Shown one piece after another: positions 1-64,000 of a DNA stretch of 64,000 bases (positions are counted from its first letter, which is position 1; every line of letters starts with the position of its first letter). A program made the position numbers and the translations under genes. Where the stretch lies: NCBI RefSeq assembly GCF_013184985.2, contig NZ_CP063418.1, forward strand, positions 186,001 through 250,000. Direction: 5' to 3'. The notes beneath the pieces are model-generated. The model did no database searches and was not told the origin of the DNA. It saw nothing but the letters and a program-made list of their open reading frames with translations. Source of the DNA: Actinomyces faecalis (GTDB taxonomy: Bacteria; Actinomycetota; Actinomycetes; Actinomycetales; Actinomycetaceae).

Positions 1-903
1 CGCAACCCTGACGACGCGGCAGCGGCAGAGAAGTTCAAGGAGATCGGCGAGGCCTACGCGGTCCTGTCCGACGAGAAGGACCGCCAGCAGTACGACGCGA
101 TCCGCGCTATGGCCGGCGGTGGCCCGCGCTTTACCTCCGGCGGTGCCGGGGGCGGCGCAGGCTTCGAGGACATCTTCTCCTCGATGTTCGGAGGCGGAGG
201 CAACGTCCGCTTCTCGACCTCCGGCGGTGGGGCGAGCCAGGGCGACTACGAGGACATCCTGCGGATGTTCGGAGGCGCCCAGGGCGGAGCCTTCGGGGGT
301 GGACGCTCGCGCGGACCCTTCGGCTTCGGCGGCTTCCAGTCCCAGCCCGAGCCTGTCAAGGGGCCGGACGTGCTGACCAATGCCACCCTCAGCTTCCGCC
401 AGGCCGTGGCTGGGGACGAAGTTGAGCTACGCGCGGATGGGCGGACGATGCGGGTGCGTATTCCAGCTGGCGTCCACAACGGGCAGAAGATCCGCCTGCG
501 CGGCAAGGGACGCCCGGGAACCAACGGCGCCCCGAACGGGGACATGGTCGTGACCGTGAGCGTGGAGAGCCACCCGGTCTACTCCATCGACGGCGCCAAC
601 CTGCGCATGGACCTACCGGTTACCCTCAAGGAGGCCGCGCTGGGGGCCACGGTGGAGGTGCCGCTGCTGGACGGCGGGGTCTCCAAGGTCAAGATCAAGG
701 GCGGTACGCAGTCGGGCACCGTGCTGCGCCTGCGTGGCAAGGGCATCAAGACCGCCAAGACCACCGGAGACCTGCTGGTGACCGTCGAGGTCGCGGTCCC
801 GCGCAAGCTGTCCAAGGACGCCAAGAGCGCGCTGGAGGCCTTCGACGCGGCGATGGGGGACACCGACCCCCGTCAGGTGCTGCGTGAGGAGGCTGGCACG
901 TGA
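1..903 (+). CDS. dnaJ: DnaJ/CbpA-type co-chaperone, 5' truncated by the window edge
   Basis: J-domain co-chaperone that stimulates the ATPase of DnaK and delivers substrates. The frame is open from base 1, so only the end of the J domain is present (residues 1-35, ending in DEKDRQQYDAIRAMA). A Gly/Phe-rich linker follows (about 36-115), then two C-terminal substrate-binding beta domains (about 118-300) with the usual GQKIRLRGKG and GTVLRLRGKG segments. No CxxCxGxG repeats are seen, so this is a zinc-finger-less (class B, CbpA-like) protein. Its stop overlaps the hspR start by 4 bp, the usual dnaK-grpE-dnaJ-hspR order of actinobacteria; dnaK and grpE would lie upstream of the window. Confidence 0.93.
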   Translation, partial: RNPDDAAAAEKFKEIGEAYAVLSDEKDRQQYDAIRAMAGGGPRFTSGGAGGGAGFEDIFSSMFGGGGNVRFSTSGGGASQGDYEDILRMFGGAQGGAFGGGRSRGPFGFGGFQSQPEPVKGPDVLTNATLSFRQAVAGDEVELRADGRTMRVRIPAGVHNGQKIRLRGKGRPGTNGAPNGDMVVTVSVESHPVYSIDGANLRMDLPVTLKEAALGATVEVPLLDGGVSKVKIKGGTQSGTVLRLRGKGIKTAKTTGDLLVTVEVAVPRKLSKDAKSALEAFDAAMGDTDPRQVLREEAGT

Positions 904-1328
904 GCCGCCGCCGGACAGGTCAGGGCCTGGCCTTCCTGGCCGAGGACGCCGCGGAGCGGGCGGTCTACGTCATCTCCGTGGCCGCCGACCTGGCCGGCAT
1001 GCACCCCCAGACCCTGCGTCAGTACGATCGCCTGGGTCTGGTCTCCCCGGCCCGCACATCAGGCCGGGGACGGCGCTACTCCTACCGAGACGTTGAGCGT
1101 CTGCGCCGCGTCCAGGCGCTGAGCCAGGAGGGAGTCAACCTGGAGGGTATCCGCCGCATCCTCGAGCTGGAGCGCCAGGTCGAGCGCCTGGAGCAGGACA
1201 ACCGTCGGCTGCGGGCCCGCCAGGCGGTGGTGGAGCGTGTGTTCGCGGCCGCGGCCGACGGTGAGGTCCAGGTTGTCCCCTCGGCCCGGCGTAGGCTGAG
1301 GAGTGGTGATGAGAGAAAGTGGTACTAG
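900..1328 (+). CDS. hspR: HspR, MerR-type heat-shock repressor
   Basis: Represses heat-shock genes by binding HAIR inverted repeats, with DnaK as co-repressor in the well-studied actinobacterial systems. 142 residues. The MerR helix-turn-helix spans about 22-70 (VISVAADLAGMHPQTLRQYD, then GRRYSYRDVERLRR), followed by a coiled segment (about 85-112, ELERQVERLEQDNRRLR). The GTG start sits in a GTGA overlap with the dnaJ stop, so translation is probably coupled. A clear HAIR site lies before clpB at 17543-17563. Assignment rests on HTH type, length and operon position. Confidence 0.93.
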   Translation: MSRRRTGQGLAFLAEDAAERAVYVISVAADLAGMHPQTLRQYDRLGLVSPARTSGRGRRYSYRDVERLRRVQALSQEGVNLEGIRRILELERQVERLEQDNRRLRARQAVVERVFAAAADGEVQVVPSARRRLRSGDERKWY

Positions 1329-1371
1329 TTTGTTCGGGGTCTAGCCAAATTTGATTTTCTCCGGCATGCTT

Positions 1372-1381
1372 GGACATGTCC
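1372..1381. promoter_or_regulatory. 10-bp palindrome before the GH101 gene
   Basis: GGACATGTCC is a perfect palindrome lying 24 bp before the ATG of the GH101 gene, in the 77-bp gap after hspR. It could be an operator. No regulator is known from the sequence and such short palindromes arise by chance. Confidence 0.25.
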
Positions 1382-1405
1382 CGTCCCGCATGCAAAGGAG
1401 CATCG

Positions 1406-4400
1406 ATGAGGCTGCCACGTTGGGTGCGCCCAGTTTCCCTGGCGCTCGCCACGGTTCTCGCCCTACCGGCCACCACGTTGGTGGCCAACGCGGTGGAGAC
1501 CCCGTTAGCCGGTCCCGCCGTCATCACAGCGAACGGACTGACCGTTCGCGTCTCTGACGCCTTCCCCCAGGTTCTGGGGTATACCTACGCTGGAAAGACC
1601 TTCGGAGCCAACGAGGACCCGGTGACCAGCGTCCTCATTGACGGTGCTGAGCGCCCGGTCAAGGAAGTCTCCGCATTTCAGAAGGATGGCGCCCAGGTTG
1701 ACTACACGGTGCGCTTCGAAGGCACCGATGTGGTCATGAAGGCCACTCTTGTGGCTGAGAATGTCACCTCCCAGCAGGCTGGGACCAAGGGCGCGCTGCG
1801 CCCGTCCCTGACCTTCAGGATCACCGAGCTCAGCGGAGCCCACACGGTTGAGATCCCTGGCCTGGGGCTGGCCTCAATCTCCTCAGCGTCCGCTGACAAC
1901 CAGTTCGCCAAGGCCACCACCAGTACCACGCGAGATACCAGGAGCTCGGCGGACTCCATCGGATCCCTGACGGCTCAGACCCCGGCCGGTCGTACGGGCA
2001 GTGCCTACACCTTCCTCTCAGCTGATGGGATCGCCGTTGGTCTGGAGACCAACGCCACCGCCTACAGCCCGGACGGTAAGACGGCTGGGACTACCGGGAA
2101 CTTCAACGGCCGGTGGACCAACGACGTCGTCGCCAAGGACGGTGCCACGGTCATGTCCGTCCAGCCCGGCCAGTGGACCTATCGGGGAGCGGCTGCCACC
2201 GACGCGATAGGAGACGATCCGCGCCCCTACGCCACAGTCGTCTTTGCGGCGGACGCCAACAACGATGGTGCCGTCAACTGGCAGGACGGTGCTATCGCCT
2301 ACGCGGACATCGCCGAGGAGATCCGTGGCACTGAGTCCAACCACAACTGGGTCATCACCCATATTCCCTTCAACTTTGCCTCCCAGGCGACGCACCCCTT
2401 CCAGCGCACGGCCGACGACGTCAAACGCGTCTCCCTGGCCACTGACGGACTGGGGCAGCGGGTCATGCTCAAGGGCTACGGCGCTGAGGGCCACGACTCT
2501 GCACATGTCGACTACGCCAACAACATCAACAACCGCGCTGGTGGTGAGGGCGGCCTGAAGGCGATGCTTGACGCCACCGAGGATGTCAACGCCATCTACG
2601 GCGTGCACGTCAACGCCACCGAGGCCTACGGTGAGTCACAGGACTTTGGCACCCTGCCCTTCACCGGGGGTCGCGGCTGGAACTGGCTGGGACAGTCCTA
2701 CTATGTCGATCTCCACCAGGATCTTGGCAGCGGCGCGATTGTCAAGCGCTTCCAGGACTTCCGTGACGAGTTCCCACTCCAGGAGTACCCGAGCTTCCGC
2801 TGGATCTACCTCGACGTCTACTACGGCTCGGGATGGACGGCTGACCGCCTAGGCCATGAGCTCAATGAGATGGGTTGGGAGATTGGCTCGGAGTGGAGCG
2901 AGAAGTTTGAGCGCTACTCCACCTGGTCCCACTGGTCCAATGACGAGAACTACGGTGGTCACACCCTCAAGGGGATGAGCTCGGAGATCATCCGCTTCAT
3001 CGACAATGCCCACAAGGACACCTGGAACCCGAACGTGGTCCTGGGCTACCCCCAGATCGTGGACTTCGAGGGGTGGACCGGGCACCAGGACCAGGTCGCT
3101 TTCTACCGCAACCTGTGGGGGAATAACCTGCCTGCCAAGTTCCTTCAGGCTAGCCGCATCATGAGCCAGACCTCCGAGGATGTCGACGGCGGCAGGAGAC
3201 TGACGTACACCTTCGCCAATGGCACTGTGGGAACGGGTGTGACCACTGTCAACAGCGAGACCGCTGGTAACCAGGTCAAGACCGTCACTGACGCCGACAT
3301 GGCTGCCTCGCGCTCCCTGACCTACGACGGCGCCCAGGTCCTCAACGGCACCTCCTACCTGCTGCCCTGGACTGACAACGGCACCGAGGCCGGTGCGCCG
3401 CGCCTGTACTACTACAATCCGGACGGCACCGAGAGCACCTGGACGCTGACCAACGCCTATAAGGACCAGGGTTCCCTCGCCCTGTACCGGCTCACTGACG
3501 CCGGCAAGGTCAAGGTTGCTGACCTCCCTGTCACCCATGGGCAGGTGACTATTCCGGCCTCGGCCTACGCGGACGTCCCGGCCTCGGAGTACTCGGCCAC
3601 CGCTTTCGTGCTCTACCCGGCCTCCACGCCGTCGGCGGTCACTGCCCCCAGCTGGGGCGAGGGCAGCTTCCTGGTCAACCCAGGCCTTGACGGTGGGCTG
3701 GAGGGCTATGCCACCACTGGTGACGTCGTGGCCACCACGGACGCCCAGCGTGACCCGATTGCACGTCTGGGTGCAGGGGAGTCCTCGCTCAGCCAGCAGG
3801 TCATGGACCTGGCGGCCGGCACCTACCAGGCCAGCGCCTGGGTCGAGGTCGGTGGTGGGACCGGGACGCGCCCGGTGGACGTGAGCGTGTCTGGTCAGGG
3901 GATAGCTCCGGCACTGTCACAGCAGCTAGGGGCCTGGCAGGAGGCCACCGTTGACCAGCCCGTGACGACGGTCTTCGAGAACTTCGAGAACGTCACTCAA
4001 GGCTGGGGCATCTTCGTCAAGGGGAACGCGGGCGGATCTACTGACCCGCGTACCGTGATGGCTCCGCTCAACGCCCCGTGGACCCAGAAGGGCGCGACGA
4101 TGCCTGATGGCAGGACCAAGCCGACTGATGACGTCATTGGTGGGCACTGGTCGCTACGCTCCCACGAGGAGAACAACGGGCTGATTTACCGCACCGTCCC
4201 CCAGACGGTCAGCTTCGCTCCAGGCCACCGCTACCGCGTGTCCTTCGACTACGAGAACGCGTACAACGGTTCCTACAACTGGATCACCGGCTACACCCGT
4301 ACCGGTTCCCAGGGGGCGAGCGACTACGTCGTGGACCGGACGGTTATGCCACAGCGCACCACCGCCACCCGCTTCGAGTCGGAGTTCACGGCTGGAGCCT

Positions 4401-7396
4401 GTGGCTCCTACTACGTTGGTCTTGAGCGGGGGAACGCGAACGGCCCCTTTGACGATTTCACGATCGACAACGTGCGCGTGGAGGACCTGGGCGAGGTTGA
4501 CAACGTCCCCGGTTGCCTTCTGCCGTCGGTCTCCTTCGCTCAGGCACCGCAGGCAGGTCAGGCCGTCACGGTCAGCGCCGTGCTGACCAATAACGGTGAC
4601 TCCGAAGCCACCAACCTGACCGGATCCCTGAGCCTGCCTGCGGGCTGGAGCGTCCAACCCGCCTCTGTCACGGCCGCCTCCCTGGCTCCCGGAGCCCAGA
4701 CGCGTATGACCTGGACGCTCACCGCTCCTCAGGACAGCGCTGGCCAGATGGTCCGTGCGGCACTGACCGTGGGATACACCGCGGACGGGCAGGAGCATGC
4801 TGTCGTTGGCAGCGCCCAGGCACAGGTCCTGCGCTCGGTTCACCCCAACGGCATGACCTATCTGTCTGACCTGCCCTTCTCCACGGTCTACCAGGTGAGT
4901 AACGGGTGGGGCCCGGTTGAGCGAGACACCTCCAATGGTGAGAACCAGGCCGGTGACGGAGCGACCATGACCCTGCGCGGTACGGAGTACGACAAGGGCT
5001 TGGGTGCCCATGCCTACTCCCGGGTAGCCTTTGACCTCAACGGTCAGTGCCACACCTTCGCCGCCACCGTTGGCGTTCAGGATGGCAGGGCTGGGTCGGT
5101 CTCCTTCAAGGTCAGCGCCGTCACCGGCGTCGCTAGCGGTACGCCGCAGCTACGTACCCTCCAGGAGACTGGGGTCCTCAGGCAGCAGAGCGACCCGGTT
5201 GAGCTCTCGGGTGATGTCACCGGTGCTGACGCCGTCCTGCTTGAGGTCTTTGACGGTGGGGACGGCAACGGTTCCGACCATGCCAACTGGGCCAATGCTC
5301 GCGTGGCGTGCGGCACTGGATCGATCGATGGTCCGGCCGGTGGCCAGGAACCGGTAGCGACCGTGGACTACGATGGCCCGCTCACACTCGTGGCGGCTCC
5401 GGCTGCCTACTCCGCCAACCCGACCGATCTGATGTTCGATAAGAACCCGGCAACCTTCTATGACAAGAACTGGGCCGGCAGCGTGGCACCGCACCCCTCG
5501 GACATTGACCTGGCGCTCCTGCCCAGTGCTGAGGCCACGAGCGGTGAGGCTCAGACCGTCCAGGGGATCTCAGTGCTCAGTCGTGCGGGCCAGGCCAACG
5601 GCCGGATCGCCCGTTACGAGGTCTACGCCGGCCAGGACGCTGGCAACATCACCACTCTGGTAGCCAAGGGGACGCTGCCCAACCAGGAAGCCGCTCAGAA
5701 GATTGTCTTCGATAAGCCGGTGGAGACCAAGTTCCTACGTCTGCGGGTCCTCAGCTCCTACCGGACCAAGGAGACTGAGCCTGAGGGCCTGCTCGCCGTC
5801 GCCGAGCTGGGTCTGCTCGCCCCGGACCTGAACGCCCCTGAGCCGAAGGATCCGGAGACCAGCGACGGTGAGGGCTCACACGAGCCGGACGCCGGGGAGA
5901 CGGACACTGCGGCACACACTGGCCCGGTGACGGTACGCACCGACGCCGGACCCGCCCTGGGCCAGGATGACGCCGTCGTGACTGCCGCGACCACGGCCGG
6001 TGCCACGGGTACGGTGACCACCTCGATCAACCGCTCGACGGCACGCAACTATGTGGCCGCAGACCAGAAGCACGGTTCTTACTTCCAGCGGGTGCCGGTG
6101 ACCTTCACTGTCCCCGAGGGAGGTGCCACCGTGACGCTGATGGTCAAGGCAGGTCAGGGCGACGCCCAGGTTCTCGTCGACGACCTGCGCCTGGTGTCAA
6201 TCACGCCCGCGGTCAACGACCTGTCCGGAGTGGACTGCTCCGTCTCGCCAGTACCTGAGCAGTGCACCTCTAGATGGGCTAACGCCACGCTTGCTGAGCG
6301 ACTGGTGACGGTCTCTGCCCGGGAGATCGCCAGCGAAAGTGTCCTCCAGCCCGGTGCCTTCGACCCGCTGCAGGCTGGCGTGCGTAACACGGCAGGTGTA
6401 GGCGTACGTGACGTAGTTGAGGACGAGCCCGCCTATGACGGTGCGCTCGATGTGACCGCGGCCAAGCCCGGGGAGACGATCACCGTCACCGGACAGGGCT
6501 GGCGCGCTGGCGAGCAGGTCACCTTGCTGCTGGATGGCACCCCCGTCCCGCGTGCCGCGGATGACGCTGCGGTGGTCTCCCAGGTCGCAGGTGATGATGG
6601 CACTGTCCGTTTTGAGTGGACCGTGCCTGAGGGCCTGGCTGGTGGCTCCCACCTGCTGAGCCTGCGAGGTGGTGAGAACAGTCGGATCAAGGACCTGCTG
6701 TTCGTTGTTGTGAAGCCTGCTGGTGTGCTCAGCGCCACCGAGGCACAGCCTGGTACCACGGTGAACGTGGTGGGTACTGGCTGGCAGCCTGGTGCCACGG
6801 TGACGCTGGCGGTTGGCGAAGACAAGGTCGAGGGCGCCTCGGCGGTGGTAGACAAGAACGGCTCGGTCACTGTCCCATGGACGGTACCGGCGGATGCGAC
6901 GCCCGGTTCGGTGACACTGACCATCAGTGATGGAAACACGAGCATCGATCTGGCACTGACCGTTCTGGAGAAGACTGAGGAGCCTGGTGGTTCGGATGAG
7001 CCGGGTACTCCTGGTGAGCCTGGTGGTTCGGATGAGCCGGGTACTCCTGGTGAGCCTGGTGGTTCGGATGAGCCGGGTACTCCTGGTGAGCCTGGTGGTT
7101 CGGATGAGCCGGGTACTCCTGGTGAGCCTGGTGGTTCGGATGAGCCAGGTACTCCCGGCGAGCCCGGTGGCGCGGGTGAACCCGGTACCTCTGATGGGTC
7201 CAGCGGTTCGGGTGAGGCCGGAGCTACCAGCCAGCACCCCAGTGACGGCAGAACTGAAAGCGGTACGCCTACCAGGCCCGTCAAACGGGGCGGGTTCTCG
7301 CTGGCCAAGACCGGTGTGGCAGGCCTGGGCCTGCTCGCCGTGTCGCTGATGGTCGGCAGTGCGGGTGTGCTTCTCACCCGTCAGCGTGAGGACTGA
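1406..7396 (+). CDS. Secreted GH101 endo-alpha-N-acetylgalactosaminidase with LAKTG wall anchor
   Basis: Releases the Gal-beta-1,3-GalNAc core-1 disaccharide from mucin-type O-glycoproteins at the cell surface. 1996 residues from the ATG at 1406, preceded by AAAGGAG (1394-1400); an upstream TTG at 1370 in frame is less likely. Order: Sec signal peptide (1-30, RLPRWVRPVSLALATVLALP), GH101 catalytic region (about 40-800) with WIYLDVYYG, where Asp470 aligns with the GH101 nucleophile, and GSEW, where Glu496 aligns with the acid/base. A NEW3-like domain (about 1035-1115), an NPCBM-like domain (about 1145-1305), a discoidin-like domain (about 1315-1475) and Ig-like modules follow. Five Gly/Pro-rich 12-residue repeats precede the sorting signal LAKTG, a hydrophobic segment and the tail RQRED. 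An EF-hand-like loop (DANNDGAVNWQD) lies in the catalytic region. Confidence 0.93.
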   Translation: MRLPRWVRPVSLALATVLALPATTLVANAVETPLAGPAVITANGLTVRVSDAFPQVLGYTYAGKTFGANEDPVTSVLIDGAERPVKEVSAFQKDGAQVDYTVRFEGTDVVMKATLVAENVTSQQAGTKGALRPSLTFRITELSGAHTVEIPGLGLASISSASADNQFAKATTSTTRDTRSSADSIGSLTAQTPAGRTGSAYTFLSADGIAVGLETNATAYSPDGKTAGTTGNFNGRWTNDVVAKDGATVMSVQPGQWTYRGAAATDAIGDDPRPYATVVFAADANNDGAVNWQDGAIAYADIAEEIRGTESNHNWVITHIPFNFASQATHPFQRTADDVKRVSLATDGLGQRVMLKGYGAEGHDSAHVDYANNINNRAGGEGGLKAMLDATEDVNAIYGVHVNATEAYGESQDFGTLPFTGGRGWNWLGQSYYVDLHQDLGSGAIVKRFQDFRDEFPLQEYPSFRWIYLDVYYGSGWTADRLGHELNEMGWEIGSEWSEKFERYSTWSHWSNDENYGGHTLKGMSSEIIRFIDNAHKDTWNPNVVLGYPQIVDFEGWTGHQDQVAFYRNLWGNNLPAKFLQASRIMSQTSEDVDGGRRLTYTFANGTVGTGVTTVNSETAGNQVKTVTDADMAASRSLTYDGAQVLNGTSYLLPWTDNGTEAGAPRLYYYNPDGTESTWTLTNAYKDQGSLALYRLTDAGKVKVADLPVTHGQVTIPASAYADVPASEYSATAFVLYPASTPSAVTAPSWGEGSFLVNPGLDGGLEGYATTGDVVATTDAQRDPIARLGAGESSLSQQVMDLAAGTYQASAWVEVGGGTGTRPVDVSVSGQGIAPALSQQLGAWQEATVDQPVTTVFENFENVTQGWGIFVKGNAGGSTDPRTVMAPLNAPWTQKGATMPDGRTKPTDDVIGGHWSLRSHEENNGLIYRTVPQTVSFAPGHRYRVSFDYENAYNGSYNWITGYTRTGSQGASDYVVDRTVMPQRTTATRFESEFTAGACGSYYVGLERGNANGPFDDFTIDNVRVEDLGEVDNVPGCLLPSVSFAQAPQAGQAVTVSAVLTNNGDSEATNLTGSLSLPAGWSVQPASVTAASLAPGAQTRMTWTLTAPQDSAGQMVRAALTVGYTADGQEHAVVGSAQAQVLRSVHPNGMTYLSDLPFSTVYQVSNGWGPVERDTSNGENQAGDGATMTLRGTEYDKGLGAHAYSRVAFDLNGQCHTFAATVGVQDGRAGSVSFKVSAVTGVASGTPQLRTLQETGVLRQQSDPVELSGDVTGADAVLLEVFDGGDGNGSDHANWANARVACGTGSIDGPAGGQEPVATVDYDGPLTLVAAPAAYSANPTDLMFDKNPATFYDKNWAGSVAPHPSDIDLALLPSAEATSGEAQTVQGISVLSRAGQANGRIARYEVYAGQDAGNITTLVAKGTLPNQEAAQKIVFDKPVETKFLRLRVLSSYRTKETEPEGLLAVAELGLLAPDLNAPEPKDPETSDGEGSHEPDAGETDTAAHTGPVTVRTDAGPALGQDDAVVTAATTAGATGTVTTSINRSTARNYVAADQKHGSYFQRVPVTFTVPEGGATVTLMVKAGQGDAQVLVDDLRLVSITPAVNDLSGVDCSVSPVPEQCTSRWANATLAERLVTVSAREIASESVLQPGAFDPLQAGVRNTAGVGVRDVVEDEPAYDGALDVTAAKPGETITVTGQGWRAGEQVTLLLDGTPVPRAADDAAVVSQVAGDDGTVRFEWTVPEGLAGGSHLLSLRGGENSRIKDLLFVVVKPAGVLSATEAQPGTTVNVVGTGWQPGATVTLAVGEDKVEGASAVVDKNGSVTVPWTVPADATPGSVTLTISDGNTSIDLALTVLEKTEEPGGSDEPGTPGEPGGSDEPGTPGEPGGSDEPGTPGEPGGSDEPGTPGEPGGSDEPGTPGEPGGAGEPGTSDGSSGSGEAGATSQHPSDGRTESGTPTRPVKRGGFSLAKTGVAGLGLLAVSLMVGSAGVLLTRQRED
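6980..7159 (+). repeat. 36-bp tandem repeats (5 copies) in the GH101 gene
   Basis: Five consecutive 36-bp units encode EPGGSDEPGTPG each. The first four are essentially identical and the fifth has a few synonymous changes; degenerate copies continue to about 7200. They form the acidic, Pro/Gly-rich wall-spanning stalk before the LAKTG signal. Such arrays easily change copy number. Confidence 0.95.
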
Positions 7397-7435
7397 CTGG
7401 TTCACGATCCAGTCCCCCTGCGCCTGATCGGTGGG

Positions 7436-7481
7436 ATGGTGGACTCGGCCTCTGGACTGAGACTGAGGCTGAGTCCACCAT
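7436..7481 (+). terminator. Terminator after the GH101 gene
   Basis: A 17-bp stem (7436-7452 with 7465-7481, one G-T pair) and a 12-base loop, 39 bp after the GH101 stop. The tail is TCCTGCC and not a T run, as is common in high-GC actinobacteria. Confidence 0.7.
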
Positions 7482-7616
7482 TCCTGCCTGTTGAGTGTCC
7501 GCGTCCTGCACCGGGGTATTCGAGCCGCTGGGATGATCCAGGTAGGCTTCACACAGGCCGAGCCGTGAGGGGCTTTGGCACAGTGAGACGAGAAGTCACC
7601 AGCGTGATGAGGACCT

Positions 7617-8399
7617 ATGGCACAGCGAAACATGGACGACGACGGCCAGCCTCGCTACGGCCAGCGGGTGACCCCGGAGGAGCTGGAGCAGATCCGACGC
7701 GAGCAGGGGCTTGAGCCTCCGCCAGCCCGTGCCCCCCAGGGGGACGACGAGCAGAGGTGGAGCGCGCAGGCGTCCTCCCCGATGCAGCCGGGCTGGGGCA
7801 GTGAGGCCAACCCCTACGGCTACACAGGACAGCGTCCTGCTGCCGTGGGCGGGGCGCCGGGTGCCCCGGCGCCAGGCCAGCAGCCACCGGCCGGTGGCTG
7901 GTCCTGGCAGCAGGAAGCCGACCGCCAGCCCCGCAGACGTCGGTGGGGCATGCTCGTCACCGGCCTGGTCATGCTCATCGTCCTCCCGATCGCGCTGGGG
8001 GTGGGGGCCGTGCTGACGGTGGTCAGCGGGTCCTTGTCCACCGGTTCCGTGCTCACCGAGTCCGGCGAGGTCTACCTCGACCAGGGGCAGGCTGTGGGTC
8101 TGTACAGCTCGGACGCCTCGGTCTCCACGGAGCAGTGCTCCGTCACGGCTCCCTCCGGTGAGGCGGTGGAGGTGACGGCCATCGGCCAGGACCTGCCCTA
8201 CGCGAGCCTCACGGCGCCTGAGTCGGGGAGCTACACGGTCTCCTGCCCGGCCGGGACGCAGGGCGTCATCGTCGGACCGGCGCTCAACACCGACCGGATC
8301 GTGCCGGCCGGGGCCATGCTGCTGGGCGCAGGAGTCTGCGCTGTCATCGGGCTGGGCCTGACGATTGCCGGCCTGGTGCGCCTGACCCGACGCCGGTAG
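7617..8399 (+). CDS. Membrane protein of unknown function, two membrane segments
   Basis: 260 residues, not recognised as a named family. A hydrophilic Pro/Gln/Gly-rich cytoplasmic N-terminus (1-105) ends in the basic cluster RRRRW. A membrane segment follows (about 111-132, MLVTGLVMLIVLPIALGVGA), then an outer region of about 95 residues with two cysteines (EQCSV and VSCPA) that could form a disulfide, then a second membrane segment (about 230-253) and a basic tail TRRR. GAGG 5 bases before the ATG supports the start. It is monocistronic, between the GH101 terminator and the convergent S9 peptidase gene. Confidence 0.8.
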   Translation: MAQRNMDDDGQPRYGQRVTPEELEQIRREQGLEPPPARAPQGDDEQRWSAQASSPMQPGWGSEANPYGYTGQRPAAVGGAPGAPAPGQQPPAGGWSWQQEADRQPRRRRWGMLVTGLVMLIVLPIALGVGAVLTVVSGSLSTGSVLTESGEVYLDQGQAVGLYSSDASVSTEQCSVTAPSGEAVEVTAIGQDLPYASLTAPESGSYTVSCPAGTQGVIVGPALNTDRIVPAGAMLLGAGVCAVIGLGLTIAGLVRLTRRR

Positions 8400-8400
8400 A

Positions 8401-8417
8401 GGCTGGCTCGGCCAGCC
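8401..8417. terminator. Short hairpin between convergent genes
   Basis: GGCTGGC-TCG-GCCAGCC, a perfect 7-bp stem directly after the stop of the two-segment membrane protein and 40 bp from the end of the convergent S9 gene. It could serve either strand. There is no T run. Confidence 0.45.
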
Positions 8418-8456
8418 AGATGGCCGGCTACGCGAGCAGGAACGTAGCGGGCCTGA

Positions 8457-10748
8457 TCAGCCCAGCCGCCTCCAGGCAAAGGTGTGGATGAGGGCACCCA
8501 CCCAGGCGCGCTGGGCGTTGGTCGAGGCGCGGCCGTGCCCACCCTCCGAGTTCTCGAAGTAGGTGACGTCCTGTCCCATGGCGAGCATCCGGTAGGCCAT
8601 GGTGCGTGCGTGCGCCGGATGGACACGGTCGTCCCGCGTCGAGGTCACCAGCAGGACCGGCGGGTAGCCCACGCCCTCGCGCAGCAGGTGGAAGGGCGAG
8701 AAGGTACGGATGAACTCCCACTGGTCCGGGTCGTCCGGGTCCCCGTACTCGGCCTCCCAGGAGGCCCCTGCCAGCAGGTGGGTGTAGCGCTGCATGTCCA
8801 GCAGCGGGACCTCGCAGACCACCGCTCCCACGAGCTCGGGGTACTGGGTGAGCATGTTGCCCACCAGCAGCCCGCCGTTGGAGCCGCCGTGGACGGCCAG
8901 GCGTTCGGGGATTGTCACTCCGCGCTTAACCAGGGCACGGGCGACCGCAGCAAAGTCTTCGTACACCCGGTGCCGGTTCTCCTTGAGACCGGCACGGTGC
9001 CAGGCCGGACCGTACTCGCCTCCGCCACGGATGCCTGCGATGACGTAGGTGCCGCCGCGCTCCAACCAGGCCTTACCGGTCACGGCCAGGTAGCCCACGC
9101 CCATGGGGATCTCGAAGCCGCCGTAGCCATAGAGGATCGTGGGCGCCGGACCGTTCGTGGGGCGGCCGACCTGGAAGTACGGGACCCGCGTGCCGTCCGT
9201 GGAGATGGCCACGTGCTGGGTGGCGACCACGCCGGTGGCGTCATAGCGGCTGGGGGCCTGCCGCAGTACCTCGGTTGAGGCCAGGCGGCCGTCCGGGCCG
9301 AGCGAGCCCAGAGCCAGGGTGGTCGGCTGGGTGAAGGAGGAGATCGTCATCCACAGATCGTCGGACTCCAGGGAGTCGACGGCGCCCGCGGCCAGGTCCA
9401 CCAGCGCACGTCCCGGGCGCAGCAGCGTGGGATCAGGGTCCCCGCCGGCGGCACCGTCCGGGGCAGGCGCCGGCGTCGAGGGCGTGAGGGCGGTGGGGTC
9501 CAGGTCCTGCCGGTCCCACGGCCCGTCTGTCGCTGCGCCCGGCTGTGGGGGAGTGAGCACCTGGAGGGAGGCGACGACGTCGTCGAGCAGGGACAGGACC
9601 AGGTGGTGGGCGGTGTGTGTCCAGCCCTGGAGGAAGGCGGAGGCGGTCGGCGTGAACAGCGTGGTCAGGTGGCGGTCGCCGTCGAGCCAGGCGGCTAGCG
9701 GCGCGGCCAGCAGGCTGCCGGTCGGGTAGGTCTGCTCCGGGGTGGTCCAGGGCTCGCGCAGGTGGATGAGCAGGTAGTCCCACGCTGCCGAGACCTCGGC
9801 TGACTCGGGGACCTCGATGAGGCGGGCGCCCTCGGCGCTGACGGTCGAGGCGCCGTCGGGCGTCCTAGACGCCTCCTCGGCCGCGAACCTGGTTGCGTCG
9901 TCGGGCAGCAGCCAGGTGCGAGAGGTGTAGAAGGTTATCTGCTCGCTCAGCCACGTGCGTCCCTGACGGTCGCGGGCGGCGCCGGCCACCATGGAGGTGG
10001 GCGGGACGCAGAGCAGGACCTCGGCCTCGGCCAGGTCCTGACCCCGGCGCGCCCGGCGCACCTGGCGGGGGTAGCCGGAGGTCGTCAGGCTGCCCGGTCC
10101 CCAGTCGGCGGTCACGAGTACGCTCTGGCCCTCGTCGTCCGCCCAGGTCATCGAGCCCTTGGAGGAGGAGCGGTAGAAGCCGCCGTCCGCGGGGTCGATG
10201 AAGGTCAAGGTGTCCAGGTCGAGCTCGCGTGTGACGTCGGTGTCTGAGCCGCCGTCGGACAGGTCAATGAGCGCGCGGTGGCCGGCCAGGGGACCTGTGC
10301 GCAGGACGCTGGCGCCGTGCCACACCCAGGTCACGCCCTCGGCCTGTCCCAGCGCGTCCAGGTCCAGCAGGATCTCCCACTGGGTGGTGCCACCTGCCTG
10401 CGGGCCGCCGGCACGGTAGGAGTCCCAGGTCGTGCGACGCCACAGACCGCGAGGATGCTCAGCGTCAGTCCAGAAGTTATAGAGGTAACCGGCAGCCAGG
10501 CTAACACCAGGGATCTTGTCGGTGGAGTCGAGGATCTCCTCAATGCCCTCGCGCAGCTGCTCGAAGATGGGGTCAGTCTCGTAGACGGCGCGGGTGGTGT
10601 TGTTACGCACATCGACCCACGCCAGGGCCTGCTCACCCTCGACCTCGTCGAGCCAGGCGGGGACCTCCGGCAGGCAAGGGGCGGGCGAGGAGGCGGCTGC
10701 CCCGGCGGAGGCCTCTGCCTGGGCGGGCTGGTGCGGCGTCGTCGTCAT
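8457..10748 (-). CDS. S9 family prolyl oligopeptidase-like serine peptidase
   Basis: Predicted cytoplasmic oligopeptidase of the S9A type, cleaving short peptides, classically after proline. 763 residues from the ATG at 10748; an upstream in-frame start at 10826 lacks support. An N-terminal propeller-like region (about 40-480) precedes the alpha/beta-hydrolase domain. The catalytic triad can be read as Ser623 in GGSNGG, Asp707 in TRDDRVHP and His738 in EGGHG. No signal peptide is seen. It is the last gene of the minus-strand group with lysX, DUF998 and the hydrolase, 78 bp after the hydrolase stop. Substrate is unknown. Confidence 0.9.
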   Translation of the reverse strand: MTTTPHQPAQAEASAGAAASSPAPCLPEVPAWLDEVEGEQALAWVDVRNNTTRAVYETDPIFEQLREGIEEILDSTDKIPGVSLAAGYLYNFWTDAEHPRGLWRRTTWDSYRAGGPQAGGTTQWEILLDLDALGQAEGVTWVWHGASVLRTGPLAGHRALIDLSDGGSDTDVTRELDLDTLTFIDPADGGFYRSSSKGSMTWADDEGQSVLVTADWGPGSLTTSGYPRQVRRARRGQDLAEAEVLLCVPPTSMVAGAARDRQGRTWLSEQITFYTSRTWLLPDDATRFAAEEASRTPDGASTVSAEGARLIEVPESAEVSAAWDYLLIHLREPWTTPEQTYPTGSLLAAPLAAWLDGDRHLTTLFTPTASAFLQGWTHTAHHLVLSLLDDVVASLQVLTPPQPGAATDGPWDRQDLDPTALTPSTPAPAPDGAAGGDPDPTLLRPGRALVDLAAGAVDSLESDDLWMTISSFTQPTTLALGSLGPDGRLASTEVLRQAPSRYDATGVVATQHVAISTDGTRVPYFQVGRPTNGPAPTILYGYGGFEIPMGVGYLAVTGKAWLERGGTYVIAGIRGGGEYGPAWHRAGLKENRHRVYEDFAAVARALVKRGVTIPERLAVHGGSNGGLLVGNMLTQYPELVGAVVCEVPLLDMQRYTHLLAGASWEAEYGDPDDPDQWEFIRTFSPFHLLREGVGYPPVLLVTSTRDDRVHPAHARTMAYRMLAMGQDVTYFENSEGGHGRASTNAQRAWVGALIHTFAWRRLG

Positions 10749-10826
10749 GGGGGAAGTCCACCACGGGGCCGCCCGCTTGGCGAGCGGATAGCCCCGCCTG
10801 TGAGCATGTAGCCCGCAGGCGCGCAC

Positions 10827-11702
10827 TCAAGGGCATTCCTCCATGATTGGCCCCCGGTCGATCTGTCTGATCGCCGCCACGATCTGTGCGGGCGCGTCCA
10901 GCATCATGAGGTGGCGTGAGTCCGGCACCTCGTGCAACGTGACGTGGACGAAGGCCTGGCGTAGCGCCTCCTTCTGCGCCCTGCTCGCATAAGGCGGGGC
11001 CTGGAGGACGACGGCGCAGGTTGCCGCAGGAGCATCCTGGCGCCGACGCAACCGGTCCAGGTCGTCAGCCTGCTGACCGTAGGACAGCCACTCACCGGCT
11101 CCGGCCGCCAGTGCGGCACGCGAGTCCCACGCACCCGCCCACTCCTCTGCCACCACCTCGTGAGGGCGATGGGTCTGGGCGCGCAGGCCAGCCTGAAATC
11201 CCCTCCGCGCCAGGTGGCGTACCGGCCGCAGCGACAGCCCGTGACGGGCTGCCTGCCACAGGGGACCGGTCAACCCGGGCCGTCGGTTGGAGGAGACCAG
11301 CAACGAGGGGTCAACCAGGACGACGCCGTGGACGAGTCCCGGGCGTAGGCGTGCCAGGACCTCGGCCTGGAAGGCAGCCATCGAGTGGGCCACGACCGTC
11401 ACCGGGCCCAGAGCGAGCCGGTCCAGGGCCGTCGTGAGCACCCGGACCTCGCCCGGCAGCGTAGGTAGATCGTGCCGGATGGTGCCGTGGTAGCCGGGGC
11501 GGTCAACGGTGACGATCTCACGCTCTGGTAGCGCCTGCCAGACCCTCCGCCACCCGCCGGAGACCAGGCCCGCACCGTTGAGCAACAGCACAGGTGCGGG
11601 ACGCTCAGACCCCACTGGCGACGCCACGCCATCGCACTGCGCAGGACGGCGATACCTGAGGATGTGCTCCTCAGCTTTCCAGATTGCCCAGCACTGGCTC
11701 AT
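10827..11702 (-). CDS. Alpha/beta hydrolase
   Basis: 291 residues. Core alpha/beta-hydrolase features: an oxyanion strand VLLLNGAG, the DRPGYHG motif (67-73), the nucleophile elbow VAHSMA with Ser107, and a C-terminal DSRHLMM with His264. The elbow is A-H-S-M-A, so the classical glycines of GxSxG are replaced by alanines. Substrate is not predictable. The ATG overlaps the DUF998 stop by 4 bp (ATGA), so it is co-translated with that gene. Confidence 0.85.
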   Translation of the reverse strand: MSQCWAIWKAEEHILRYRRPAQCDGVASPVGSERPAPVLLLNGAGLVSGGWRRVWQALPEREIVTVDRPGYHGTIRHDLPTLPGEVRVLTTALDRLALGPVTVVAHSMAAFQAEVLARLRPGLVHGVVLVDPSLLVSSNRRPGLTGPLWQAARHGLSLRPVRHLARRGFQAGLRAQTHRPHEVVAEEWAGAWDSRAALAAGAGEWLSYGQQADDLDRLRRRQDAPAATCAVVLQAPPYASRAQKEALRQAFVHVTLHEVPDSRHLMMLDAPAQIVAAIRQIDRGPIMEECP

Positions 11703-12448
11703 AGGGACCCATCATCCAGTTGCCAGGCCAGCCACGCCACCCACGCCGAGCACAGAAAGACCTGGATGGCCTGCACCACCCCATGGGTGCCCAGTGCAAC
11801 CCAGGGAGCGATGGCGCTGGTGAGCATGAGCAGTCCACACGCGGCGCCGACGCCCGCGACCACCAGGGCGGTGCGCGACCAACCTCCGCTCTCCACAAGA
11901 GCGGCCAGCACCAGGAGAAAGGTCGCTAGGAAGGCCAGACCGACGCACGTCGAGGTCACCGCATGCAGATCCCGGGCCAGGCTCGGCGTCGCCTTGCACA
12001 CCGCATCGTGGCTCTCGGCGCAGGGCAGGGCAGCCACACAGTCCAGGGCGGTGGACACGGACGCCACCCCCAGGGCGCCGGCTGTACGGGGTGCCCAGCG
12101 TCCGAGCCAGGGCCACCAGGCCCATTGACCACTCCAGGCGACGACGGCGAAGAGCAGCGCGCTGACCAGATCCCCGCCACGGAAGAACCAGAAATAAGGT
12201 TGGTCAGAGGCGGCGAGCTCGGACAGGTACCCGGTCATCGCCCGGGGGTTGCCGTTCAGTGGCCAGGCCAGCCACGTGTTGTAGGCCAGGATCACGCCGA
12301 TGGCGAGCATGCGTGCCTGAAGCCGCCTAGGACGCCGCAGACCGTGCGGGTTGGGCGGTTGAGAAGACTCAGCGGGTCCAGAGGTCTCAGTGGGGTTGGC
12401 GGGCGGAGTGGGCTCAGTGGGCCCGGTGCCGGACCATGACTCGCTCAC
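11699..12448 (-). CDS. DUF998 family membrane protein
   Basis: 249 residues: a Pro/Ser/Thr-rich cytoplasmic N-terminus (1-40), then about six membrane segments (47-62, 90-110, 122-140, 165-186, 193-214, 220-240). Layout and the motif pattern after the first helix (NTWLAWPLNG, GYLSELAASDQPYFWFFRGGDL) fit DUF998. The GTG start overlaps the lysX stop by 4 bp and its own stop overlaps the hydrolase start, so it is tightly coupled to both. A role near membrane lipids or the LysX product is inferred from context only. Confidence 0.85.
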   Translation of the reverse strand: MSESWSGTGPTEPTPPANPTETSGPAESSQPPNPHGLRRPRRLQARMLAIGVILAYNTWLAWPLNGNPRAMTGYLSELAASDQPYFWFFRGGDLVSALLFAVVAWSGQWAWWPWLGRWAPRTAGALGVASVSTALDCVAALPCAESHDAVCKATPSLARDLHAVTSTCVGLAFLATFLLVLAALVESGGWSRTALVVAGVGAACGLLMLTSAIAPWVALGTHGVVQAIQVFLCSAWVAWLAWQLDDGSL

Positions 12449-15400
12449 TGGCCCGGCCTGACCAGCGGGAAGGTGATGGTCTCGCGGATCGAGGTACCGG
12501 TCAGCATCATGACGAGGCGGTCCAGCCCCACGCCCAGGCCTCCGGTTGGGGGCATCCCCTGCTCCAGGGCCTGGAGGAAGGCCTCGTCGAGCTCCATCGC
12601 CTCCGCGTCCCCACCAGCGGCCGCCAACGACTGCGCCGTCAACCGCTCGCGCTGGAGGACGGGGTCCACCAGCTCGGAGTAGGCAGTGCCTACCTCTGAG
12701 CCAAAGATGATGAGATCCCAGCGCTCGGCGAGCCGCGGCAGGCTGCGGTGCGGGCGCGTCAGCGGTGAGGTCTCGGCGGGGAAGTCAGTGAAGAAGGTGG
12801 GCTGCGCCGTCGTCCCCTCAGCCAGGTGCTCATAGAGGTGCTGGACCATCGTGCCCCAGCCCCAGGAGGGGGCATAAGCCAGACCCAGGCGGTCAGCAAA
12901 GGCCCGGAGCGTCTCCAGCGGCGTGCCCACATCCACCGGCTCGCCCAGGTGCTCGGCCACGGCGTCGCACACGCTCACCGTGCGCCAGGGGGCAGCCAGA
13001 TCGATCTCATGCTCAACCCCGCCCACGGTGCCGTGGATGAGCGTGGTCCCCAACGCCGCCTTTGCGGCACGGACGGTCAGATCCTGGACGACCTCCTTCA
13101 TCACGGTGTAGTCGGCGTAGGACTGGTAGGCCTCGAGCATCGTGAACTCCGGGTTGTGGGTGGCATCGGCACCCTCGTTGCGGAAAGAGCGGCCGATCTC
13201 GAAGACGCGGTCAGCCCCGGCCACCATGAGCCGCTTGAGATAGAGCTCGGGAGCGATACGTAGGTAGAGGTCGAGGTCGTAGGCATTGATATGGGTGCGG
13301 AAAGGACGCGCATTGGCCCCGCCGTGGACCGGGTGGAGCATCGGGGTCTCCACCTCCAGGTAGCCGCGGTCTAGCAGCGTGGAGCGCACGGCCTGGATGG
13401 CGTGGGAGCGAGCCATGAGCATCTGGCGGTCACGGGGTGAGGTGATAAGGGCCAGATGGCGCTGGCGTACCCGGGTCTCCGGGTCCTGTAGGCCACGGTG
13501 CTTGTCCGGAAGCGGACGCAGGGCCTTGGAGGTCATGGTCCAGGAGGAGACTAGGAGACTGGGTGTGCCATTGCGCGAGGCTCCAGGACGCCCGGTGATG
13601 GCTACCTGGTCCCCGATGCGCACCAGGCGGCGGAAGGAGTTCAGGGGCTCCTGACCAGTACCGGCGGCGTCAATGAGGAGCTGGAGGTCGGCGCTCCAGT
13701 CACGCACAGAGGCGAAGATGACCCCGCCATGGTCACGCAGTGACATGACCCGACCAGCCACCGTCATCGGTGGGCTGGGCCGGGAGGCCGGGGCGTCGTC
13801 GTCGGGTATGGTGCCGACGGCGGGCTGCTCTGCGCAGGCTGCGAGCGCGGCGGCACAACTGGCCGTTACGGTGACCGAGGCAGGATAGGGGTCGACGCCG
13901 TCGGACAGCATGCGCGTGCGGGCCGCCAGGCGCTCACGGACCTCGGTGGGCACGCGTGGTGGGCGGCGGTGCCCTACGGCTCCGGCAGTGACAGTGAGCA
14001 AACGCTCGGAGTCCACGTCGCTGCGGCGCGGCTGCGCACCTGTGTCTCCTCCCAGGCCGGCCGGGAGGCTGACGAAGCCCTCAGCCACGCCCATGGCCAG
14101 GGAGGCACGAGGCAGGTCCCCGGCGTCGGCGTAGCAGATCAGGCGTGGGAACCAGTCGGGGCTGTACTTCTGGTTGGAGCGGTAGAGCGACTCCAACTGC
14201 CACCAGCGTGAGGCGAAGAGCAGGATCTTGCGCCACAGGCTGAGTACGGCACTGGCGCCAATCTTCGCCCCCTGCTCGAAGGCGGAACGGAAGACGACGA
14301 AGTTGAGTGAGACCTGGTGGATGGACAGCTCGGAGCCGGCGGCCATGAGTGAGGAGACCATGAGCTCGGTGACACCGTTGTCAGCCAAGGGGTGGCGGCG
14401 CATGACGTCCAGGCTCAGACCGTCGGCGCCCCAGGGTACGAAGGAGAGCAAGGCAGCGACCTCGCCGCGCTCGTCGCCGTCGGGGAAAAGCGCCTCGACC
14501 ATGACGCACTGGCCGTCGGAGGGGTCGCCCAGGCGGGACAAGGCCATGGAGAAGCCGCGCTCCGACGCGCCGCCAAGCCACTGATCGGCCAGGAAGGTCA
14601 GGTGCGCGAGCTCCTCAGCCGGGATCTGGCGGTGGCGTCGGATACGGACGGTGTAGCCCAGGCTGGTGACGTGCCGTGCCGCGCGGCGTACCTCGGGCAG
14701 CTCCGCCAGTCGGAAGGACGCGGGACGCAAGATCGCCTCGTCACCGATGCGCATGGCCTTGAGCCCTGCCCGGACGTAGGCCCGGGCGCCGGCCTCCGAG
14801 GCGCCGATGACGGCTGGCGCCAGGCCGTAGTCGGAGGCGTGGGCCACGAAGGAGCGGGCGGCGGCAGGCCATACCGAGGGATCCCCGAGGGGGTCGCCGG
14901 AGGCTAGGGCGACGCCCATCGCCGAGCGGTAGACGACGCCGCCATGCTCGGTGAAGATCGCCGATTTGTCTCGGCGAGTGGCGAAGTAACCCAAGGAGTC
15001 GGTGGGGCTGTCCGCGAGTAGTGAGCGGATGCGCCTCTCCTCCTCGGCACTGATCTGGGTGGCTTTGTGCTGGGCCTGCATCATGAGCCACAGTGCGGCC
15101 AGCGCGCACAGGGCCCAGCCCAGACCCATGGCGCTAAAGAGCCAGTCGGGATCGTGGCGGCCGGTGAAGAGACGCAGGACCTGGTGGAGGCCGACCCCGT
15201 TCAAGATGAAGACCACGTTGATGCCGATGACAGCGACTGCGGTGGAGCCGAGGATGAAGACGCTCAGTGCGCGCTTGTAGTCACCAGGCTGGGAGCGCAC
15301 CGTGTAGTAGCGGCGGTGGCGCAGTAGTGCGGCCAGGATGATGAGGAGGATGAGGACATTAACGGTCAACGCGCACAGGAGCCACGTGGGCACCGTGTAG

Positions 15401-15750
15401 TGGGCTGAGAGTGCGGAGCTCGGTTCAAGAGAGACGGAGTCAGGGACGGTCAGCGCGAAGACAAGGAGCAGTGCGTAGAGGGCGAGGAGGACGGTGGCGA
15501 TGACCGTGGTGACGATCCAGGCCAGGCGCTTGCGTCGTCCTAGTCCGGCAGCGAGCAGGATCGTGACGATGGCGGAGAACCAGTCGATGATCGGCAGGGG
15601 GATGAGCCAGGTGAAGATGATGTCGAGAGGGCGATCCACCCAGGAGACGGAGCCGAGGACGGTCTCGATGATCGCCAGGGCAGCCGCGATGTACAGGCCT
15701 GTGGGCAGCAGCCTGCAGGCCAGTGGGGGTTTGTGGCGGGCAGGGCTCAT
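12445..15750 (-). CDS. lysX: LysX: bifunctional lysylphosphatidylglycerol synthase and lysyl-tRNA synthetase
   Basis: Charges tRNA-Lys and moves lysine onto phosphatidylglycerol, which lowers the negative charge of the membrane and protects against cationic antimicrobial peptides. 1101 residues from the ATG at 15750, preceded by GGAGAAGGAAAA; the frame stays open to 16182 but that part has no start signal. N-terminal membrane helices (about 10-235), a DUF2156/MprF-like transferase domain (about 245-570), an OB-fold anticodon domain (about 670-760) and a class II LysRS core (about 775-1100) with motif 2 (RSFRNEGADATHNPEFTMLE) and motif 3 (GVGLDRLVMML). First gene of a four-gene group. Confidence 0.93.
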   Translation of the reverse strand: MSPARHKPPLACRLLPTGLYIAAALAIIETVLGSVSWVDRPLDIIFTWLIPLPIIDWFSAIVTILLAAGLGRRKRLAWIVTTVIATVLLALYALLLVFALTVPDSVSLEPSSALSAHYTVPTWLLCALTVNVLILLIILAALLRHRRYYTVRSQPGDYKRALSVFILGSTAVAVIGINVVFILNGVGLHQVLRLFTGRHDPDWLFSAMGLGWALCALAALWLMMQAQHKATQISAEEERRIRSLLADSPTDSLGYFATRRDKSAIFTEHGGVVYRSAMGVALASGDPLGDPSVWPAAARSFVAHASDYGLAPAVIGASEAGARAYVRAGLKAMRIGDEAILRPASFRLAELPEVRRAARHVTSLGYTVRIRRHRQIPAEELAHLTFLADQWLGGASERGFSMALSRLGDPSDGQCVMVEALFPDGDERGEVAALLSFVPWGADGLSLDVMRRHPLADNGVTELMVSSLMAAGSELSIHQVSLNFVVFRSAFEQGAKIGASAVLSLWRKILLFASRWWQLESLYRSNQKYSPDWFPRLICYADAGDLPRASLAMGVAEGFVSLPAGLGGDTGAQPRRSDVDSERLLTVTAGAVGHRRPPRVPTEVRERLAARTRMLSDGVDPYPASVTVTASCAAALAACAEQPAVGTIPDDDAPASRPSPPMTVAGRVMSLRDHGGVIFASVRDWSADLQLLIDAAGTGQEPLNSFRRLVRIGDQVAITGRPGASRNGTPSLLVSSWTMTSKALRPLPDKHRGLQDPETRVRQRHLALITSPRDRQMLMARSHAIQAVRSTLLDRGYLEVETPMLHPVHGGANARPFRTHINAYDLDLYLRIAPELYLKRLMVAGADRVFEIGRSFRNEGADATHNPEFTMLEAYQSYADYTVMKEVVQDLTVRAAKAALGTTLIHGTVGGVEHEIDLAAPWRTVSVCDAVAEHLGEPVDVGTPLETLRAFADRLGLAYAPSWGWGTMVQHLYEHLAEGTTAQPTFFTDFPAETSPLTRPHRSLPRLAERWDLIIFGSEVGTAYSELVDPVLQRERLTAQSLAAAGGDAEAMELDEAFLQALEQGMPPTGGLGVGLDRLVMMLTGTSIRETITFPLVRPGQ

Positions 15751-16277
15751 CTTTTCCTTCTCCAGTGGTCGATCATCGGCTGCCGTGGGCGGCTTGAGGT
15801 CGCGCTCCGATTGCCGGTCAGTGGCAGACTGGCGAGCGTCTGGGCCTTGACGGGGTGCTGATATGCGGTCCCTGCGGGCTCGTGAGGTGCTCTTATGAGG
15901 CGTTGGCAGCTGGTGCCTGCGTATGACGACAGGCAGGCTATCGGCACGCTGATGCGCTGTCCTCGTGCCGAGGGATGAGGCGGCCGTGGGTGGGAGCCTC
16001 CGCCTCAGGGAGGAGCAGTGTCCCAGCCGACCGCCAACGCCCGGATCGACCACGTATGCCTGGGCCGACTGCGGTATTCGCGTGAATATAGTGGTCGGCC
16101 CAGGCGTGGGTGGTCTGTGGAGGTTTTGGTGGTCCGTGGGGACGGCCCCGTGATGAACCAGGTGATGGGACCGACAGGCCATTGCCCGGGCTCCACAGGT
16201 CGCCCTCGCGACACCCTCGGAAGGGTCTGTCCACAGGGGGCGAGCGGGATAGGAGCCTTAACCGTCACGCTTGGAGC
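15751..16277. other. 527-bp intergenic region with palindromic element
   Basis: Divergent region between lysX and the AbiEi/DUF559-like gene. It holds dyad copy A (16048-16134). The rest shows no convincing small gene; open frames here are extensions of lysX or translations of the palindrome. Promoters for both flanking genes must lie here. Confidence 0.6.
16048..16134 (+). repeat. Palindromic element, copy A
   Basis: Nested dyad: outer GACCAC/GTGGTC (16048-16053, 16110-16115), a perfect 12-bp arm GCCTGGGCCGAC/GTCGGCCCAGGC (16058-16069, 16094-16105) and an inner TATTC-GCGT-GAATA. A conserved TTGGTGGTC follows at 16126-16134. The same arrangement with identical spacing recurs at 17244-17330 in the same orientation. 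Confidence 0.85.
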
Positions 16278-17213
16278 ATGGTGAGTACACCGATCTCAAT
16301 TGAGCTGACTCGAGAGCTCTTGGACAATGGCCTGAGCCGTTATGCTCTGGCGCAATCGGCTCGCGAGGGCACTGCTGACCTGATGCGCCTGTGCCAGGGG
16401 GCGTATGTGCGGCGAGTTGATTTTCGGGAGTTGAACGGCAGCCAACAGCATCGTGTGCGCGTATGTGCTCTGCATCTAACCGGTCGTCTCCGCCCTGGTG
16501 CGGTGCTCGCGCGGGAGTCAGCCGCCGTCGTCTACGGCATCCCGTTGATCGGTCCTCTTCCTGAGCGGGTTCAGTTGGTCAGAGTCGGGCGCACGGGTGG
16601 GAGGCGGACGACGGCGACGCGCACCTTGCCTGCCCCTGATGACTATGAGGTGACCGAGAAAGATGGCCTGCCGATAGCCAGTGTTGCCCAGACCCTTGTT
16701 GATCTGGGTCGACGCCGCTGCCTCGCCTCGAACCTGACCAGCCTGGACCATGCGTTGAGGCAGGGATGGGTCACGAAGGAGCACCTGCTGGAACTCATTG
16801 ACCGCCATCCCGGTACCAGGGGCAACGGCCCTGCGCGCCGGTGGATTGAACTGGCAGATCCGCAGTCAGAGTCTCCGGGGGAGAGTCTGAGTCGGGCGGT
16901 GATGATTGAGAACCATCTGCCACTGCCTGAGCTTCAGCACAAGGTGGTTGATGAGCGGGGAGCGTTCCTCGGTCGGGTGGACTTCATCTGGCCCGAGCTT
17001 GGCGTGATCGGCGAGTTCGACGGGAGGGTGAAGTATGGCCGGGAGCTGTCGAGAGGAAAGATCGAGGATGTGATCGAACGGGAGCGACGGCGAGAGATTG
17101 CGATCGAGCAGACCACGGGGATGCGGCTGGTTCGGTGGATGTGGGGCGACATATGGGGCAGCCAGCATATGCTCCAGCTTCTCGCGGATGCGGGTGTCCG
17201 GCCAACGCATTGA
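16278..17213 (+). CDS. AbiEi/DUF559-like protein (antitoxin-like N-terminus, endonuclease-like C-terminus)
   Basis: 311 residues. The N-terminal region (about 5-95: ISIELTRELLDNGLSRYALA, then RESAAVVYGIPL) resembles the winged-helix proteins annotated as AbiEi-family antitoxin domain proteins in actinobacteria. The C-terminal region (about 215-300: LGRVDFIWPELGVIGEFDGRVKYG, then RERRREIAIEQTTGMRLVRWMWGD) fits the DUF559/Vsr-like restriction-endonuclease fold. No partner toxin gene is adjacent. The start is either this ATG or the GTG at 16281, which is better spaced from GGAG (16273-16276). Two copies of the palindromic element flank the gene, which suggests movement or autoregulation. Confidence 0.75.
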   Translation: MVSTPISIELTRELLDNGLSRYALAQSAREGTADLMRLCQGAYVRRVDFRELNGSQQHRVRVCALHLTGRLRPGAVLARESAAVVYGIPLIGPLPERVQLVRVGRTGGRRTTATRTLPAPDDYEVTEKDGLPIASVAQTLVDLGRRRCLASNLTSLDHALRQGWVTKEHLLELIDRHPGTRGNGPARRWIELADPQSESPGESLSRAVMIENHLPLPELQHKVVDERGAFLGRVDFIWPELGVIGEFDGRVKYGRELSRGKIEDVIERERRREIAIEQTTGMRLVRWMWGDIWGSQHMLQLLADAGVRPTH

Positions 17214-17240
17214 CCTTGCGGCAGAATTACCTGTGCCTGT

Positions 17241-17330
17241 ACCGACCACTAATGCCTGGACCGACCGTGTAAATTGCGTGAATACCGTGGTCGGCCCGGG
17301 CAATGGTGGTCGGTGGAAGCATTGGTGGTC
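17241..17330 (+). repeat. Palindromic element, copy B
   Basis: Outer arms ACCGACCAC/GTGGTCGGT (17241-17249, 17306-17314) are perfect; inner arms GCCTGGACCGAC and GTCGGCCCGGGC (17254-17265, 17290-17301) differ from perfect pairing at two positions. TTGGTGGTC recurs at 17322-17330. Every landmark lies 1196 bp from its counterpart in copy A. Confidence 0.85.
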
Positions 17331-17542
17331 GATCGCGTCCTGTGCTGCACCATCCCCAGTGTGGCTCAGGTCGACTCATGTATGCGGGGCGGCGGCACCG
17401 CGAACACATGGAGGCAAACGGTGGAGGCGTAGATGGCGCCTCAGCGCTGGCGGCATCACGCGCACGTCGAGGGAGCAGAGAAGGCCTGGGTGGCACCCAC
17501 GGGAACGGAGGACGTCACGCCCGCTCCAGGAGAGAACATGAA

Positions 17543-17563
17543 GTTGAGTGGAATAGACTCAAC
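17543..17563. promoter_or_regulatory. HAIR operator (HspR binding site) of clpB
   Basis: GTTGAGT-N7-ACTCAAC is a perfect 7-7-7 inverted repeat. It matches the HspR consensus CTTGAGT-N7-ACTCAAG at all but the outermost base of each arm. It lies about 175 bp before clpB, a known HspR target in actinobacteria, and hspR is encoded at 900-1328. Confidence 0.9.
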
Positions 17564-17736
17564 CTTGCTTCGGTTGGACTGATCGGAGACCCGCGAGACC
17601 CCACTGGGGACCGGGACCTCACCGCCACCGGTCGACGGCGCTGCCACCACGCAGCGGCTGCCGACGGCACGCGGAAACCCAGCCCGGCTCCCTCGCCAGG
17701 ACCCGCGAGCCTGATCAACGTGAAGGAGATCCACAT

Positions 17737-20448
<2,712 letters not shown>

Positions 20449-20520
20449 CGGCGCCTGTCAGGGCCTGAGCGACGATGGCGAAGCCGGGTCCCCGGTCCGT
20501 AGCAGTCCGTACCGCTGTGG

Positions 20521-20565
20521 GCAGGGAGGGGCTGGCTGGTCGCTGACCGGCCAGCCCCTCCCTGC
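20521..20565 (+). terminator. clpB terminator
   Basis: A perfect 16-bp stem, GCAGGGAGGGGCTGGC (20521-20536) with its complement (20550-20565), plus an inner GGTC/GACC. It starts 73 bp after the clpB stop and separates clpB from the tetR gene. No T run. Confidence 0.75.
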
Positions 20566-20664
20566 TGGCCGGTGGGCGGCGCCGGTGCGTCGAGGCCAGG
20601 TGTCGGGGCGGCGCGCAGGGCGTGCTCACAGAGGGGCTGCCGGGTGAGATGGGACAATGCTGTC

Positions 20665-21363
20665 ATGACAGCCTCGCAGTCCTCAGGTCCCGTCTCTGCC
20701 TCCCAGCCTCGACGTCGAGGGCCAGGACGGCCGCCGGCGGGCAGCGAGGACAAGCGTGAGCGGGTGCTGGCCGAGGCGGTACGGCTGTTCGGGGCGCACG
20801 GCTACGCCGGCACCTCGCTGGCGGACATCGCGGAGGCGGCGCAGATCTCGAAGGCGGGGCTGCTGCACCACTTCTCCTCCAAGGAGGAGCTGTTCACCCG
20901 GGTGCTGGAGCGGCGCGACGAGGAGAGCAACGAGGCCTTCCTCGGTGCCGTGGACTCAGGTGACCCGTGGAAGGTGCTGGACGCCTTCGTACGGCTCGTG
21001 GAGCACAACACCCGTCACCGTGAGCTGGTGGCGATCTACACGGCGACGGCGGCGTCGGTCATGGATACCGACCATCCCGCCCACGCCTGGTTCGCCGGGC
21101 ACCTGGAGGCCTCGGTGACAAGCATTGAGAAGGCGTTTGAGCTGGGGAAGGAACGGGGACTGGTGCGGCCAGACGCGCCGTCGCTGCTGATCGCCCGGAC
21201 CCTGACTGCGCTCAGCGATGGCCTGCAGATCCAGTGGCTGTGCTCGACGACGGCGGGCAGTGCGGCGAGCAGGGCCCTGGCTACGCGGATGGTGGAGGAG
21301 ATCCAGCTGTACGTTGATGGGCTCAAGGAGCGATGGAGGGGGAGATCAGGAACGAGGTCCTAG
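20665..21363 (+). CDS. TetR family transcriptional regulator
   Basis: 232 residues. N-terminal TetR helix-turn-helix (about 25-72: KRERVLAEAVRLFGAHGYAG, then TSLADIAEAAQISKAGLLHH) and a C-terminal ligand-binding helical domain. Ligand and targets are unknown. ATG at 20665: GACAAT (20653-20658) lies exactly 6 bases before it and no Shine-Dalgarno is present, so the transcript is probably leaderless. The neighbours give no clear target; the surface-protein gene downstream is on the same strand, and autoregulation is possible. Confidence 0.9.
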   Translation: MTASQSSGPVSASQPRRRGPGRPPAGSEDKRERVLAEAVRLFGAHGYAGTSLADIAEAAQISKAGLLHHFSSKEELFTRVLERRDEESNEAFLGAVDSGDPWKVLDAFVRLVEHNTRHRELVAIYTATAASVMDTDHPAHAWFAGHLEASVTSIEKAFELGKERGLVRPDAPSLLIARTLTALSDGLQIQWLCSTTAGSAASRALATRMVEEIQLYVDGLKERWRGRSGTRS

Positions 21364-21375
21364 GCGGGGGAAAGC

Positions 21376-21384
21376 GGGGGGGGG
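21376..21384 (+). repeat. G9 homopolymer in the region before the surface-protein gene
   Basis: Nine consecutive G, 13 bp after the tetR stop and about 200 bp before the surface-protein start. The 227-bp gap shows no other gene. Its length could vary by slippage; it is within reach of a promoter but no -10/-35 pair is assigned. Confidence 0.8.
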
Positions 21385-21590
21385 TGCTTCATCGTTGGAA
21401 TTACAGGGATTTCTATGAGGCTTGTGTCACAACGTGGGCTGAAGGTCTCATGTTTGGCGTCGATAAGCTACCCTTCTAGCTAGCCGTAGCATCCCTGCTG
21501 CGGCAGGTGAATGAGGTGACTCGTCCCAACGGTTGACTGCGGCTCGTAGTCTGACCTGCATTCCCTTCCCGAACACGAATGGTTGATCGA

Positions 21591-24500
21591 ATGAGAACTT
21601 CCTTTTCTGCTCTGCCGCAGCCAACGCTTCTGCTGCGCCGTGGCAAGTCCTTCGCAGCGGTCGGGGGGGGGGGTTGCTCTAGCCCTGTCCTTGGCGGCCG
21701 GCACTAGTGTCGCGCTCCCCGCGCTGATCGACCCTCCAACGGCTGCGGCGGCGGTAACGCCTCCTACGGTCGACGAAACTAACGCCCGTGTGATCGAGGC
21801 CGACGCGATCGCGAATGGCTACATCTCGAGTGGCACTGACGCCACGAACGCCAAGTCTGTGCTCTCTGGTGGTGCATGGATCGTTGACGAGGGAACGCCT
21901 GCATCATTTTCCAACGGTCTGACCGCTGTTCCTGAGGGAACGGTCGTCTATATGCAATGGATGGATGCTGACGGGTCCGTTTCCCCCATCTATAAGACCG
22001 TGACTCATGACAACGTGGATACCAACGGTGATGGTGATCCCACCGGCTCCTATGCCTTTGACCTGCGCACGCCGTGGAAGGATGCTGCTGGGAAGAGCCA
22101 CACCTATACGGCCAAAGATGGACAGTACTATCGGCTGTGGATCCAGGACTTCAAGACCGCTCAAGGTAATACTGCCACGATGTTCCGGCAGGCTGGCGGC
22201 TTCTTCCCGGGTTCCTATGTTAACTCTGTGACGGGTTCCAACCTGGGTCAGTTCCCGCTCATCGGCACGAACATGCAGAAGACTGGTGTCTACATGTATG
22301 TCGAGGACACCGGTGGCTACATGACTCGTCCGACCGACGAGTGGACGGATGGCACCTGGACCGGGGGCTTGACCGGTAACCGGGCTATTGAAGGCACTGT
22401 CTGGTTGGAGACCGGCGCAGGTGACTACGCCAACTCAGCAACAGGGCCGAACAACAACCCCAAGGATCCTGCGGCTGTTGGCTACAAGGTGGTCTTCTCG
22501 GCACTCACCTCTGAGGGAGCCGTAGCCTACGAGGCGGAAGTTGCTTCGCTTCCGGTTTCCGAGCAGGCCGACGCCGCTAAGAAGCTCCTGACTGACCACC
22601 CGGAGTACATCTCAGCCACCGTCTACACGACGACGGACGCAGAGGGTAATTACAAGCTCAATTTCCCTGAGGGTACCTATAACCATAACTACCTCTATGG
22701 TTTTGTCATGAACCCGGCGGGGGAGATCGTCCAGGGGTACTCCTCGTACACGAGTCCGCTCTTCCGCGAGCCGAACGACAACCTGTCGTGGACTCCGCAG
22801 ACTGCCCCCAGCGCTCTCATTAGCTCCTGGTTCAACGTCAACTTCGCCCTCGTTCCTAGCACACAGGTGAACCTGGACGTGACGAACTACGACGTCACGG
22901 ATAACCCGGCGACCAATGGGGACACAGCGAAGCTAAACGTCACGGGACGGACGCTGTCTCCGCTCTACAACAAGATTGAGTGGGTTGACTCCAATGGTCA
23001 GGTCCTCGCCACGTGTGATGGTGACGGAGCTGGGCTGAAGACTCTGACCGAGGCGAATGCGTGCACGTTCACGGTGCCCGATGAGGTGAAAGACAAGACC
23101 GTCATCACGGCACGTCTCGTGGCGGGCGACAACATCGTGGCAGCCGATTCTTTCATTGTTCTCAAGGACACTGACAAGGACGGTATTCCTGACGCAACGG
23201 ATTCTGATAAGAACAACGACGGCAAAACCGACAATGACGATACGACCGGCGACGGTCCTGATGACGGAGCGGTGACGGCTAGGACCCAGTATGTGACGCA
23301 CGGCGTCAAGATCGATGGCGTTGCCGTCAACTCCAACGGCAACAACAGCGACAATGGCGCGGAGCTTCCTGAGGGGCTTCGGGACCTCGTTGTCACGCTG
23401 ACGGCCAAGACCGACATGGTCTACACCGATTCGATCGGCAACGAGATCAAGGTTCCAGCTGGAACCGTCTTCACCTCGGGCAAGAACTCAACCTGGGTAG
23501 GTACGAAGGACTTCCCGCTCGTCCAGAACTTTGGTCGAGCAGTTTTCCCCGAGGGTGAGTACGAGGTCGGTATCTCCGGTATCGCTGAGGGTTCTGGATA
23601 CTCCGTTAACCCGAAGACGAGCGACCTGATCGATGGCGGCACTGTGACCATTACCGGTAGCACCCCGAACCTTTTCGTCGATCTCGTCGCGCCGACTGAT
23701 GCTGATCAGAATGATCCGTCGTACAAGCCTGGTTCTGGTAAGCCGGGTGAGACGGTGACGGTCGAGCAGACTGGTGACAAGGACCTGCCTGAGGGGACGA
23801 AGTTCACCTCTGATGACCCGAAGGTCTCTGTTGATGAGAAGACCGGCAAGGTCACGGTGACGGTTCCTGATGACGCCACTCCTGGTGACACGATTGAGTC
23901 GACGATCACGGTGACGTACCCGGACGGCTCCAAGGACACCACGAAGGTGACCGTCACGGTTACCGCACCTGATCAGACTGATGCTGATCAGAATGATCCG
24001 TCGTACAAGCCTGGTTCTGGTAAGCCGGGTGAGACGGTGACGGTCGAGCAGACTGGTGACAAGGACCTGCCTGAGGGGACGAAGTTCACCTCTGATGACC
24101 CGAAGGTCTCTGTTGATGAGAAGACCGGCAAGGTCACGGTGACGGTTCCTGATGACGCCACTCCTGGTGACACGATTGAGTCGACGATCACGGTGACGTA
24201 CCCGGACGGCTCCAAGGACACCACGAAGGTGACCGTCACGGTTACCGCACCTGATCAGACTGATGCTGATCAGAATGATCCGTCGTACAAGCCTGGTTCT
24301 GGTAAGCCGGGTGAGACGGTGACGGTCGAGCAGACTGGTGACAAGGACCTGCCTGAGGGGACGAAGTTCACCTCTGATGACCCGAAGGTCTCTGTTGATG
24401 AGAAGACCGGCAAGGTCACGGTGACGGTTCCTGATGACGCCACTCCTGGTGACACGATTGAGTCGACGATCACGGTGACGTACCCGGACGGCTCCAAGGA

Positions 24501-25851
24501 CACCACGAAGGTGACCGTCACGGTCGAGGACCCGGAGCACCCGGCGACGCTCGACCCGAAGCCCGCGTACCCCGAGACCGTCGCCCCGGCCGGCAAGACC
24601 ACCACGGTCACGCCGACCAACGAGGGTGACGAGTACCCGGAGGGCACCCGCTTCGAGATCGACCGGAGCTTCGAGGCTCCGAAGGGCTACACCATCTTGG
24701 TCGACCCGAGCACCGGTGTCCTGACGGTGACCGTCGCCCCGGCCGGCAAGGACGGTGCGGACGCTGAGTCCGTGACGGTTCCTGTCAAGGTCACCTACCC
24801 GGACGGCTCCGGCGCGATCAACGACTCCGTCAACGCCGTGATCAAGCTCGACACCGATAACGACGGCATCCCGGACGAGACCGACGATGACGACGACAAC
24901 GACGGCGTCACGGACGAGCAGGAGAAGAAGGACGGCACCGACCCGAAGAACCCCGACACCGATGGCGATGGCGTCAACGATGGTCAGGAGAAGAAGGACG
25001 GTACCGATCCGCTTAACCCTGACACTGATGGTGACGGCTTGAGCGACGGTGAGGAGAAGGAGCTCGGGACTGACCCGAAGAACCCCGACACCGATGGCGA
25101 TGGCATCAACGATGGCGACGAAGTCTCCGGTGAGAAGAACAAGGACTGGGACGGTGACGGTAAGGGCGACCCGACTGACCCGACCAAGGCTGATTCTGAC
25201 GGTGATGGAGTCAACGACGGTGACGAGGTGAAGAACGGTACCGACCCGAACAACCCTGACACCGATGGTGACGGCCTGACCGACGGCAAGGAGAAGGAGC
25301 TCGGGACTGACCCGAAGAACCCCGACACCGACGGTGACGGCCTGACCGACGGTCAGGAGGTCAACGGCGGGGACCACAACCCGTTCGACAACGACGGTGA
25401 CGGTAAGGGCGACCCGACCGACCCGCTCAACCCTGACACCGATGGTGACGGCATCAGCGACGGTGACGAGGTCTCTGGCAAGGGCAACAGTTATGACGGA
25501 AAGCCCACTGACCCGAACAAGGCCGACACTGACGGTGACGGTCTGAGCGACGGTGACGAGGTTCACCGGACGGACGGAGAGGGCAAACCCGCTCCGACTG
25601 ACCCGAACAAGGCCGACACCGATGGCGACGGCATCAGCGACGGTGACGAGGTCAAGAACGGAACCGACCCGCTTGTGCCGAACGTGGATTCCGCACAGCC
25701 GACTGATAAGCCGACCTCCGGTAAGAAGGTATCGGCGAAGAAGTCGCTGGCGAAGACCGGTGCTGCTGCGGGCCTGACCGCTGTGGTTGCCGCCGGCCTG
25801 GCTGGTCTGGGTGGTGTCCTGGTGCGCCGTCGTCGCACCGAGGAGGACTGA
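21591..25851 (+). CDS. Large LAKTG-anchored repeat surface protein, out of frame at a G11 tract
   Basis: Adhesin-like wall protein. The long frame runs 21640-25851 but lacks a proper N-terminus. From ATG 21591 the other frame gives a basic n-region (MRTSFSALPQPTLLLRRGKS) that meets the hydrophobic core (VALALSLAAGTSVALP) only if the G tract at 21663-21673 has 10 instead of 11 G. The joined protein is about 1419 residues with a complete signal peptide ending near TAAAA. An N-terminal unknown region (to about 690) follows, then three near-identical 94-residue Rib/YPDG-like domains, one divergent copy, about ten DxDxDG calcium-binding (TSP3-like) repeats, and SLAKTG, a membrane segment and RRRRTEED. 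As read, the gene is off, or the sequence has an error. No good ribosome-binding site is seen; an in-frame ATG also lies at 21579. Confidence 0.85.
21663..21673 (+). repeat. G11 tract inside the signal-peptide coding region
   Basis: Eleven G between GTC and TTGCTC. Removing one G joins the upstream ATG frame to the 1400-codon frame. Homopolymers of this length are typical slippage sites. Confidence 0.95.
23701..24524 (+). repeat. Three 282-bp tandem repeats in the surface-protein gene
   Basis: Repeats start at 23701, 23983 and 24265, exactly 282 bp apart, and appear identical at the DNA level, the third ending at 24524. Each encodes a 94-residue Rib/YPDG-type bacterial Ig-like domain containing YPDGSKDTTKVTVTV. 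Identity at synonymous sites points to recent duplication or gene conversion. Confidence 0.95.
24850..25680 (+). repeat. DxDxDG calcium-binding repeat region
   Basis: About ten degenerate repeats of the form DTDGDGxxDGxE..GTDPxNP. This is the thrombospondin type 3-like calcium-binding pattern common in bacterial surface stalks. It makes the C-terminal part strongly acidic. Confidence 0.85.
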
Positions 25852-25896
25852 TCCTGACGCGGCTGGCTAGCTGCCTCAGCTAGTCCTGAGCCTTCA

Positions 25897-25941
25897 CGGG
25901 TGGCCCCGGGAGCACACGCTCCCGGGGCCACCCGCCGTTTT
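25897..25941 (+). terminator. Terminator of the surface-protein gene
   Basis: A perfect 17-bp stem (25897-25913 with 25918-25934), a 4-base loop and CCGTTTT after it. The strongest intrinsic terminator in the window, 46 bp after the stop. Confidence 0.9.
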
Positions 25942-26242
25942 GCCGGAGGACGAAGCGTGCAGGACGAGACGCGCCCCCACGTGCCGGGGACCCTCGTGGC
26001 GGCGCGCGGCCGGCAGAAGACGCGGCTGAAGGGCCTGCCTGTACCCCGCGCGGCTCGGCGGCGGACGCGACGCGGCTAGGCCGTACAGACAAGGGCGTGG
26101 CCCAGCGCAAGCGCTGGGCCACGGTCGGCCTCGGAGTCGCGGTCCCTGAAACGCGTCATCTCCGAACGCTCTGGCAGGTCATCGGGGTCCCTGATCCCCT
26201 CGTGCCAGCAGCGTTCCGACATTCCTATGATACAGGTAAGAA
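25942..26242. other. Intergenic region between convergent genes
   Basis: About 300 bp after the surface-protein terminator. It holds a near-perfect palindrome (26097-26108 with 26111-26122, GTGGCCCAGCGC and its complement), which could end the minus-strand GDPD transcript. No gene is supported. Confidence 0.5.
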
Positions 26243-27067
26243 TTACCTTGATCGGGCCAGTGACCCCAGGATATGGACCTGGTCGGTGAAGATCCCGCTC
26301 ACGCCCCAGGAGAAGAGCTCCTCAGCCCGCTTGCGGGTGTTGACCGTCCACACGTTGACCCCGTACCCCAGGGACCGGATCTCCTCTACGCGGGCTCGCT
26401 CCAGCCCCTTGTCACCGGGGTTGACCGCCACGGCACCCAGGTTCTCCGTGTAGGAGCGCCAGTCGTCACCCAGCATGTGGCTGTCGGTCAGCAGCGCCAG
26501 GTCCGTGCCCTCGCGCCGCACCCGCATCCGCTCCAGCAGCAGCGGGTTGAAGGAGGAGACCAGGACCTGCTTCCCGCCCTGCTCGATGTGCGCGTCCAGC
26601 AGCGCTGCCACGCCGTCGACCAGCCTCCGGCAGGCCTCGGCACCGGCCTCGCAGGACTTGAGCTCGACGTTGACGTTGATTCCAGCCTGCGCGACCACCT
26701 CAAGAGCCGCCTGGAGCGTTGGAAGGCTCTCCCCCGCGTAGGGACGTGAGCCCACGGGGTCCTCGAACCAGGAACCGGCGTCGATCTGCGAGAGGTCCGT
26801 GGCGGTCAGGTCGTAGTAGGAGCCGGAGCGGTCCGTCGTACGGTCCAGGCGTGAGTCGTGGATGACGATCACCGTCCCGTCGCTGATGACGTCCACGTCC
26901 AGCTCGATCCACTGGGCGCCCTCAGTGGCTGCGCGACGAAACGCCGCCAGCGTGTTCTCCGGGGCCAGCGCGGACGCGCCGCGGTGGGCGAAGACCGTGC
27001 GTGAGCCCTCCGGGACGGGGGACGGGGGACGCAGCGGGGGGAAAGCGGGTGACACTGGTGCAGACAT
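26243..27067 (-). CDS. Glycerophosphodiester phosphodiesterase
   Basis: Hydrolyses glycerophosphodiesters to sn-glycerol 3-phosphate and an alcohol. 274 residues from the ATG at 27067. GDPD signature: HRGASALAPENTLAAF (about 28-43), then the metal-binding ELDVDVISDGTVIVIHD with both conserved acids and the second histidine. No signal peptide, so a cytoplasmic form. GACAAT (minus strand, 27074-27079) lies 6 bases before the ATG and no Shine-Dalgarno is present, suggesting a leaderless transcript. Confidence 0.92.
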   Translation of the reverse strand: MSAPVSPAFPPLRPPSPVPEGSRTVFAHRGASALAPENTLAAFRRAATEGAQWIELDVDVISDGTVIVIHDSRLDRTTDRSGSYYDLTATDLSQIDAGSWFEDPVGSRPYAGESLPTLQAALEVVAQAGINVNVELKSCEAGAEACRRLVDGVAALLDAHIEQGGKQVLVSSFNPLLLERMRVRREGTDLALLTDSHMLGDDWRSYTENLGAVAVNPGDKGLERARVEEIRSLGYGVNVWTVNTRKRAEELFSWGVSGIFTDQVHILGSLARSR

Positions 27068-27197
27068 GCGGCGATTGTCCCACTGCACGGTGTCTGGGAC
27101 GTGACCGGTACCCGAGGCCCAGGTGATGAGAGGACGTGCCTGCCTGGACCCGGGTGAGGACTGCCGTGCCCGGCCCGCCTCGTGGAAGGATCGGGGT

Positions 27198-29402
27198 ATG
27201 CCGAGCAACCAGGCCACCGCCTCCCAGCCACCTGCCCCCACGACCGAGGCTGACGGGAGCCTCGAGCCCACACTCGTCTTCCGCTCTGCCTACGACCAGG
27301 GTTTCGCACGTGTGGCCGCCGTGACCGTGCCCGTCCACCTGGCTGACCCTGCGGCCAACGCGCGCACCGTGATCGAGCAGGCGCGTGTGCTGGACCGCGA
27401 GGGCGTCTGCCTGGCCGCCTTCCCGGAGCTGGGGCTCACCGGGTACTCCGTGGACGACCTCTTCCTCTCCGAGGTCCTGCTCACCTCGGTCCTGGAAGCC
27501 GTCGAGGAGATCCGCGCCGCCAGCGCCGAGCTGCTGCCGGTCCTGGTGGTCGGCGCCCCGCTGCGGGTGGGGACCCGGTTGTACAACTGCGCCGTCGTCA
27601 TCCAGGGCGGCCGCGTCCTCGGCGTCGCACCGAAGTCCTACCTGCCTACCTACCGCGAGTTCTACGAGGCGCGGTACTTCGCCTCTGGGGCCGAGATCGG
27701 CGTCGGGCACATCGACCTGCCCGGGGTGGGGGACGACGGCGAGGCCGTCTCCGCCCCGCAGCCCACCTTGGGAGGGGTGGGGGATCATCCGGCTACACGC
27801 GGCGCACGGGTGCCCTTCGGCACGGACCTGCTCTTTGAGGTCTCCGACGTACCGGGCCTGACCTTCCACGTCGAGGTTTGTGAGGACATGTGGGTCCCGG
27901 TCCCGCCCTCCTCGCTGGCCGCGCTGGCTGGTGCCAGCGTCCTGGTCAACGTCTCGGGCTCGCCGATCACCGTCGGCCGTGCGGAGGACCGCGAGCTGCT
28001 GGCCCGGGCCTCCTCCGCCCGGAACCTGGCCGCCTACGTCTACGCCGCCGCCGGGCAGGGGGAGTCCTCCACGGACCTGTCCTGGGACGGGCAGACCTTC
28101 GTCTACGAGTGCGGCGAGCTGCTGGGCTCCACCGAGCGCTTCCCGGACGGCCCGTGTGCCACGGTGGTTGATGTGGACGTGGAGTCCCTGGTCGCCGAGC
28201 GCCTGCGCCAGGGCACCTTCGAGGACAACCGTGTCGCGTTGCTCACGGATGACTCCTTCCGGCGGATCCGGGTCACGGGCCTGCACGCCCCCCGTACCGA
28301 TATCGGGCTGCGCCGCGCCGTTGACCGCTTCCCCTTTGTGCCTGACGACCCTGCACGGCTGTCCCAGGACTGCTACGAGGCCTACAACATCCAGGTCGCG
28401 GGCCTGGTCCAGCGTATGCAGGCCATCGGCCTGCCCAGGATCGTCATCGGCGTCTCCGGTGGCCTGGACTCCACCCACGCCCTCATCGTCGCCGCCCGGG
28501 CGGTGGACCGCCTGGGGCTGGGCCGTGAGCATATCCACGCCATCACGATGCCGGGCTTCGCCACCTCTGAGCACACCAAGGCCAACGCTCTGGCGCTAGC
28601 CCGGGCGCTGGGCTGCCACGTCGAGGAGCTTGACATCCGCCCCACCGCCACCCAGATGCTGACCGAGATGGGCCACCCCTACGGCCTCGGTGAGCGAGGG
28701 CGGGAGGTCTACGACGTCACCTTTGAGAACGTCCAGGCGGGCCTGCGTACTGACTTCCTCTTCCGGATCGCCAACCAGCGCGGCGGGATCGTGCTGGGCA
28801 CCGGAGACCTGTCTGAGCTGGCCCTGGGATGGTGCACCTTTGGCGTGGGAGACCAGATGAGCCACTACAACGTCAACGCAGGCATCCCCAAGACCCTCAT
28901 CCAGCACCTCATCCGCTGGGTGGTCCGCGAGCAGCTCTTCAGCCAGGAGGCGGGAGAGGTCCTGCTGTCCATCCTGGACACCGAGATCAGCCCCGAGCTC
29001 GTCCCAGCCACTGAGGGCGAGCCGATCCAGTCCACACAGGCCATGATCGGCCCCTACGCGCTGCAGGACTTCACCCTGTGGCACGTGCTGCGCCGCGGGG
29101 CACGCCCCTCCAAGATCGCCTTCCTGGCGGACAAGGCCTGGGCGGACGCCTCGACCGGTCTGTGGCCCGCAGGCCTGCCCGAGCAGGACAAGGTCTCCTA
29201 CGACCTGGCGACCATCCGCCGCTGGGAGCTGCTCTTCTTCCGCCGTTTCTTCGCCAACCAGTTCAAGCGTTCCACCCTGCCCAACGGCCCGAAGGTGGTG
29301 GCCGGCGGCTCGCTGTCCCCGCGCGGGGACTGGCGCATGCCCTCGGACGCCTCGGCCGCAGCCTGGATTGCTGAGCTGACCCGCAATGTCCCCGAGGAGT
29401 GA
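27198..29402 (+). CDS. nadE: Glutamine-dependent NAD+ synthetase
   Basis: Amidates nicotinic acid adenine dinucleotide to NAD+ using glutamine. 734 residues. The N-terminal nitrilase-type glutaminase carries Glu ([12 protein letters not shown]), Lys ([18 protein letters not shown]) and Cys ([10 protein letters not shown]). The C-terminal synthetase carries the PP-loop [10 protein letters not shown] and [12 protein letters not shown]. The length fits actinobacterial two-domain NadE, slightly long because of an insertion near residue 185. ATG at 27198; GGAAGGA lies 8 bases before it. The long minus frame across this region is an antisense shadow. Confidence 0.96.
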
Positions 29403-29409
29403 GAAGCCC

Positions 29410-29595
29410 ATGGTGATGCGAGACCACGCCGCAACCCCCTGGCAGCCTGAGCGGGCTCCCGGCACCGGTCAGCCTCCGGGCACGGTGCTCTCCACGGACC
29501 TGGCTGGTTGCCCCGTGGCCGGTATCCCTCTGCACCTGGGCCGCCCGGAGGCGGGGGAGAGCACCTGGCCGATCGACCTGGGAGCCCGCCGGTGA
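29410..29595 (+). CDS. Small hypothetical protein between nadE and HAD phosphatase
   Basis: 61 residues, starting MVMRDHAATPWQPE and ending PIDLGARR; not recognised. It begins 7 bp after the nadE stop and its TGA overlaps the GTG start of the next gene (GTGA), an arrangement typical of real coupled genes. Third codon positions are mostly G or C like the neighbours. The lack of a clear ribosome-binding site leaves doubt. Confidence 0.5.
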   Translation: MVMRDHAATPWQPERAPGTGQPPGTVLSTDLAGCPVAGIPLHLGRPEAGESTWPIDLGARR

Positions 29596-30425
29596 GCGCT
29601 CACCCGATGCTGCTGGTCACCGACCTGGACGGCACGCTCGTACGCGAGCGGGACGTCGACCCTCGTGACGCGCGGGCCCTGCTGCGCTGGCAGGAGGAGG
29701 GACACCTCCTGGCCGTGGCCACGGGCCGCTCGGTCTCGCTGGCGCGCCTGGCGGTGGCCGACGCCTCCGCCGCGGCTGAGGTGGCGCTGCGTCCTGACTT
29801 CGTCGTCTGCGCCTCAGGGACCACCCTCCTGGACGCTGACGGCCAGGTGCTGCGCAGCGAGACGATCCCGCCCCAGGAGGTGGACAGGGCGGTGGCGTAC
29901 CTGTCAGCGCGACAGGACTGCGCCGTCGTCGCCACGACGCTGGAGGGCGACTACCTCCTGCACAACCCCTTCGCAGGGCGCGATGACTCCTTCAACCGCT
30001 TCGCCTCCGGCTTCTACACCGTCCTTCCTCCCGAGCAGGCGGGACGGCTCCAGGTGACCTCGATGCCCGTGCGCGTGCCGGATGACACCCTCGCCGGGCC
30101 CCTGGCCGAGGAGCTGGTGCGGCGCAGCGGCGGGGCGATCGCCGTGCCCCGGTCCATCCAGTACCTGGACCTCGTTCCTGCCGGCCAGGACAAGGGCTCC
30201 GCGGTGCTCCACCTGCACCAGGTCCTGGCCGAGCGCGGGGTCACGCTGGCCCGGACGGTCGCGGTGGGCGACTCCTGGAACGACATCCCCATGTTCGCCG
30301 TTGCCGACCGTGCCTACGCCATGGCTGACGGCGCGGCGGACGCCCGACAGGCTGCTGTGGAGGAGGGTGGCGCGCTGACGCAGGGGCTGGCTGACGTCGT
30401 CGAGCGAGAGCTGGCCAGCCACTGA
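29592..30425 (+). CDS. HAD family (Cof-type) phosphatase
   Basis: 277 residues from the GTG at 29592. HAD motif I DLDGTL (about 10-15), motif II ATGRS, Lys in GQDKGSA, and motif III/IV VGDSWNDIPMF. The cap between motifs II and III is of the Cof/type IIB kind. Probably a sugar- or nucleotide-phosphate phosphatase; the substrate is unknown. It is coupled to the small upstream frame and likely in one transcript with nadE. Confidence 0.88.
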   Translation: MSAHPMLLVTDLDGTLVRERDVDPRDARALLRWQEEGHLLAVATGRSVSLARLAVADASAAAEVALRPDFVVCASGTTLLDADGQVLRSETIPPQEVDRAVAYLSARQDCAVVATTLEGDYLLHNPFAGRDDSFNRFASGFYTVLPPEQAGRLQVTSMPVRVPDDTLAGPLAEELVRRSGGAIAVPRSIQYLDLVPAGQDKGSAVLHLHQVLAERGVTLARTVAVGDSWNDIPMFAVADRAYAMADGAADARQAAVEEGGALTQGLADVVERELASH

Positions 30426-30482
30426 CCGGCCAGCCGGGTACCCAGCCGGTCGGGTCCGGACCGCCTGAGGCGGGCGGGAGGC

Positions 30483-30932
30483 CTACTTGCCGGTGAAGCG
30501 GTAGACGTTGGTCTCACGCAGCTCGAAGCCGGCTCGGCGGTAGAGACGGTTCGCCGCCTCGCGCGAGGGTCGGGAAGTCAGGTCCACGGTGCGTGCACCC
30601 AGCTCGCCGGCGTGGGCGACGGCGGCCTCCACCAGCGCTCGCCCGGCACCCTGGCCCCGGGCCTGGGAGTCGACGACGACGTCCTCCACCCAGGCGCGCA
30701 GGCCGGTGGGGATGGTGAAGGTGGCGAGCGTCAGCATGCCCAGGATCGGGTAGGTCCCGTCCTCGGCGTGCCTGGCCGGGCGGAAGACGAAGAGGTAGAC
30801 GCCCTCCTGGGCGATGAGCGCCTCGCACTGCTCCGCGGTCAGTGGCGCGGCGGAGCGCGAGAGCTGGGGGAGGAGGTGCGCCATGGCCTCGACGACCTCG
30901 GGGCTGGACTCGGTGACGATCTCGACGGTCAT
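30483..30932 (-). CDS. GNAT family N-acetyltransferase
   Basis: 149 residues. GNAT fold: the acetyl-CoA loop ARGQGAGRAL (about 92-101) after the beta strand WVEDVVVD, and a C-terminal YRRAGFELRETNVYRF. The acceptor is unknown. GGAGGAGAG before the ATG gives a strong start. It is monocistronic, convergent with the HAD gene and divergent from the PAS-protein gene. Confidence 0.9.
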   Translation of the reverse strand: MTVEIVTESSPEVVEAMAHLLPQLSRSAAPLTAEQCEALIAQEGVYLFVFRPARHAEDGTYPILGMLTLATFTIPTGLRAWVEDVVVDSQARGQGAGRALVEAAVAHAGELGARTVDLTSRPSREAANRLYRRAGFELRETNVYRFTGK

Positions 30933-31177
30933 GGCTTCTCTCCTCCTGCGGCCCTGAGGTCAGGTGCGAGTCATCGGGCTGGCTTGAGGACGAGCCTAGC
31001 CTCCGCCCGTCAATTCTCGGCACACCGAGCCGAGTGCGAGTAACCTCGACCACAGGTCCAACGTCCTACGGCGCCTGCGTGGCGCTGCTGCTGGTGGATG
31101 CCGTGCGGCCAAGGCTCCGGCCGCCACGTCGCACGCGCCCCGCGGGACGACCCACTCCTGCTACCGGAAGGCCCGTG

Positions 31178-32554
31178 ATGACTGAGACTGCCGCCCTGAA
31201 CCCCGCAGGGACCGAGCGCACCTACGCCGCTGAGGAGCTGTTCTTCTCCACCACGGACGCTGCAGGTCGCATCCGCCGGGCCAACTCGACCTTCATGCGC
31301 CTGGCGGGCTACCCGCGCGGGGCGCTGGTGGGCAGGCCCCACAACGTGGTGCGCCACGAGGCGATGCCGGCAGGCCTGTTCCGCTCGGTGTGGGGCGCCA
31401 TCCAGGACGGCAAGGCGGCCAGTGCCTACATCACGAACAAGGCCTCAGACGGCAGCTGCTACCGCGTCTTCGCCACGATCGTGCCCTCAGGGGACGGCTA
31501 CCTGTCCGTGCGCACCCTGCCGATGCTCACTGAGCTGCGGGACCAGGTCGAGGCTGCCTACGCCCGGGTGCGTGAGGTCGAGCAGGCCTCGGCGCAGGCA
31601 GGCTCGCCCGCGCGCGAGGTCGCGGCGGCGGGCGAGGCCGCGCTGCTGGCTGAGCTGCAGGCGCTGGGCTACGCTGACGCCGCCGAGTTCACCCGCCAGA
31701 CGCTGACCGCCGAGGTGACCGCGCTGGTGGCCAGCGGCGTCGACATCCCCGAGCGCCTCGACGCCGAGGGCGCGGTCGCCACGGTCCTGGCGCAGATGAA
31801 CGCCATCGAGGCCGCGACGGGCGGGCTGGTGGGCCTGCTCGACGAGTGCGCCCGCCTGGTCGCCCTCCTGGGACGGCGGGCGGAGGAGATCGGTGCGCTG
31901 TCCACGCGCCTGGGACAGCTGCGCGACGAGCTGCGCCAGGCGGCGGACGACGTCGACCGCCTGGGCGTGGGCCAGGAGGCGGACGAGGTGCGTGAGCGCT
32001 ACCAGGAGGTCGACGCCTTGGTCCTGGAGTGCTTCGAGCAGCTGCGGCCCCTGGGCGGCCAGGTCGAGGAGCTCAGGCGCGACACGGACTCGGTGCGCTT
32101 CGCCATCGCGCTGCTGCGCCTGCACAACCTCGCGGCCGGTTTCTTCGCCCTCCAGCTGCTCGACGGCGAGGACGAGCTGGCCGCCAACGACGCCGTCGGC
32201 GCCCTGCACGAGCTGACCCAGGCCCTGCACGAGGGCGCGGCCTCCCTGGCTGAGCGCCTGTCCCTGTACCGGGCGCGTGCGGACCTCGTGGGCGGCGAGC
32301 TCGACGTCGTCGCCCAGGCCCTGACGGACACCCACTGTCCTCTCATCGACCTGCTCGGTGCTGCCTCGGACGCGGGAGCAGCCAACGAGACCTCGGTGCG
32401 GCAGGCACGCTCGCTGGTACGTGACGGCTTCCCGGAGGCGCGTCACCTGGCTGACCTGGCTGGTGCGGTGCGTGACCTGGAGGTTCCCGACCTCACGGAC
32501 ACGATCGACGCCTGCCTGGAGAAGGTGCGCCAGGCGCTGTCCGAGCTGTCGTGA
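31178..32554 (+). CDS. Soluble Aer-like PAS domain protein
   Basis: 458 residues. Residues about 15-115 form a PAS domain of the Aer aerotaxis type (FFSTTDAAGRIRRANSTFMR, LAGYPRGALVGRPHNVVRHE, then MPAGLFRSVW). The tryptophan that follows in Aer (KKGEPWSG) is replaced here (QDGKAASAY). The remainder (120-458) is almost all helix with Glu/Arg/Leu/Ala-rich heptads, like the coiled body of a chemoreceptor. There is no HAMP domain, no membrane segment and no obvious MCP hairpin. GGAAGG precedes the ATG at 31178. Output partner unknown; no chemotaxis gene is nearby. Confidence 0.85.
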   Translation: MTETAALNPAGTERTYAAEELFFSTTDAAGRIRRANSTFMRLAGYPRGALVGRPHNVVRHEAMPAGLFRSVWGAIQDGKAASAYITNKASDGSCYRVFATIVPSGDGYLSVRTLPMLTELRDQVEAAYARVREVEQASAQAGSPAREVAAAGEAALLAELQALGYADAAEFTRQTLTAEVTALVASGVDIPERLDAEGAVATVLAQMNAIEAATGGLVGLLDECARLVALLGRRAEEIGALSTRLGQLRDELRQAADDVDRLGVGQEADEVRERYQEVDALVLECFEQLRPLGGQVEELRRDTDSVRFAIALLRLHNLAAGFFALQLLDGEDELAANDAVGALHELTQALHEGAASLAERLSLYRARADLVGGELDVVAQALTDTHCPLIDLLGAASDAGAANETSVRQARSLVRDGFPEARHLADLAGAVRDLEVPDLTDTIDACLEKVRQALSELS

Positions 32555-32572
32555 CAGCCGTCCCTTATCCCT

Positions 32573-32671
32573 GGGCGGACAACTCTTTCGTAAAGTGGAC
32601 AACTTAAAAGCGCGGTAAAGCGTTGTCTGGCTTACGGAAGGGTTGTCCGCCCTATGAAAGGGTTGTCCGGC
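32573..32671. repeat. Array of GGACAAC / GTTGTCC units between convergent genes
   Basis: Two forward units (GCGGACAAC near 32574, GTGGACAAC near 32595) and three inverted ones (GTTGTCTGG near 32622, GTTGTCCGCC and GTTGTCCGGC near 32642 and 32662), several followed or preceded by AAAG/CTTTC. The arms can fold into a long stem-loop. It fills the gap between the PAS-protein gene and the convergent methyltransferase gene. Confidence 0.75.
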
Positions 32672-33980
32672 TTGAGGGGGTAGGGGAGCGGCGCAGCTCC
32701 ACGAGGACCTCAGCGTGGTCGGTGTGGGGGAACATGTCGAACAGCTGGGCGCGTGTGGCCGTGTAGGAGCCCATCGCCTCCAGGTCGCGGGCCAGAGACA
32801 CCGGGTTGCACGAGGAGTACAGCACCCGGTCGACGCCGGCGGCCTCGATCCTCGCGGCCAGGTCCTGCCCGATCCCGCGCCGGGGAGGATTGACCACGAG
32901 CAGGTCCGGGACCGACCCGGCCCCGGGGTCGAGCACCCGCGCGTCACCAGCCTCGAAGCGCACCTCGTCCTCTCCCAGGCCCATGAGCCGGGATGCTTCC
33001 CGGGCGCCGTCGATGGCAGGGGCGGAGACCTCCACCCCCAGCACCTGACGGCCAGGACCGGCCAGGGCCAGCGCGAAGCCGCCGACGCCGCAGAAAAGGT
33101 CCCAGATCCGGGCCTGTCGCCCGGGGGTGGTCAGGTCCCCGGCCCAGCGGGCGGCGACGGAGTAGAGCTGCTGGGCCACGCCGGTGTTGGTCTGGAAGAA
33201 GGACCGGGTGGGCAGCAGGAGCGACAGCTCCCGGGGGCCGGCGGCTGCGGGGGCCATAGCGCCACCGTAACCGGTTGCCCTGCCGCGACCGGCACCTGCC
33301 TGGTCCCCGACCGGTCCCTCGGCGCAGGGCGGCCCAGGCAGCTCCAGGCGCATGAGGAGGCGGTCCCCACCGGCTTCCTCGGTCAGGACGATCTCCTCCT
33401 CGCCCTCGATGATCGCCTGGTGCACGGGCTGGATGTTGACACTCATCACCGCCAGGGTGCCCAGCTCGCTGCGCAGCCGCGGCAGCGCCCGTCGCAGCAC
33501 CTCGACGTGCCGGTGCGAGCGCAGGACCCAACGCACCATGAGGTCACCGTCCGGAGAGGCGGTGACAAGCAGGTGCTTGAGCTCACCGCGGCGAGCGGCG
33601 ACGTCGTAAGGCACCAGGCCCAGCCGCGTGATCGTGTGCGCAAGCACCGCCAGCGCCTGCTCGATCGTCTCCACGTGGAGCGGGCAGGCGCGCAGATCGA
33701 CTCCGTGCCCGTCAGACCCCAGGATCCCCAGGCTCGGTGCCTGGACGGTCCCGCTGACCACCATCTTGGCCTTGTTGCGGAAGCGCGCGGGGGCGCTGGC
33801 CACCGGTTCCAGCCAGGCGGAAGGGCTGAGCGGAGCGGCGCCGTCGGCCAGCAGAGCAGCCACTCGTGCCTGCTTGGCCACGAGCTGTCCCGCCAGGGGC
33901 TGGTCCTGGTGCGGGCACGAGCGGCAGGTGCCTGCGCGGTGCAGCTGGCAGAAGGCGGCGCTCGGCCCGGTGGTCGTCAT
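32652..33980 (-). CDS. rlmC: 23S rRNA m5U methyltransferase, RlmC/RumB type
   Basis: SAM-dependent 5-methyluridine methyltransferase of the TrmA/RlmC/RlmD family. 442 residues. The N-terminal cysteines [15 protein letters not shown] and a later Cys (ACPLHVE) fit the 4Fe-4S site. Then [13 protein letters not shown], the SAM loop [21 protein letters not shown] and the catalytic [13 protein letters not shown]. RlmC (U747) is favoured over RlmD by the lack of a TRAM domain. CACAAT lies 6 bases before the ATG, without Shine-Dalgarno, back to back with ispF. It is longer than E. coli RlmC because of a Gly/Ala insert near residue 230. Confidence 0.88.
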
Positions 33981-34014
33981 AGGGCCATTGTGCTGCCTCG
34001 GGCACACTAGGCCT
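33981..34014. promoter_or_regulatory. Symmetric divergent promoter with two leaderless starts
   Basis: 34 bp separate the ATG of rlmC (minus) from the ATG of ispF (plus). Each ATG has a -10-like hexamer exactly 6 bases before it: CACAAT (minus, 33987-33992) and CACACT (plus, 34003-34008). The two 18-base ends including the start codons are reverse complements at 16 positions. Confidence 0.65.
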
Positions 34015-34518
34015 ATGACGCACGCTCCCGCTCTCCTGCCCCGCACCGGCATCGGTACCGACGTCCACGCCTTCGCCCCGGCCGGCTCAGGCACCCCGAT
34101 GCGCCTGGCCTGCCTGGACTGGCCTGGCCAGACGGGCCTTGAGGGGCACTCCGACGGCGACGTCGTCGCCCACGCCTGCTGCGACGCCCTGTTCTCGGCG
34201 GCGGGACTGGGAGACCTGGGGTCGAACTTCGGCACGGCCGAGCCGCGGTGGAAGGGCGCTGCGGGAGCCGTGCTGCTGGCTGAGGCGGCCCGACGCGTGC
34301 GAGCAGCCGGCTTCGAGATCGGCAACGTCGCCGTCCAGCTCGTCGGCGCCCGCCCGCGAGTGGCAGGCCGGGTGGAGGAGGCGAGCCAGGCCCTGAGCCA
34401 GGCGGCGGGGGCGGCAGTATCCTTCTCCGCCACCACCACCGACCACCTCGGTTTCCTAGGGCGTGAGGAGGGGCTCCTGGCGGTGGCGACCGCGCTGGTC
34501 TACCCGGTCCAGGACTAG
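34015..34518 (+). CDS. ispF: 2-C-methyl-D-erythritol 2,4-cyclodiphosphate synthase
   Basis: MEP-pathway enzyme making MEcPP from CDP-ME 2-phosphate for isoprenoid synthesis; a zinc-dependent trimer. 167 residues, the usual length. Zinc ligands in GTDVHAF (Asp and His near residues 13-15) and the [16 protein letters not shown] motif (about 44-59); the C-terminal substrate-binding segment is [15 protein letters not shown]. The ATG at 34015 is probably leaderless. cysS follows 93 bp downstream; ispD is not adjacent. Confidence 0.95.
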
Positions 34519-34611
34519 AGGCGCCCTGACGGCGGGTGCGCCACCGCCAGCGCCGCCCCGCGTGGTGGGACGGCGAGGGAGGGGCCTTGCCTGGACCGAT
34601 ACCCTGGTGCG

Positions 34612-36102
34612 GTGACTACTGACACCGCCCCCGCCCTGCGCCTGTACGACTCTGCGGCGCGCGCCGTCGTCCCGCTGGCGCCCACCGTCACGCCTGGTAC
34701 GGTGGCGATCTACCTGTGTGGTGCCACTGTCCAGGGGTCCCCGCACATCGGTCACATGCGCTCGGGCATCGCCTTCGACGTGCTGCGCCGCTGGCTCGAG
34801 CGCTGCGGGCAGCGCGTGCTCCTGGTCCGTAACGTCACGGACATCGACGACAAGATCCTGGCCAAGTCCGCTGCGGCCACGCCCCCGGTGCCGTGGTGGG
34901 CCTGGGCCCAGCGCTTCGAGCGGGAGTTCGACGCCGCCTACCGTGCCCTGGGGGTGGTCCCGCCCACCTACGAGCCGCGCGCGACCGGCCACGTGCCGCA
35001 GATGATCGATCTCATCCAGCGTCTGCTGGATGCCGGCCATGCCTACGTGGGCGAGGCCGGTAACGTCTACTTCGACGTCCGTTCCCTCCCGGACTACGGC
35101 TCACTGACCAACCAGCGCGTGGACGACCTGGCCACCACCGAGGACGAGTCCCAGCTGGACGACGACGTCGAGGCCGACAAGCGCGACCCGCGCGACTTCG
35201 CCCTGTGGAAGAAGGCCAAGCCCGGCGAGCCCGCTGACGCCGCCTGGGACACCCCCTGGGGCCGTGGCCGCCCGGGGTGGCACCTGGAGTGCTCGGCGAT
35301 GAGCCGGCGCTACCTGGGGGAGTCCTTCGACATCCACGCAGGCGGCATCGATCTGCGCTTCCCCCACCACGAGAACGAGCAGGCCCAGTCCCACGGTGCG
35401 GGCTGGGGCTTCGCCCGGCACTGGGTCCACAATGCCTGGGTCACGGTCAAGGGCGAGAAGATGAGCAAGTCGCTGGGGAACTCCCTGGTTGTTGCTGAGC
35501 TGCTCAAGACCTACGACCCCGCCGTCCTGCGCCTGGCGCTGGGCACGGTCCACTACCGCTCGACCGTCGAGTTCTCCAAGGAGACCCTCGACTCCGCCGC
35601 CGCCCTGTGGGAGCGCCTGGCCGGGGCCGTCACCCGCGCCGCGGAGGTGAGCGACGACGTCGACGCCCCCGCTGAGCAGCTACGCGAGCGCGAGCTGCCG
35701 GCCGAGTACGTCGCCGCGATGGACGACGACCTCAACCTGGCCGGCGCCATGGCGGTGGTGCACGCCACCCTCAAGCGTCTCAACACCGCGCTCGCGGCAG
35801 GCGCCGTCGACGCGGCCGAGGTTCGGGAGGCGGCGCTGAGCCTGCGTGCCCAGCTCGACGTCATGGGGCTGGACCCGCTGGCCGAGCCCTGGCGCTCGCG
35901 GGTCCTGGGCGTGGGGGCCGCTGGCGGCTCGGACGCGGCTGTCTCCGCGCTCGACCACCTCGTGACCGCGATGATCAAGGGCCGTGCCGCTGCGCGTGCC
36001 GCCAAGGACTGGGCGCGAGCGGACGCGCTGCGCGACCAGCTCGCGGAGGCCGGCGTCGTCGTCGAGGACGGTGCCGACGGCGCCCGCTGGCACCTGTCCT
36101 GA
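34612..36102 (+). CDS. cysS: Cysteinyl-tRNA synthetase
   Basis: Class I synthetase charging tRNA-Cys. 496 residues. Zinc Cys in IYLCGATVQ, the HIGH motif in [10 protein letters not shown] (about 43-52), [20 protein letters not shown] and KMSKS (about 284-288), and a C-terminal DALR-type helical domain. Length and full motif set mark it as CysS and not MshC. The GTG start has TACCCT exactly 6 bases upstream and no Shine-Dalgarno, suggesting a leaderless transcript. The order ispF-cysS-rlmB is common in actinobacteria. Confidence 0.96.
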
Positions 36103-36202
36103 CCCCTGCTGCGCCACCCTGGCACCGCCGCCGCGGGACGAGCTGTCCCGTAGCATCACAGCTTCAGCCGGAACGACGACCGGCACAGAGAGGACCGAGA
36201 CC

Positions 36203-37192
36203 ATGCCTGGAAACGAGCAGTACCCCGGAGCCCGGCGCCGCCCCGGCTCCAAGAAGGGCCCGACCAAGGGCTCGGGCGGCAAGCGTCGTCAGGGTCTGGA
36301 GGGGCGTGGCCCCACCCCCAAGGCCGAGGACAGGGTCGGTCACCCCAAGGCCCGCGCCAAGGCTCGGGCGGAGGCTCGCGCCGCCCAGCCTACGCGTGCC
36401 AGGCAGCTGGAGAAGATCCGCCGGCACTTCAACGTGCCCGAGGGCTACGAGATCGTGTGCGGGCGTAACGCCGTGGCTGAGGCCGCGCGTGCCGGTGTCC
36501 CGATCAGCCGTGTCTTCATGGCGGTGTCGGCGGAGTCGGACGACCGTCTGGGCGCGGTGGTGCGTCGCGCGGCCCTCATCGGCTGCCCTGTGCTGGAGAC
36601 CACTAAGCTCGACCTGGAGGCGCTGACGGACGGCGCCGTCCACCAGGGGGTCGCCATCGAGGTCCCCGCCTACGAGTACACCAGCGCCCTGGAGCTGCTG
36701 GACCGTGCTCGGGCCGTGGGGCACACCCCGCTGCTCGTGGCGCTGGACCAGGTTACTGACCCCCACAACCTCGGTGCCGTGCTGCGTTCGGCCGGGGCCT
36801 TCGGTGGTGACGGCGTCATCATCCCCGAGCGGCGCTCGGTGGGCGTCAACGCCACCGTCTGGAAGGTCTCGGCAGGGGCTGCGGCTCGTGTGCCCGTGGC
36901 CCGTGAGACCAACCTCGTGCGGACTCTGGAGAGGCTGAAGAAGGAGGGATGCTTCGTCGTCGGGCTCGACGGCGGAGGCGAGAGCCTCATGGAGGACCTC
37001 ACCCTGGCTGACTCACCCCTCGTGCTGGTTACCGGGGCTGAGGGTACCGGCCTGTCCCGGCTCGTGCGTGAGACCTGCGACGTCATCGCCTCGATCCCGA
37101 TCTCGCAGGCCGTGGAGTCCCTCAACGCGGCGGTGGCCACAGGCATCAGCCTCTACGAGGTCGACCGCCTGCGCCGCGCAGCGCAGGCCTGA
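36203..37192 (+). CDS. rlmB: 23S rRNA (guanosine-2'-O-)-methyltransferase RlmB
   Basis: SpoU/TrmH family methyltransferase acting on G2251 of 23S rRNA. 329 residues. A basic, Lys/Arg/Gly-rich N-terminal tail (1-75) precedes the RNA-binding substrate domain (IVCGRNAVAEAARAGVPISR) and the SPOUT knot with motifs DQVTDPHNLGAVLRSAGAFG, GAEGTGLSRL and ISQAVESLNAAVATGI. AGAGGACCGAGACC before the ATG gives a plausible ribosome-binding site. About 100 bp after cysS, same strand. Confidence 0.94.
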   Translation: MPGNEQYPGARRRPGSKKGPTKGSGGKRRQGLEGRGPTPKAEDRVGHPKARAKARAEARAAQPTRARQLEKIRRHFNVPEGYEIVCGRNAVAEAARAGVPISRVFMAVSAESDDRLGAVVRRAALIGCPVLETTKLDLEALTDGAVHQGVAIEVPAYEYTSALELLDRARAVGHTPLLVALDQVTDPHNLGAVLRSAGAFGGDGVIIPERRSVGVNATVWKVSAGAAARVPVARETNLVRTLERLKKEGCFVVGLDGGGESLMEDLTLADSPLVLVTGAEGTGLSRLVRETCDVIASIPISQAVESLNAAVATGISLYEVDRLRRAAQA

Positions 37193-37328
37193 GGCGGTAC
37201 CCACCCGCCACCCGCCGTCGGTCCAGACGGTGCCGGGGCTGCCAGCTGCGCCCCGATGCTGACACAATGGGCCTGTTGACGCGCCGGCCCACTGGCTGGG
37301 CGCACCGCCACCGACAGGAGGCCAGCTC

Positions 37329-38570
37329 ATGGCACAGGACACCGCTCAACGCTGGAACCGCACCGAGGGCGTACTCATCGCTCCGCAGGCCACGCCGCAG
37401 GACGTGGAGGAGCGCCTGAGGGAGCACGGTGTCGTGGCGCGTGTGGAGTGGTACCCCTCCACCGCGCACCTGCTGAGCCTGACCCTCCTGTCCGACGCCG
37501 AGGGGCGGGTCGCCGTGACGCCTCCCTCGCGTGGCGGGGTCGTGCCCGGGATCAAGGTCTCTGAGCTGGCGGAGGACCTCGCGCGTGAGCTGGCCGCGGA
37601 CGCCAGCATCGGCCCGGCCTCCTTCGATGCGCTGCCTCAGGACGTCACGCTGCCGCAGATCAGCTCCGGAGGCTCGGCGACGAGCCGCACGGTCGTGATC
37701 TCCCCGCTGAGCGCTTACACCGTCCCGTTGCAGGCCACGCTGCTTGAGCGTCCTCTCGCGGTCGCCTCCGCCCCGGGAATCGACCGTCGCATCGTCATGT
37801 ACAGCGGCGACGGCCCCTCCCTGGGTGCCTTCGGCTGGGACGAGGAGTCCCTGCCGGCCCTCATCCTCAGCGCTGACGAGCACGACCTGTCCGTGCGCGC
37901 CGTGCCCACCGGCGAGAGCGAGGACGACGCCGTCTACTCCTGGTCCATGACCTCGCGCTACGTGTGGGGCTCGGTGGACGAGCCTGGCCCGGCGCTGCGG
38001 TCCCTCGTGGACGAGATGCTGACGGACTCCACGGACGCCTCCGTCATCGCCGCGGCGGTCCCTGGGGCTGACGCCGAGGCCGCCGCCCGTGCCCTGGCTG
38101 AGCCTGGCGCGCAGGGCCTGGCGGCGATGATCACGGCGCTCGCACTGCCCTCCTGGATCGAGGAGGTGCTCACCGGCCGCCTCGCCCCCGCAGAGGTACC
38201 CGGCGCCGTCGTCCACGAGCCGCGAGGGCTGTCCAACGCCGTCAGCCGCTCGGTGGGCATGATGCTGCGTGACCCGCAGGTCCCGGGAGCCGCCTACTGG
38301 CAGCGCTACGTCCAGGCTGTCACCGAGATGCCGTGGCTCATCCGGGCAGGCGCGGCGATCCAGGCCGGTGCGGGTGGCGCGCTGATCGGCGCGGCGCTCC
38401 GACGCCGTCGCCGCACCGGCGACCTGCCGGGTGGCTTCGTGGCGGTGGGGACCTTCCTGCTCCTGGACGCCGTGGCCGAGACCTCGTTGGCCTCATGGAC
38501 GCGCCACCGTGAGCTGCGTCGTCGCGCGGACGAGGAGACGGCTCTGGTGGCGGAGGAGCTGGAGGCCTGA
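37329..38570 (+). CDS. Conserved-type hypothetical protein with C-terminal membrane segments
   Basis: 413 residues, not recognised. A mostly soluble region (1-320) with many Ala, Glu, Asp and Val residues, including VVARVEWYPSTAHLLSLTLL near the N-terminus, is followed by two weak hydrophobic segments (about 335-355, IRAGAAIQAGAGGALIGAAL, and 365-385, FVAVGTFLLLDAVAETSL) separated by RRRRR. The end is a charged helix (RHRELRRRADEETALVAEEL). GACAGGAGG before the ATG is a strong ribosome-binding site. It converges on the DUF4032 gene with a 19-bp gap. Confidence 0.8.
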   Translation: MAQDTAQRWNRTEGVLIAPQATPQDVEERLREHGVVARVEWYPSTAHLLSLTLLSDAEGRVAVTPPSRGGVVPGIKVSELAEDLARELAADASIGPASFDALPQDVTLPQISSGGSATSRTVVISPLSAYTVPLQATLLERPLAVASAPGIDRRIVMYSGDGPSLGAFGWDEESLPALILSADEHDLSVRAVPTGESEDDAVYSWSMTSRYVWGSVDEPGPALRSLVDEMLTDSTDASVIAAAVPGADAEAAARALAEPGAQGLAAMITALALPSWIEEVLTGRLAPAEVPGAVVHEPRGLSNAVSRSVGMMLRDPQVPGAAYWQRYVQAVTEMPWLIRAGAAIQAGAGGALIGAALRRRRRTGDLPGGFVAVGTFLLLDAVAETSLASWTRHRELRRRADEETALVAEELEA

Positions 38571-38589
38571 GCCTCGCTCCAGCGCCCTG

Positions 38590-39966
38590 CTACTCCTCGC
38601 CCTTGAACTTCATCCCCGCGGTGAAGCCCATGGGGTTGAGGGCGTACTGGTTGGCGGTCTCCTCGTCACGGGCGGCGAACTCGGCGTCGTCCTCGGGGAC
38701 GTCCTCGTCGTCGGCGAAGATCGCCTCCATCTCCTGGGTGTCACCCAGGGAGAGGTAGGACTGCTCGTCCCAGTGCTGAGGCAGGACCGTGGTTACGTAG
38801 TCCGCCACAGCCTCCTCAGTGCTGACGTCACGCTGCTGCTGCTCCGACATGTACCAGCGGTGCTCCAGGACCTCGTGGAAGATCTCGGCCGGCTCGATCT
38901 TGCGTCGTAGCTCCAGCGGGACGGCGGCGATCGTGGGCTCGAAGACCTCGGCCAGCCAGGTGTGCGCGACCAGCTCGATCGGCTGGTCCTCGCGGCCGGC
39001 GTAGGTGCGGTAGGCCTCCAGGTCATTGAGCATGCGCTGACCCTGGCGCTCCTGGACGTCCAGGCCCGTCAGGCGCATGACCTGGCGGTGGTAGTGGCCG
39101 GCGTCGACCACCTTGGGCTGGATGACCACACGGGATCCCGAGCCGTCCGCCTCGGTCTTCATCGACAGCTCGCCGACGTCGAAGCCGAGCTCGTTGAGCC
39201 GCTCCACACGCTGACGTACGCGCCAGCGCTCGCTCATCGGGAAGCTCTCCTTCGCGGTGAGCACGCGCCACAGGTCGGCGTAGCGCGAGACGATCCTGTC
39301 CCCGACCTCGATGGTGTCCACGCTGGGCTCCAGGAGGGCGCCCGCCTGCAGGTCCATGAGCTCGCCGATGATGTTGGTGCGGGCGACGTCAATGTCGTAC
39401 AGGCGCTTGCCCTCCGTCAGTCCCTCGGGGTAGAGCTCGCCGGTCTCAGCGTCCACGAGGTAGGCGGCGAAGGCACCGGCGTCGCGACGGAAGAGCGTGT
39501 TGGACAGGGAGACGTCTCCCCAGTAGAAGCCCAGCAGGTGCAGACGCACCAGGAGCACGGCGAGGGCGTCGATGAGGCGGGTCGCGGTCTCGGGGCGCAT
39601 GTACTGGCTGAACAGCGCGCGGTAGGGCAGGGAGTAGGACAGGTGCTCGGTGACGAGCACGGAGTTGAGGGACTCACCGTCCAGATCGCTACGGCCGGTG
39701 ATGACGGCGGTCGGCGTCACGCAAGGGGCGCCCAGGCGTACGAGGTCACGCAGGAGCTCGTACTCGCGGTAGGCGACGGACTCGCCGATCTCCTTGACGG
39801 CGATGACACGCTCGGAGAGGTTGACGAAGCGGACGACGTGGCGGGACAGGCCGCGAGGGAGGGCCGCCAGGACGTCGGTCGGCCACTGGTCGAGCGGAAG
39901 CTCCCACGGCAGGTCGAGCAGCGCGGGGTCAATGGTCGCTGCGGTGATCTGCATGGACTGTGGCAT
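38590..39966 (-). CDS. DUF4032 protein with kinase-like fold
   Basis: 458 residues. An N-terminal lipopolysaccharide-kinase-like region has ERVIAVKEIGE (candidate Lys), HLLGFYWGDVSLSNTLFR (catalytic-loop-like Asp and Asn, about 165-180) and YLVDAETGEL (metal-binding Asp). The C-terminal DUF4032 region follows, with PKVVDAGHYHRQVMRLTGLD and EIFHEVLEHRWYMSEQ. A cytoplasmic small-molecule or sugar kinase is possible; the substrate is unknown. Monocistronic in appearance. Confidence 0.85.
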   Translation of the reverse strand: MPQSMQITAATIDPALLDLPWELPLDQWPTDVLAALPRGLSRHVVRFVNLSERVIAVKEIGESVAYREYELLRDLVRLGAPCVTPTAVITGRSDLDGESLNSVLVTEHLSYSLPYRALFSQYMRPETATRLIDALAVLLVRLHLLGFYWGDVSLSNTLFRRDAGAFAAYLVDAETGELYPEGLTEGKRLYDIDVARTNIIGELMDLQAGALLEPSVDTIEVGDRIVSRYADLWRVLTAKESFPMSERWRVRQRVERLNELGFDVGELSMKTEADGSGSRVVIQPKVVDAGHYHRQVMRLTGLDVQERQGQRMLNDLEAYRTYAGREDQPIELVAHTWLAEVFEPTIAAVPLELRRKIEPAEIFHEVLEHRWYMSEQQQRDVSTEEAVADYVTTVLPQHWDEQSYLSLGDTQEMEAIFADDEDVPEDDAEFAARDEETANQYALNPMGFTAGMKFKGEE

Positions 39967-40093
39967 GGGCTCATCCTCTCAGAGATCGATGACCTTGGCC
40001 TACTTCGGAGCACGGCGCATGAAGCACGGCGCCGGTGCTGTGCCGTGCGGGCGGGGCGGCGGCAGGGCGTGTCCGGCGTCGTCGTCTGCGACA

Positions 40094-40130
40094 GCGAGCC
40101 CCGCGCCTCACGAGGAGGAGCGGGGCTCGC
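40094..40130 (-). terminator. Terminator after the ABC ATPase gene
   Basis: A perfect 11-bp stem, GCGAGCCCCGC (40094-40104) with its complement (40120-40130), and a 15-base loop, 36 bp past the stop of the ABC ATPase. No T run on the minus strand. Confidence 0.6.
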
Positions 40131-40166
40131 CGTCGTTATCCGGTCAGGCGACCGGGCCTCAGCCGC

Positions 40167-41294
40167 TCAGGCGGGCAGGCGCTTTCCGGTGGAAGCGGAG
40201 AAGATGTGCTCCTGACCAGGGCGGATGCGCACGTGGATCGTGTCGCCCGGCTGCGGGGCGGTGCGCGGAGGAACGCGGACGATCACCTGGCTGGAGTCCT
40301 CACCGGAGCCCAGCTTCTCCTCCGAGCTCTCGGCGCCGACCAGCTCGCCGTAGATGTAGGCGTCCGAGCCCAGCTCCTCGACGAAGGACAGGCGCACCGG
40401 GATGGAGTGCTCGTCCGTCTCGGAGACGACGTCGAGGGACTCGGGGCGGAAGCCGATGACGATCTTGCCGCCGTCCTCCGGAGTCATGGCGTCCAGGGTG
40501 GTCTTGGAGAGCTTGACCTTGGCCGAGCCGAGAGTGGCGACGTCGCCCTGGACGCTGAAGCGGCCCAGGTTCATGGCCGGGGAGCCGATGAAGCCGGCGA
40601 CGAACTCGTTGGCCGGGTGCTCGTACATGTCACGCGGGGTGCCAACCTGCTGCAGGACACCGTCCTTGAGGACCGCGATGCGGTCACCCATGGTGAGGGC
40701 CTCGGTCTGGTCGTGGGTGACGTAGACCGTGGTGACGCCGAGCGAGCGCTGCAGCGAGGCGATCTGGGTGCGAGTCTGGACACGCAGCTTGGCGTCCAGG
40801 TTGGACAGCGGCTCGTCCATGAGGAAGACCTTGGGCTTACGCACGATGGCGCGGCCCATGGCCACACGCTGGCGCTGACCACCGGACAGGGCCTTGGGCT
40901 TGCGGTCCAGGTACTCGGTCAGGCCCAGGATCTTGGCGGCCTCCTTGACTCGCTGCTCGATCTCGGCCTTGGGGGTGCCGGCGATCTTGAGCGCGAAGCC
41001 CATGTTGTCCGCGACCGACATGTGCGGGTACAGGGCGTAGTTCTGGAAGACCATGGCGATGTCACGGTCCTTCGGCTGGACGTCGGTCACGTCCTTGTCG
41101 CCGATGAGGATGCGGCCGGAGTTGACGTCCTCCAGGCCGGCGAGCATGCGCAGGGAGGTCGACTTACCGCAGCCGGAGGGGCCGACCAGGACGAGGAACT
41201 CGCCGTCCGCGATCTCGAGGTTGAGCTCGTCCACCGAGGGGCGGTCGTTGCCCGGGTAGATACGAGTGGCGTGGTCAAAGGTGACTGTTGCCAT
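40167..41294 (-). CDS. ABC transporter ATPase of the MsiK/UgpC type
   Basis: Cytoplasmic ATPase energising sugar ABC importers. 375 residues. Walker A GPSGCGKS (about 39-46), Q-loop VFQNYALYPHM, signature LSGGQRQR, Walker B VFLMDEPLSNLD and switch THDQTEA, then C-terminal OB/TOBE domains (about 240-375) as in MalK, UgpC and MsiK. No permease or binding protein is adjacent, which fits an MsiK-like ATPase shared by several sugar importers. This is inferred from context and not provable from the sequence. Confidence 0.9.
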   Translation of the reverse strand: MATVTFDHATRIYPGNDRPSVDELNLEIADGEFLVLVGPSGCGKSTSLRMLAGLEDVNSGRILIGDKDVTDVQPKDRDIAMVFQNYALYPHMSVADNMGFALKIAGTPKAEIEQRVKEAAKILGLTEYLDRKPKALSGGQRQRVAMGRAIVRKPKVFLMDEPLSNLDAKLRVQTRTQIASLQRSLGVTTVYVTHDQTEALTMGDRIAVLKDGVLQQVGTPRDMYEHPANEFVAGFIGSPAMNLGRFSVQGDVATLGSAKVKLSKTTLDAMTPEDGGKIVIGFRPESLDVVSETDEHSIPVRLSFVEELGSDAYIYGELVGAESSEEKLGSGEDSSQVIVRVPPRTAPQPGDTIHVRIRPGQEHIFSASTGKRLPA

Positions 41295-41516
41295 GGTTGC
41301 TTCCCTTCACCGGCAGGTACGTGCCGGACGATCCGTTGTGAAAGGTGCCTATGCGTGTCCGCATTGACACGTGCTGGTGGCAGGGTGCCGCCGGCTGGCC
41401 CATCGTGTCACAGTTCGGGGGCTGGTGGGTGGTCGCGTCGGCAGAGATCATGCCACAAGGTGTGTTGATTAGGTCACACGTGAGTTCCTGTCAGAGGGCG
41501 CCGGTACTGTGGCGGC

Positions 41517-43364
41517 ATGTCGTTACCCCCGCAGGAACCAGCCACCGTGCGCATGGCGAGCGTCTGCGCCGGGGCACAGGTCGGCGGGTACCGGCTGCTG
41601 CGGCGCCTGGGGGCGGGCGGTATGGGCGTGGTGTGGGAGGCCCAGGACGCTGACGGCCTGCACGTGGCGATGAAGATCCTTCACCCGCAGGTGGCTGCCG
41701 ACCCTGTGGCGCGAAAGCGCCTGGACCGGGAGGCCGGGGTCCTGGCGAGGGTGCACGGGCCTCGTGTCTCACGCGTGCTGGACATCGAGTCGGGGGACGA
41801 GTCGGCTGACGGCCTGACCTTCGTCGTCACCGAGCTCGTGGACGGGCCGAGCCTGCACGCCGAGGTCGAGCGTGAGGGCCCGTACGAGCTGCCGCGTGAC
41901 GCCGCGGACCTGGCTGACCTCGCCCACGGCCTGACCGAGGCTCTGCAGACCGTGCACGAGGCCGGTGTGGTCCATCGAGACCTCAAGCCCTCCAACGTCA
42001 TGCTCGGCCCGGACGGTCCGGTGCTCATCGACTTTGGGATCGCCCAGGTGGCTGACGACACCCGGCTGACCCAGACCGGACAGGTCACGGGTACCCCGGG
42101 CTTTATCGCCCCGGAGATGCTCGACGGCGCTCGCCCGGACCTGGAGGTCGACTGGTACGCCTGCGCCGGGGTCCTGCTCTTCGCCGTCACCGGGCGGCCC
42201 CCGTTTGGCACAGGGCCGTGGCAGACGGTCTTCCATCGTGTCTACGAGGGGCGCGTCGAGCTAGGGCAGCTGCCAGAGTGCTGGCCGGCGCTAGCGCAAG
42301 CCTTCAGGGCAGCGCTGGCGCCCGTGCGGGAGCGGCGCCTGGAGATCGAGGACCTGCTGGCCGTCATCGACGACGTGGCGGAGGGCGGGGACGGGAGCGC
42401 GGTCCTCGCTGGCCCGGAGGTCCTGGCTGACGATGCTCACAAGCCCTACGGGATCATGCCGGAGGCTGTGCCGGGGCAGGGTGAGCCGACGACCTGGCTG
42501 GAGCCGTCGTCGTCGCCCGAGACCGCCGTGCTGCCGCCGTCCTACGGGATGTCCCCTCGGTCTGCGGGGCCTGAGAGCACGGTACAGCCGCTGTCGGCTG
42601 AGCCTGTCCCGGTGCGGGAGCCGCCTTGGCGGCCGCGCACTGCCGTGACAGGGCAGGCCGTGGAGCCGCAGCCTCCTGCAGGCCTGGCTCCTCAGCCTGT
42701 GCCTGCCGGGGCGGGCTGGCAGCCAGGACCGGGTGGTGTGCCGGACTGGGCGAGGGAGCCGTCGTCTCACGGCGGCGTCGTGGCCTGTCTCGGGCTGTTC
42801 CTGGTTGCGCTGGGAGCCTGGGCGCCGTTGTGGGTGTGTGTCCTGCTGGTGGTGCTGACTGTCGTGGCCGGGACCGTCGGACGTGCTGGTGAGGCGCTGC
42901 GCTGGAGGCGGCTGCAGCGGGGGCAGGTGGTACGCGGGGATGTCGCACGGATGTGGGCGCTGAGTCCCTTCTACCTCCTGCGCTCGGTGCTGGTCACCAC
43001 CGTCTCGCTAGCGGTGGCGGTGGTGGTGCTGTACGCAGCAGCTTATCTCCTGGGGCTGCTGCCGGGGGCGGTCTCGCCGTCGGGCTACGTGCTGGGCGCC
43101 CGCCTTGGCCAGACGCAGCAGGAGGGGGTCTCGGGTCTGGTGCAGGTCGCCGTCGTCGCCCTGGGCCTGTGGTGGCTGCCTGGGGCGAGGCTGGCAAGGC
43201 GTGGGGCCGGGATGACGGTCGAGGCCCTGGCCAGGCCGCTGGCGGTGCGGGTCGTGCTCGCTCTGCTTCTCGTGGCGGCGACGGCGGCGCTGCTCGCCTC
43301 GCTGGTCTCGGGCACCCTGGCCACGGTGCCGGGAACGTCGCTCCTGGCGCTCATCGCTGGATGA
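41517..43364 (+). CDS. Membrane-linked Ser/Thr protein kinase
   Basis: 615 residues. Hanks-type kinase domain (about 20-280): P-loop LGAGGMGVVW, Lys in VAMKIL, HRDLKPSNVML, DFGIAQVAD, an activation loop with TQTGQVTGTPGFIAPE, and DVDWYACAGVLL-like subdomain IX written here as EVDWYACAGVLL. A Pro/Glu-rich linker (about 300-415) leads to four or five membrane segments (about 420-610) instead of PASTA domains. The ATG at 41517 has TACTGT 6 bases upstream and no Shine-Dalgarno, so it is probably leaderless. Confidence 0.92.
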   Translation: MSLPPQEPATVRMASVCAGAQVGGYRLLRRLGAGGMGVVWEAQDADGLHVAMKILHPQVAADPVARKRLDREAGVLARVHGPRVSRVLDIESGDESADGLTFVVTELVDGPSLHAEVEREGPYELPRDAADLADLAHGLTEALQTVHEAGVVHRDLKPSNVMLGPDGPVLIDFGIAQVADDTRLTQTGQVTGTPGFIAPEMLDGARPDLEVDWYACAGVLLFAVTGRPPFGTGPWQTVFHRVYEGRVELGQLPECWPALAQAFRAALAPVRERRLEIEDLLAVIDDVAEGGDGSAVLAGPEVLADDAHKPYGIMPEAVPGQGEPTTWLEPSSSPETAVLPPSYGMSPRSAGPESTVQPLSAEPVPVREPPWRPRTAVTGQAVEPQPPAGLAPQPVPAGAGWQPGPGGVPDWAREPSSHGGVVACLGLFLVALGAWAPLWVCVLLVVLTVVAGTVGRAGEALRWRRLQRGQVVRGDVARMWALSPFYLLRSVLVTTVSLAVAVVVLYAAAYLLGLLPGAVSPSGYVLGARLGQTQQEGVSGLVQVAVVALGLWWLPGARLARRGAGMTVEALARPLAVRVVLALLLVAATAALLASLVSGTLATVPGTSLLALIAG

Positions 43365-43497
43365 GTGGGCGCCGCTGGGGTGGAATGGGTCTCAGCCGTG
43401 GTGATGACTGGCGAGCGTGATGTGTCTGCGCCTATCGTGACCACGCAGAGTGAGTGATGATTCACTCGTCACTGTCACCGATGCTGAGGAGACCCGC

Positions 43498-44325
43498 GTG
43501 GCGAGCAACAGCCCCCGTCCGACCAAGGCTGAGCGGCGCTCGGCCGCTCGCGCCCAGGCCCAGGCTCTGCGTGAGGAGCAGGAGCGCAAGGAGCGGCGCG
43601 CCAAGATCACCCGTCGCTCCCTGCTGGGAGTCGGGGCGCTGGCTGTGGTGGGTATCGGCGCGGGCCTGGCCTACTCCGCCCGTGATGACGGCTCCCAGGG
43701 GGCTGCTGCGGTCGCTACGGACAAGGCGGACAAGAAGGGTGTGCCCTCCGTCGTCATGTCTGACGGGTCGTGGACCTACGGCAAGGGCATGGTCGCTGGC
43801 ACCGCCAACGAGGGCGCCACGGTGCTTGACGTCTACTTCGACTACTCCTGCCACTTCTGCGCCACCTTCGAGACCCTGCACGCTGACGAGATCGCTGACC
43901 TCGTCAACGCGGGCACGGTCACCCTCGTGCTGCACCCCTGCAAGATCCTGGGGATGGACTGGACGGACATGGTGATGAACGCCCAGGGCCTGGTCCTGGA
44001 TGAGGACCCCGAGCACGCCCTGGAGTTCCACAACACTGCCTCCGCCCTGTTCACCAAGATCTACAGCGCGCAGGACACCTCCATGATGACCGTGGACAAC
44101 CTCGTCGCCGCTGCGGACGAGGCCGGGGTCAAGGAGGAGGTCAGCGCGAAGTTCGCGGACGCCATCAAGGCCAACACCTACAGCGCGTGGACCGAGCTGG
44201 GTAACGAGACCTTCCAGGACAAGGGGCTCACCGGTACGCCGACGATCCAGCTCGACGGTGAGAGCGTGGACCTGGGATCGATCGGCACGTCCACGGGCCT
44301 GACTGACCTCATCAAGAAGGGCTGA
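43498..44325 (+). CDS. DsbA-like thioredoxin-fold protein, membrane or exported
   Basis: 275 residues from the GTG at 43498, chosen because GAGGAG lies 6 bases before it; the frame also opens at GTG 43450. A charged Ala/Arg/Glu-rich N-terminus leads to TRRSLLG and a hydrophobic segment (about 45-65), so a signal anchor or possible Tat signal. The DsbA/G-like domain holds the redox motif CHFC in FDYSCHFCATFE (about 118-121), then the cis-Pro in GTPTIQLDG. Probably a periplasm-side thiol oxidase or isomerase for exported proteins. Confidence 0.9.
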   Translation: MASNSPRPTKAERRSAARAQAQALREEQERKERRAKITRRSLLGVGALAVVGIGAGLAYSARDDGSQGAAAVATDKADKKGVPSVVMSDGSWTYGKGMVAGTANEGATVLDVYFDYSCHFCATFETLHADEIADLVNAGTVTLVLHPCKILGMDWTDMVMNAQGLVLDEDPEHALEFHNTASALFTKIYSAQDTSMMTVDNLVAAADEAGVKEEVSAKFADAIKANTYSAWTELGNETFQDKGLTGTPTIQLDGESVDLGSIGTSTGLTDLIKKG

Positions 44326-44427
44326 CACTCCTCACGCCCGCCACGCCTGTGGGGACTGACCGGTCTGGCGCGGGTACCTGCGGCGGGTTGGTCAACATCG
44401 CCGTCGGCCAGGTAGGCTGACGCGCGC

Positions 44428-44503
44428 GCCGTCTTAGCTCAGTTGGTAGAGCAGCTGTCTTGTAAACAGCAGGTCATCGGTTCGAGCCCGATAGACGGCT
44501 CCA
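44428..44503 (+). tRNA. tRNA-Thr(TGT) with encoded CCA
   Basis: Full cloverleaf: acceptor GCCGTCT/AGACGGC, D arm with AGTTGGTA, anticodon stem GCTGT/ACAGC with loop CTTGTAA (anticodon TGT), T loop TTCGAGC, discriminator T and CCA. The 3' part from 44455 is inside the 72-bp attachment repeat, so the element at 44.5-52.8 kb has integrated here and restored the gene. Confidence 0.97.
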
Positions 44504-44526
44504 CACTTTCCCCCGGAATCTCAACG
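44455..44526 (+). repeat. attL core (72-bp direct repeat)
   Basis: Identical to 52773-52844. It covers the tRNA-Thr from the anticodon stem through CCA and the first part of the downstream terminator. The next base differs (G here, A at attR). Confidence 0.95.
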
Positions 44527-44536
44527 GTTCCGGGGG
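44510..44536 (+). terminator. Terminator after tRNA-Thr
   Basis: CCCCCGGAA (44510-44518) pairs with TTCCGGGGG (44528-44536) around a 9-base loop. The left arm and loop are inside the att core, the right arm is on the element side, so the hairpin is a hybrid. It overlaps the approach to the int stop at 44543. Confidence 0.7.
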
Positions 44537-44542
44537 ATCGTC

Positions 44543-45874
44543 TTATCTGGCCTCAGTGGCCTTTGAACACATTTTGAGCACATTTCTTTTCGTCGCCGCG
44601 GCTCCCAGACGGTCCAGGGCCCCGGCCACGGCGTCCAGGTCGTCGGGGAAAAGGTCCGCGTAAGTGTCCAGCGTCATAGCCGCTGAGGCGTGGCCCAACA
44701 TGTTCTGCACCGCCTTCACATTGGCACCCGCGCTGATGGCCAGGGACGCCGCCGTGTGCCTCAGGTCGTGGACGGTGGGCCTCTTAAAGTCCCGGTCCCC
44801 CGCCCACAGGGGCGCGTCAGCTAGCGGGTCGCCGTCCCGGGCTCCAAGGAGGTTCCAGACGGCGGGCGTGGCCACCGGGTCACCCTCGCTCAGCGTCCGG
44901 CCCGTCAGGGCCTCTACGGCCTTCACGGTGGCCTTGTCGACAACCTCTGTCACTGGGACGCCTAGACGCTCTTGGAGGGCCCTCACGGCCCCTCCTACGG
45001 TCTCCCAGGCAGGCGTGAGCGCGTGGTCCTGGAGGTAGCTGCCTCTCAGCCTGCCTCCACGGGCCCCAACGAACAAAGGTTCGTCGCCGGGGCGACCGTT
45101 CGCCCGCTCCTCGATGATGTCAGCGAGGAAGAGAGGGTAGGCGACGGCTCTCCTGCCCTTACTGGTCTTAGGTTCGCCCTCGATGAGGGTTCCGCCTACG
45201 TCTGAGACGGTACGGACCACTCTTAGGCGGTGGGTGGTGGTGTCTGCGTCCTCCACGTTGAGGCCGGACATCTCTCCGATGCGTAGCCCGGTCCATCCGA
45301 GGGTCAGGATGTGGTCACTCCACGGGGTGCACGCGGCGGCTAGGCGTGCGAGCTGGGAGGGGTCCAGGTAGACGCGGGGCCGCTGCTTCATCTTGGGCAG
45401 GCTGGTGCCGGTGGCCGGGTTGGAGACGATCATGTGGTCACGCACGGCGGTGGCGAGGACCTTCGACAGGGCCCCGTGGGCCTGTCTGACGGTGGAGGCG
45501 GACAGGCCGCGCTCTGACAGCGCGCTCACCCACTCCTGGACGGCGGCGGGCTTGACCTGTGAGACCTGGACGCTGCCCCACCTGGGTAGGACGTAGGTGC
45601 GTGCCACGGAGTCGTCTTGGTGGAAGGTCTTGGGGCGTACGACGGCCTTGCGTGCTGTGAGCCAGTTGGTGGTGAGGTCTGCGACGGTGGTTCTTCCGGC
45701 TGCTACGGGGGTGAAGGCTCCGCGTCTCTTGGCGGCCTCCATCTCCTCGCCCCACACGGTGGCGTCGTGCTTGCGTCTGAAGCCGCGCTTCATGGTCTGG
45801 CGGCCTTCGGGGGTGCGGTAGCGGACCATGTACCGCTTCTCGCCCTTGCTGGTGGTGTAGGCGACGATGTTCAC
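44543..45874 (-). CDS. int: Tyrosine-recombinase integrase
   Basis: 443 residues. N-terminal arm-binding and core-binding (SAM-like) domains (about 1-170), then the catalytic domain with Arg in TGLRIGEMSG, the HDLRHTAAS box, His in LGHASAAMTL and the nucleophile Tyr in DTYADLF. The stop lies 16 bp inside the left attachment core, the usual place for a phage integrase. It catalyses integration into tRNA-Thr. A 19-bp repeat in its last codons (44564-44582) recurs near attR. Confidence 0.95.
   Translation of the reverse strand: MNIVAYTTSKGEKRYMVRYRTPEGRQTMKRGFRRKHDATVWGEEMEAAKRRGAFTPVAAGRTTVADLTTNWLTARKAVVRPKTFHQDDSVARTYVLPRWGSVQVSQVKPAAVQEWVSALSERGLSASTVRQAHGALSKVLATAVRDHMIVSNPATGTSLPKMKQRPRVYLDPSQLARLAAACTPWSDHILTLGWTGLRIGEMSGLNVEDADTTTHRLRVVRTVSDVGGTLIEGEPKTSKGRRAVAYPLFLADIIEERANGRPGDEPLFVGARGGRLRGSYLQDHALTPAWETVGGAVRALQERLGVPVTEVVDKATVKAVEALTGRTLSEGDPVATPAVWNLLGARDGDPLADAPLWAGDRDFKRPTVHDLRHTAASLAISAGANVKAVQNMLGHASAAMTLDTYADLFPDDLDAVAGALDRLGAAATKRNVLKMCSKATEAR
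44564..44582. repeat. 19-bp repeat near attL (possible arm site)
   Basis: TGAACACATTTTGAGCACA, identical to 52662-52680. It lies in the 3' end of int. Either an integrase arm-type site or a shared integrase 3' end. Confidence 0.7.
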
Positions 45875-45894
45875 GGGGCTATGGGTCCGTCCTC

Positions 45895-46133
45895 GAAGGT
45901 GGCAAAGGTGGCACGGTTATAGAGGGCTGCCACCTTCTGCCACCTTCGGGTTCCAGGGCAGCGCCAACCGCTGTTCGCGAAGGTGCCGAAGGTGCCAAAG
46001 GTGCCAGGACTATAGAGAGGCGACACCTTCTGCCACCTTCAGGGTTGGAAGTGGTCCCGGTCACTACCTGCGAAGGTCCCGAAGGTCCCGAAGGTCCCGT
46101 GGGTTTAGAGAGGGAGGACCTTCCGGGACCTTC
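45895..46133. repeat. Three palindromic arrays of 9-bp units next to int
   Basis: 298-bp gap between int and the repressor, without genes. Block 1 (45895-45947) has GAAGGTGGC units, a spacer with TTATAGAGGG, then GCCACCTTC units. Block 2 (45979-46040) uses GAAGGTGCC units and a spacer with CTATAGAG. Block 3 (46072-46133) uses GAAGGTCCC three times, a TTTAGAG spacer, then GGACCTTCC and GGGACCTTC. Each block has its own unit sequence, and in blocks 1 and 3 the arms match within the block. 45896-45954 is repeated inverted at 50215-50273. Confidence 0.9.
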
Positions 46134-46172
46134 GAGAGAGAAATCGACCGCCGTCATAGGTGGCGTCATAGG

Positions 46173-46649
46173 TCATTCGTCCTCGTCGTCCCTGACCTGT
46201 GTCTCCTCACCGACCTGGTCCCACTGGTGTGTGGCTTCCCACTCGGGGCGGTGGCTGACCTGGCGGGCTGCTGCTAGGCCGACGGGTGGTGGGGGCGGCG
46301 GGGTGGTTGGGAAGCGGCCGGTGACGACCACGCCGTCATTGTTGACTCGGGGCACTGCAACGAGCCCCAAAGCGAGCGCCTCCCATGGCAGGCGCTCACG
46401 TTCTTCGACGGCCGATACAGCATCGGCCATTACTCGGTCCGGTCGAGTCTGAGCACACAGGGCAATAGCCCCCAGTTCGTCAATCGTCATCGGGCGCTGA
46501 CCTAGCAACAACTGCGATAGGCGGCTACGGGAGATTCCAGACCTGTCGCTAACCGCAATCTGCGTCAGGCCTTGTGACGCAAGTCTCTCGGCCAGTATGC
46601 GGGCACACTCGCGCCCAACTTCACCAATGATGAGCGGTCCGCTTGGCAT
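46173..46649 (-). CDS. HTH-XRE repressor of the element
   Basis: 158 residues from ATG 46649. Helix-turn-helix near residues 25-60 (GLTQIAVSDRSGISRSRLSQ, then LLLGQRPMTIDELGAIALCA). A Pro-rich stretch (TTPPPPPPVG) and an acidic tail (VRDDEDE) follow. Position and orientation, divergent from the excisionase-like gene across three palindromic operators (46669-46741), fit the lysogeny or immunity repressor. Confidence 0.85.
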   Translation of the reverse strand: MPSGPLIIGEVGRECARILAERLASQGLTQIAVSDRSGISRSRLSQLLLGQRPMTIDELGAIALCAQTRPDRVMADAVSAVEERERLPWEALALGLVAVPRVNNDGVVVTGRFPTTPPPPPPVGLAAARQVSHRPEWEATHQWDQVGEETQVRDDEDE

Positions 46650-46668
46650 AAGCCAATCTTCACATGAA

Positions 46669-46741
46669 TCTGCGTATGCGGATAGCCGCACTTGCGGATC
46701 CTCATATGGGGATGTAACTTCAAGGTGTCCGCATTTGCGGA
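46669..46741. promoter_or_regulatory. Three operator palindromes between repressor and excisionase-like gene
   Basis: The best copy is TCCGCATTTGCGGA (46728-46741), a perfect palindrome. GCCGCACTTGCGGA (46685-46698) differs at two positions and TCTGCGTATGCGGA (46669-46682) at three. Their position in the divergent gap points to binding by the element's repressor. Confidence 0.8.
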
Positions 46742-46761
46742 ACGACCGAGAGGAACCGACC

Positions 46762-47019
46762 ATGCACTCACCGTCCCCCACCCACCCCACCGTGAGCGTG
46801 ATGCTCACCCCCGACGAGGCCGCGAAGCACCTTGGCGTCAAGGTCAGCACGCTCTCCTCGTGGCGCTACACCGGCGTAGGCCCCGCCTACTACCGGGTAG
46901 GCAACGGGCGCGGCTCAAACGTCCGCTACTACCTCGACGACCTCGACGACTGGCTCCGGGCCCGCCGCGTGGAGCCGGAGGCGGTGACCGAGAGTGCCGC
47001 CGCTGTCCGTACCGCCTGA
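46762..47019 (+). CDS. Excisionase-like small HTH protein
   Basis: 85 residues with a winged HTH of the HTH_17/Xis type: LTPDEAAKHLGVKVSTLSSW, then RYTGVGPAYYRVGNGRGSNV and the strand RYYLDDLDDWLRA. GAGAGGA precedes the ATG. First gene of the rightward operon, opposite the repressor. It could be the excisionase or an activator of the operon. Confidence 0.85.
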   Translation: MHSPSPTHPTVSVMLTPDEAAKHLGVKVSTLSSWRYTGVGPAYYRVGNGRGSNVRYYLDDLDDWLRARRVEPEAVTESAAAVRTA

Positions 47020-47173
47020 CGACGGCACCGCCGCCGCCCTGCTCGTCCTGGCCTTCTTCGTCCTCCCACTCTCCATTGAGCGGCTCCGTGGGCTAGTGGC
47101 CAGGCAAAAGCGAACCGCCGGAACGAAGCAGGTTCCGGCGGCTCAAACCCCCACCAACACGAACAAGTACTGA
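46994..47173 (+). CDS. Small single-pass membrane protein
   Basis: 59 residues from GTG 46994, overlapping the end of the excisionase-like gene by 26 bp. A hydrophobic segment (about 14-29, AALLVLAFFVLPLSIE) is followed by a basic tail (RLRGLVARQKR). GGAGG lies 12 bases before the GTG. It fills the gap exactly up to the ribosome-binding site of the next gene, which supports a real gene. Function unknown. Confidence 0.6.
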   Translation: MPPLSVPPDDGTAAALLVLAFFVLPLSIERLRGLVARQKRTAGTKQVPAAQTPTNTNKY

Positions 47174-47188
47174 AGGAGTGCTTCAACA

Positions 47189-47701
47189 ATGATCGACAAC
47201 CAGACCGCCAACGTCAACCCCGACGACCTTGACGACCTCGAAGAGGAAGAGATCTTCGACGAGCTCGCCAAGGGCAACCGCCCGCTCGTGACCTGGCAGC
47301 GGCCCGGTGACGGCACCGTAGACCACATCGACGTCTTCGCCTCCCCGCTGAGCCTTGAGGAGGTCCGATCCGTCGTCCGCACCCTGACGTGGCTCGCGGA
47401 GGAGCTGGCCGGTGAGCTGAGGGAGTGCGAGCCGTGGTGCACGCGTACCCACGCCACCGGTGCCCCGTGCTCCCGTGTCTACGGCTACGCATGCACCGAG
47501 CAGGACCCGGAGGCCCGTATCGCCCGGGAGGCCTTCGACGACGGCGTGCTGCACCTGGTAGGCCCCACCTATCAGCAGGTGGAAGCGCTCCAAGGCGATG
47601 AGCTGCGAGCCGCCGCCAGGGCATTCATGCGGGCCGCCTACGACCTTGACAGCTACGCCCGGACCCTTGAGGACGAGCAGCGGGCGGGTGAGGCGGCGTG
47701 A
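47189..47701 (+). CDS. Hypothetical protein of the element, Cys-containing
   Basis: 170 residues. An acidic N-terminus (DDLDDLEEEEIFDELAKG), a central strand-rich part (VDHIDVFASPLSLEEVRSVV), and a cysteine cluster CEPWCTRTHATGAPCSRVYG that resembles DUF6907-type WC..H patterns and could bind zinc. GAAGGAG precedes the ATG. Its stop overlaps the next GTG start. Confidence 0.8.
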   Translation: MIDNQTANVNPDDLDDLEEEEIFDELAKGNRPLVTWQRPGDGTVDHIDVFASPLSLEEVRSVVRTLTWLAEELAGELRECEPWCTRTHATGAPCSRVYGYACTEQDPEARIAREAFDDGVLHLVGPTYQQVEALQGDELRAAARAFMRAAYDLDSYARTLEDEQRAGEAA

Positions 47702-48147
47702 GCCTGATCTACTGCCTCCCGGTCCCCGACGGCGAGGTCAGCCCGCGTCATCTGGCGGCCCTGACCACCTCAGGGATCACGACAGCGGTTCGCACGGCGG
47801 GCGTGTCCCCCTTCGAGAACGCGCTGAGGCCGGGCGAGTACCTGTTCGACCTGGCCACCGCCCACGTCCGGGGCGGGAAGGTCATCCGGGCTGCTGTACC
47901 GAAGGACCTGTCCCTGAGGGAGATGGCTCGCGTAGCCACGGGCCTTCTGCAGCTCGACACCTACCCCGATGTGGTCGGGCCGCTCATTGAGAGGTCCGAG
48001 GCGTGCAGCCGTCACGACGGCTGCACGCTAGTGACTATCGGGGTCCCGGCGGGGGACCTGCTGGCCTCCGAGGCCGAGCGCCTGTGCGCTGAGGCCGACC
48101 ACGGCTGCGTCATGGCCACCACTGCCAGCACGGAGGTGACGGCATGA
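47698..48147 (+). CDS. Hypothetical protein of the element
   Basis: 149 residues, unrecognised. GTG start in a GTGA overlap with the preceding gene, and its own end overlaps the next ATG, so it is translationally coupled on both sides. Mixed alpha/beta composition with a CSRHDGCTLVTIG segment. No known motif. Confidence 0.75.
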   Translation: MSLIYCLPVPDGEVSPRHLAALTTSGITTAVRTAGVSPFENALRPGEYLFDLATAHVRGGKVIRAAVPKDLSLREMARVATGLLQLDTYPDVVGPLIERSEACSRHDGCTLVTIGVPAGDLLASEAERLCAEADHGCVMATTASTEVTA

Positions 48148-48461
48148 CGACGGCGGCACTGACCCCCGCTCAGCGCGACGCCCTGGCAGAACGCACCCTG
48201 CATTCAATGCCGCACCCGCCGTGGTGCGACGGGGAGAGGGTGTGCTGGGTTGACGTTGAACCAGACGGGCAGGTGCTGACCTACCACCGCCGCCGTTTCC
48301 CCGCTGTCACTGTTGAAGAGCGCTTCGACGGGAGCGTGGCTGCCTGCCCGGACTACATGGACGAGATGACCAGCGTCGCCGACATGCTGGCCTGTGCGTG
48401 GGACTTCGTGAGGGCCGCGGCCCTGACGTGGTGGCTGAGCCGTGGCCCGGCCCGGCACTGA
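48144..48461 (+). CDS. Hypothetical protein of the element
   Basis: 105 residues, unrecognised. ATGA overlap with the preceding gene. It contains HPPWCDGERVCWVDVEPDGQ with two cysteines, similar in style to the WC..H segment of the 170-residue protein two genes upstream, and a hydrophobic C-terminal helix (MLACAWDFVRAAALTWWLSR). Confidence 0.75.
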   Translation: MTTAALTPAQRDALAERTLHSMPHPPWCDGERVCWVDVEPDGQVLTYHRRRFPAVTVEERFDGSVAACPDYMDEMTSVADMLACAWDFVRAAALTWWLSRGPARH

Positions 48462-48548
48462 CCGTCAGGTCGGCGCCCTCCCCCGGCCCCTTGGGCTGCG
48501 CGCCCCAGGGGCCGGGGCCCCACCCCTCACGGCTGGGGGTGAGCGGGC

Positions 48549-49046
48549 GTGGGAGAGCAGCGGTTCGCTGACCTGAACCTCCGCGACCTCGCCGACACCG
48601 CCGAGAAGCACCTGCGTCAGGCCCTGGCCCGTACGGAGGCCGTCATGGCGTCCCAGCTGCGTCAGGCCCTGGCCCACAGTGCCAGCGGGCCCCTACCGGA
48701 GTGGATGGGGCGGGTCGACACCCTGACCCCGGAAGGGATGAAGGCGGTCACCGACACCGTGGCCATGGGGGAGCGCACCGGGTACCTGGCTGGCTGGCAG
48801 GCCGGGGCGTCCCAGGCCGGGGCCCTGCAACGACACCTGGGACGGGCCGAGGGGCAGGCGATGGCCCTACGGGCCCTGGCCGACGGCAGCACCCGCTACC
48901 TGACCGCCCACGCCCGAGCGCTCGGTGCCGACCTGGCGCGGGGCCGGGAGGCGGTACCTGACTACCCGGCCCTGTGCGAGCTGCGCGGCGAGGCCGAGCG
49001 CGCCGCCCGAGCACGAAGGACCCTGCAAGAAAGGAGGATCGCGTGA
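48549..49046 (+). CDS. Helical hypothetical protein of the element
   Basis: 165 residues, almost entirely helical and Ala/Arg/Leu-rich (for example LADTAEKHLRQALARTEAVM). Unrecognised. The GTG at 48549 follows GGGGGTGAGCGGGC. It overlaps the GTG start of the ATPase gene by 4 bp, so a partner or loader of that ATPase is possible. Confidence 0.75.
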   Translation: MGEQRFADLNLRDLADTAEKHLRQALARTEAVMASQLRQALAHSASGPLPEWMGRVDTLTPEGMKAVTDTVAMGERTGYLAGWQAGASQAGALQRHLGRAEGQAMALRALADGSTRYLTAHARALGADLARGREAVPDYPALCELRGEAERAARARRTLQERRIA

Positions 49047-50422
49047 GCGACCAACAAGACCAGGACGACGTACGCCGCATCGTCCTGACCCCCGCGTCCC
49101 GGATCACCCCCAGGAAGGTCCGGTGGGCGTGGAAGTGGGAGGGTGACGGGCGCATCCCGTCCGGGTCCCTGGCCCTGGCCGCCGGACGTGAGGGGACCGG
49201 CAAGTCCTCGTTCGGCATGTGGCTGGCCGCTCAGGTCACCGCCGGGACCCTGCCCGGCACCTACGAGGGCGAGCCCAGGAACGTGCTGTACGTGGCCGTT
49301 GAGGACTCCTGGGAGTACACGCTGGTTCCCCGCCTCATGGCCGCCGGCGCGGACCTGGACAAGGTGTTCCGGGTACAGGCCACCGGCGTGCTCGACGAGG
49401 AGGTGGCCCTGACCCTGCCTCTGGACAACGCCAAGCTTGAGCAGGCCATCACGGACACGAGCGCGGCGATGGTCGTGTACGACCCGCTGATGAGCCTGCT
49501 CGGGGAGAGGCTGTCAGCATCCAGGTCCCGTGAGGTCCGCCTGATGCTTGACCCGCTGGTCCGTATCGCACAGGCGACCGACTGCATCATGCTGGGTATC
49601 GCCCACCACAACAAGGGCAGCCACTCAGACCCCATCATGGCGGTCTCGGAGTCCAAGGCGTGGACGGACGTGCCTCGCAGCGTGTTCGCCTTCGCCCGGG
49701 ACGAGGAGAACCAGTGCCGGGTTATGTCCCAGACGAAGAACAGCCTTGGCCGCGACCCCTCCTCCCTGCCCTCCCTCCGCTACCAGATCGAGCCCGCCGC
49801 CGTGCAGCTGTCCGACGGGACCGGGGACGTCGGCCGCTTCGTGGTCACAGGCGTGTCTGACAAGAGCGTGGCGGACCTGACCCGCGAACAGGCCCTCGGA
49901 GACGACGCGGAGGACCGTAACGCGGCACAGGCCTTCGTCTTCGACTACCTGGCCCGCAACGGGGGCGAGGCTGAGGCCGGGGACGTGATCAAGGCCGGAC
50001 GGGCCGCGGGCTTCAACGAGCAGACCATCAAGGACGCGCGCCGTCGGATGACCTCACCCAAGGTTGACAGCCGCAAGGCATCCATGGGGTCTGCCTGGGT
50101 ATGGGCCTTCCGGGAGGAGACCTCAGCCTCCGAGGAAGGTGGCACGAAGGTGGCGAAGGTGGCAAAGGTGGCAGAACTTAAGGACGTTGCCACCTTGGTG
50201 CCACCTTCGGACCCGGAACCCGAAGGTGGCAGAAGGTGGCAGCCCTCTATAACCGTGCCACCTTTGCCACCTTTGCCACCTTCGCCACCTTCGGGGCGAC
50301 CCGTTCAGGGAGGGTTCATGCCCTTCGACGCCACCGGCTCGCAGGACGTCTACTGCCCTCACGGTGGCCCTGTCGGCATGTGGTGCACTGAGTGCCCGGG
50401 GGGTGTGGCCACAGCAGCATGA
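49043..50422 (+). CDS. RepA-like AAA ATPase of the element
   Basis: 459 residues from GTG 49043, preceded by AAGGAGG at 5 bases. RecA-like ATPase of the AAA_25/RepA helicase type: Walker A GREGTGKSSF (about 49-58), Walker B AMVVYDPLMSLLG, and the sensor-like IMLGIAHHNKG, then a C-terminal winged-helix-like part (AGDVIKAGRAAGFNEQTIKD). Probably a replicative helicase for the excised element. The last 80 residues are encoded by the 9-bp palindromic array (VAKVAKVAEL, then PPLPPLPPSPPSG), so this tail may be a by-product of DNA sites. Confidence 0.88.
   Translation: MSDQQDQDDVRRIVLTPASRITPRKVRWAWKWEGDGRIPSGSLALAAGREGTGKSSFGMWLAAQVTAGTLPGTYEGEPRNVLYVAVEDSWEYTLVPRLMAAGADLDKVFRVQATGVLDEEVALTLPLDNAKLEQAITDTSAAMVVYDPLMSLLGERLSASRSREVRLMLDPLVRIAQATDCIMLGIAHHNKGSHSDPIMAVSESKAWTDVPRSVFAFARDEENQCRVMSQTKNSLGRDPSSLPSLRYQIEPAAVQLSDGTGDVGRFVVTGVSDKSVADLTREQALGDDAEDRNAAQAFVFDYLARNGGEAEAGDVIKAGRAAGFNEQTIKDARRRMTSPKVDSRKASMGSAWVWAFREETSASEEGGTKVAKVAKVAELKDVATLVPPSDPEPEGGRRWQPSITVPPLPPLPPSPPSGRPVQGGFMPFDATGSQDVYCPHGGPVGMWCTECPGGVATAA
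50135..50292. repeat. Palindromic 9-bp unit arrays inside the repA-like gene
   Basis: Block 4 (50135-50208): four GAAGGTGGC-type units, a spacer, then GCCACCTT units. Block 5 (50222-50292): two GAAGGTGGC units, spacer CTCTATAACCGT, then four GCCACCTT(T/C) units. 50215-50273 is the exact inverted copy of 45896-45954 beside int. Confidence 0.9.
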
Positions 50423-50592
50423 GAACCGTCCCCAACAGCGCGGGTGTGCCCTGCGTCCCAGACCCGACAGACTCCCGGGACCTCACCCGGCTGGTGACCC
50501 TCACCGGGGCGTGGTGCACCGTCTGCCACCTGCCCCGGACCCCCTACCCCGGAAGCCCGGGCTACCACCCCACCTGCCAACCACACACCTAG
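50419..50592 (+). CDS. Small CxxC protein of the element
   Basis: 57 residues; ATGA overlap with the ATPase stop. WCTVCHLPRTPYPGSPGYHP ends in TC, giving CxxC...H...C, a possible zinc site. Fits the coupled operon. Unrecognised otherwise. Confidence 0.65.
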   Translation: MRTVPNSAGVPCVPDPTDSRDLTRLVTLTGAWCTVCHLPRTPYPGSPGYHPTCQPHT

Positions 50593-50601
50593 GAGGACCT
50601 G

Positions 50602-50772
50602 ATGGCACACAGGCACGGCGCGGGACGCACCCGCAAGGCCAGGCAGTCCACCCGCTACCCGATGACAGGCCCCGGCTACCTGCACCACCACCGGGACCTG
50701 GCCGGCCCTGACCTGGCCCGCTACCGGCGGGACCTCAGCACCTACCAAGACAAGATCAAGGAGGAAGCATGA
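50602..50772 (+). CDS. Small basic protein of the element
   Basis: 56 residues, starting MAHRHGAGRTRKARQSTRYP, His/Arg/Tyr-rich, ending YQDKIKEEA. AGGAGG lies 5 bases before the ATG and the stop overlaps the next ATG (ATGA), strong signs of a real gene. Possibly a DNA-binding or capsid-associated protein; this is inference. Confidence 0.7.
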   Translation: MAHRHGAGRTRKARQSTRYPMTGPGYLHHHRDLAGPDLARYRRDLSTYQDKIKEEA

Positions 50773-51209
50773 CCACCACCGACACACTCACCCCCGAACC
50801 CCTCCCAGACGAACCGCAAGACCTCGACGCCACAGACACGCAGCCAGAGCCGTCAGAGCGCGCTAGAGGCAACGCCGAAGCAGCTAAATACCGGGTACGC
50901 GCACGCGAAGCAGAAACCGCCCTAGAAGAGCTCCAAGGCCGCTACGGGGCGCTACTACGATCCAACGTTGAGGCAGCCCTCCCCAACTGGATGCCTAAGG
51001 CCGTCTTCAGCAAGTTCGAAACCGACCCCACCCGCTTTCTGTCCGAAGACGGGGAAGTCAACACCGCCGCCGTACGCGACAGGGCAACCAGCCTCGCCAA
51101 GGAGATCGGACTACCCGCACACCCCCCACTCAAGCCCGACCCGGCACAGTCACCCACCCCCGCAGGTATTGACACACCATCCTGGCTTGACGTTCTACGC
51201 AGACGGTAG
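50769..51209 (+). CDS. Phage scaffold-like protein
   Basis: 146 residues. An acidic, Pro/Thr-rich N-terminus (1-38), a coiled-coil segment (about 40-68, KYRVRAREAETALEELQGRY), and a globular C-terminus. The coil and the position directly before the capsid gene match small scaffold proteins of actinophages. GGAGGAAGC precedes the ATG. It probably guides assembly of the capsid protein. Confidence 0.75.
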   Translation: MTTTDTLTPEPLPDEPQDLDATDTQPEPSERARGNAEAAKYRVRAREAETALEELQGRYGALLRSNVEAALPNWMPKAVFSKFETDPTRFLSEDGEVNTAAVRDRATSLAKEIGLPAHPPLKPDPAQSPTPAGIDTPSWLDVLRRR

Positions 51210-51293
51210 AATGACAGTCAGGAACCCCACCCACGGCCCGGAGTCGTGAAGGGGAGAATCCAGCAGCCCCAGCAGGGGCAGCATGGGACGGCC

Positions 51294-51334
51294 AGAGGCC
51301 ACCACGCACAGCACATGCTCACGTGGTGGCCTCT
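51294..51334 (+). promoter_or_regulatory. Strong hairpin before the capsid gene
   Basis: A perfect 13-bp stem, AGAGGCCACCACG (51294-51306) with its complement (51322-51334), and a 15-base loop, 43 bp before the capsid ATG. A smaller GCCCC-AGCA-GGGGC stem precedes it. No T run, so it may be a leaky terminator, an RNA-stability element or a translational control site. Confidence 0.6.
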
Positions 51335-51376
51335 ATCTGTACCAACGGCCACCACCCTCACAGGAAGACAACCACG

Positions 51377-52231
51377 ATGGCCGAAACCATGACCACCAAC
51401 GGACAGCCCTTCGCCTGGATGCCACAGAGCATCGAAGAGCTAGTCGTCCAGCCCGTCACCCGCGAGTCCGTCGCCCTGACCGCCGCCGGAAGCACCCGGC
51501 TACAACAGGACTGCGACGGCTTCCGCGTCCCAGTCGTCACCAAGGACCCCGTAGCCGCATGGGTCAAGGAGGGCGAAGAAATCCCCCTGTCCGGCTCCAA
51601 GGTCGCCGAGGTCGCAGACCGCTTCCACAAGGTCGCAGGCCTGAGCGTCCTTAGCCGCGAGCTCATCCTCGACTCCTCCCCCGACATCGCCAAGCATGTA
51701 GGCGAGGGCCTAGCCCGCGACATTGCCCGCAATGTTGATGCCGCCTTCTTCGGCAAGCGTCAGGACGGCGACACCACCGCCCCAATCGGCATCGCTGAGG
51801 TCCCCGGGATCGGCACCGTCTCAGCAGGAGGAGAGTGGACGAACACAGACGTGTTCATCACCGCCGCCTTCCAGGCACAGCTAGAAGGAGCCACCCTGTC
51901 CTCCTTCGTCGCCAACCCCGCTGACGCAATGACCCTGGCACAGATCAAGGAGCAGGCAGGTTCCCAGCGCCTCCTCCTCAACCCCACTCCCACCGCCGTC
52001 GCACCGCTGACCCTGGCAGGTGTCCCTCTGTACGTCTCACCCACCGTCGAGGAGGGAACCATCTGGGGGCTGCCCCAAAACCGGATCAAGATCGGCGTAC
52101 GCGAGGATGTCGAACTCACTCGCGACGAGTCCGCGTTCTTCACCTCAGATCGCATCGCCATCCGCGCCACCATGCGCGTAGCGTTCCTCTACCCGCACCC
52201 CGCCGCGATCCAGAAGATCACCAAGGCCTGA
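51377..52231 (+). CDS. HK97-family phage major capsid protein
   Basis: 284 residues. Typical HK97-fold signatures: the E-loop/N-arm region with TRLQQDCDGFRVPVVTKDPV and AAWVKEGEEIPLSGSKVAEV, then the helix LILDSSPDIAKHVGEGLARD, AAFFGKRQDG, FVANPADAMTLAQIK, GVPLYVSPTV and a C-terminal strand RIAIRATMRVAFLYPHPAAI. It lacks a delta-domain or protease fusion. ATG at 51377; no strong Shine-Dalgarno is seen. It is the only clear structural gene of the element apart from the scaffold-like protein. Confidence 0.92.
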   Translation: MAETMTTNGQPFAWMPQSIEELVVQPVTRESVALTAAGSTRLQQDCDGFRVPVVTKDPVAAWVKEGEEIPLSGSKVAEVADRFHKVAGLSVLSRELILDSSPDIAKHVGEGLARDIARNVDAAFFGKRQDGDTTAPIGIAEVPGIGTVSAGGEWTNTDVFITAAFQAQLEGATLSSFVANPADAMTLAQIKEQAGSQRLLLNPTPTAVAPLTLAGVPLYVSPTVEEGTIWGLPQNRIKIGVREDVELTRDESAFFTSDRIAIRATMRVAFLYPHPAAIQKITKA

Positions 52232-52508
52232 TATGCAGCTCACTGCATAAACCCCCGGGAGAAACCCCTCCCCAAGGCCTCCTGATCGCTCCGCGTTTAG
52301 GCGCTCCGATCCTGTACGGGTTTTCAGGTCGACTTGAGCCCCGGTCCTGCATATTCATACCCGGGTTTCCAGGGTACGCACCGCGAGGATGAGACAAGAA
52401 AAGCGGGACTAGACCACCGCGTTCATAGCAGCCCGAAGGCTGCGGCCCGTTATCTCAGGGCTGGCGACGGATTCATCCCGCTCACCATCAGCCTACCGCG
52501 AGCAAAGA

Positions 52509-52546
52509 GAAGCGCCCCGGATGACAACCATCATCCAGGGCGCTTC
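52509..52546 (+). terminator. Terminator after the capsid gene
   Basis: GAAGCGCCC (52509-52517) pairs with GGGCGCTTC (52538-52546), with an inner GGATGA/TCATCC stem and a CAACCA loop. About 280 bp after the capsid stop. Confidence 0.65.
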
Positions 52547-52661
52547 CCTGCTCCGAAAAGGCACCCATGCCGGAACGCACCCCCACCCTAGACACCCCCA
52601 CCGACACAAACCAGAGGCCCGTGAAATCCCTTGACGTGTCAGCGCTTAACCAGAGACTCCG

Positions 52662-52680
52662 TGAACACATTTTGAGCACA
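52662..52680. repeat. 19-bp repeat near attR
   Basis: Identical to 44564-44582 in the int 3' end, same orientation. Candidate arm-type integrase site or integrase remnant. Confidence 0.7.
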
Positions 52681-52772
52681 ATCTCTCTCAGAACACCCGC
52701 ATTCTGACATGCTCACAGGACGCCGATTCGGCGGATTCTCAACGATTCTGGCGCCATTGCAACGGCCTATAT

Positions 52773-52844
52773 CTGTCTTGTAAACAGCAGGTCATCGGTT
52801 CGAGCCCGATAGACGGCTCCACACTTTCCCCCGGAATCTCAACG
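52773..52844 (+). repeat. attR core with tRNA-Thr 3' fragment
   Basis: Perfect copy of 44455-44526. It is not a second tRNA gene because it starts at the anticodon stem. Imperfect similarity to the int 3' end continues after it (52845-52890: CGGGGGATCGT, then TATCTGGCC), a possible remnant of an older integrase. Confidence 0.95.
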
Positions 52845-53237
52845 ATCCCGGGGGATCGTGCTATCTGGCCCTGGTCGTCTTTGGGCATGTTGTGGGCGTG
52901 GTCCTGGACGGGGTGCGTAACTCCGTCGTCGACGTTCCTTGCGGTACCGGTGGCGGCGTGCCTTCCAGGTGTGGTGGCGTGCGTCCCTGGGATCGCGGCG
53001 TGCGTTTCTGTGGTGAGGGCGTGCCCCTGTTCTGAAGGCGTACCTGGCGACGTCTGTGCGCACGCCGCCATGACGCAGGCGCGCCCCGGTGCGGCTGATA
53101 CACGCCGCGACGAGACGAATACACGCCGCGACGAGACGAATACACGCCGCGACAAGACGAATACACGCCGCGACCAGGCGAACACACGCCGCGACGAGAC
53201 GAATACACGCCGCGACGAGACGGGGGGGGGGCGCTCG
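52845..53237. other. Gene-free region with minisatellite
   Basis: 393 bp between attR and the ung stop. A decayed integrase-like tail (52845-52890), degenerate repeats centred on GGCGTGC (about 52940-53075) and the 21-bp array. The long minus frames that cross it translate repeats and tRNA sequence and are not accepted as genes. Confidence 0.6.
53100..53231. repeat. 21-bp minisatellite ending in a G10 tract
   Basis: Units of ACACGCCGCGACGAGACGAA plus T begin at 53100, 53121, 53142, 53163, 53184 and 53205; the sixth runs into ten G (53222-53231). The array stops 6 bp before the 3' end of ung. Units 3, 4 and 5 carry a few substitutions. Confidence 0.95.
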
Positions 53238-53915
53238 TTAGGGCAGCCGCCAGTCCACAGGTGTGGTGCCCTGCTGCACGAGCAGCTCGTTGGCGCGGCT
53301 GAAGGGGCGCGAGCCGAAGAAGCCTCGTGAGGCGCTCAGCGGTGAGGGGTGCGGTGAGGCGACGATCGGCGTCGTCCCCAGCATCGGGGTCAGGGACTGG
53401 GCCGGCCGGCCCCACAGGATCGCTACCAAAGGGGTCTGCCGCGCCACCAGCGCCTCGATCGCGCGCTGAGTGACAGCCTCCCAGCCCCAGCCACGGTGAG
53501 ACGCCGGAGAGCCTGGACGGACGGTGAGCACGCGGTTGAGCAGCATGACGCCCTGCCGCGACCAGGGCGTGAGGTCGCCGGAGGTCGGACGGGCCACGCC
53601 CAGGTCGCTGACCATCTCGGTGAAGATGTTCTCCAGGCTGCGGGGCGGGCGGACCCCGGGCTGGACCGAGAAGCTGAGGCCCATCGGGTGCCCGGGGGTG
53701 GGATAGGGGTCCTGGCCGACGATGAGGACCTTGACGTCCTGCATGGGGTAGGTGAAAGCACGCAGGACGTCGGTGCCGGCGGGCAGGTACCCGCGGCCGG
53801 CAGCCACCTCCTGGCGTAGACGGTTGCCGATCTCGTGAATCGTCTGCTCCACGGGTGCCAGGGCCTGGGCCCAGGACGGATCGACCAGCTCGGACAGGGG
53901 GCGTGCGTGACTCAC
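53238..53915 (-). CDS. ung: Uracil-DNA glycosylase
   Basis: Removes uracil from DNA in base-excision repair. 225 residues. Motif [19 protein letters not shown] (catalytic Asp, about 67) and motif [18 protein letters not shown] (catalytic His), with [20 protein letters not shown] between them. Family 1 UDG of normal length. GTG start at 53915 with TAGGCT exactly 6 bases before it and no Shine-Dalgarno, so probably leaderless. Confidence 0.96.
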
Positions 53916-54042
53916 GGCATGAGCCTAGAGCGTGTGCGGGCGTCTGTGTCGCGAGCCGGCGCGGCTGGTCCCGCTGGCGGTACCGCTGCGTGGGCCCGGG
54001 GTGTCTGTCTCGGAAAAGTGCTGCAGCGACTATTCTCACGAC

Positions 54043-54672
54043 GTGTCTCCTTACGAGTATCCCGAGGACGAGTTCGACGCCCGCAACGACGAGGCGCACG
54101 AGCCGGTCGGTGTCCACCGCGCCCCGGTGCCGGCCTGGCGAGGCTGGGTGTCCCTGCTTGCCGTGATCGTCATCGTCCCCCTGCTGGCCTGGGCCGCCGT
54201 CACCCTGCTGGGCAGGATGGGCTACACCGCGCCCTCGGCGCAGGAGTCCGCCTCCAGCGCGGCTAAGGAGCTGACGGGCGAGGAGACGGCTGAGACCACG
54301 GAACCCGCAGAGGCTGCTGAGGTGGAGGAGCCGGCCGCGGCGGAGCCGGAGCAGGCTGAGGCTCAGACCCCTGAGCAGAGCGCGGACCTGACCACGGGCG
54401 TGACCATTCACAACGGCAGCTCCGTCAATGGCCTGGCGGGCCGCACCGGCGACCGCCTGACCAACGTCGGCTACACGGACGTCCACGTCCAGCAGGGCGT
54501 GTACCGCCAGTCCGCACCGGAGACGACGACGATCTACTACGCCTCGGCTGACAACGAGGCCACGGCCCGTGCGATCGGTGAGGCCCTGGGGATCGCCAAC
54601 GTGGTCGAGTCCGCTGAGGTCGCTCAGTCCAACCCCGTCGTCATCGTCCTGCGCTCCGACTTCACCGAGTAG
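54043..54672 (+). CDS. LytR_C domain membrane protein
   Basis: 209 residues from GTG 54043, preceded by TATTCT at exactly 6 bases (leaderless pattern). A short acidic cytoplasmic N-terminus, one membrane segment (about 32-54, WVSLLAVIVIVPLLAWAAVT), a Glu/Ala/Thr-rich linker (about 65-118) and a C-terminal LytR_C (DUF LytR-CpsA-Psr-associated) domain (about 120-205, VTIHNGSSVNGLAGRTGDRL and IYYASADNEATARAIGEALG). Probably acts at the cell wall. Confidence 0.87.
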   Translation: MSPYEYPEDEFDARNDEAHEPVGVHRAPVPAWRGWVSLLAVIVIVPLLAWAAVTLLGRMGYTAPSAQESASSAAKELTGEETAETTEPAEAAEVEEPAAAEPEQAEAQTPEQSADLTTGVTIHNGSSVNGLAGRTGDRLTNVGYTDVHVQQGVYRQSAPETTTIYYASADNEATARAIGEALGIANVVESAEVAQSNPVVIVLRSDFTE

Positions 54673-54796
54673 GTAGGGAGCCCGGCGAGCCGCCTCGTGC
54701 CGGCCCTGATGGGATCGGTACGAGGCGGCTCACGTGCTGTACGACGACGGCGCAGCGGCCTGGGCGTTTCGCCTCCAGCCGATGCTGCGCCCGCCT

Positions 54797-54823
54797 CTTG
54801 CACTCGAGGGGTGAGAGTGCCAG
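54797..54823. promoter_or_regulatory. CIRCE operator 1 of groEL
   Basis: CTTGCACTC-N9-GAGTGCCAG. GCACTC-N9-GAGTGC is perfect; the outer bases depart from the consensus TTAGCACTC-N9-GAGTGCTAA. HrcA binding site by family knowledge. Confidence 0.85.
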
Positions 54824-54831
54824 AGTTGTGG

Positions 54832-54858
54832 TTAGCACTCGGGGCCGCCGAGTGACAG
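54832..54858. promoter_or_regulatory. CIRCE operator 2 of groEL
   Basis: TTAGCACTC-N9-GAGTGACAG. The left arm is a perfect consensus arm, the right arm is degenerate after GAGTG. It lies 8 bp after operator 1. Confidence 0.8.
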
Positions 54859-54916
54859 ACCGGTCTCCGGTCGTCATCGTGGCAGCCTCCAGTGAGCACA
54901 CCAGGTCGAGAGGTGA

Positions 54917-56626
<1,710 letters not shown>

Positions 56627-56678
56627 TCCGCTGACCCGCTGCGGTGCTGACCAGACCTGATCAGCACTGACACGACAC

Positions 56679-56716
56679 GGACGGGCCGCTCTCCCACCAG
56701 GGAGGGCGGCCCGTCC
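56679..56716 (+). terminator. groEL terminator
   Basis: A 17-bp stem (56679-56695 with 56700-56716, one wobble pair) and loop ACCA, about 50 bp after the stop. A second hairpin (56644-56654 with 56658-56668) sits just before it. Confidence 0.75.
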
Positions 56717-56822
56717 TGGTGCTGGCGGAGGCCTTCCGGAACCGGACGTCCTGACACCACCTCCTGCCTGGTGAGACCTCCGCTGCCCGGGCCCGGCGGC
56801 GCTGCGGTGGCTCGGTGCAGCC

Positions 56823-57116
56823 TCACTGGGCACCGAAGCGACTGACGTTGGTGGACTCGGCCTCGTCGTAGGCCAGCGCGGAGGCGTCCAGCGCCTGGCT
56901 GATCGCGTCCAGGCTGGTCTGGACCTGTACCTGTGTCAGGTGCCAGTCCGCGGCGCAGGAGGCCATGGAGGCGGAGGCACCGCCGGTCCAGGAGGCCTGG
57001 AGAGTAGCGATGTCGCCGTTCATCGCGTCCACCTCCGCCTGGATCGTGGCGACTCGGGCACGGGCGCGCGCTGCGGTGTCTGCTACGGCCTGGGTGTCAA
57101 CGGAGAAGAGGGGCAT
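56823..57116 (-). CDS. WXG100 (ESAT-6-like) protein
   Basis: 97 residues from ATG 57116. Two helices around the WxG turn in LQASWTGGASASM (about 44-56), the usual length and layout of secreted WXG100 proteins exported by type VII systems. The C-terminus has YDEAESTN, close to the YxxxD/E secretion pattern. No ESX genes or partner are adjacent. AAGG precedes the ATG. Confidence 0.85.
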   Translation of the reverse strand: MPLFSVDTQAVADTAARARARVATIQAEVDAMNGDIATLQASWTGGASASMASCAADWHLTQVQVQTSLDAISQALDASALAYDEAESTNVSRFGAQ

Positions 57117-57348
57117 GAGGGGCCTTTCGCACGGGGCGTCGCTGGTCGGCGCCGGTGCGTCCAGGCTAGGGAGGCAGCGCTGCGCAGCGCCGGGCCCCTG
57201 TGGACGGTCGCTCGCGCCCCTGCCGCGGTGCAGACCTGTGGAGCCCGGGCGAGCTGTCAGGCCCCGCAGCTGTCGCTCTCGCCCGCTGTCTTCCTCGCGC
57301 CCCTGCCTCGTACGCCTCCGCGCTGCAACGGGTCCGCGGGGGAGGGTC

Positions 57349-58689
57349 CTAACCCAGCCGCGAGGCTCCGCCGTCGGCAGTCTCCTCGGTGACGGGGTGG
57401 AACTCCCCTGTGCGCGCCTCACGCAGGGTCTTGGCCTCCTCGACCTTGGCGCGCAGCTTCTCCGCCAGCCGCACACGCGCGGCCTCAGCCATCGACTGAC
57501 GGTCGACCACGGGCACGCCACCGGCGGGCGTGAGCGAGGCTGCGTCGCCGGCTGCCGGAGCTGTGCGCGGAGTGCTCATGAGGCGATCGATGTCCGCGAC
57601 GCAGGACTCCATGGAGGTCGTGTGGGACAGGCCCTCGTGACCAGGGACCGCAGGTGTGGACGCGACGGCTGGCGCAGCGGCGCCGGCCGCACGGGGAACC
57701 CCGACCGCGGGCGTCGCGGGGGACGGCACCACCGGCGCTCCGCGTGGGGCGGTGACCGGACGCGTCGGCGTGACCGGCTCGGACGGCGGTGCCGGGACGC
57801 TGGAGGCCATCGCCACCAGCGGCGCGGAGGGCAGAGGCTCAGCTGGGCCGGCTGGGACCGAGGTAGCCTCATCATCCTGAGCGGCCCAGGCGGCTGCGAC
57901 CTGCTCGCCCTCGGTGGCTGCCTGCTCGACACGGGCAGCGAGATGGGCCAGGGCGGCATCGGCGGCCGTGCAGGTGGCCTCGCCCTGCTCCTCCTTGGCG
58001 GCGAGCTTTGCCAGGCCGTCCTCAAGAAGCTGCTTCTCAGCCTCCAGGTTCTGGCGTGCGGCCAGCTCCCAGCGTGCACCGAGGGGCGAGGAGAAGAGAG
58101 TCTCGCGGGACAGCAGCTTGGAGACGATGGTCAGGCGCGCACTCAGGTAGTGCTTGGCCGGGATGTGGGCGTACTCCTCGCGCACCAGCTCGCGGTAGCG
58201 CTTGTACTGCTGCGGCCCGACTGCCAGTGCCCCGAGGTCGGCGTCGTTGAGGGCCAGGGCGTCGATGTCCTCGCGTGCCAGGTTGTGACGCTTGAGGTTG
58301 AGGATGAGTGCGCAGATGCGGTCAGTGACCTTGTCCGGGACCCCCAGGGCGTGCAGGTCCTCAGCAGCGTATGCGGCCGAGGCGACCTCGTCCTCCCCGC
58401 CGTTGCGCCTGTAGGTCTCCTCGGTGGCCGAGGAGAACACACAGCCGTGGTACCACACCGCCAGGCGCATGACGTCAGGGTTGTGGGACTCGTCAGCCAG
58501 CTCGTCCACGCGCGCCAGCATGTCGATGGCGTGCTTGAGGTTGTGGAAACGCCGGTCCGGGCTCAGCCACATGCCCACCAGGCGCTCGCCGACCTCCTGG
58601 ATCTGCTCGGCACCCGCCGTCGCGCCGACCGCCTTGACAGAGCGGACGTACGCCGGCAGCAGCCACTGAGGTGCGTCCAAGACGCCCAT
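57349..58689 (-). CDS. HD-domain-like protein with long C-terminal region
   Basis: 446 residues from ATG 58689, preceded by CGGAGG. The N-terminal half (1-215) fits the predicted metal-dependent HD superfamily phosphohydrolases: RRFHNLKHAIDMLARV, LAVWYHGCVFSS and SAAYAAEDLHALGV. The C-terminal half is an Ala/Pro/Val-rich low-complexity linker (about 260-375) and a charged helix near the end. The substrate is unknown; the tail is an unusual addition to this family. Confidence 0.82.
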   Translation of the reverse strand: MGVLDAPQWLLPAYVRSVKAVGATAGAEQIQEVGERLVGMWLSPDRRFHNLKHAIDMLARVDELADESHNPDVMRLAVWYHGCVFSSATEETYRRNGGEDEVASAAYAAEDLHALGVPDKVTDRICALILNLKRHNLAREDIDALALNDADLGALAVGPQQYKRYRELVREEYAHIPAKHYLSARLTIVSKLLSRETLFSSPLGARWELAARQNLEAEKQLLEDGLAKLAAKEEQGEATCTAADAALAHLAARVEQAATEGEQVAAAWAAQDDEATSVPAGPAEPLPSAPLVAMASSVPAPPSEPVTPTRPVTAPRGAPVVPSPATPAVGVPRAAGAAAPAVASTPAVPGHEGLSHTTSMESCVADIDRLMSTPRTAPAAGDAASLTPAGGVPVVDRQSMAEAARVRLAEKLRAKVEEAKTLREARTGEFHPVTEETADGGASRLG

Positions 58690-58814
58690 GCACAGCCTCC
58701 GAGGTCGGGAGAGGAAACGCTGGCCATCGTATGCTCGTGCCGCACGGAAGTCGAAGGGAACGCCTGTTCGTCCCGCCACCTTTCGGGCTGACGGGTGGCG
58801 GCTGGAGGGGCTGG

Positions 58815-60356
58815 TTAGCGCAGGACGGGCCCTTGGTCAGGGGCCGCAGGGATCTCAATGCGTACCGTGGCGCCGCCGCCGGGGGTCTGCAGCATCTGGA
58901 CCGTGCCGCCGTGACGGGCGACGATCGCCGAGACGATCGCCAGGCCCAGGCCGGAGCCGCCGGTCTCTCGGTTGCGTGAGGTGTCCGCCCGGTAGAAGCG
59001 CTGGAAGACCTTCTGCGCCTCGTTCTGGGGTACGCCGGGCCCGTGGTCGCGTACCTCGACCACGGTGGTGAGCGGAGTGGGGGCCGGTGCCCCGGCAGCC
59101 CGGTCCTGGCCGGCAGGGTCGGGGACGACCACTGGACCTGCCACCACGCCGACGGCGATCTCCACTGGTGAGCCGGCAGGAGTGTGGCGGGCGACGTTGC
59201 CCAGCAGGTTGGTGACCACCTGGCTGAGCCGGTCGCGGTCCCCGGTGACGACGACGGGGCCTGGCTCGGCGTCGTCGTCGACGAGGGAGATCAGCGCGCA
59301 CTCGCGGTCCGGGGCCAGGACGGACATGTCCGACAGCGCCCCGCGGCTGACCTCAGTGAGGTCCACCCTCTCCATGTTCATCTTGCGGCCCTCGTCCATA
59401 CGCGCGAGCTGGAGGAGGTCGTCCACCAGCCGGCCCATGCGTGAGGCCTCGGTCTCGATGCGTCCCATGACCTCGCTCTGGCGCTCGGCGGGGACTCCCC
59501 CCATGCGGTAGAGCTCGCCGTAGCCGCGGATCGCGGCCAGCGGCGTGCGCAGCTCGTGGGAGGCGTCGGAGACGAAGCGGGTCATGCGTTCCTGGGCCAC
59601 GACCTGGACGGAGAAGGCCTGCTCGTTCTGCTGGAGCATCGTGTTCAGCGCCCGCTGGAGGGAGCCGACCTCGGTGGTGGCGGGCTCGCTGACGGGCACG
59701 CGCGCGGACAGGTCGCCCTTGGCGATCCGTCCGGCCACCGCCTCGATCTGGCGCAGCGAGCGGAAGGAACGGGTCACGAGGTAGGCCGCTGCCAAGGTGC
59801 CCAGGAGGATGACGGCGACGTCGGCCATGGACACGATCAGGCGCGTGCGGGCCACGGTATCCATCATGCCGCTCAAGGGCAGGGCGATCGCGACGACGCC
59901 GCGGTACTCCTGGGTCTCGGCGTCCTTGATCGGCAGGGCGATCACGCGCCACTGACGGCCCGGGATGTCGGAGTCGACTGTGAACAGGTCCGGGGAGTCC
60001 TTCTGGGAGATCGCCTCCTCGAGCGAGAGCCAGCCGATCTGGGGAGTGCCGTACTCAGCAGCGGTGTCTGCCGAGATCATGGCCCCGTCCTGGCCGTCGA
60101 TGTACTGGGCCTCGACGTAGTAGGTCGAGAGCATGAGCGAGGAGCTGCCGGTACGGATCTGTGTCAGCGCCTGCGAGCCGATGGCGCGCGAGGTCACGCT
60201 CAGCTGGTCGTCGACCTGCCCGAGCAGGTGGGTGTGCAGCAGCGAGGTCACCGCCAGCGAGGCGATGAGCAGGCCCAGGGTGAGCAGGGCGGTGGTGATG
60301 AGGACCAGCCGCTTGCTCAGCGGCAGGCTGTGCCAGCCTCGCCGCGCGGAGGTCAT
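58815..60356 (-). CDS. Sensor histidine kinase of the OmpR-type pair
   Basis: 513 residues from ATG 60356. Membrane segment 1 (about 17-40), an extracytoplasmic sensor region (about 42-165), membrane segment 2 (about 170-195), HAMP, HisKA with SDASHELRTPLAAIRGYGEL (phospho-acceptor His) and HATPase_c with N-box NLLGNVARH, DHGPGVP, and GGSGLGLAIV. It follows the response regulator gene by 121 bp on the same strand, so the pair is probably cognate. The signal is unknown. Confidence 0.93.
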   Translation of the reverse strand: MTSARRGWHSLPLSKRLVLITTALLTLGLLIASLAVTSLLHTHLLGQVDDQLSVTSRAIGSQALTQIRTGSSSLMLSTYYVEAQYIDGQDGAMISADTAAEYGTPQIGWLSLEEAISQKDSPDLFTVDSDIPGRQWRVIALPIKDAETQEYRGVVAIALPLSGMMDTVARTRLIVSMADVAVILLGTLAAAYLVTRSFRSLRQIEAVAGRIAKGDLSARVPVSEPATTEVGSLQRALNTMLQQNEQAFSVQVVAQERMTRFVSDASHELRTPLAAIRGYGELYRMGGVPAERQSEVMGRIETEASRMGRLVDDLLQLARMDEGRKMNMERVDLTEVSRGALSDMSVLAPDRECALISLVDDDAEPGPVVVTGDRDRLSQVVTNLLGNVARHTPAGSPVEIAVGVVAGPVVVPDPAGQDRAAGAPAPTPLTTVVEVRDHGPGVPQNEAQKVFQRFYRADTSRNRETGGSGLGLAIVSAIVARHGGTVQMLQTPGGGATVRIEIPAAPDQGPVLR

Positions 60357-60477
60357 CGGGTGCCACCGCCCCTTCTTGACAGGGCGGTGCTGCTTGCCTT
60401 GCGGCGGGCTTGAGGCGTGTGCCGTCGCCGCCTCGTAGATCCTCAGGCCGGGCCGTCTGGTCCCGCGCGGCCGCACG

Positions 60478-61224
60478 CTACTCGCCCTTGGGCTCACGAA
60501 GCATGTAGCCCACGCCGCGACGGGTCTGGATCAGGGGCGCCACGGCCTGGCCGTCAGCAGTCTCGATCTGGTCGATCTTGCGGCGTAGGTAGGAGATGTA
60601 GGACTCCACGATGGCGGCGTCGCCGTTCCAGTCGTACTCCCAGACGTGGTCGAGGATCTGGGCTTTGGAGACCACGCGGCCGGCGTTGAGCATGAGGTAG
60701 CGCAGCAGCTTGAACTCGGTGGGGGACAGGTCCACCTCGACACCGCTGCGGTGGACCTCGTGGGCGTCCTCGTCCAGGACCAGGTCCGCCACGCGCACGA
60801 TGCCGTCGTCCTCGGCCTGGTTGGCGTGGGTACGGCGCAGGATGGCGCGGATGCGGGCGACGACCTCCTCCAGGCCGAAGGGCTTGGTGACGTAGTCGTC
60901 CCCACCCACGGTCAGGCCCTGGACCTTGTCGGACATGTCGTCGCGCGCGGTCAGGAAGAGGATCGGGGTGGTGACGTCGCGCTCGCGCAGGCGCCGGGCG
61001 ACGGTGAAGCCGTCCATGTCCGGGAGCATGACGTCCAGGACCATCAGGTCCGGCTCCTCCTGGTCGATCGCACGCAGCGCCCCGTTGCCGTCGGCCGCCG
61101 TGGTGACCTCGAAGCCTGCGAAGCGCAGGGAGGAGGCGAGCAGGTCGCGGATGTTGGGCTCGTCGTCGACGACGAGAAGACGAGCCTCGTGCCGTTGCTG
61201 TGCGGAGTCCTGAGAGCGGGCCAT
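60478..61224 (-). CDS. OmpR/PhoB family response regulator
   Basis: 248 residues. Receiver domain (about 15-130) with DDEPNIRD, the phosphorylated Asp in LMVLDVMLPDMDG, Thr in LFLTARDD, and Lys in YVTKPFG; a winged-helix domain (about 148-245) with SPTEFKLLRYLMLNAGRVVS and YISYLRRKID, then RRGVGYML. Similar in plan to TrcR/TcrA-type regulators. CACAGT lies 6 bases before the ATG and there is no Shine-Dalgarno, a weaker case of the leaderless pattern. Confidence 0.94.
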   Translation of the reverse strand: MARSQDSAQQRHEARLLVVDDEPNIRDLLASSLRFAGFEVTTAADGNGALRAIDQEEPDLMVLDVMLPDMDGFTVARRLRERDVTTPILFLTARDDMSDKVQGLTVGGDDYVTKPFGLEEVVARIRAILRRTHANQAEDDGIVRVADLVLDEDAHEVHRSGVEVDLSPTEFKLLRYLMLNAGRVVSKAQILDHVWEYDWNGDAAIVESYISYLRRKIDQIETADGQAVAPLIQTRRGVGYMLREPKGE

Positions 61225-61308
61225 ACCGACACTGTGCTCCCGAAGGCTGAATGTTGCCTGAACGGAGAGTAGGTGGCCGGTACGAGGTGCCCGGCTGGGA
61301 CGGTTGGC

Positions 61309-61920
61309 CTAGATGAAGGCGGTCGGGTCGAACTCGTCCAGGGAGATGATCCGCACGCGGGGCAGCGCGATGGTGAAGGCCCGCACGTCCGACTCCAGGT
61401 CGTGGACCACCAGGCCGCGCGACTCCAGGCCCGCGAGCTGGGTGTTGAGGAACTCCCGGAAGCACAGGACCCCGACGCTCGCGCCGGCCTCCAGCAGGCG
61501 CTCGATCTGCGGGATGTAGTCGCCGTCGTGCGAGCCGAGCAGGACCTGGGCGCGCTGACCGGACTCGACGCGGTCAGCCAGCGCGTCCAGGGTGCGCTGG
61601 ATACCGATGTCGACGACCTTCTCCTCCGGGCTCCCCGAGCCGGCCAGGGGGATGGGCCGGTAGTCCATGGCCAGCAGGGCCTGGACGAAGCTCATCGGCA
61701 TGTGCCCGGAGGTGGCGTTGAGGAAGAACAGGGCGTGGGTGTCCTCGCCCTCACCGCCGGCCTGCTGGTCGGACAGGGTGTCGCAGAAGGACAGGACGCG
61801 GTCCCAGCGCGGGCGCTCCTCGGGCTCAGGGCGCCGCCCCAGGACACTCATGCCTAAGGTGGCGTCAATGTTCTCCCCGTCGACGAGCAGGTAGGTGGGC
61901 GTGGCTGAGGTGGCGGTCAT
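61309..61920 (-). CDS. NYN domain protein (predicted RNase-like)
   Basis: 203 residues from ATG 61920, with TACGAT exactly 6 bases upstream (leaderless pattern). PIN-like NYN fold: LLVDGENIDATL (first acid pair, about 12-23), KVVDIGIQRTLDAL, and GSHDGDYIPQIERLLEAG (DGDY acids), followed by GVLCFREFLN. These acids match the metal site of NYN/LabA-type proteins. RNase activity is family knowledge and not shown here. Confidence 0.87.
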   Translation of the reverse strand: MTATSATPTYLLVDGENIDATLGMSVLGRRPEPEERPRWDRVLSFCDTLSDQQAGGEGEDTHALFFLNATSGHMPMSFVQALLAMDYRPIPLAGSGSPEEKVVDIGIQRTLDALADRVESGQRAQVLLGSHDGDYIPQIERLLEAGASVGVLCFREFLNTQLAGLESRGLVVHDLESDVRAFTIALPRVRIISLDEFDPTAFI

Positions 61921-62073
61921 AGGGCCATCGTATCGGCGGCCGCTCGCGCGGCGCACCTCATGGCCGGAGCAGGCGCGTACGAGGCTGCAGGCTCCGGTCG
62001 ATGACGACGGCGTAGCCGCACCACGGTGGTCGTGGTGCGGCTGCGCTCGTGGTCGGGAGGCGTCAGTGAGGCC

Positions 62074-62901
62074 TCAGTAGGAGGAGGCCTCCTCCTCGGC
62101 GTCCTGCGTCTTGAGAGCGGCGAAGGCCGCGTCCACCTCGCCGTCAGTGATCTGGGCGGGGGCCTGGGCCGCAGGCAGGGAGCTGTTGCCGCCGGCCTTG
62201 AGTGCCGCCAGGCGGGCCTCAGCCTCTGTCATGGCGGTGGCGGACTCCAGCTCAGCGAACTGGGCCTCCAGCGAGGTACCTGCCAGCTCGGCCTGGCCCT
62301 CGGCCTGGGCCTCGATGCGACGGACCTGGTCCTCGTAGCGGGCCAGCTCGCTGGTGGGGTCCATGACGTTGATCGAGCGGATCGCGCCCTGGACCTTGAC
62401 CTGGGCCTGTGCCGACTTCTGACGTGCGACCAGCGCGTCCCGGCGAGACTTAAGGTCCTCCAGACGGGCCTCCATCTGTGTGAGACCCGTCTTGAGCTGC
62501 TCAACGACCTGACGCTGGGACTCGATCATCGGCTCAGCCGACGTGGCCTCGTTCTCCGCCGAGATCTGCTTGGTGATAGCGATCTTGGCCAGGGAGTCCC
62601 ACTTGTCCGCTCCAGCGGCGTCGCCAGCGGTACGCAGCTGGTCAGCCTTGGTGGAGGCGGCCAGGGCCTTGTTGCCCCAGTCCCTGGCCTCAGCAAGGTC
62701 AGCGTCATGGTCCTTCTCCGCCAGACGCAGGTTCCCGATGGTCTGGGCCACGGCCTCGCGGGCCTCGGCGATAGAGGAGGTGTAATCGCGCACGAGCTGG
62801 TCGAGCATCTTCTCGGGGTCCTCGGCACGGTCGAGCAGAGCGTTGACGTTGGCGCGGGTCAGCTGGGCGATGCGGCCCAGGATCGACTGCTTCTCAGCCA
62901 T
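62074..62901 (-). CDS. PspA/IM30 family protein
   Basis: 275 residues, nearly all coiled coil (about 25-230), with the family start (SILGRIAQLTRANVNALLDR, EDPEKMLDQLVRDY). Peripheral membrane protein that protects membrane integrity under envelope stress. The C-terminal region is Ala/Gln-rich (SLPAAQAPAQITDGEVDAAF). The gene is divergent from nothing nearby and follows the TPM-type gene on the same strand at about 250 bp, a pairing often seen in actinobacteria. Confidence 0.92.
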   Translation of the reverse strand: MAEKQSILGRIAQLTRANVNALLDRAEDPEKMLDQLVRDYTSSIAEAREAVAQTIGNLRLAEKDHDADLAEARDWGNKALAASTKADQLRTAGDAAGADKWDSLAKIAITKQISAENEATSAEPMIESQRQVVEQLKTGLTQMEARLEDLKSRRDALVARQKSAQAQVKVQGAIRSINVMDPTSELARYEDQVRRIEAQAEGQAELAGTSLEAQFAELESATAMTEAEARLAALKAGGNSSLPAAQAPAQITDGEVDAAFAALKTQDAEEEASSY

Positions 62902-63150
62902 GGGTTGTCCCTTTCGTGGATCGTGTCAGTGGTGCGCGGTGGTGGAGAGGTTCTCGCGGTGCGACACTGGTCGCCGCCTGCTGGTTCGGATGCTTCCATG
63001 GATCGGCGTAGTACAGAGCGGCGCATGCAACGGTATCGCAATGGGCGTGAGCATGGGCACATGAGATCACGCGGGCCTCCTCACAGACGTGACTCTCCTG
63101 GCGTTCCAGACCAGTACGGGACGGGGCCCAGAGGGCTGGAGGAGGCGTGT

Positions 63151-64000
63151 CTAGAAGCGGCCTCCGCCACCTCCAAAACCGCCACCTCCGCCTGAGCCGA
63201 AGCTGCTCCCGCCCCCTCCGAAGCTGCCGCCAGGACGGTGACCGCCCCACCCGCCATAGCTGCGGTTGCGGTGCCCACCGCCTAGGTCGCCCAGCAGGAT
63301 GCCTCCCAGGACCAGCGAGCCCAGGTCCAGGCCGCTGGAGCCGGATCTGCCCGACCCGCCGAAGGAGTCGCCGCCGTCGCGCACGTCAGCCTCGGCGATC
63401 GCCTGGGCCTGGGCCACGAGCGGCTCACCGGCCGTGACCTCGGCCAGCGCCGCCGTCGGGTCGCTGCTCTGCAGTGAGGTGGCTGCCGCGGCGTGGCGGG
63501 CGGCCTCGGACAGGGCTGTGCGGGCCGAGGAGCCCACAGCCCCGCGGTGGGTGGAGATGTAGGAGGTGACGGCGTCGATCTGCGAGGTCAGACGAGCCAG
63601 GCGCGAGCCGAGTGAGGCGCGGGCGCGCGAGTCGTTCTCCTCCTTGGCGCGAGCCGGTGCCAGCGCGGCGTCCAGCGCGGCCTCGGCCCGTGCCAGACGG
63701 TCCAGGGCGGCCAGCGGGTCCTCGCCCCCGCTGCCCAGGGGCTCTGGGCCTGCCGAGGTGGTGGCTGGCGAGCTGGCCAGCATCACTCCCTTGGCAGCAG
63801 GTAGAGCCGCGCGTGCCTGGGCCACGGCAGCCTCGCCCTCTGTGACCAGCGGAGCGAGGGTGGAGGAGGGCACCTGGGCTGTCAGGCGCTGGGCGTCCAT
63901 GAGGTCAGAGGAAAGTGAGGAGATGGCCGTCTCCAGGTCTTGTGCAGCCCGCTCCAGGCGCTCGCGGGCACCGCGTACCTGGGCTGCGAGCTCCCCGGCC
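63151..64000 (-). CDS. TPM-domain-type membrane protein, 5' truncated by the window edge
   Basis: At least 283 residues. The frame is open to the right edge, so the start and the TPM domain lie outside. Visible: an Ala/Glu/Arg-rich helical region, an Asp/Gly/Ser linker, one hydrophobic segment (SGLDLGSLVLGGILLGDLGG) and a Gly/Phe/Ser-rich tail ending in GGGGSSFGSGGGGGFGGGGG. This tail is typical of TPM-domain proteins. An ATG at 63900 is internal. Confidence 0.8.
   Translation of the reverse strand, partial: AGELAAQVRGARERLERAAQDLETAISSLSSDLMDAQRLTAQVPSSTLAPLVTEGEAAVAQARAALPAAKGVMLASSPATTSAGPEPLGSGGEDPLAALDRLARAEAALDAALAPARAKEENDSRARASLGSRLARLTSQIDAVTSYISTHRGAVGSSARTALSEAARHAAAATSLQSSDPTAALAEVTAGEPLVAQAQAIAEADVRDGGDSFGGSGRSGSSGLDLGSLVLGGILLGDLGGGHRNRSYGGWGGHRPGGSFGGGGSSFGSGGGGGFGGGGGRF

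Follow-up and report, generated by a model that had tools for sequence, protein, structure and literature searches.

A mobile element of 8,318 bp (the spacing of its att repeats) is integrated in a tRNA-Thr gene of Actinomyces faecalis, at positions 44455 to 52844 of the 64,000-nucleotide stretch that we analysed (the window). It raises the question of how an element with an HK97-fold capsid gene spreads if Pfam and PHROG recognise no large terminase, portal, protease or tail gene in it. As described below, the genome also contains a full prophage whose packaging signal the element seems to carry, so that hijacking of this phage is its most likely way of spreading. We consider it probable that the element is a cos-type phage satellite, which would supply its own scaffold and capsid and borrow terminase, portal and tail from a helper. 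The likely helper is that full prophage, which is 39.8 kb long and integrated in tRNA-His.

The features of the element are collected in Table 1. Site-specific integration is evident from an integrase of its own, att repeats and relatives with an empty site. The last 49 bases of the tRNA-Thr(TGT) gene are overlapped by attL, the tRNA remains whole according to ARAGORN, and genome comparison finds the site empty in related genomes. None of the 12 ORFs accepted as genes is interrupted, and the PHROG assignments of their proteins agree in the main with Pfam. An earlier note, made from the sequence alone, had described perfect 72-bp att repeats and intact genes for an integrase, a repressor, an excisionase-like protein, a RepA-like ATPase and a capsid protein, and this description holds. 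The repressor start, placed there at 46850, is probably at 46649 instead; the ORF can be extended to the former position, and the latter was picked by inference. The iterons, the operator-like repeats and the cos-like block are additions to that note.

Table 1. Features of the integrated element, in window coordinates.
Feature	Position	Strand	Evidence or remark
tRNA-Thr (TGT)	44428..44503	+	Integration target; ARAGORN
attL	44455..44526	.	72-bp perfect repeat; covers 3' part of tRNA-Thr
Tyrosine integrase, 443 aa	44543..45874	-	Pfam PF00589 1.5e-15; phrog_1 4e-63
First iteron array (candidate origin)	45894..46136	.	Three palindromes 93 bp apart; AAGGTGGC, AAGGTGCC, AAGGTCCC types flanking a short core
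HTH repressor (HTH_3), 158 aa	46173..46649	-	Pfam 4e-7
Divergent control region, operator-like	46650..46761	.	Palindrome TCCGCATTTGCGGA (46728) and more TGCGGA half-sites
Excisionase-like HTH_17 protein, 85 aa	46762..47019	+	Pfam 1.4e-11; phrog_66 3e-11
orf4	47189..47701	+	No assigned function; conserved in A. urogenitalis element, 64% aa
orf5	47698..48147	+	No assigned function; conserved in A. urogenitalis element, 73% aa
orf6	48144..48461	+	No family above cut-off (Pfam, PHROG)
orf7	48549..49046	+	No assigned function; homologue (53%) in second cos-bearing region of A. urogenitalis
RepA/DnaB-like AAA_25 ATPase, 459 aa	49043..50422	+	Pfam 3e-25; phrog_10729 DNA polymerase/primase 2e-61
Second iteron array	50135..50293	.	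Within 3' end of ATPase gene
orf9, small conserved protein	50419..50592	+	85% in L002
orf10, small conserved protein	50602..50772	+	73% in L002
Scaffold-like protein, 146 aa	50769..51209	+	Upstream of capsid gene; alignment with relatives; phrog_12880 E 0.08
HK97-fold major capsid protein, 284 aa	51377..52231	+	Phage_capsid Pfam 3.9e-28
cos-like packaging block, 103 bp	52231..52333	+	89.3% identical to resident prophage's HNH-terS gap, same orientation
attR	52773..52844	.	72-bp perfect repeat

The HTH_3 repressor and HTH_17 excisionase-type genes stand back to back with the operator-like palindrome between them, forming a divergent control region. Cross-regulation of satellite and prophage through a common operator is unsupported, as the palindrome is absent from the five prophage-bearing stretches searched. 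Downstream, the orf5 region matches positions 911157-911276 of the same genome (124 bp, 76%, E 5e-9), outside the 39.8-kb prophage and a further resident one of ~17 kb. The AAA_25 ATPase is probably a replication helicase, and the first iteron array may serve as the replication origin. The repeat GAAGGTGGCA occurs in 10 copies in the element, in the first iteron array and inside the ATPase gene, and in none in the remaining window and 100 kb of other chromosome. No primase is recognised in the window copy, and some relatives do have one; relatives carry Prim-Pol or other replication genes. Judged from these genes and the iterons, it is plausible that the element replicates by itself.

The capsid protein was taken to start at the ATG at 51377, its ORF opening at 51323. 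The AF2 model has a mean pLDDT of 91.1, and Foldseek ranks phage capsids and HK97 at the top and encapsulins lower (best E 6.5e-16). Purifying selection acts on the capsid gene, whose dN/dS relative to A. urogenitalis is 0.096; the corresponding value for the scaffold-like gene is 0.26. The scaffold name is given tentatively, on the phrog_12880 match, the position upstream of the capsid gene and a motif common to relatives. Of the 13 regions compared, 8 have a member of this scaffold-like cluster ahead of their capsid gene.

Terminase, portal, protease and tail families have no match among 97 proteins, 12 from the window and 85 from seven relatives (Pfam, E≤0.001), a tally in which all 19 families are listed. 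A survey of distances to terminase and portal genes used PF03354, PF04860 and PF03237, which miss the likely helper's own TerL and SPP1-type portal; given this blind spot, the claim that packaging genes are missing rests on the whole-element Pfam tallies. The earlier note's statement that these genes are missing thus stands for recognised families, with one qualification: the excisionase-like protein also matches phrog_57, labelled terminase small subunit, at 1.7e-6, weaker than its excisionase match to phrog_66 (3e-11), and both matches run through the HTH domain. The note had further proposed that relatives carrying the missing genes at the same place would mark this copy as a deletion remnant. 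In the 20 elements tallied, which are bounded or circular, the corresponding place shows no portal or tail block; for 12 of them, 25/40 Pfam families are listed. Terminase genes do occur in some relatives: TerL-like in G523, where the gene is split in two, and in G343, and terS-like in L019. PHROG gives three terS-type matches among 134 proteins of 12 elements, and five IMG/VR contigs have TerL-like matches. With terminase genes found in relatives whose capsids are related, gene loss or gain happens in the lineage.

What is new in the present analysis is that the 103 bp directly following the capsid stop match the gap between the HNH and terS genes of the resident prophage, which is the expected cos site. 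This prophage (G000:C1 840685-880548) encodes an HNH protein, a Terminase_7 TerS (2e-51), an SPP1-type portal, a capsid protein and an integrase. Searched at E≤0.001, the 2.70-Mb genome yields two matches to the block, namely the element and the prophage, with no third copy. The same block recurs in A. urogenitalis, where the satellite (L002) and the prophage of that genome (L138) are 84% identical in it over 101 bp, and the TerL of that prophage is 98.2% identical to that of the window genome. A different block links the A. culturomici satellite (L003) to the prophage of its genome (L140); the two copies occupy the corresponding positions and are 80% identical over 101 bp. Such pairing is seen in 3 of 8 genomes tested; no common block was found in G184, G156, G523, G289 and G493 against the prophages compared. 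Among phage records, only five (four phages) match the block, and every match falls within positions 13-46 of the record, a short way in from the left end (ends of two inspected). The alignment of the block with the cohesive ends of actinophages, Luchador among them, is weak. On the basis of position and similarity we infer that the block is a cos site, with a predicted nick near 52299/52300, the phage matches being individually weak (E 0.3 each). Two further loci of the genome were considered. A resident prophage of ~17 kb (881.5-899 kb) was rejected as helper: although terminase, portal and a capsid frame are present in it, the element's best match there is 23 bp (E 0.006). A third capsid locus (1602666; L136/L137) has no match to the element.

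The element belongs to a wider group. Among 67 loci surveyed for att repeats (47, many of them short viral contigs, plus 20), tRNA-associated repeats were found in 18 including the window. The 17 relatives so bounded measure 7.5-10.9 kb and are alike in gene order and size at different tRNA genes. Assignments of att are less sure where no tRNA is involved (L018, L100, L109), where the repeat is 15 bp (L017) or where two pairs compete (L113). Another relative, L112, is a contig whose 95-bp terminal repeat would fit a circle of 8,992 bp. Distribution is patchy, with 8 of 213 family genomes positive at E≤1e-10. IMG/VR gave no match to the single capsid sequence and 34 loci with a capsid alignment as query, of which only a distant relative, L054, has terminal repeats (127 bp). 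The longest contigs of capsid homologues hint at a second peak at 7-10 kb (24 among the 120 listed of 293). In the capsid tree, a quick, midpoint-rooted one with SH-aLRT support only and several long branches, the six rows with a nearby PF03354 terminase group in a clade of their own, separate from that of the window's capsid. Duplicates (L009, L010, L015), L073 (internal stop) and the helper's own capsid were left out of this tree.

Integrase-plus-capsid candidate PICIs are already published for Mycobacterium, and the nearest known mechanisms are those of cf-PICIs and SaPIbov5. In phiRv1 the integrase is of the serine type and a protease is present as well, and the phiRv1/phiRv2 type combines its capsid with a prohead protease, whereas the element's proteins match no protease family (Pfam, PHROG). 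The Mycobacterium candidates are defined by int plus capsid and include phiRv1/phiRv2-type elements (PMC10654092). As that source describes them, they resemble the element in being integrated in Actinomycetota, some in tRNA genes, with an integrase and a capsid gene; some also have helicase, scaffold or terminase genes. The passages on these candidates mention no common cos sequence, in contrast to the element with its cos-like block, and their induction by phages is not demonstrated there (PMC10654092). Within the phage collection, the capsid protein finds its best matches in 11-kb phage records from Mycolicibacterium aichiense, for example Alyssa1 OR387110 (30.8%). Like the element, these records are small (~11 kb) and have a capsid gene and no annotated portal, and their left end resembles Luchador's cos. 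They differ from the element in that their integrase is of the serine type and in having genes labelled terminase (135 aa) and tape measure, an adaptor and a stopper.

cf-PICIs are likewise small integrated elements with a satellite-encoded capsid; as described, their genes cover capsid, protease, portal, connectors, HNH and the two terminase subunits, and tails are all that they require (PMC10690885). The element, with only scaffold-like and capsid genes recognised, falls outside that definition. The Streptomyces satellites MulchRoom and MiniFlayer, which the same source covers, also come from actinomycetes and encode capsid and scaffold, but they encode terminase, portal and adapter as well (PMC10690885). 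cos-type SaPIs such as SaPIbov5 bring one capsid-type protein and rely on the helper's terminase (PMC8569155). By sequence, the element matches this pattern, with a capsid-type gene and a helper-type cos-like block; it differs from SaPIbov5 in the scaffold-like gene beside the capsid gene, and no protease is recognised in it.

The SaPIbov5 comparison suggests an alternative in which cos mimicry is kept and the satellite capsid mixes with the helper's and shrinks the shell, forming none alone. According to the cited account, SaPIbov5 needs only Ccm, a helper-capsid homologue, for size redirection; Ccm has a delta domain, forms only pentamers of the mixed phi12 shell and cannot form capsids alone (PMC8569155). 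That no portal is recognised in the element fits this alternative too. However, a scaffold-like gene accompanies the capsid gene in the element and its relatives, and the element's capsid aligns with the likely helper's over 135 aa only, at 27% identity. At 284 aa, it would leave no room for a delta domain. It also lies in a clade apart from the sampled terminase-adjacent capsids, the helper's capsid being outside that tree. We regard such mixing as rather unlikely. It is quite improbable, though compatible with the other readings, that the common block is a regulatory or recombination sequence and packaging proceeds by other means. The C-terminal ~36 aa of the repressor are nearly identical to those of the prophage's repressor, a second common block of 127 bp at 97.6%, and the A. 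culturomici pair has a second block as well (104 bp, 86.5%), so that some satellite-prophage exchange is unrelated to packaging. Against this, the cos-like block lies right after the capsid gene in two satellites and in the HNH-terS gap in two prophages, it aligns with actinophage genome ends, and a third pair has a different sequence in identical placement.

That the element is the deletion remnant of a larger prophage, its integrase, replication and capsid genes kept by chance, is very unlikely given the empty site, the capsid dN/dS of 0.10 and the 17 att-bounded relatives, despite the terminase genes in some relatives. The perfect att repeats, the open genes, the similar order and size of relatives at different tRNA genes and the location of the block after the capsid gene argue in the same direction. 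In contrast to a full prophage or a remnant, the element has no recognised large terminase, portal or tail genes or pieces of them (Pfam, PHROG). The earlier interpretation as a satellite is thus upheld, by the relatives' architecture and size, purifying selection, the empty site, the capsid tree and the prophage-matching block. A host-domesticated capsid island, encapsulin-like or for phage interference, with its mobility lost, is extremely unlikely. Encapsulins do use HK97-fold shells and some are listed by Foldseek, but the complete integration module, the patchy distribution, the empty sites and the cos-like block speak against it.

If the element is a cos-type satellite with a shell of its own, it would sit in tRNA-Thr, silenced by its own repressor, until an active helper phage derepressed it. 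Excision as a circle would follow, and the circle would replicate from the iterons with the AAA_25 helicase. The scaffold and capsid protein would build a shell small enough for ~8-9 kb, which the helper terminase, with its HNH nuclease, would fill after cutting at the helper-type cos that the satellite carries, and the packaged satellite would use the helper's portal and tail to yield particles. We give an even chance to a broader proposal, that satellites supplying only the shell form a distinct lineage across Actinomycetota. Each would make a dedicated small shell from a scaffold-capsid pair of its own, drawn from a single old capsid clade, and copying the cos of the local helper would secure recognition by its terminase. 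The shell lineage would then remain constant, with helpers switched by swapping a block of ~100 bp.

If the satellite reading is true, the element fills a gap between satellites that steal whole particles and those that build whole heads, as it would supply scaffold and capsid only. Three natural satellite-prophage pairs can be read from genomes, and matching post-capsid DNA to HNH-terS gaps offers a simple route to finding helpers. The puzzle of the lone capsid in phiRv1-type elements would become testable in other actinobacteria.

The perfect 72-bp att repeats claimed in the earlier note are borne out and are 8,318 bp apart. Their left copy overlaps tRNA-Thr(TGT) at its 3′ end and keeps the tRNA whole, and ung is the gene next after attR. 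Among 19 same-genus loci fetched from the 49 genomes searched, ung lies within ~1.4 kb of tRNA-Thr in 15 and was not seen near it in the remaining four. One A. urogenitalis locus (L117) aligns across the junction of the two flanks joined together, as expected of an empty site. Just beyond attR, at 53066–53222, are 21-bp tandem repeats of the CGACGAGACGAATACACGCCG type. A search of the organism's own genome gives one match to the element's capsid protein at E ≤ 0.001, and the Pfam capsid model finds three further capsid loci.

Features of the element and its likely helper, with the sizes of related elements (L numbers are fetched loci)
Feature	Position	Description
Element	44455–52844	Perfect 72-bp repeat at either end, spacing 8,318 bp
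Leftward genes		Tyrosine integrase, HTH repressor
Rightward genes		HTH_17 excisionase-like protein, four unassigned ORFs, AAA_25 ATPase
Rightward genes after AAA_25 ATPase		Two small conserved ORFs, scaffold-like protein, HK97-fold capsid protein
Iteron arrays	45894–46136 and 50135–50293
Prophage (likely helper)	G000:C1 840685–880548 (own genome)	Between 23-bp repeats at tRNA-His
Sizes with tRNA-associated repeats (bp)		window 8318; L002 8383; L003 7828; L004 9236; L017 8604; L019 8767; L021 7543; L024 9053; L046 10386; L097 8996; L098 8753; L099 9545; L102 9352; L103 9049; L108 10587; L110 10912; L113 7791 (or 7511); L115 8915

The element holds 10 copies of GAAGGTGGCA, with none elsewhere in the window and none in a further 100 kb of the chromosome. 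In the A. urogenitalis relative, four CGAAGGTGG units directly follow the integrase gene. The A. culturomici satellite (L003) has repeats downstream of its Prim-Pol gene, and L004 has short tandem repeats just past a 580-aa gene without a Pfam family. A palindrome, TCCGCATTTGCGGA, is located between the repressor and xis together with more TGCGGA half-sites, an arrangement that would fit a lysogenic switch.

Comparison of the element with the tRNA-His prophage reveals strong matches at two places. A block at 52231–52333 shares 89.3% identity with prophage positions 860624–860522 in the same orientation; the element copy starts at the capsid stop, and the prophage copy is the HNH-terS gap and extends a few bases into the HNH frame. 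The other match, at 97.6%, is between 46177–46303 and the 3′ end of the prophage repressor gene. The repressors of satellite and prophage (the latter at G000:C1 876844–877326) differ in their HTH parts and are nearly identical in the C-terminal ~36 aa, a common tail through which an antirepressor of the helper might target the two alike. A sensitive comparison adds weaker matches, among them one of 37 bp within the scaffold-like gene, where LKPDPAQS is shared, and stretches at 61–67%. Pfam analysis of 10 proteins of this prophage identifies HNH, a Terminase_7 TerS, an SPP1-type portal, a capsid and an integrase, and the gene ahead of the capsid is scaffold-like by position. Its TerL has only a weak TerL_nuclease match in Pfam (0.0016) and matches the terminases of 1,822 phage records, such as Juicebox at 57%. 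A second, compact prophage of ~17 kb (G000:C1 881500–899050) encodes its capsid in a long frame that follows the portal; by eye, the capsid looks fused to a protease.

The block weakly resembles the ends of phage genomes. Against 50,697 phage records it gives five matches to four distinct actinophages, each with E 0.3, and all five fall within record positions 13–46. The aligned ends read ...CGGTCGGTTA/TGCGTCCGAGCCATCCTGTACGGGTTTCCAAGTCGAC in Luchador and ...TCGCTCCGCGTTTA/GGCGCTCCGATCCTGTACGGGTTTTCAGGTCGAC in the element, and the end of Anon is similar. Because the block aligns with Luchador-type ends, we predict a nick near 52299/52300. In Juicebox, HNH is the last annotated gene ahead of the genome end. 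Luchador gene 5 (NC_028849.1 2735–3208), the next gene after HNH, has the label minor tail protein, and the gene in the same slot of Gordonia phage Anon is labelled terminase small subunit; this is perhaps a labelling error. Alyssa1, a relative by capsid, begins with CGACCGGTCGGTTATGCGGG, of the Luchador type. This record (OR387110.1) and 11 sister records are ~11-kb "Mycolicibacterium phages" whose capsid is related to that of the element. The annotation of Alyssa1 lists no portal, and its left end is of the Luchador type; judged from it among the twelve, these records look like satellites filed as phages.

On sequence grounds, the best-supported model is that of a cos satellite, which would bring its own scaffold and capsid and for which the helper would supply terminase, portal and tail. 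The structure model of the capsid protein is confident (mean pLDDT 91.1) and HK97-like. No protease was recognized in the element or among the 10 prophage proteins scanned by Pfam. By the scaling of HK97-type shells, a shell near T=3 would suit 8–11 kb. SaPIbov5 (PMC8569155) follows the same cos-plus-capsid-protein logic; unlike in our model, its Ccm is mixed into the helper's shell. The cf-PICIs, as restated in PMC10690885, have far more genes than the element. Searches of the literature, with preprints and most subscription papers outside their scope, returned no paper on phage satellites with a major capsid protein in Actinomyces and, for Actinomycetota as a whole, PMC10690885 only.

The block has two matches in its own genome, four in A. 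urogenitalis (one in the satellite, one in the prophage, and two cores of 39 bp) and none in eight further genomes tested. In A. urogenitalis, too, it lies after the capsid gene of the satellite and in the HNH-terS gap of the prophage. In A. culturomici, a different block is common to the satellite, after the capsid gene, and the prophage, between HNH and TerL (80% over 101 bp); a second common block of 104 bp (86.5%) lies elsewhere. No such block is common to the satellite and fetched prophages in five genomes (G184, G156, G523, G289 and G493, the element ends in G493 not being known), and in G156 the only match is 93 bp of the capsid gene. The wrong prophages may have been compared in these genomes, or the rule may be narrower.

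One further A. urogenitalis region (L161, G046:C65:30001-50000, ~3686–10848) encodes homologues of orf5 (31%), orf7 (53%) and orf9 (49%) and has a cos core at 9688; no capsid match was found in it, and it may be a satellite that lacks a capsid gene and depends on the same helper. Within G000:C1 ~908000–911300, positions 911157–911276 resemble orf5 (124 bp, 76%). The genes that follow look identical to the neighbours of the L161 region, and the locus may therefore be a degraded copy of this second element. Another cos core, at 10235 of L160 (G046:C67:378001-398000), is near tRNA-Ser; homologues of the element's proteins were not found beside it.

Searching genome contigs with the capsid protein gave six relatives. 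Counting the own genome, 8 of the 213 genomes of the family have a match (E ≤ 1e-10), and 27 of the 396 genomes of the order match the capsid profile (E ≤ 1e-25). Tying of repeats to a tRNA was seen at 18 of the 67 loci looked at, window included; L018, L100 and L109, with repeats but no tRNA, are less certain and were kept out of the 18. L112 (G372:C35), a whole contig of 9,087 bp, has a terminal repeat of 95 bp and a related capsid, consistent with the circular form (8,992 bp) of a relative. L023 holds two diverged related elements in tandem ~8.8 kb apart, with ~80% DNA identity in aligned parts. A scaffold-like gene of one cluster precedes the capsid gene in 8 of 13 regions compared, and the integrase (tyrosine or serine) and replication module (AAA_25, Prim-Pol, Toprim, DUF3631, others) vary. 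Between the window and A. urogenitalis, dN/dS is 0.096 for the capsid, 0.26 for the scaffold and 0.32–0.61 for four other ORFs.

The earlier note held that terminase, portal, protease and tail genes are missing. By Pfam this stands: 19 families are recognized at E ≤ 0.001 among the 97 proteins of eight elements, including 8 capsids, 8 integrases and replication and regulatory proteins, and none of the 19 is a terminase, portal, protease or tail family. PHROG is less clear-cut: the window's xis-like protein also matches a family labelled terminase small subunit (1.7e-6), and an L019 gene matches phrog_226, labelled minor tail (2e-16), with a weak Pfam placement in Terminase_7 (0.003). The PHROG tallies cover 25 of 79 and 25 of 74 families. 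In the distance survey, no PF03354 terminase or PF04860 portal lies within 30 kb, on the same contig, of the 20 capsid loci that score at least 115 bits with the capsid profile (33 genomes; some contigs short), and PF03237 matches within 2 kb in two (G523, G343); at 91–110 bits, 7 of 12 loci have a PF03354 terminase 3.3–4.0 kb away. The TerL and portal of the likely helper itself escape these models, and the survey is therefore supporting evidence only. In a 75-row capsid tree, the six rows that have a PF03354 terminase close by group together (SH-aLRT 99), and 57 rows, window included, form another clade (SH-aLRT 99).

As to relatives with the missing phage genes, some do carry terminase genes. 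The 57-row clade takes in five IMG/VR contigs with TerL-like matches (L031, L032, L037, L039 and L040). Among the Pfam matches listed (25 of 40 families) for 134 proteins of 12 further elements are 12 capsids, 9 integrases, Terminase_4 in two proteins and Terminase_6N in one; phrog_1496 (terminase small subunit) is found in three, among the matches listed. In L097 (G523), TerL is split over two genes at 7488–8921, one for an ATPase of 249 aa and one for a nuclease-like protein of 228 aa, the latter recognized at E 0.002; in G343 a TerL N-terminal match is close to the capsid gene. The candidate PICIs of Mycobacterium, for which PMC10654092 takes int and capsid as the defining genes, show that this kind was already known in the phylum. 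Because some relatives carry terminase genes, the lineage spans elements with scaffold and capsid only to forms with terminase.
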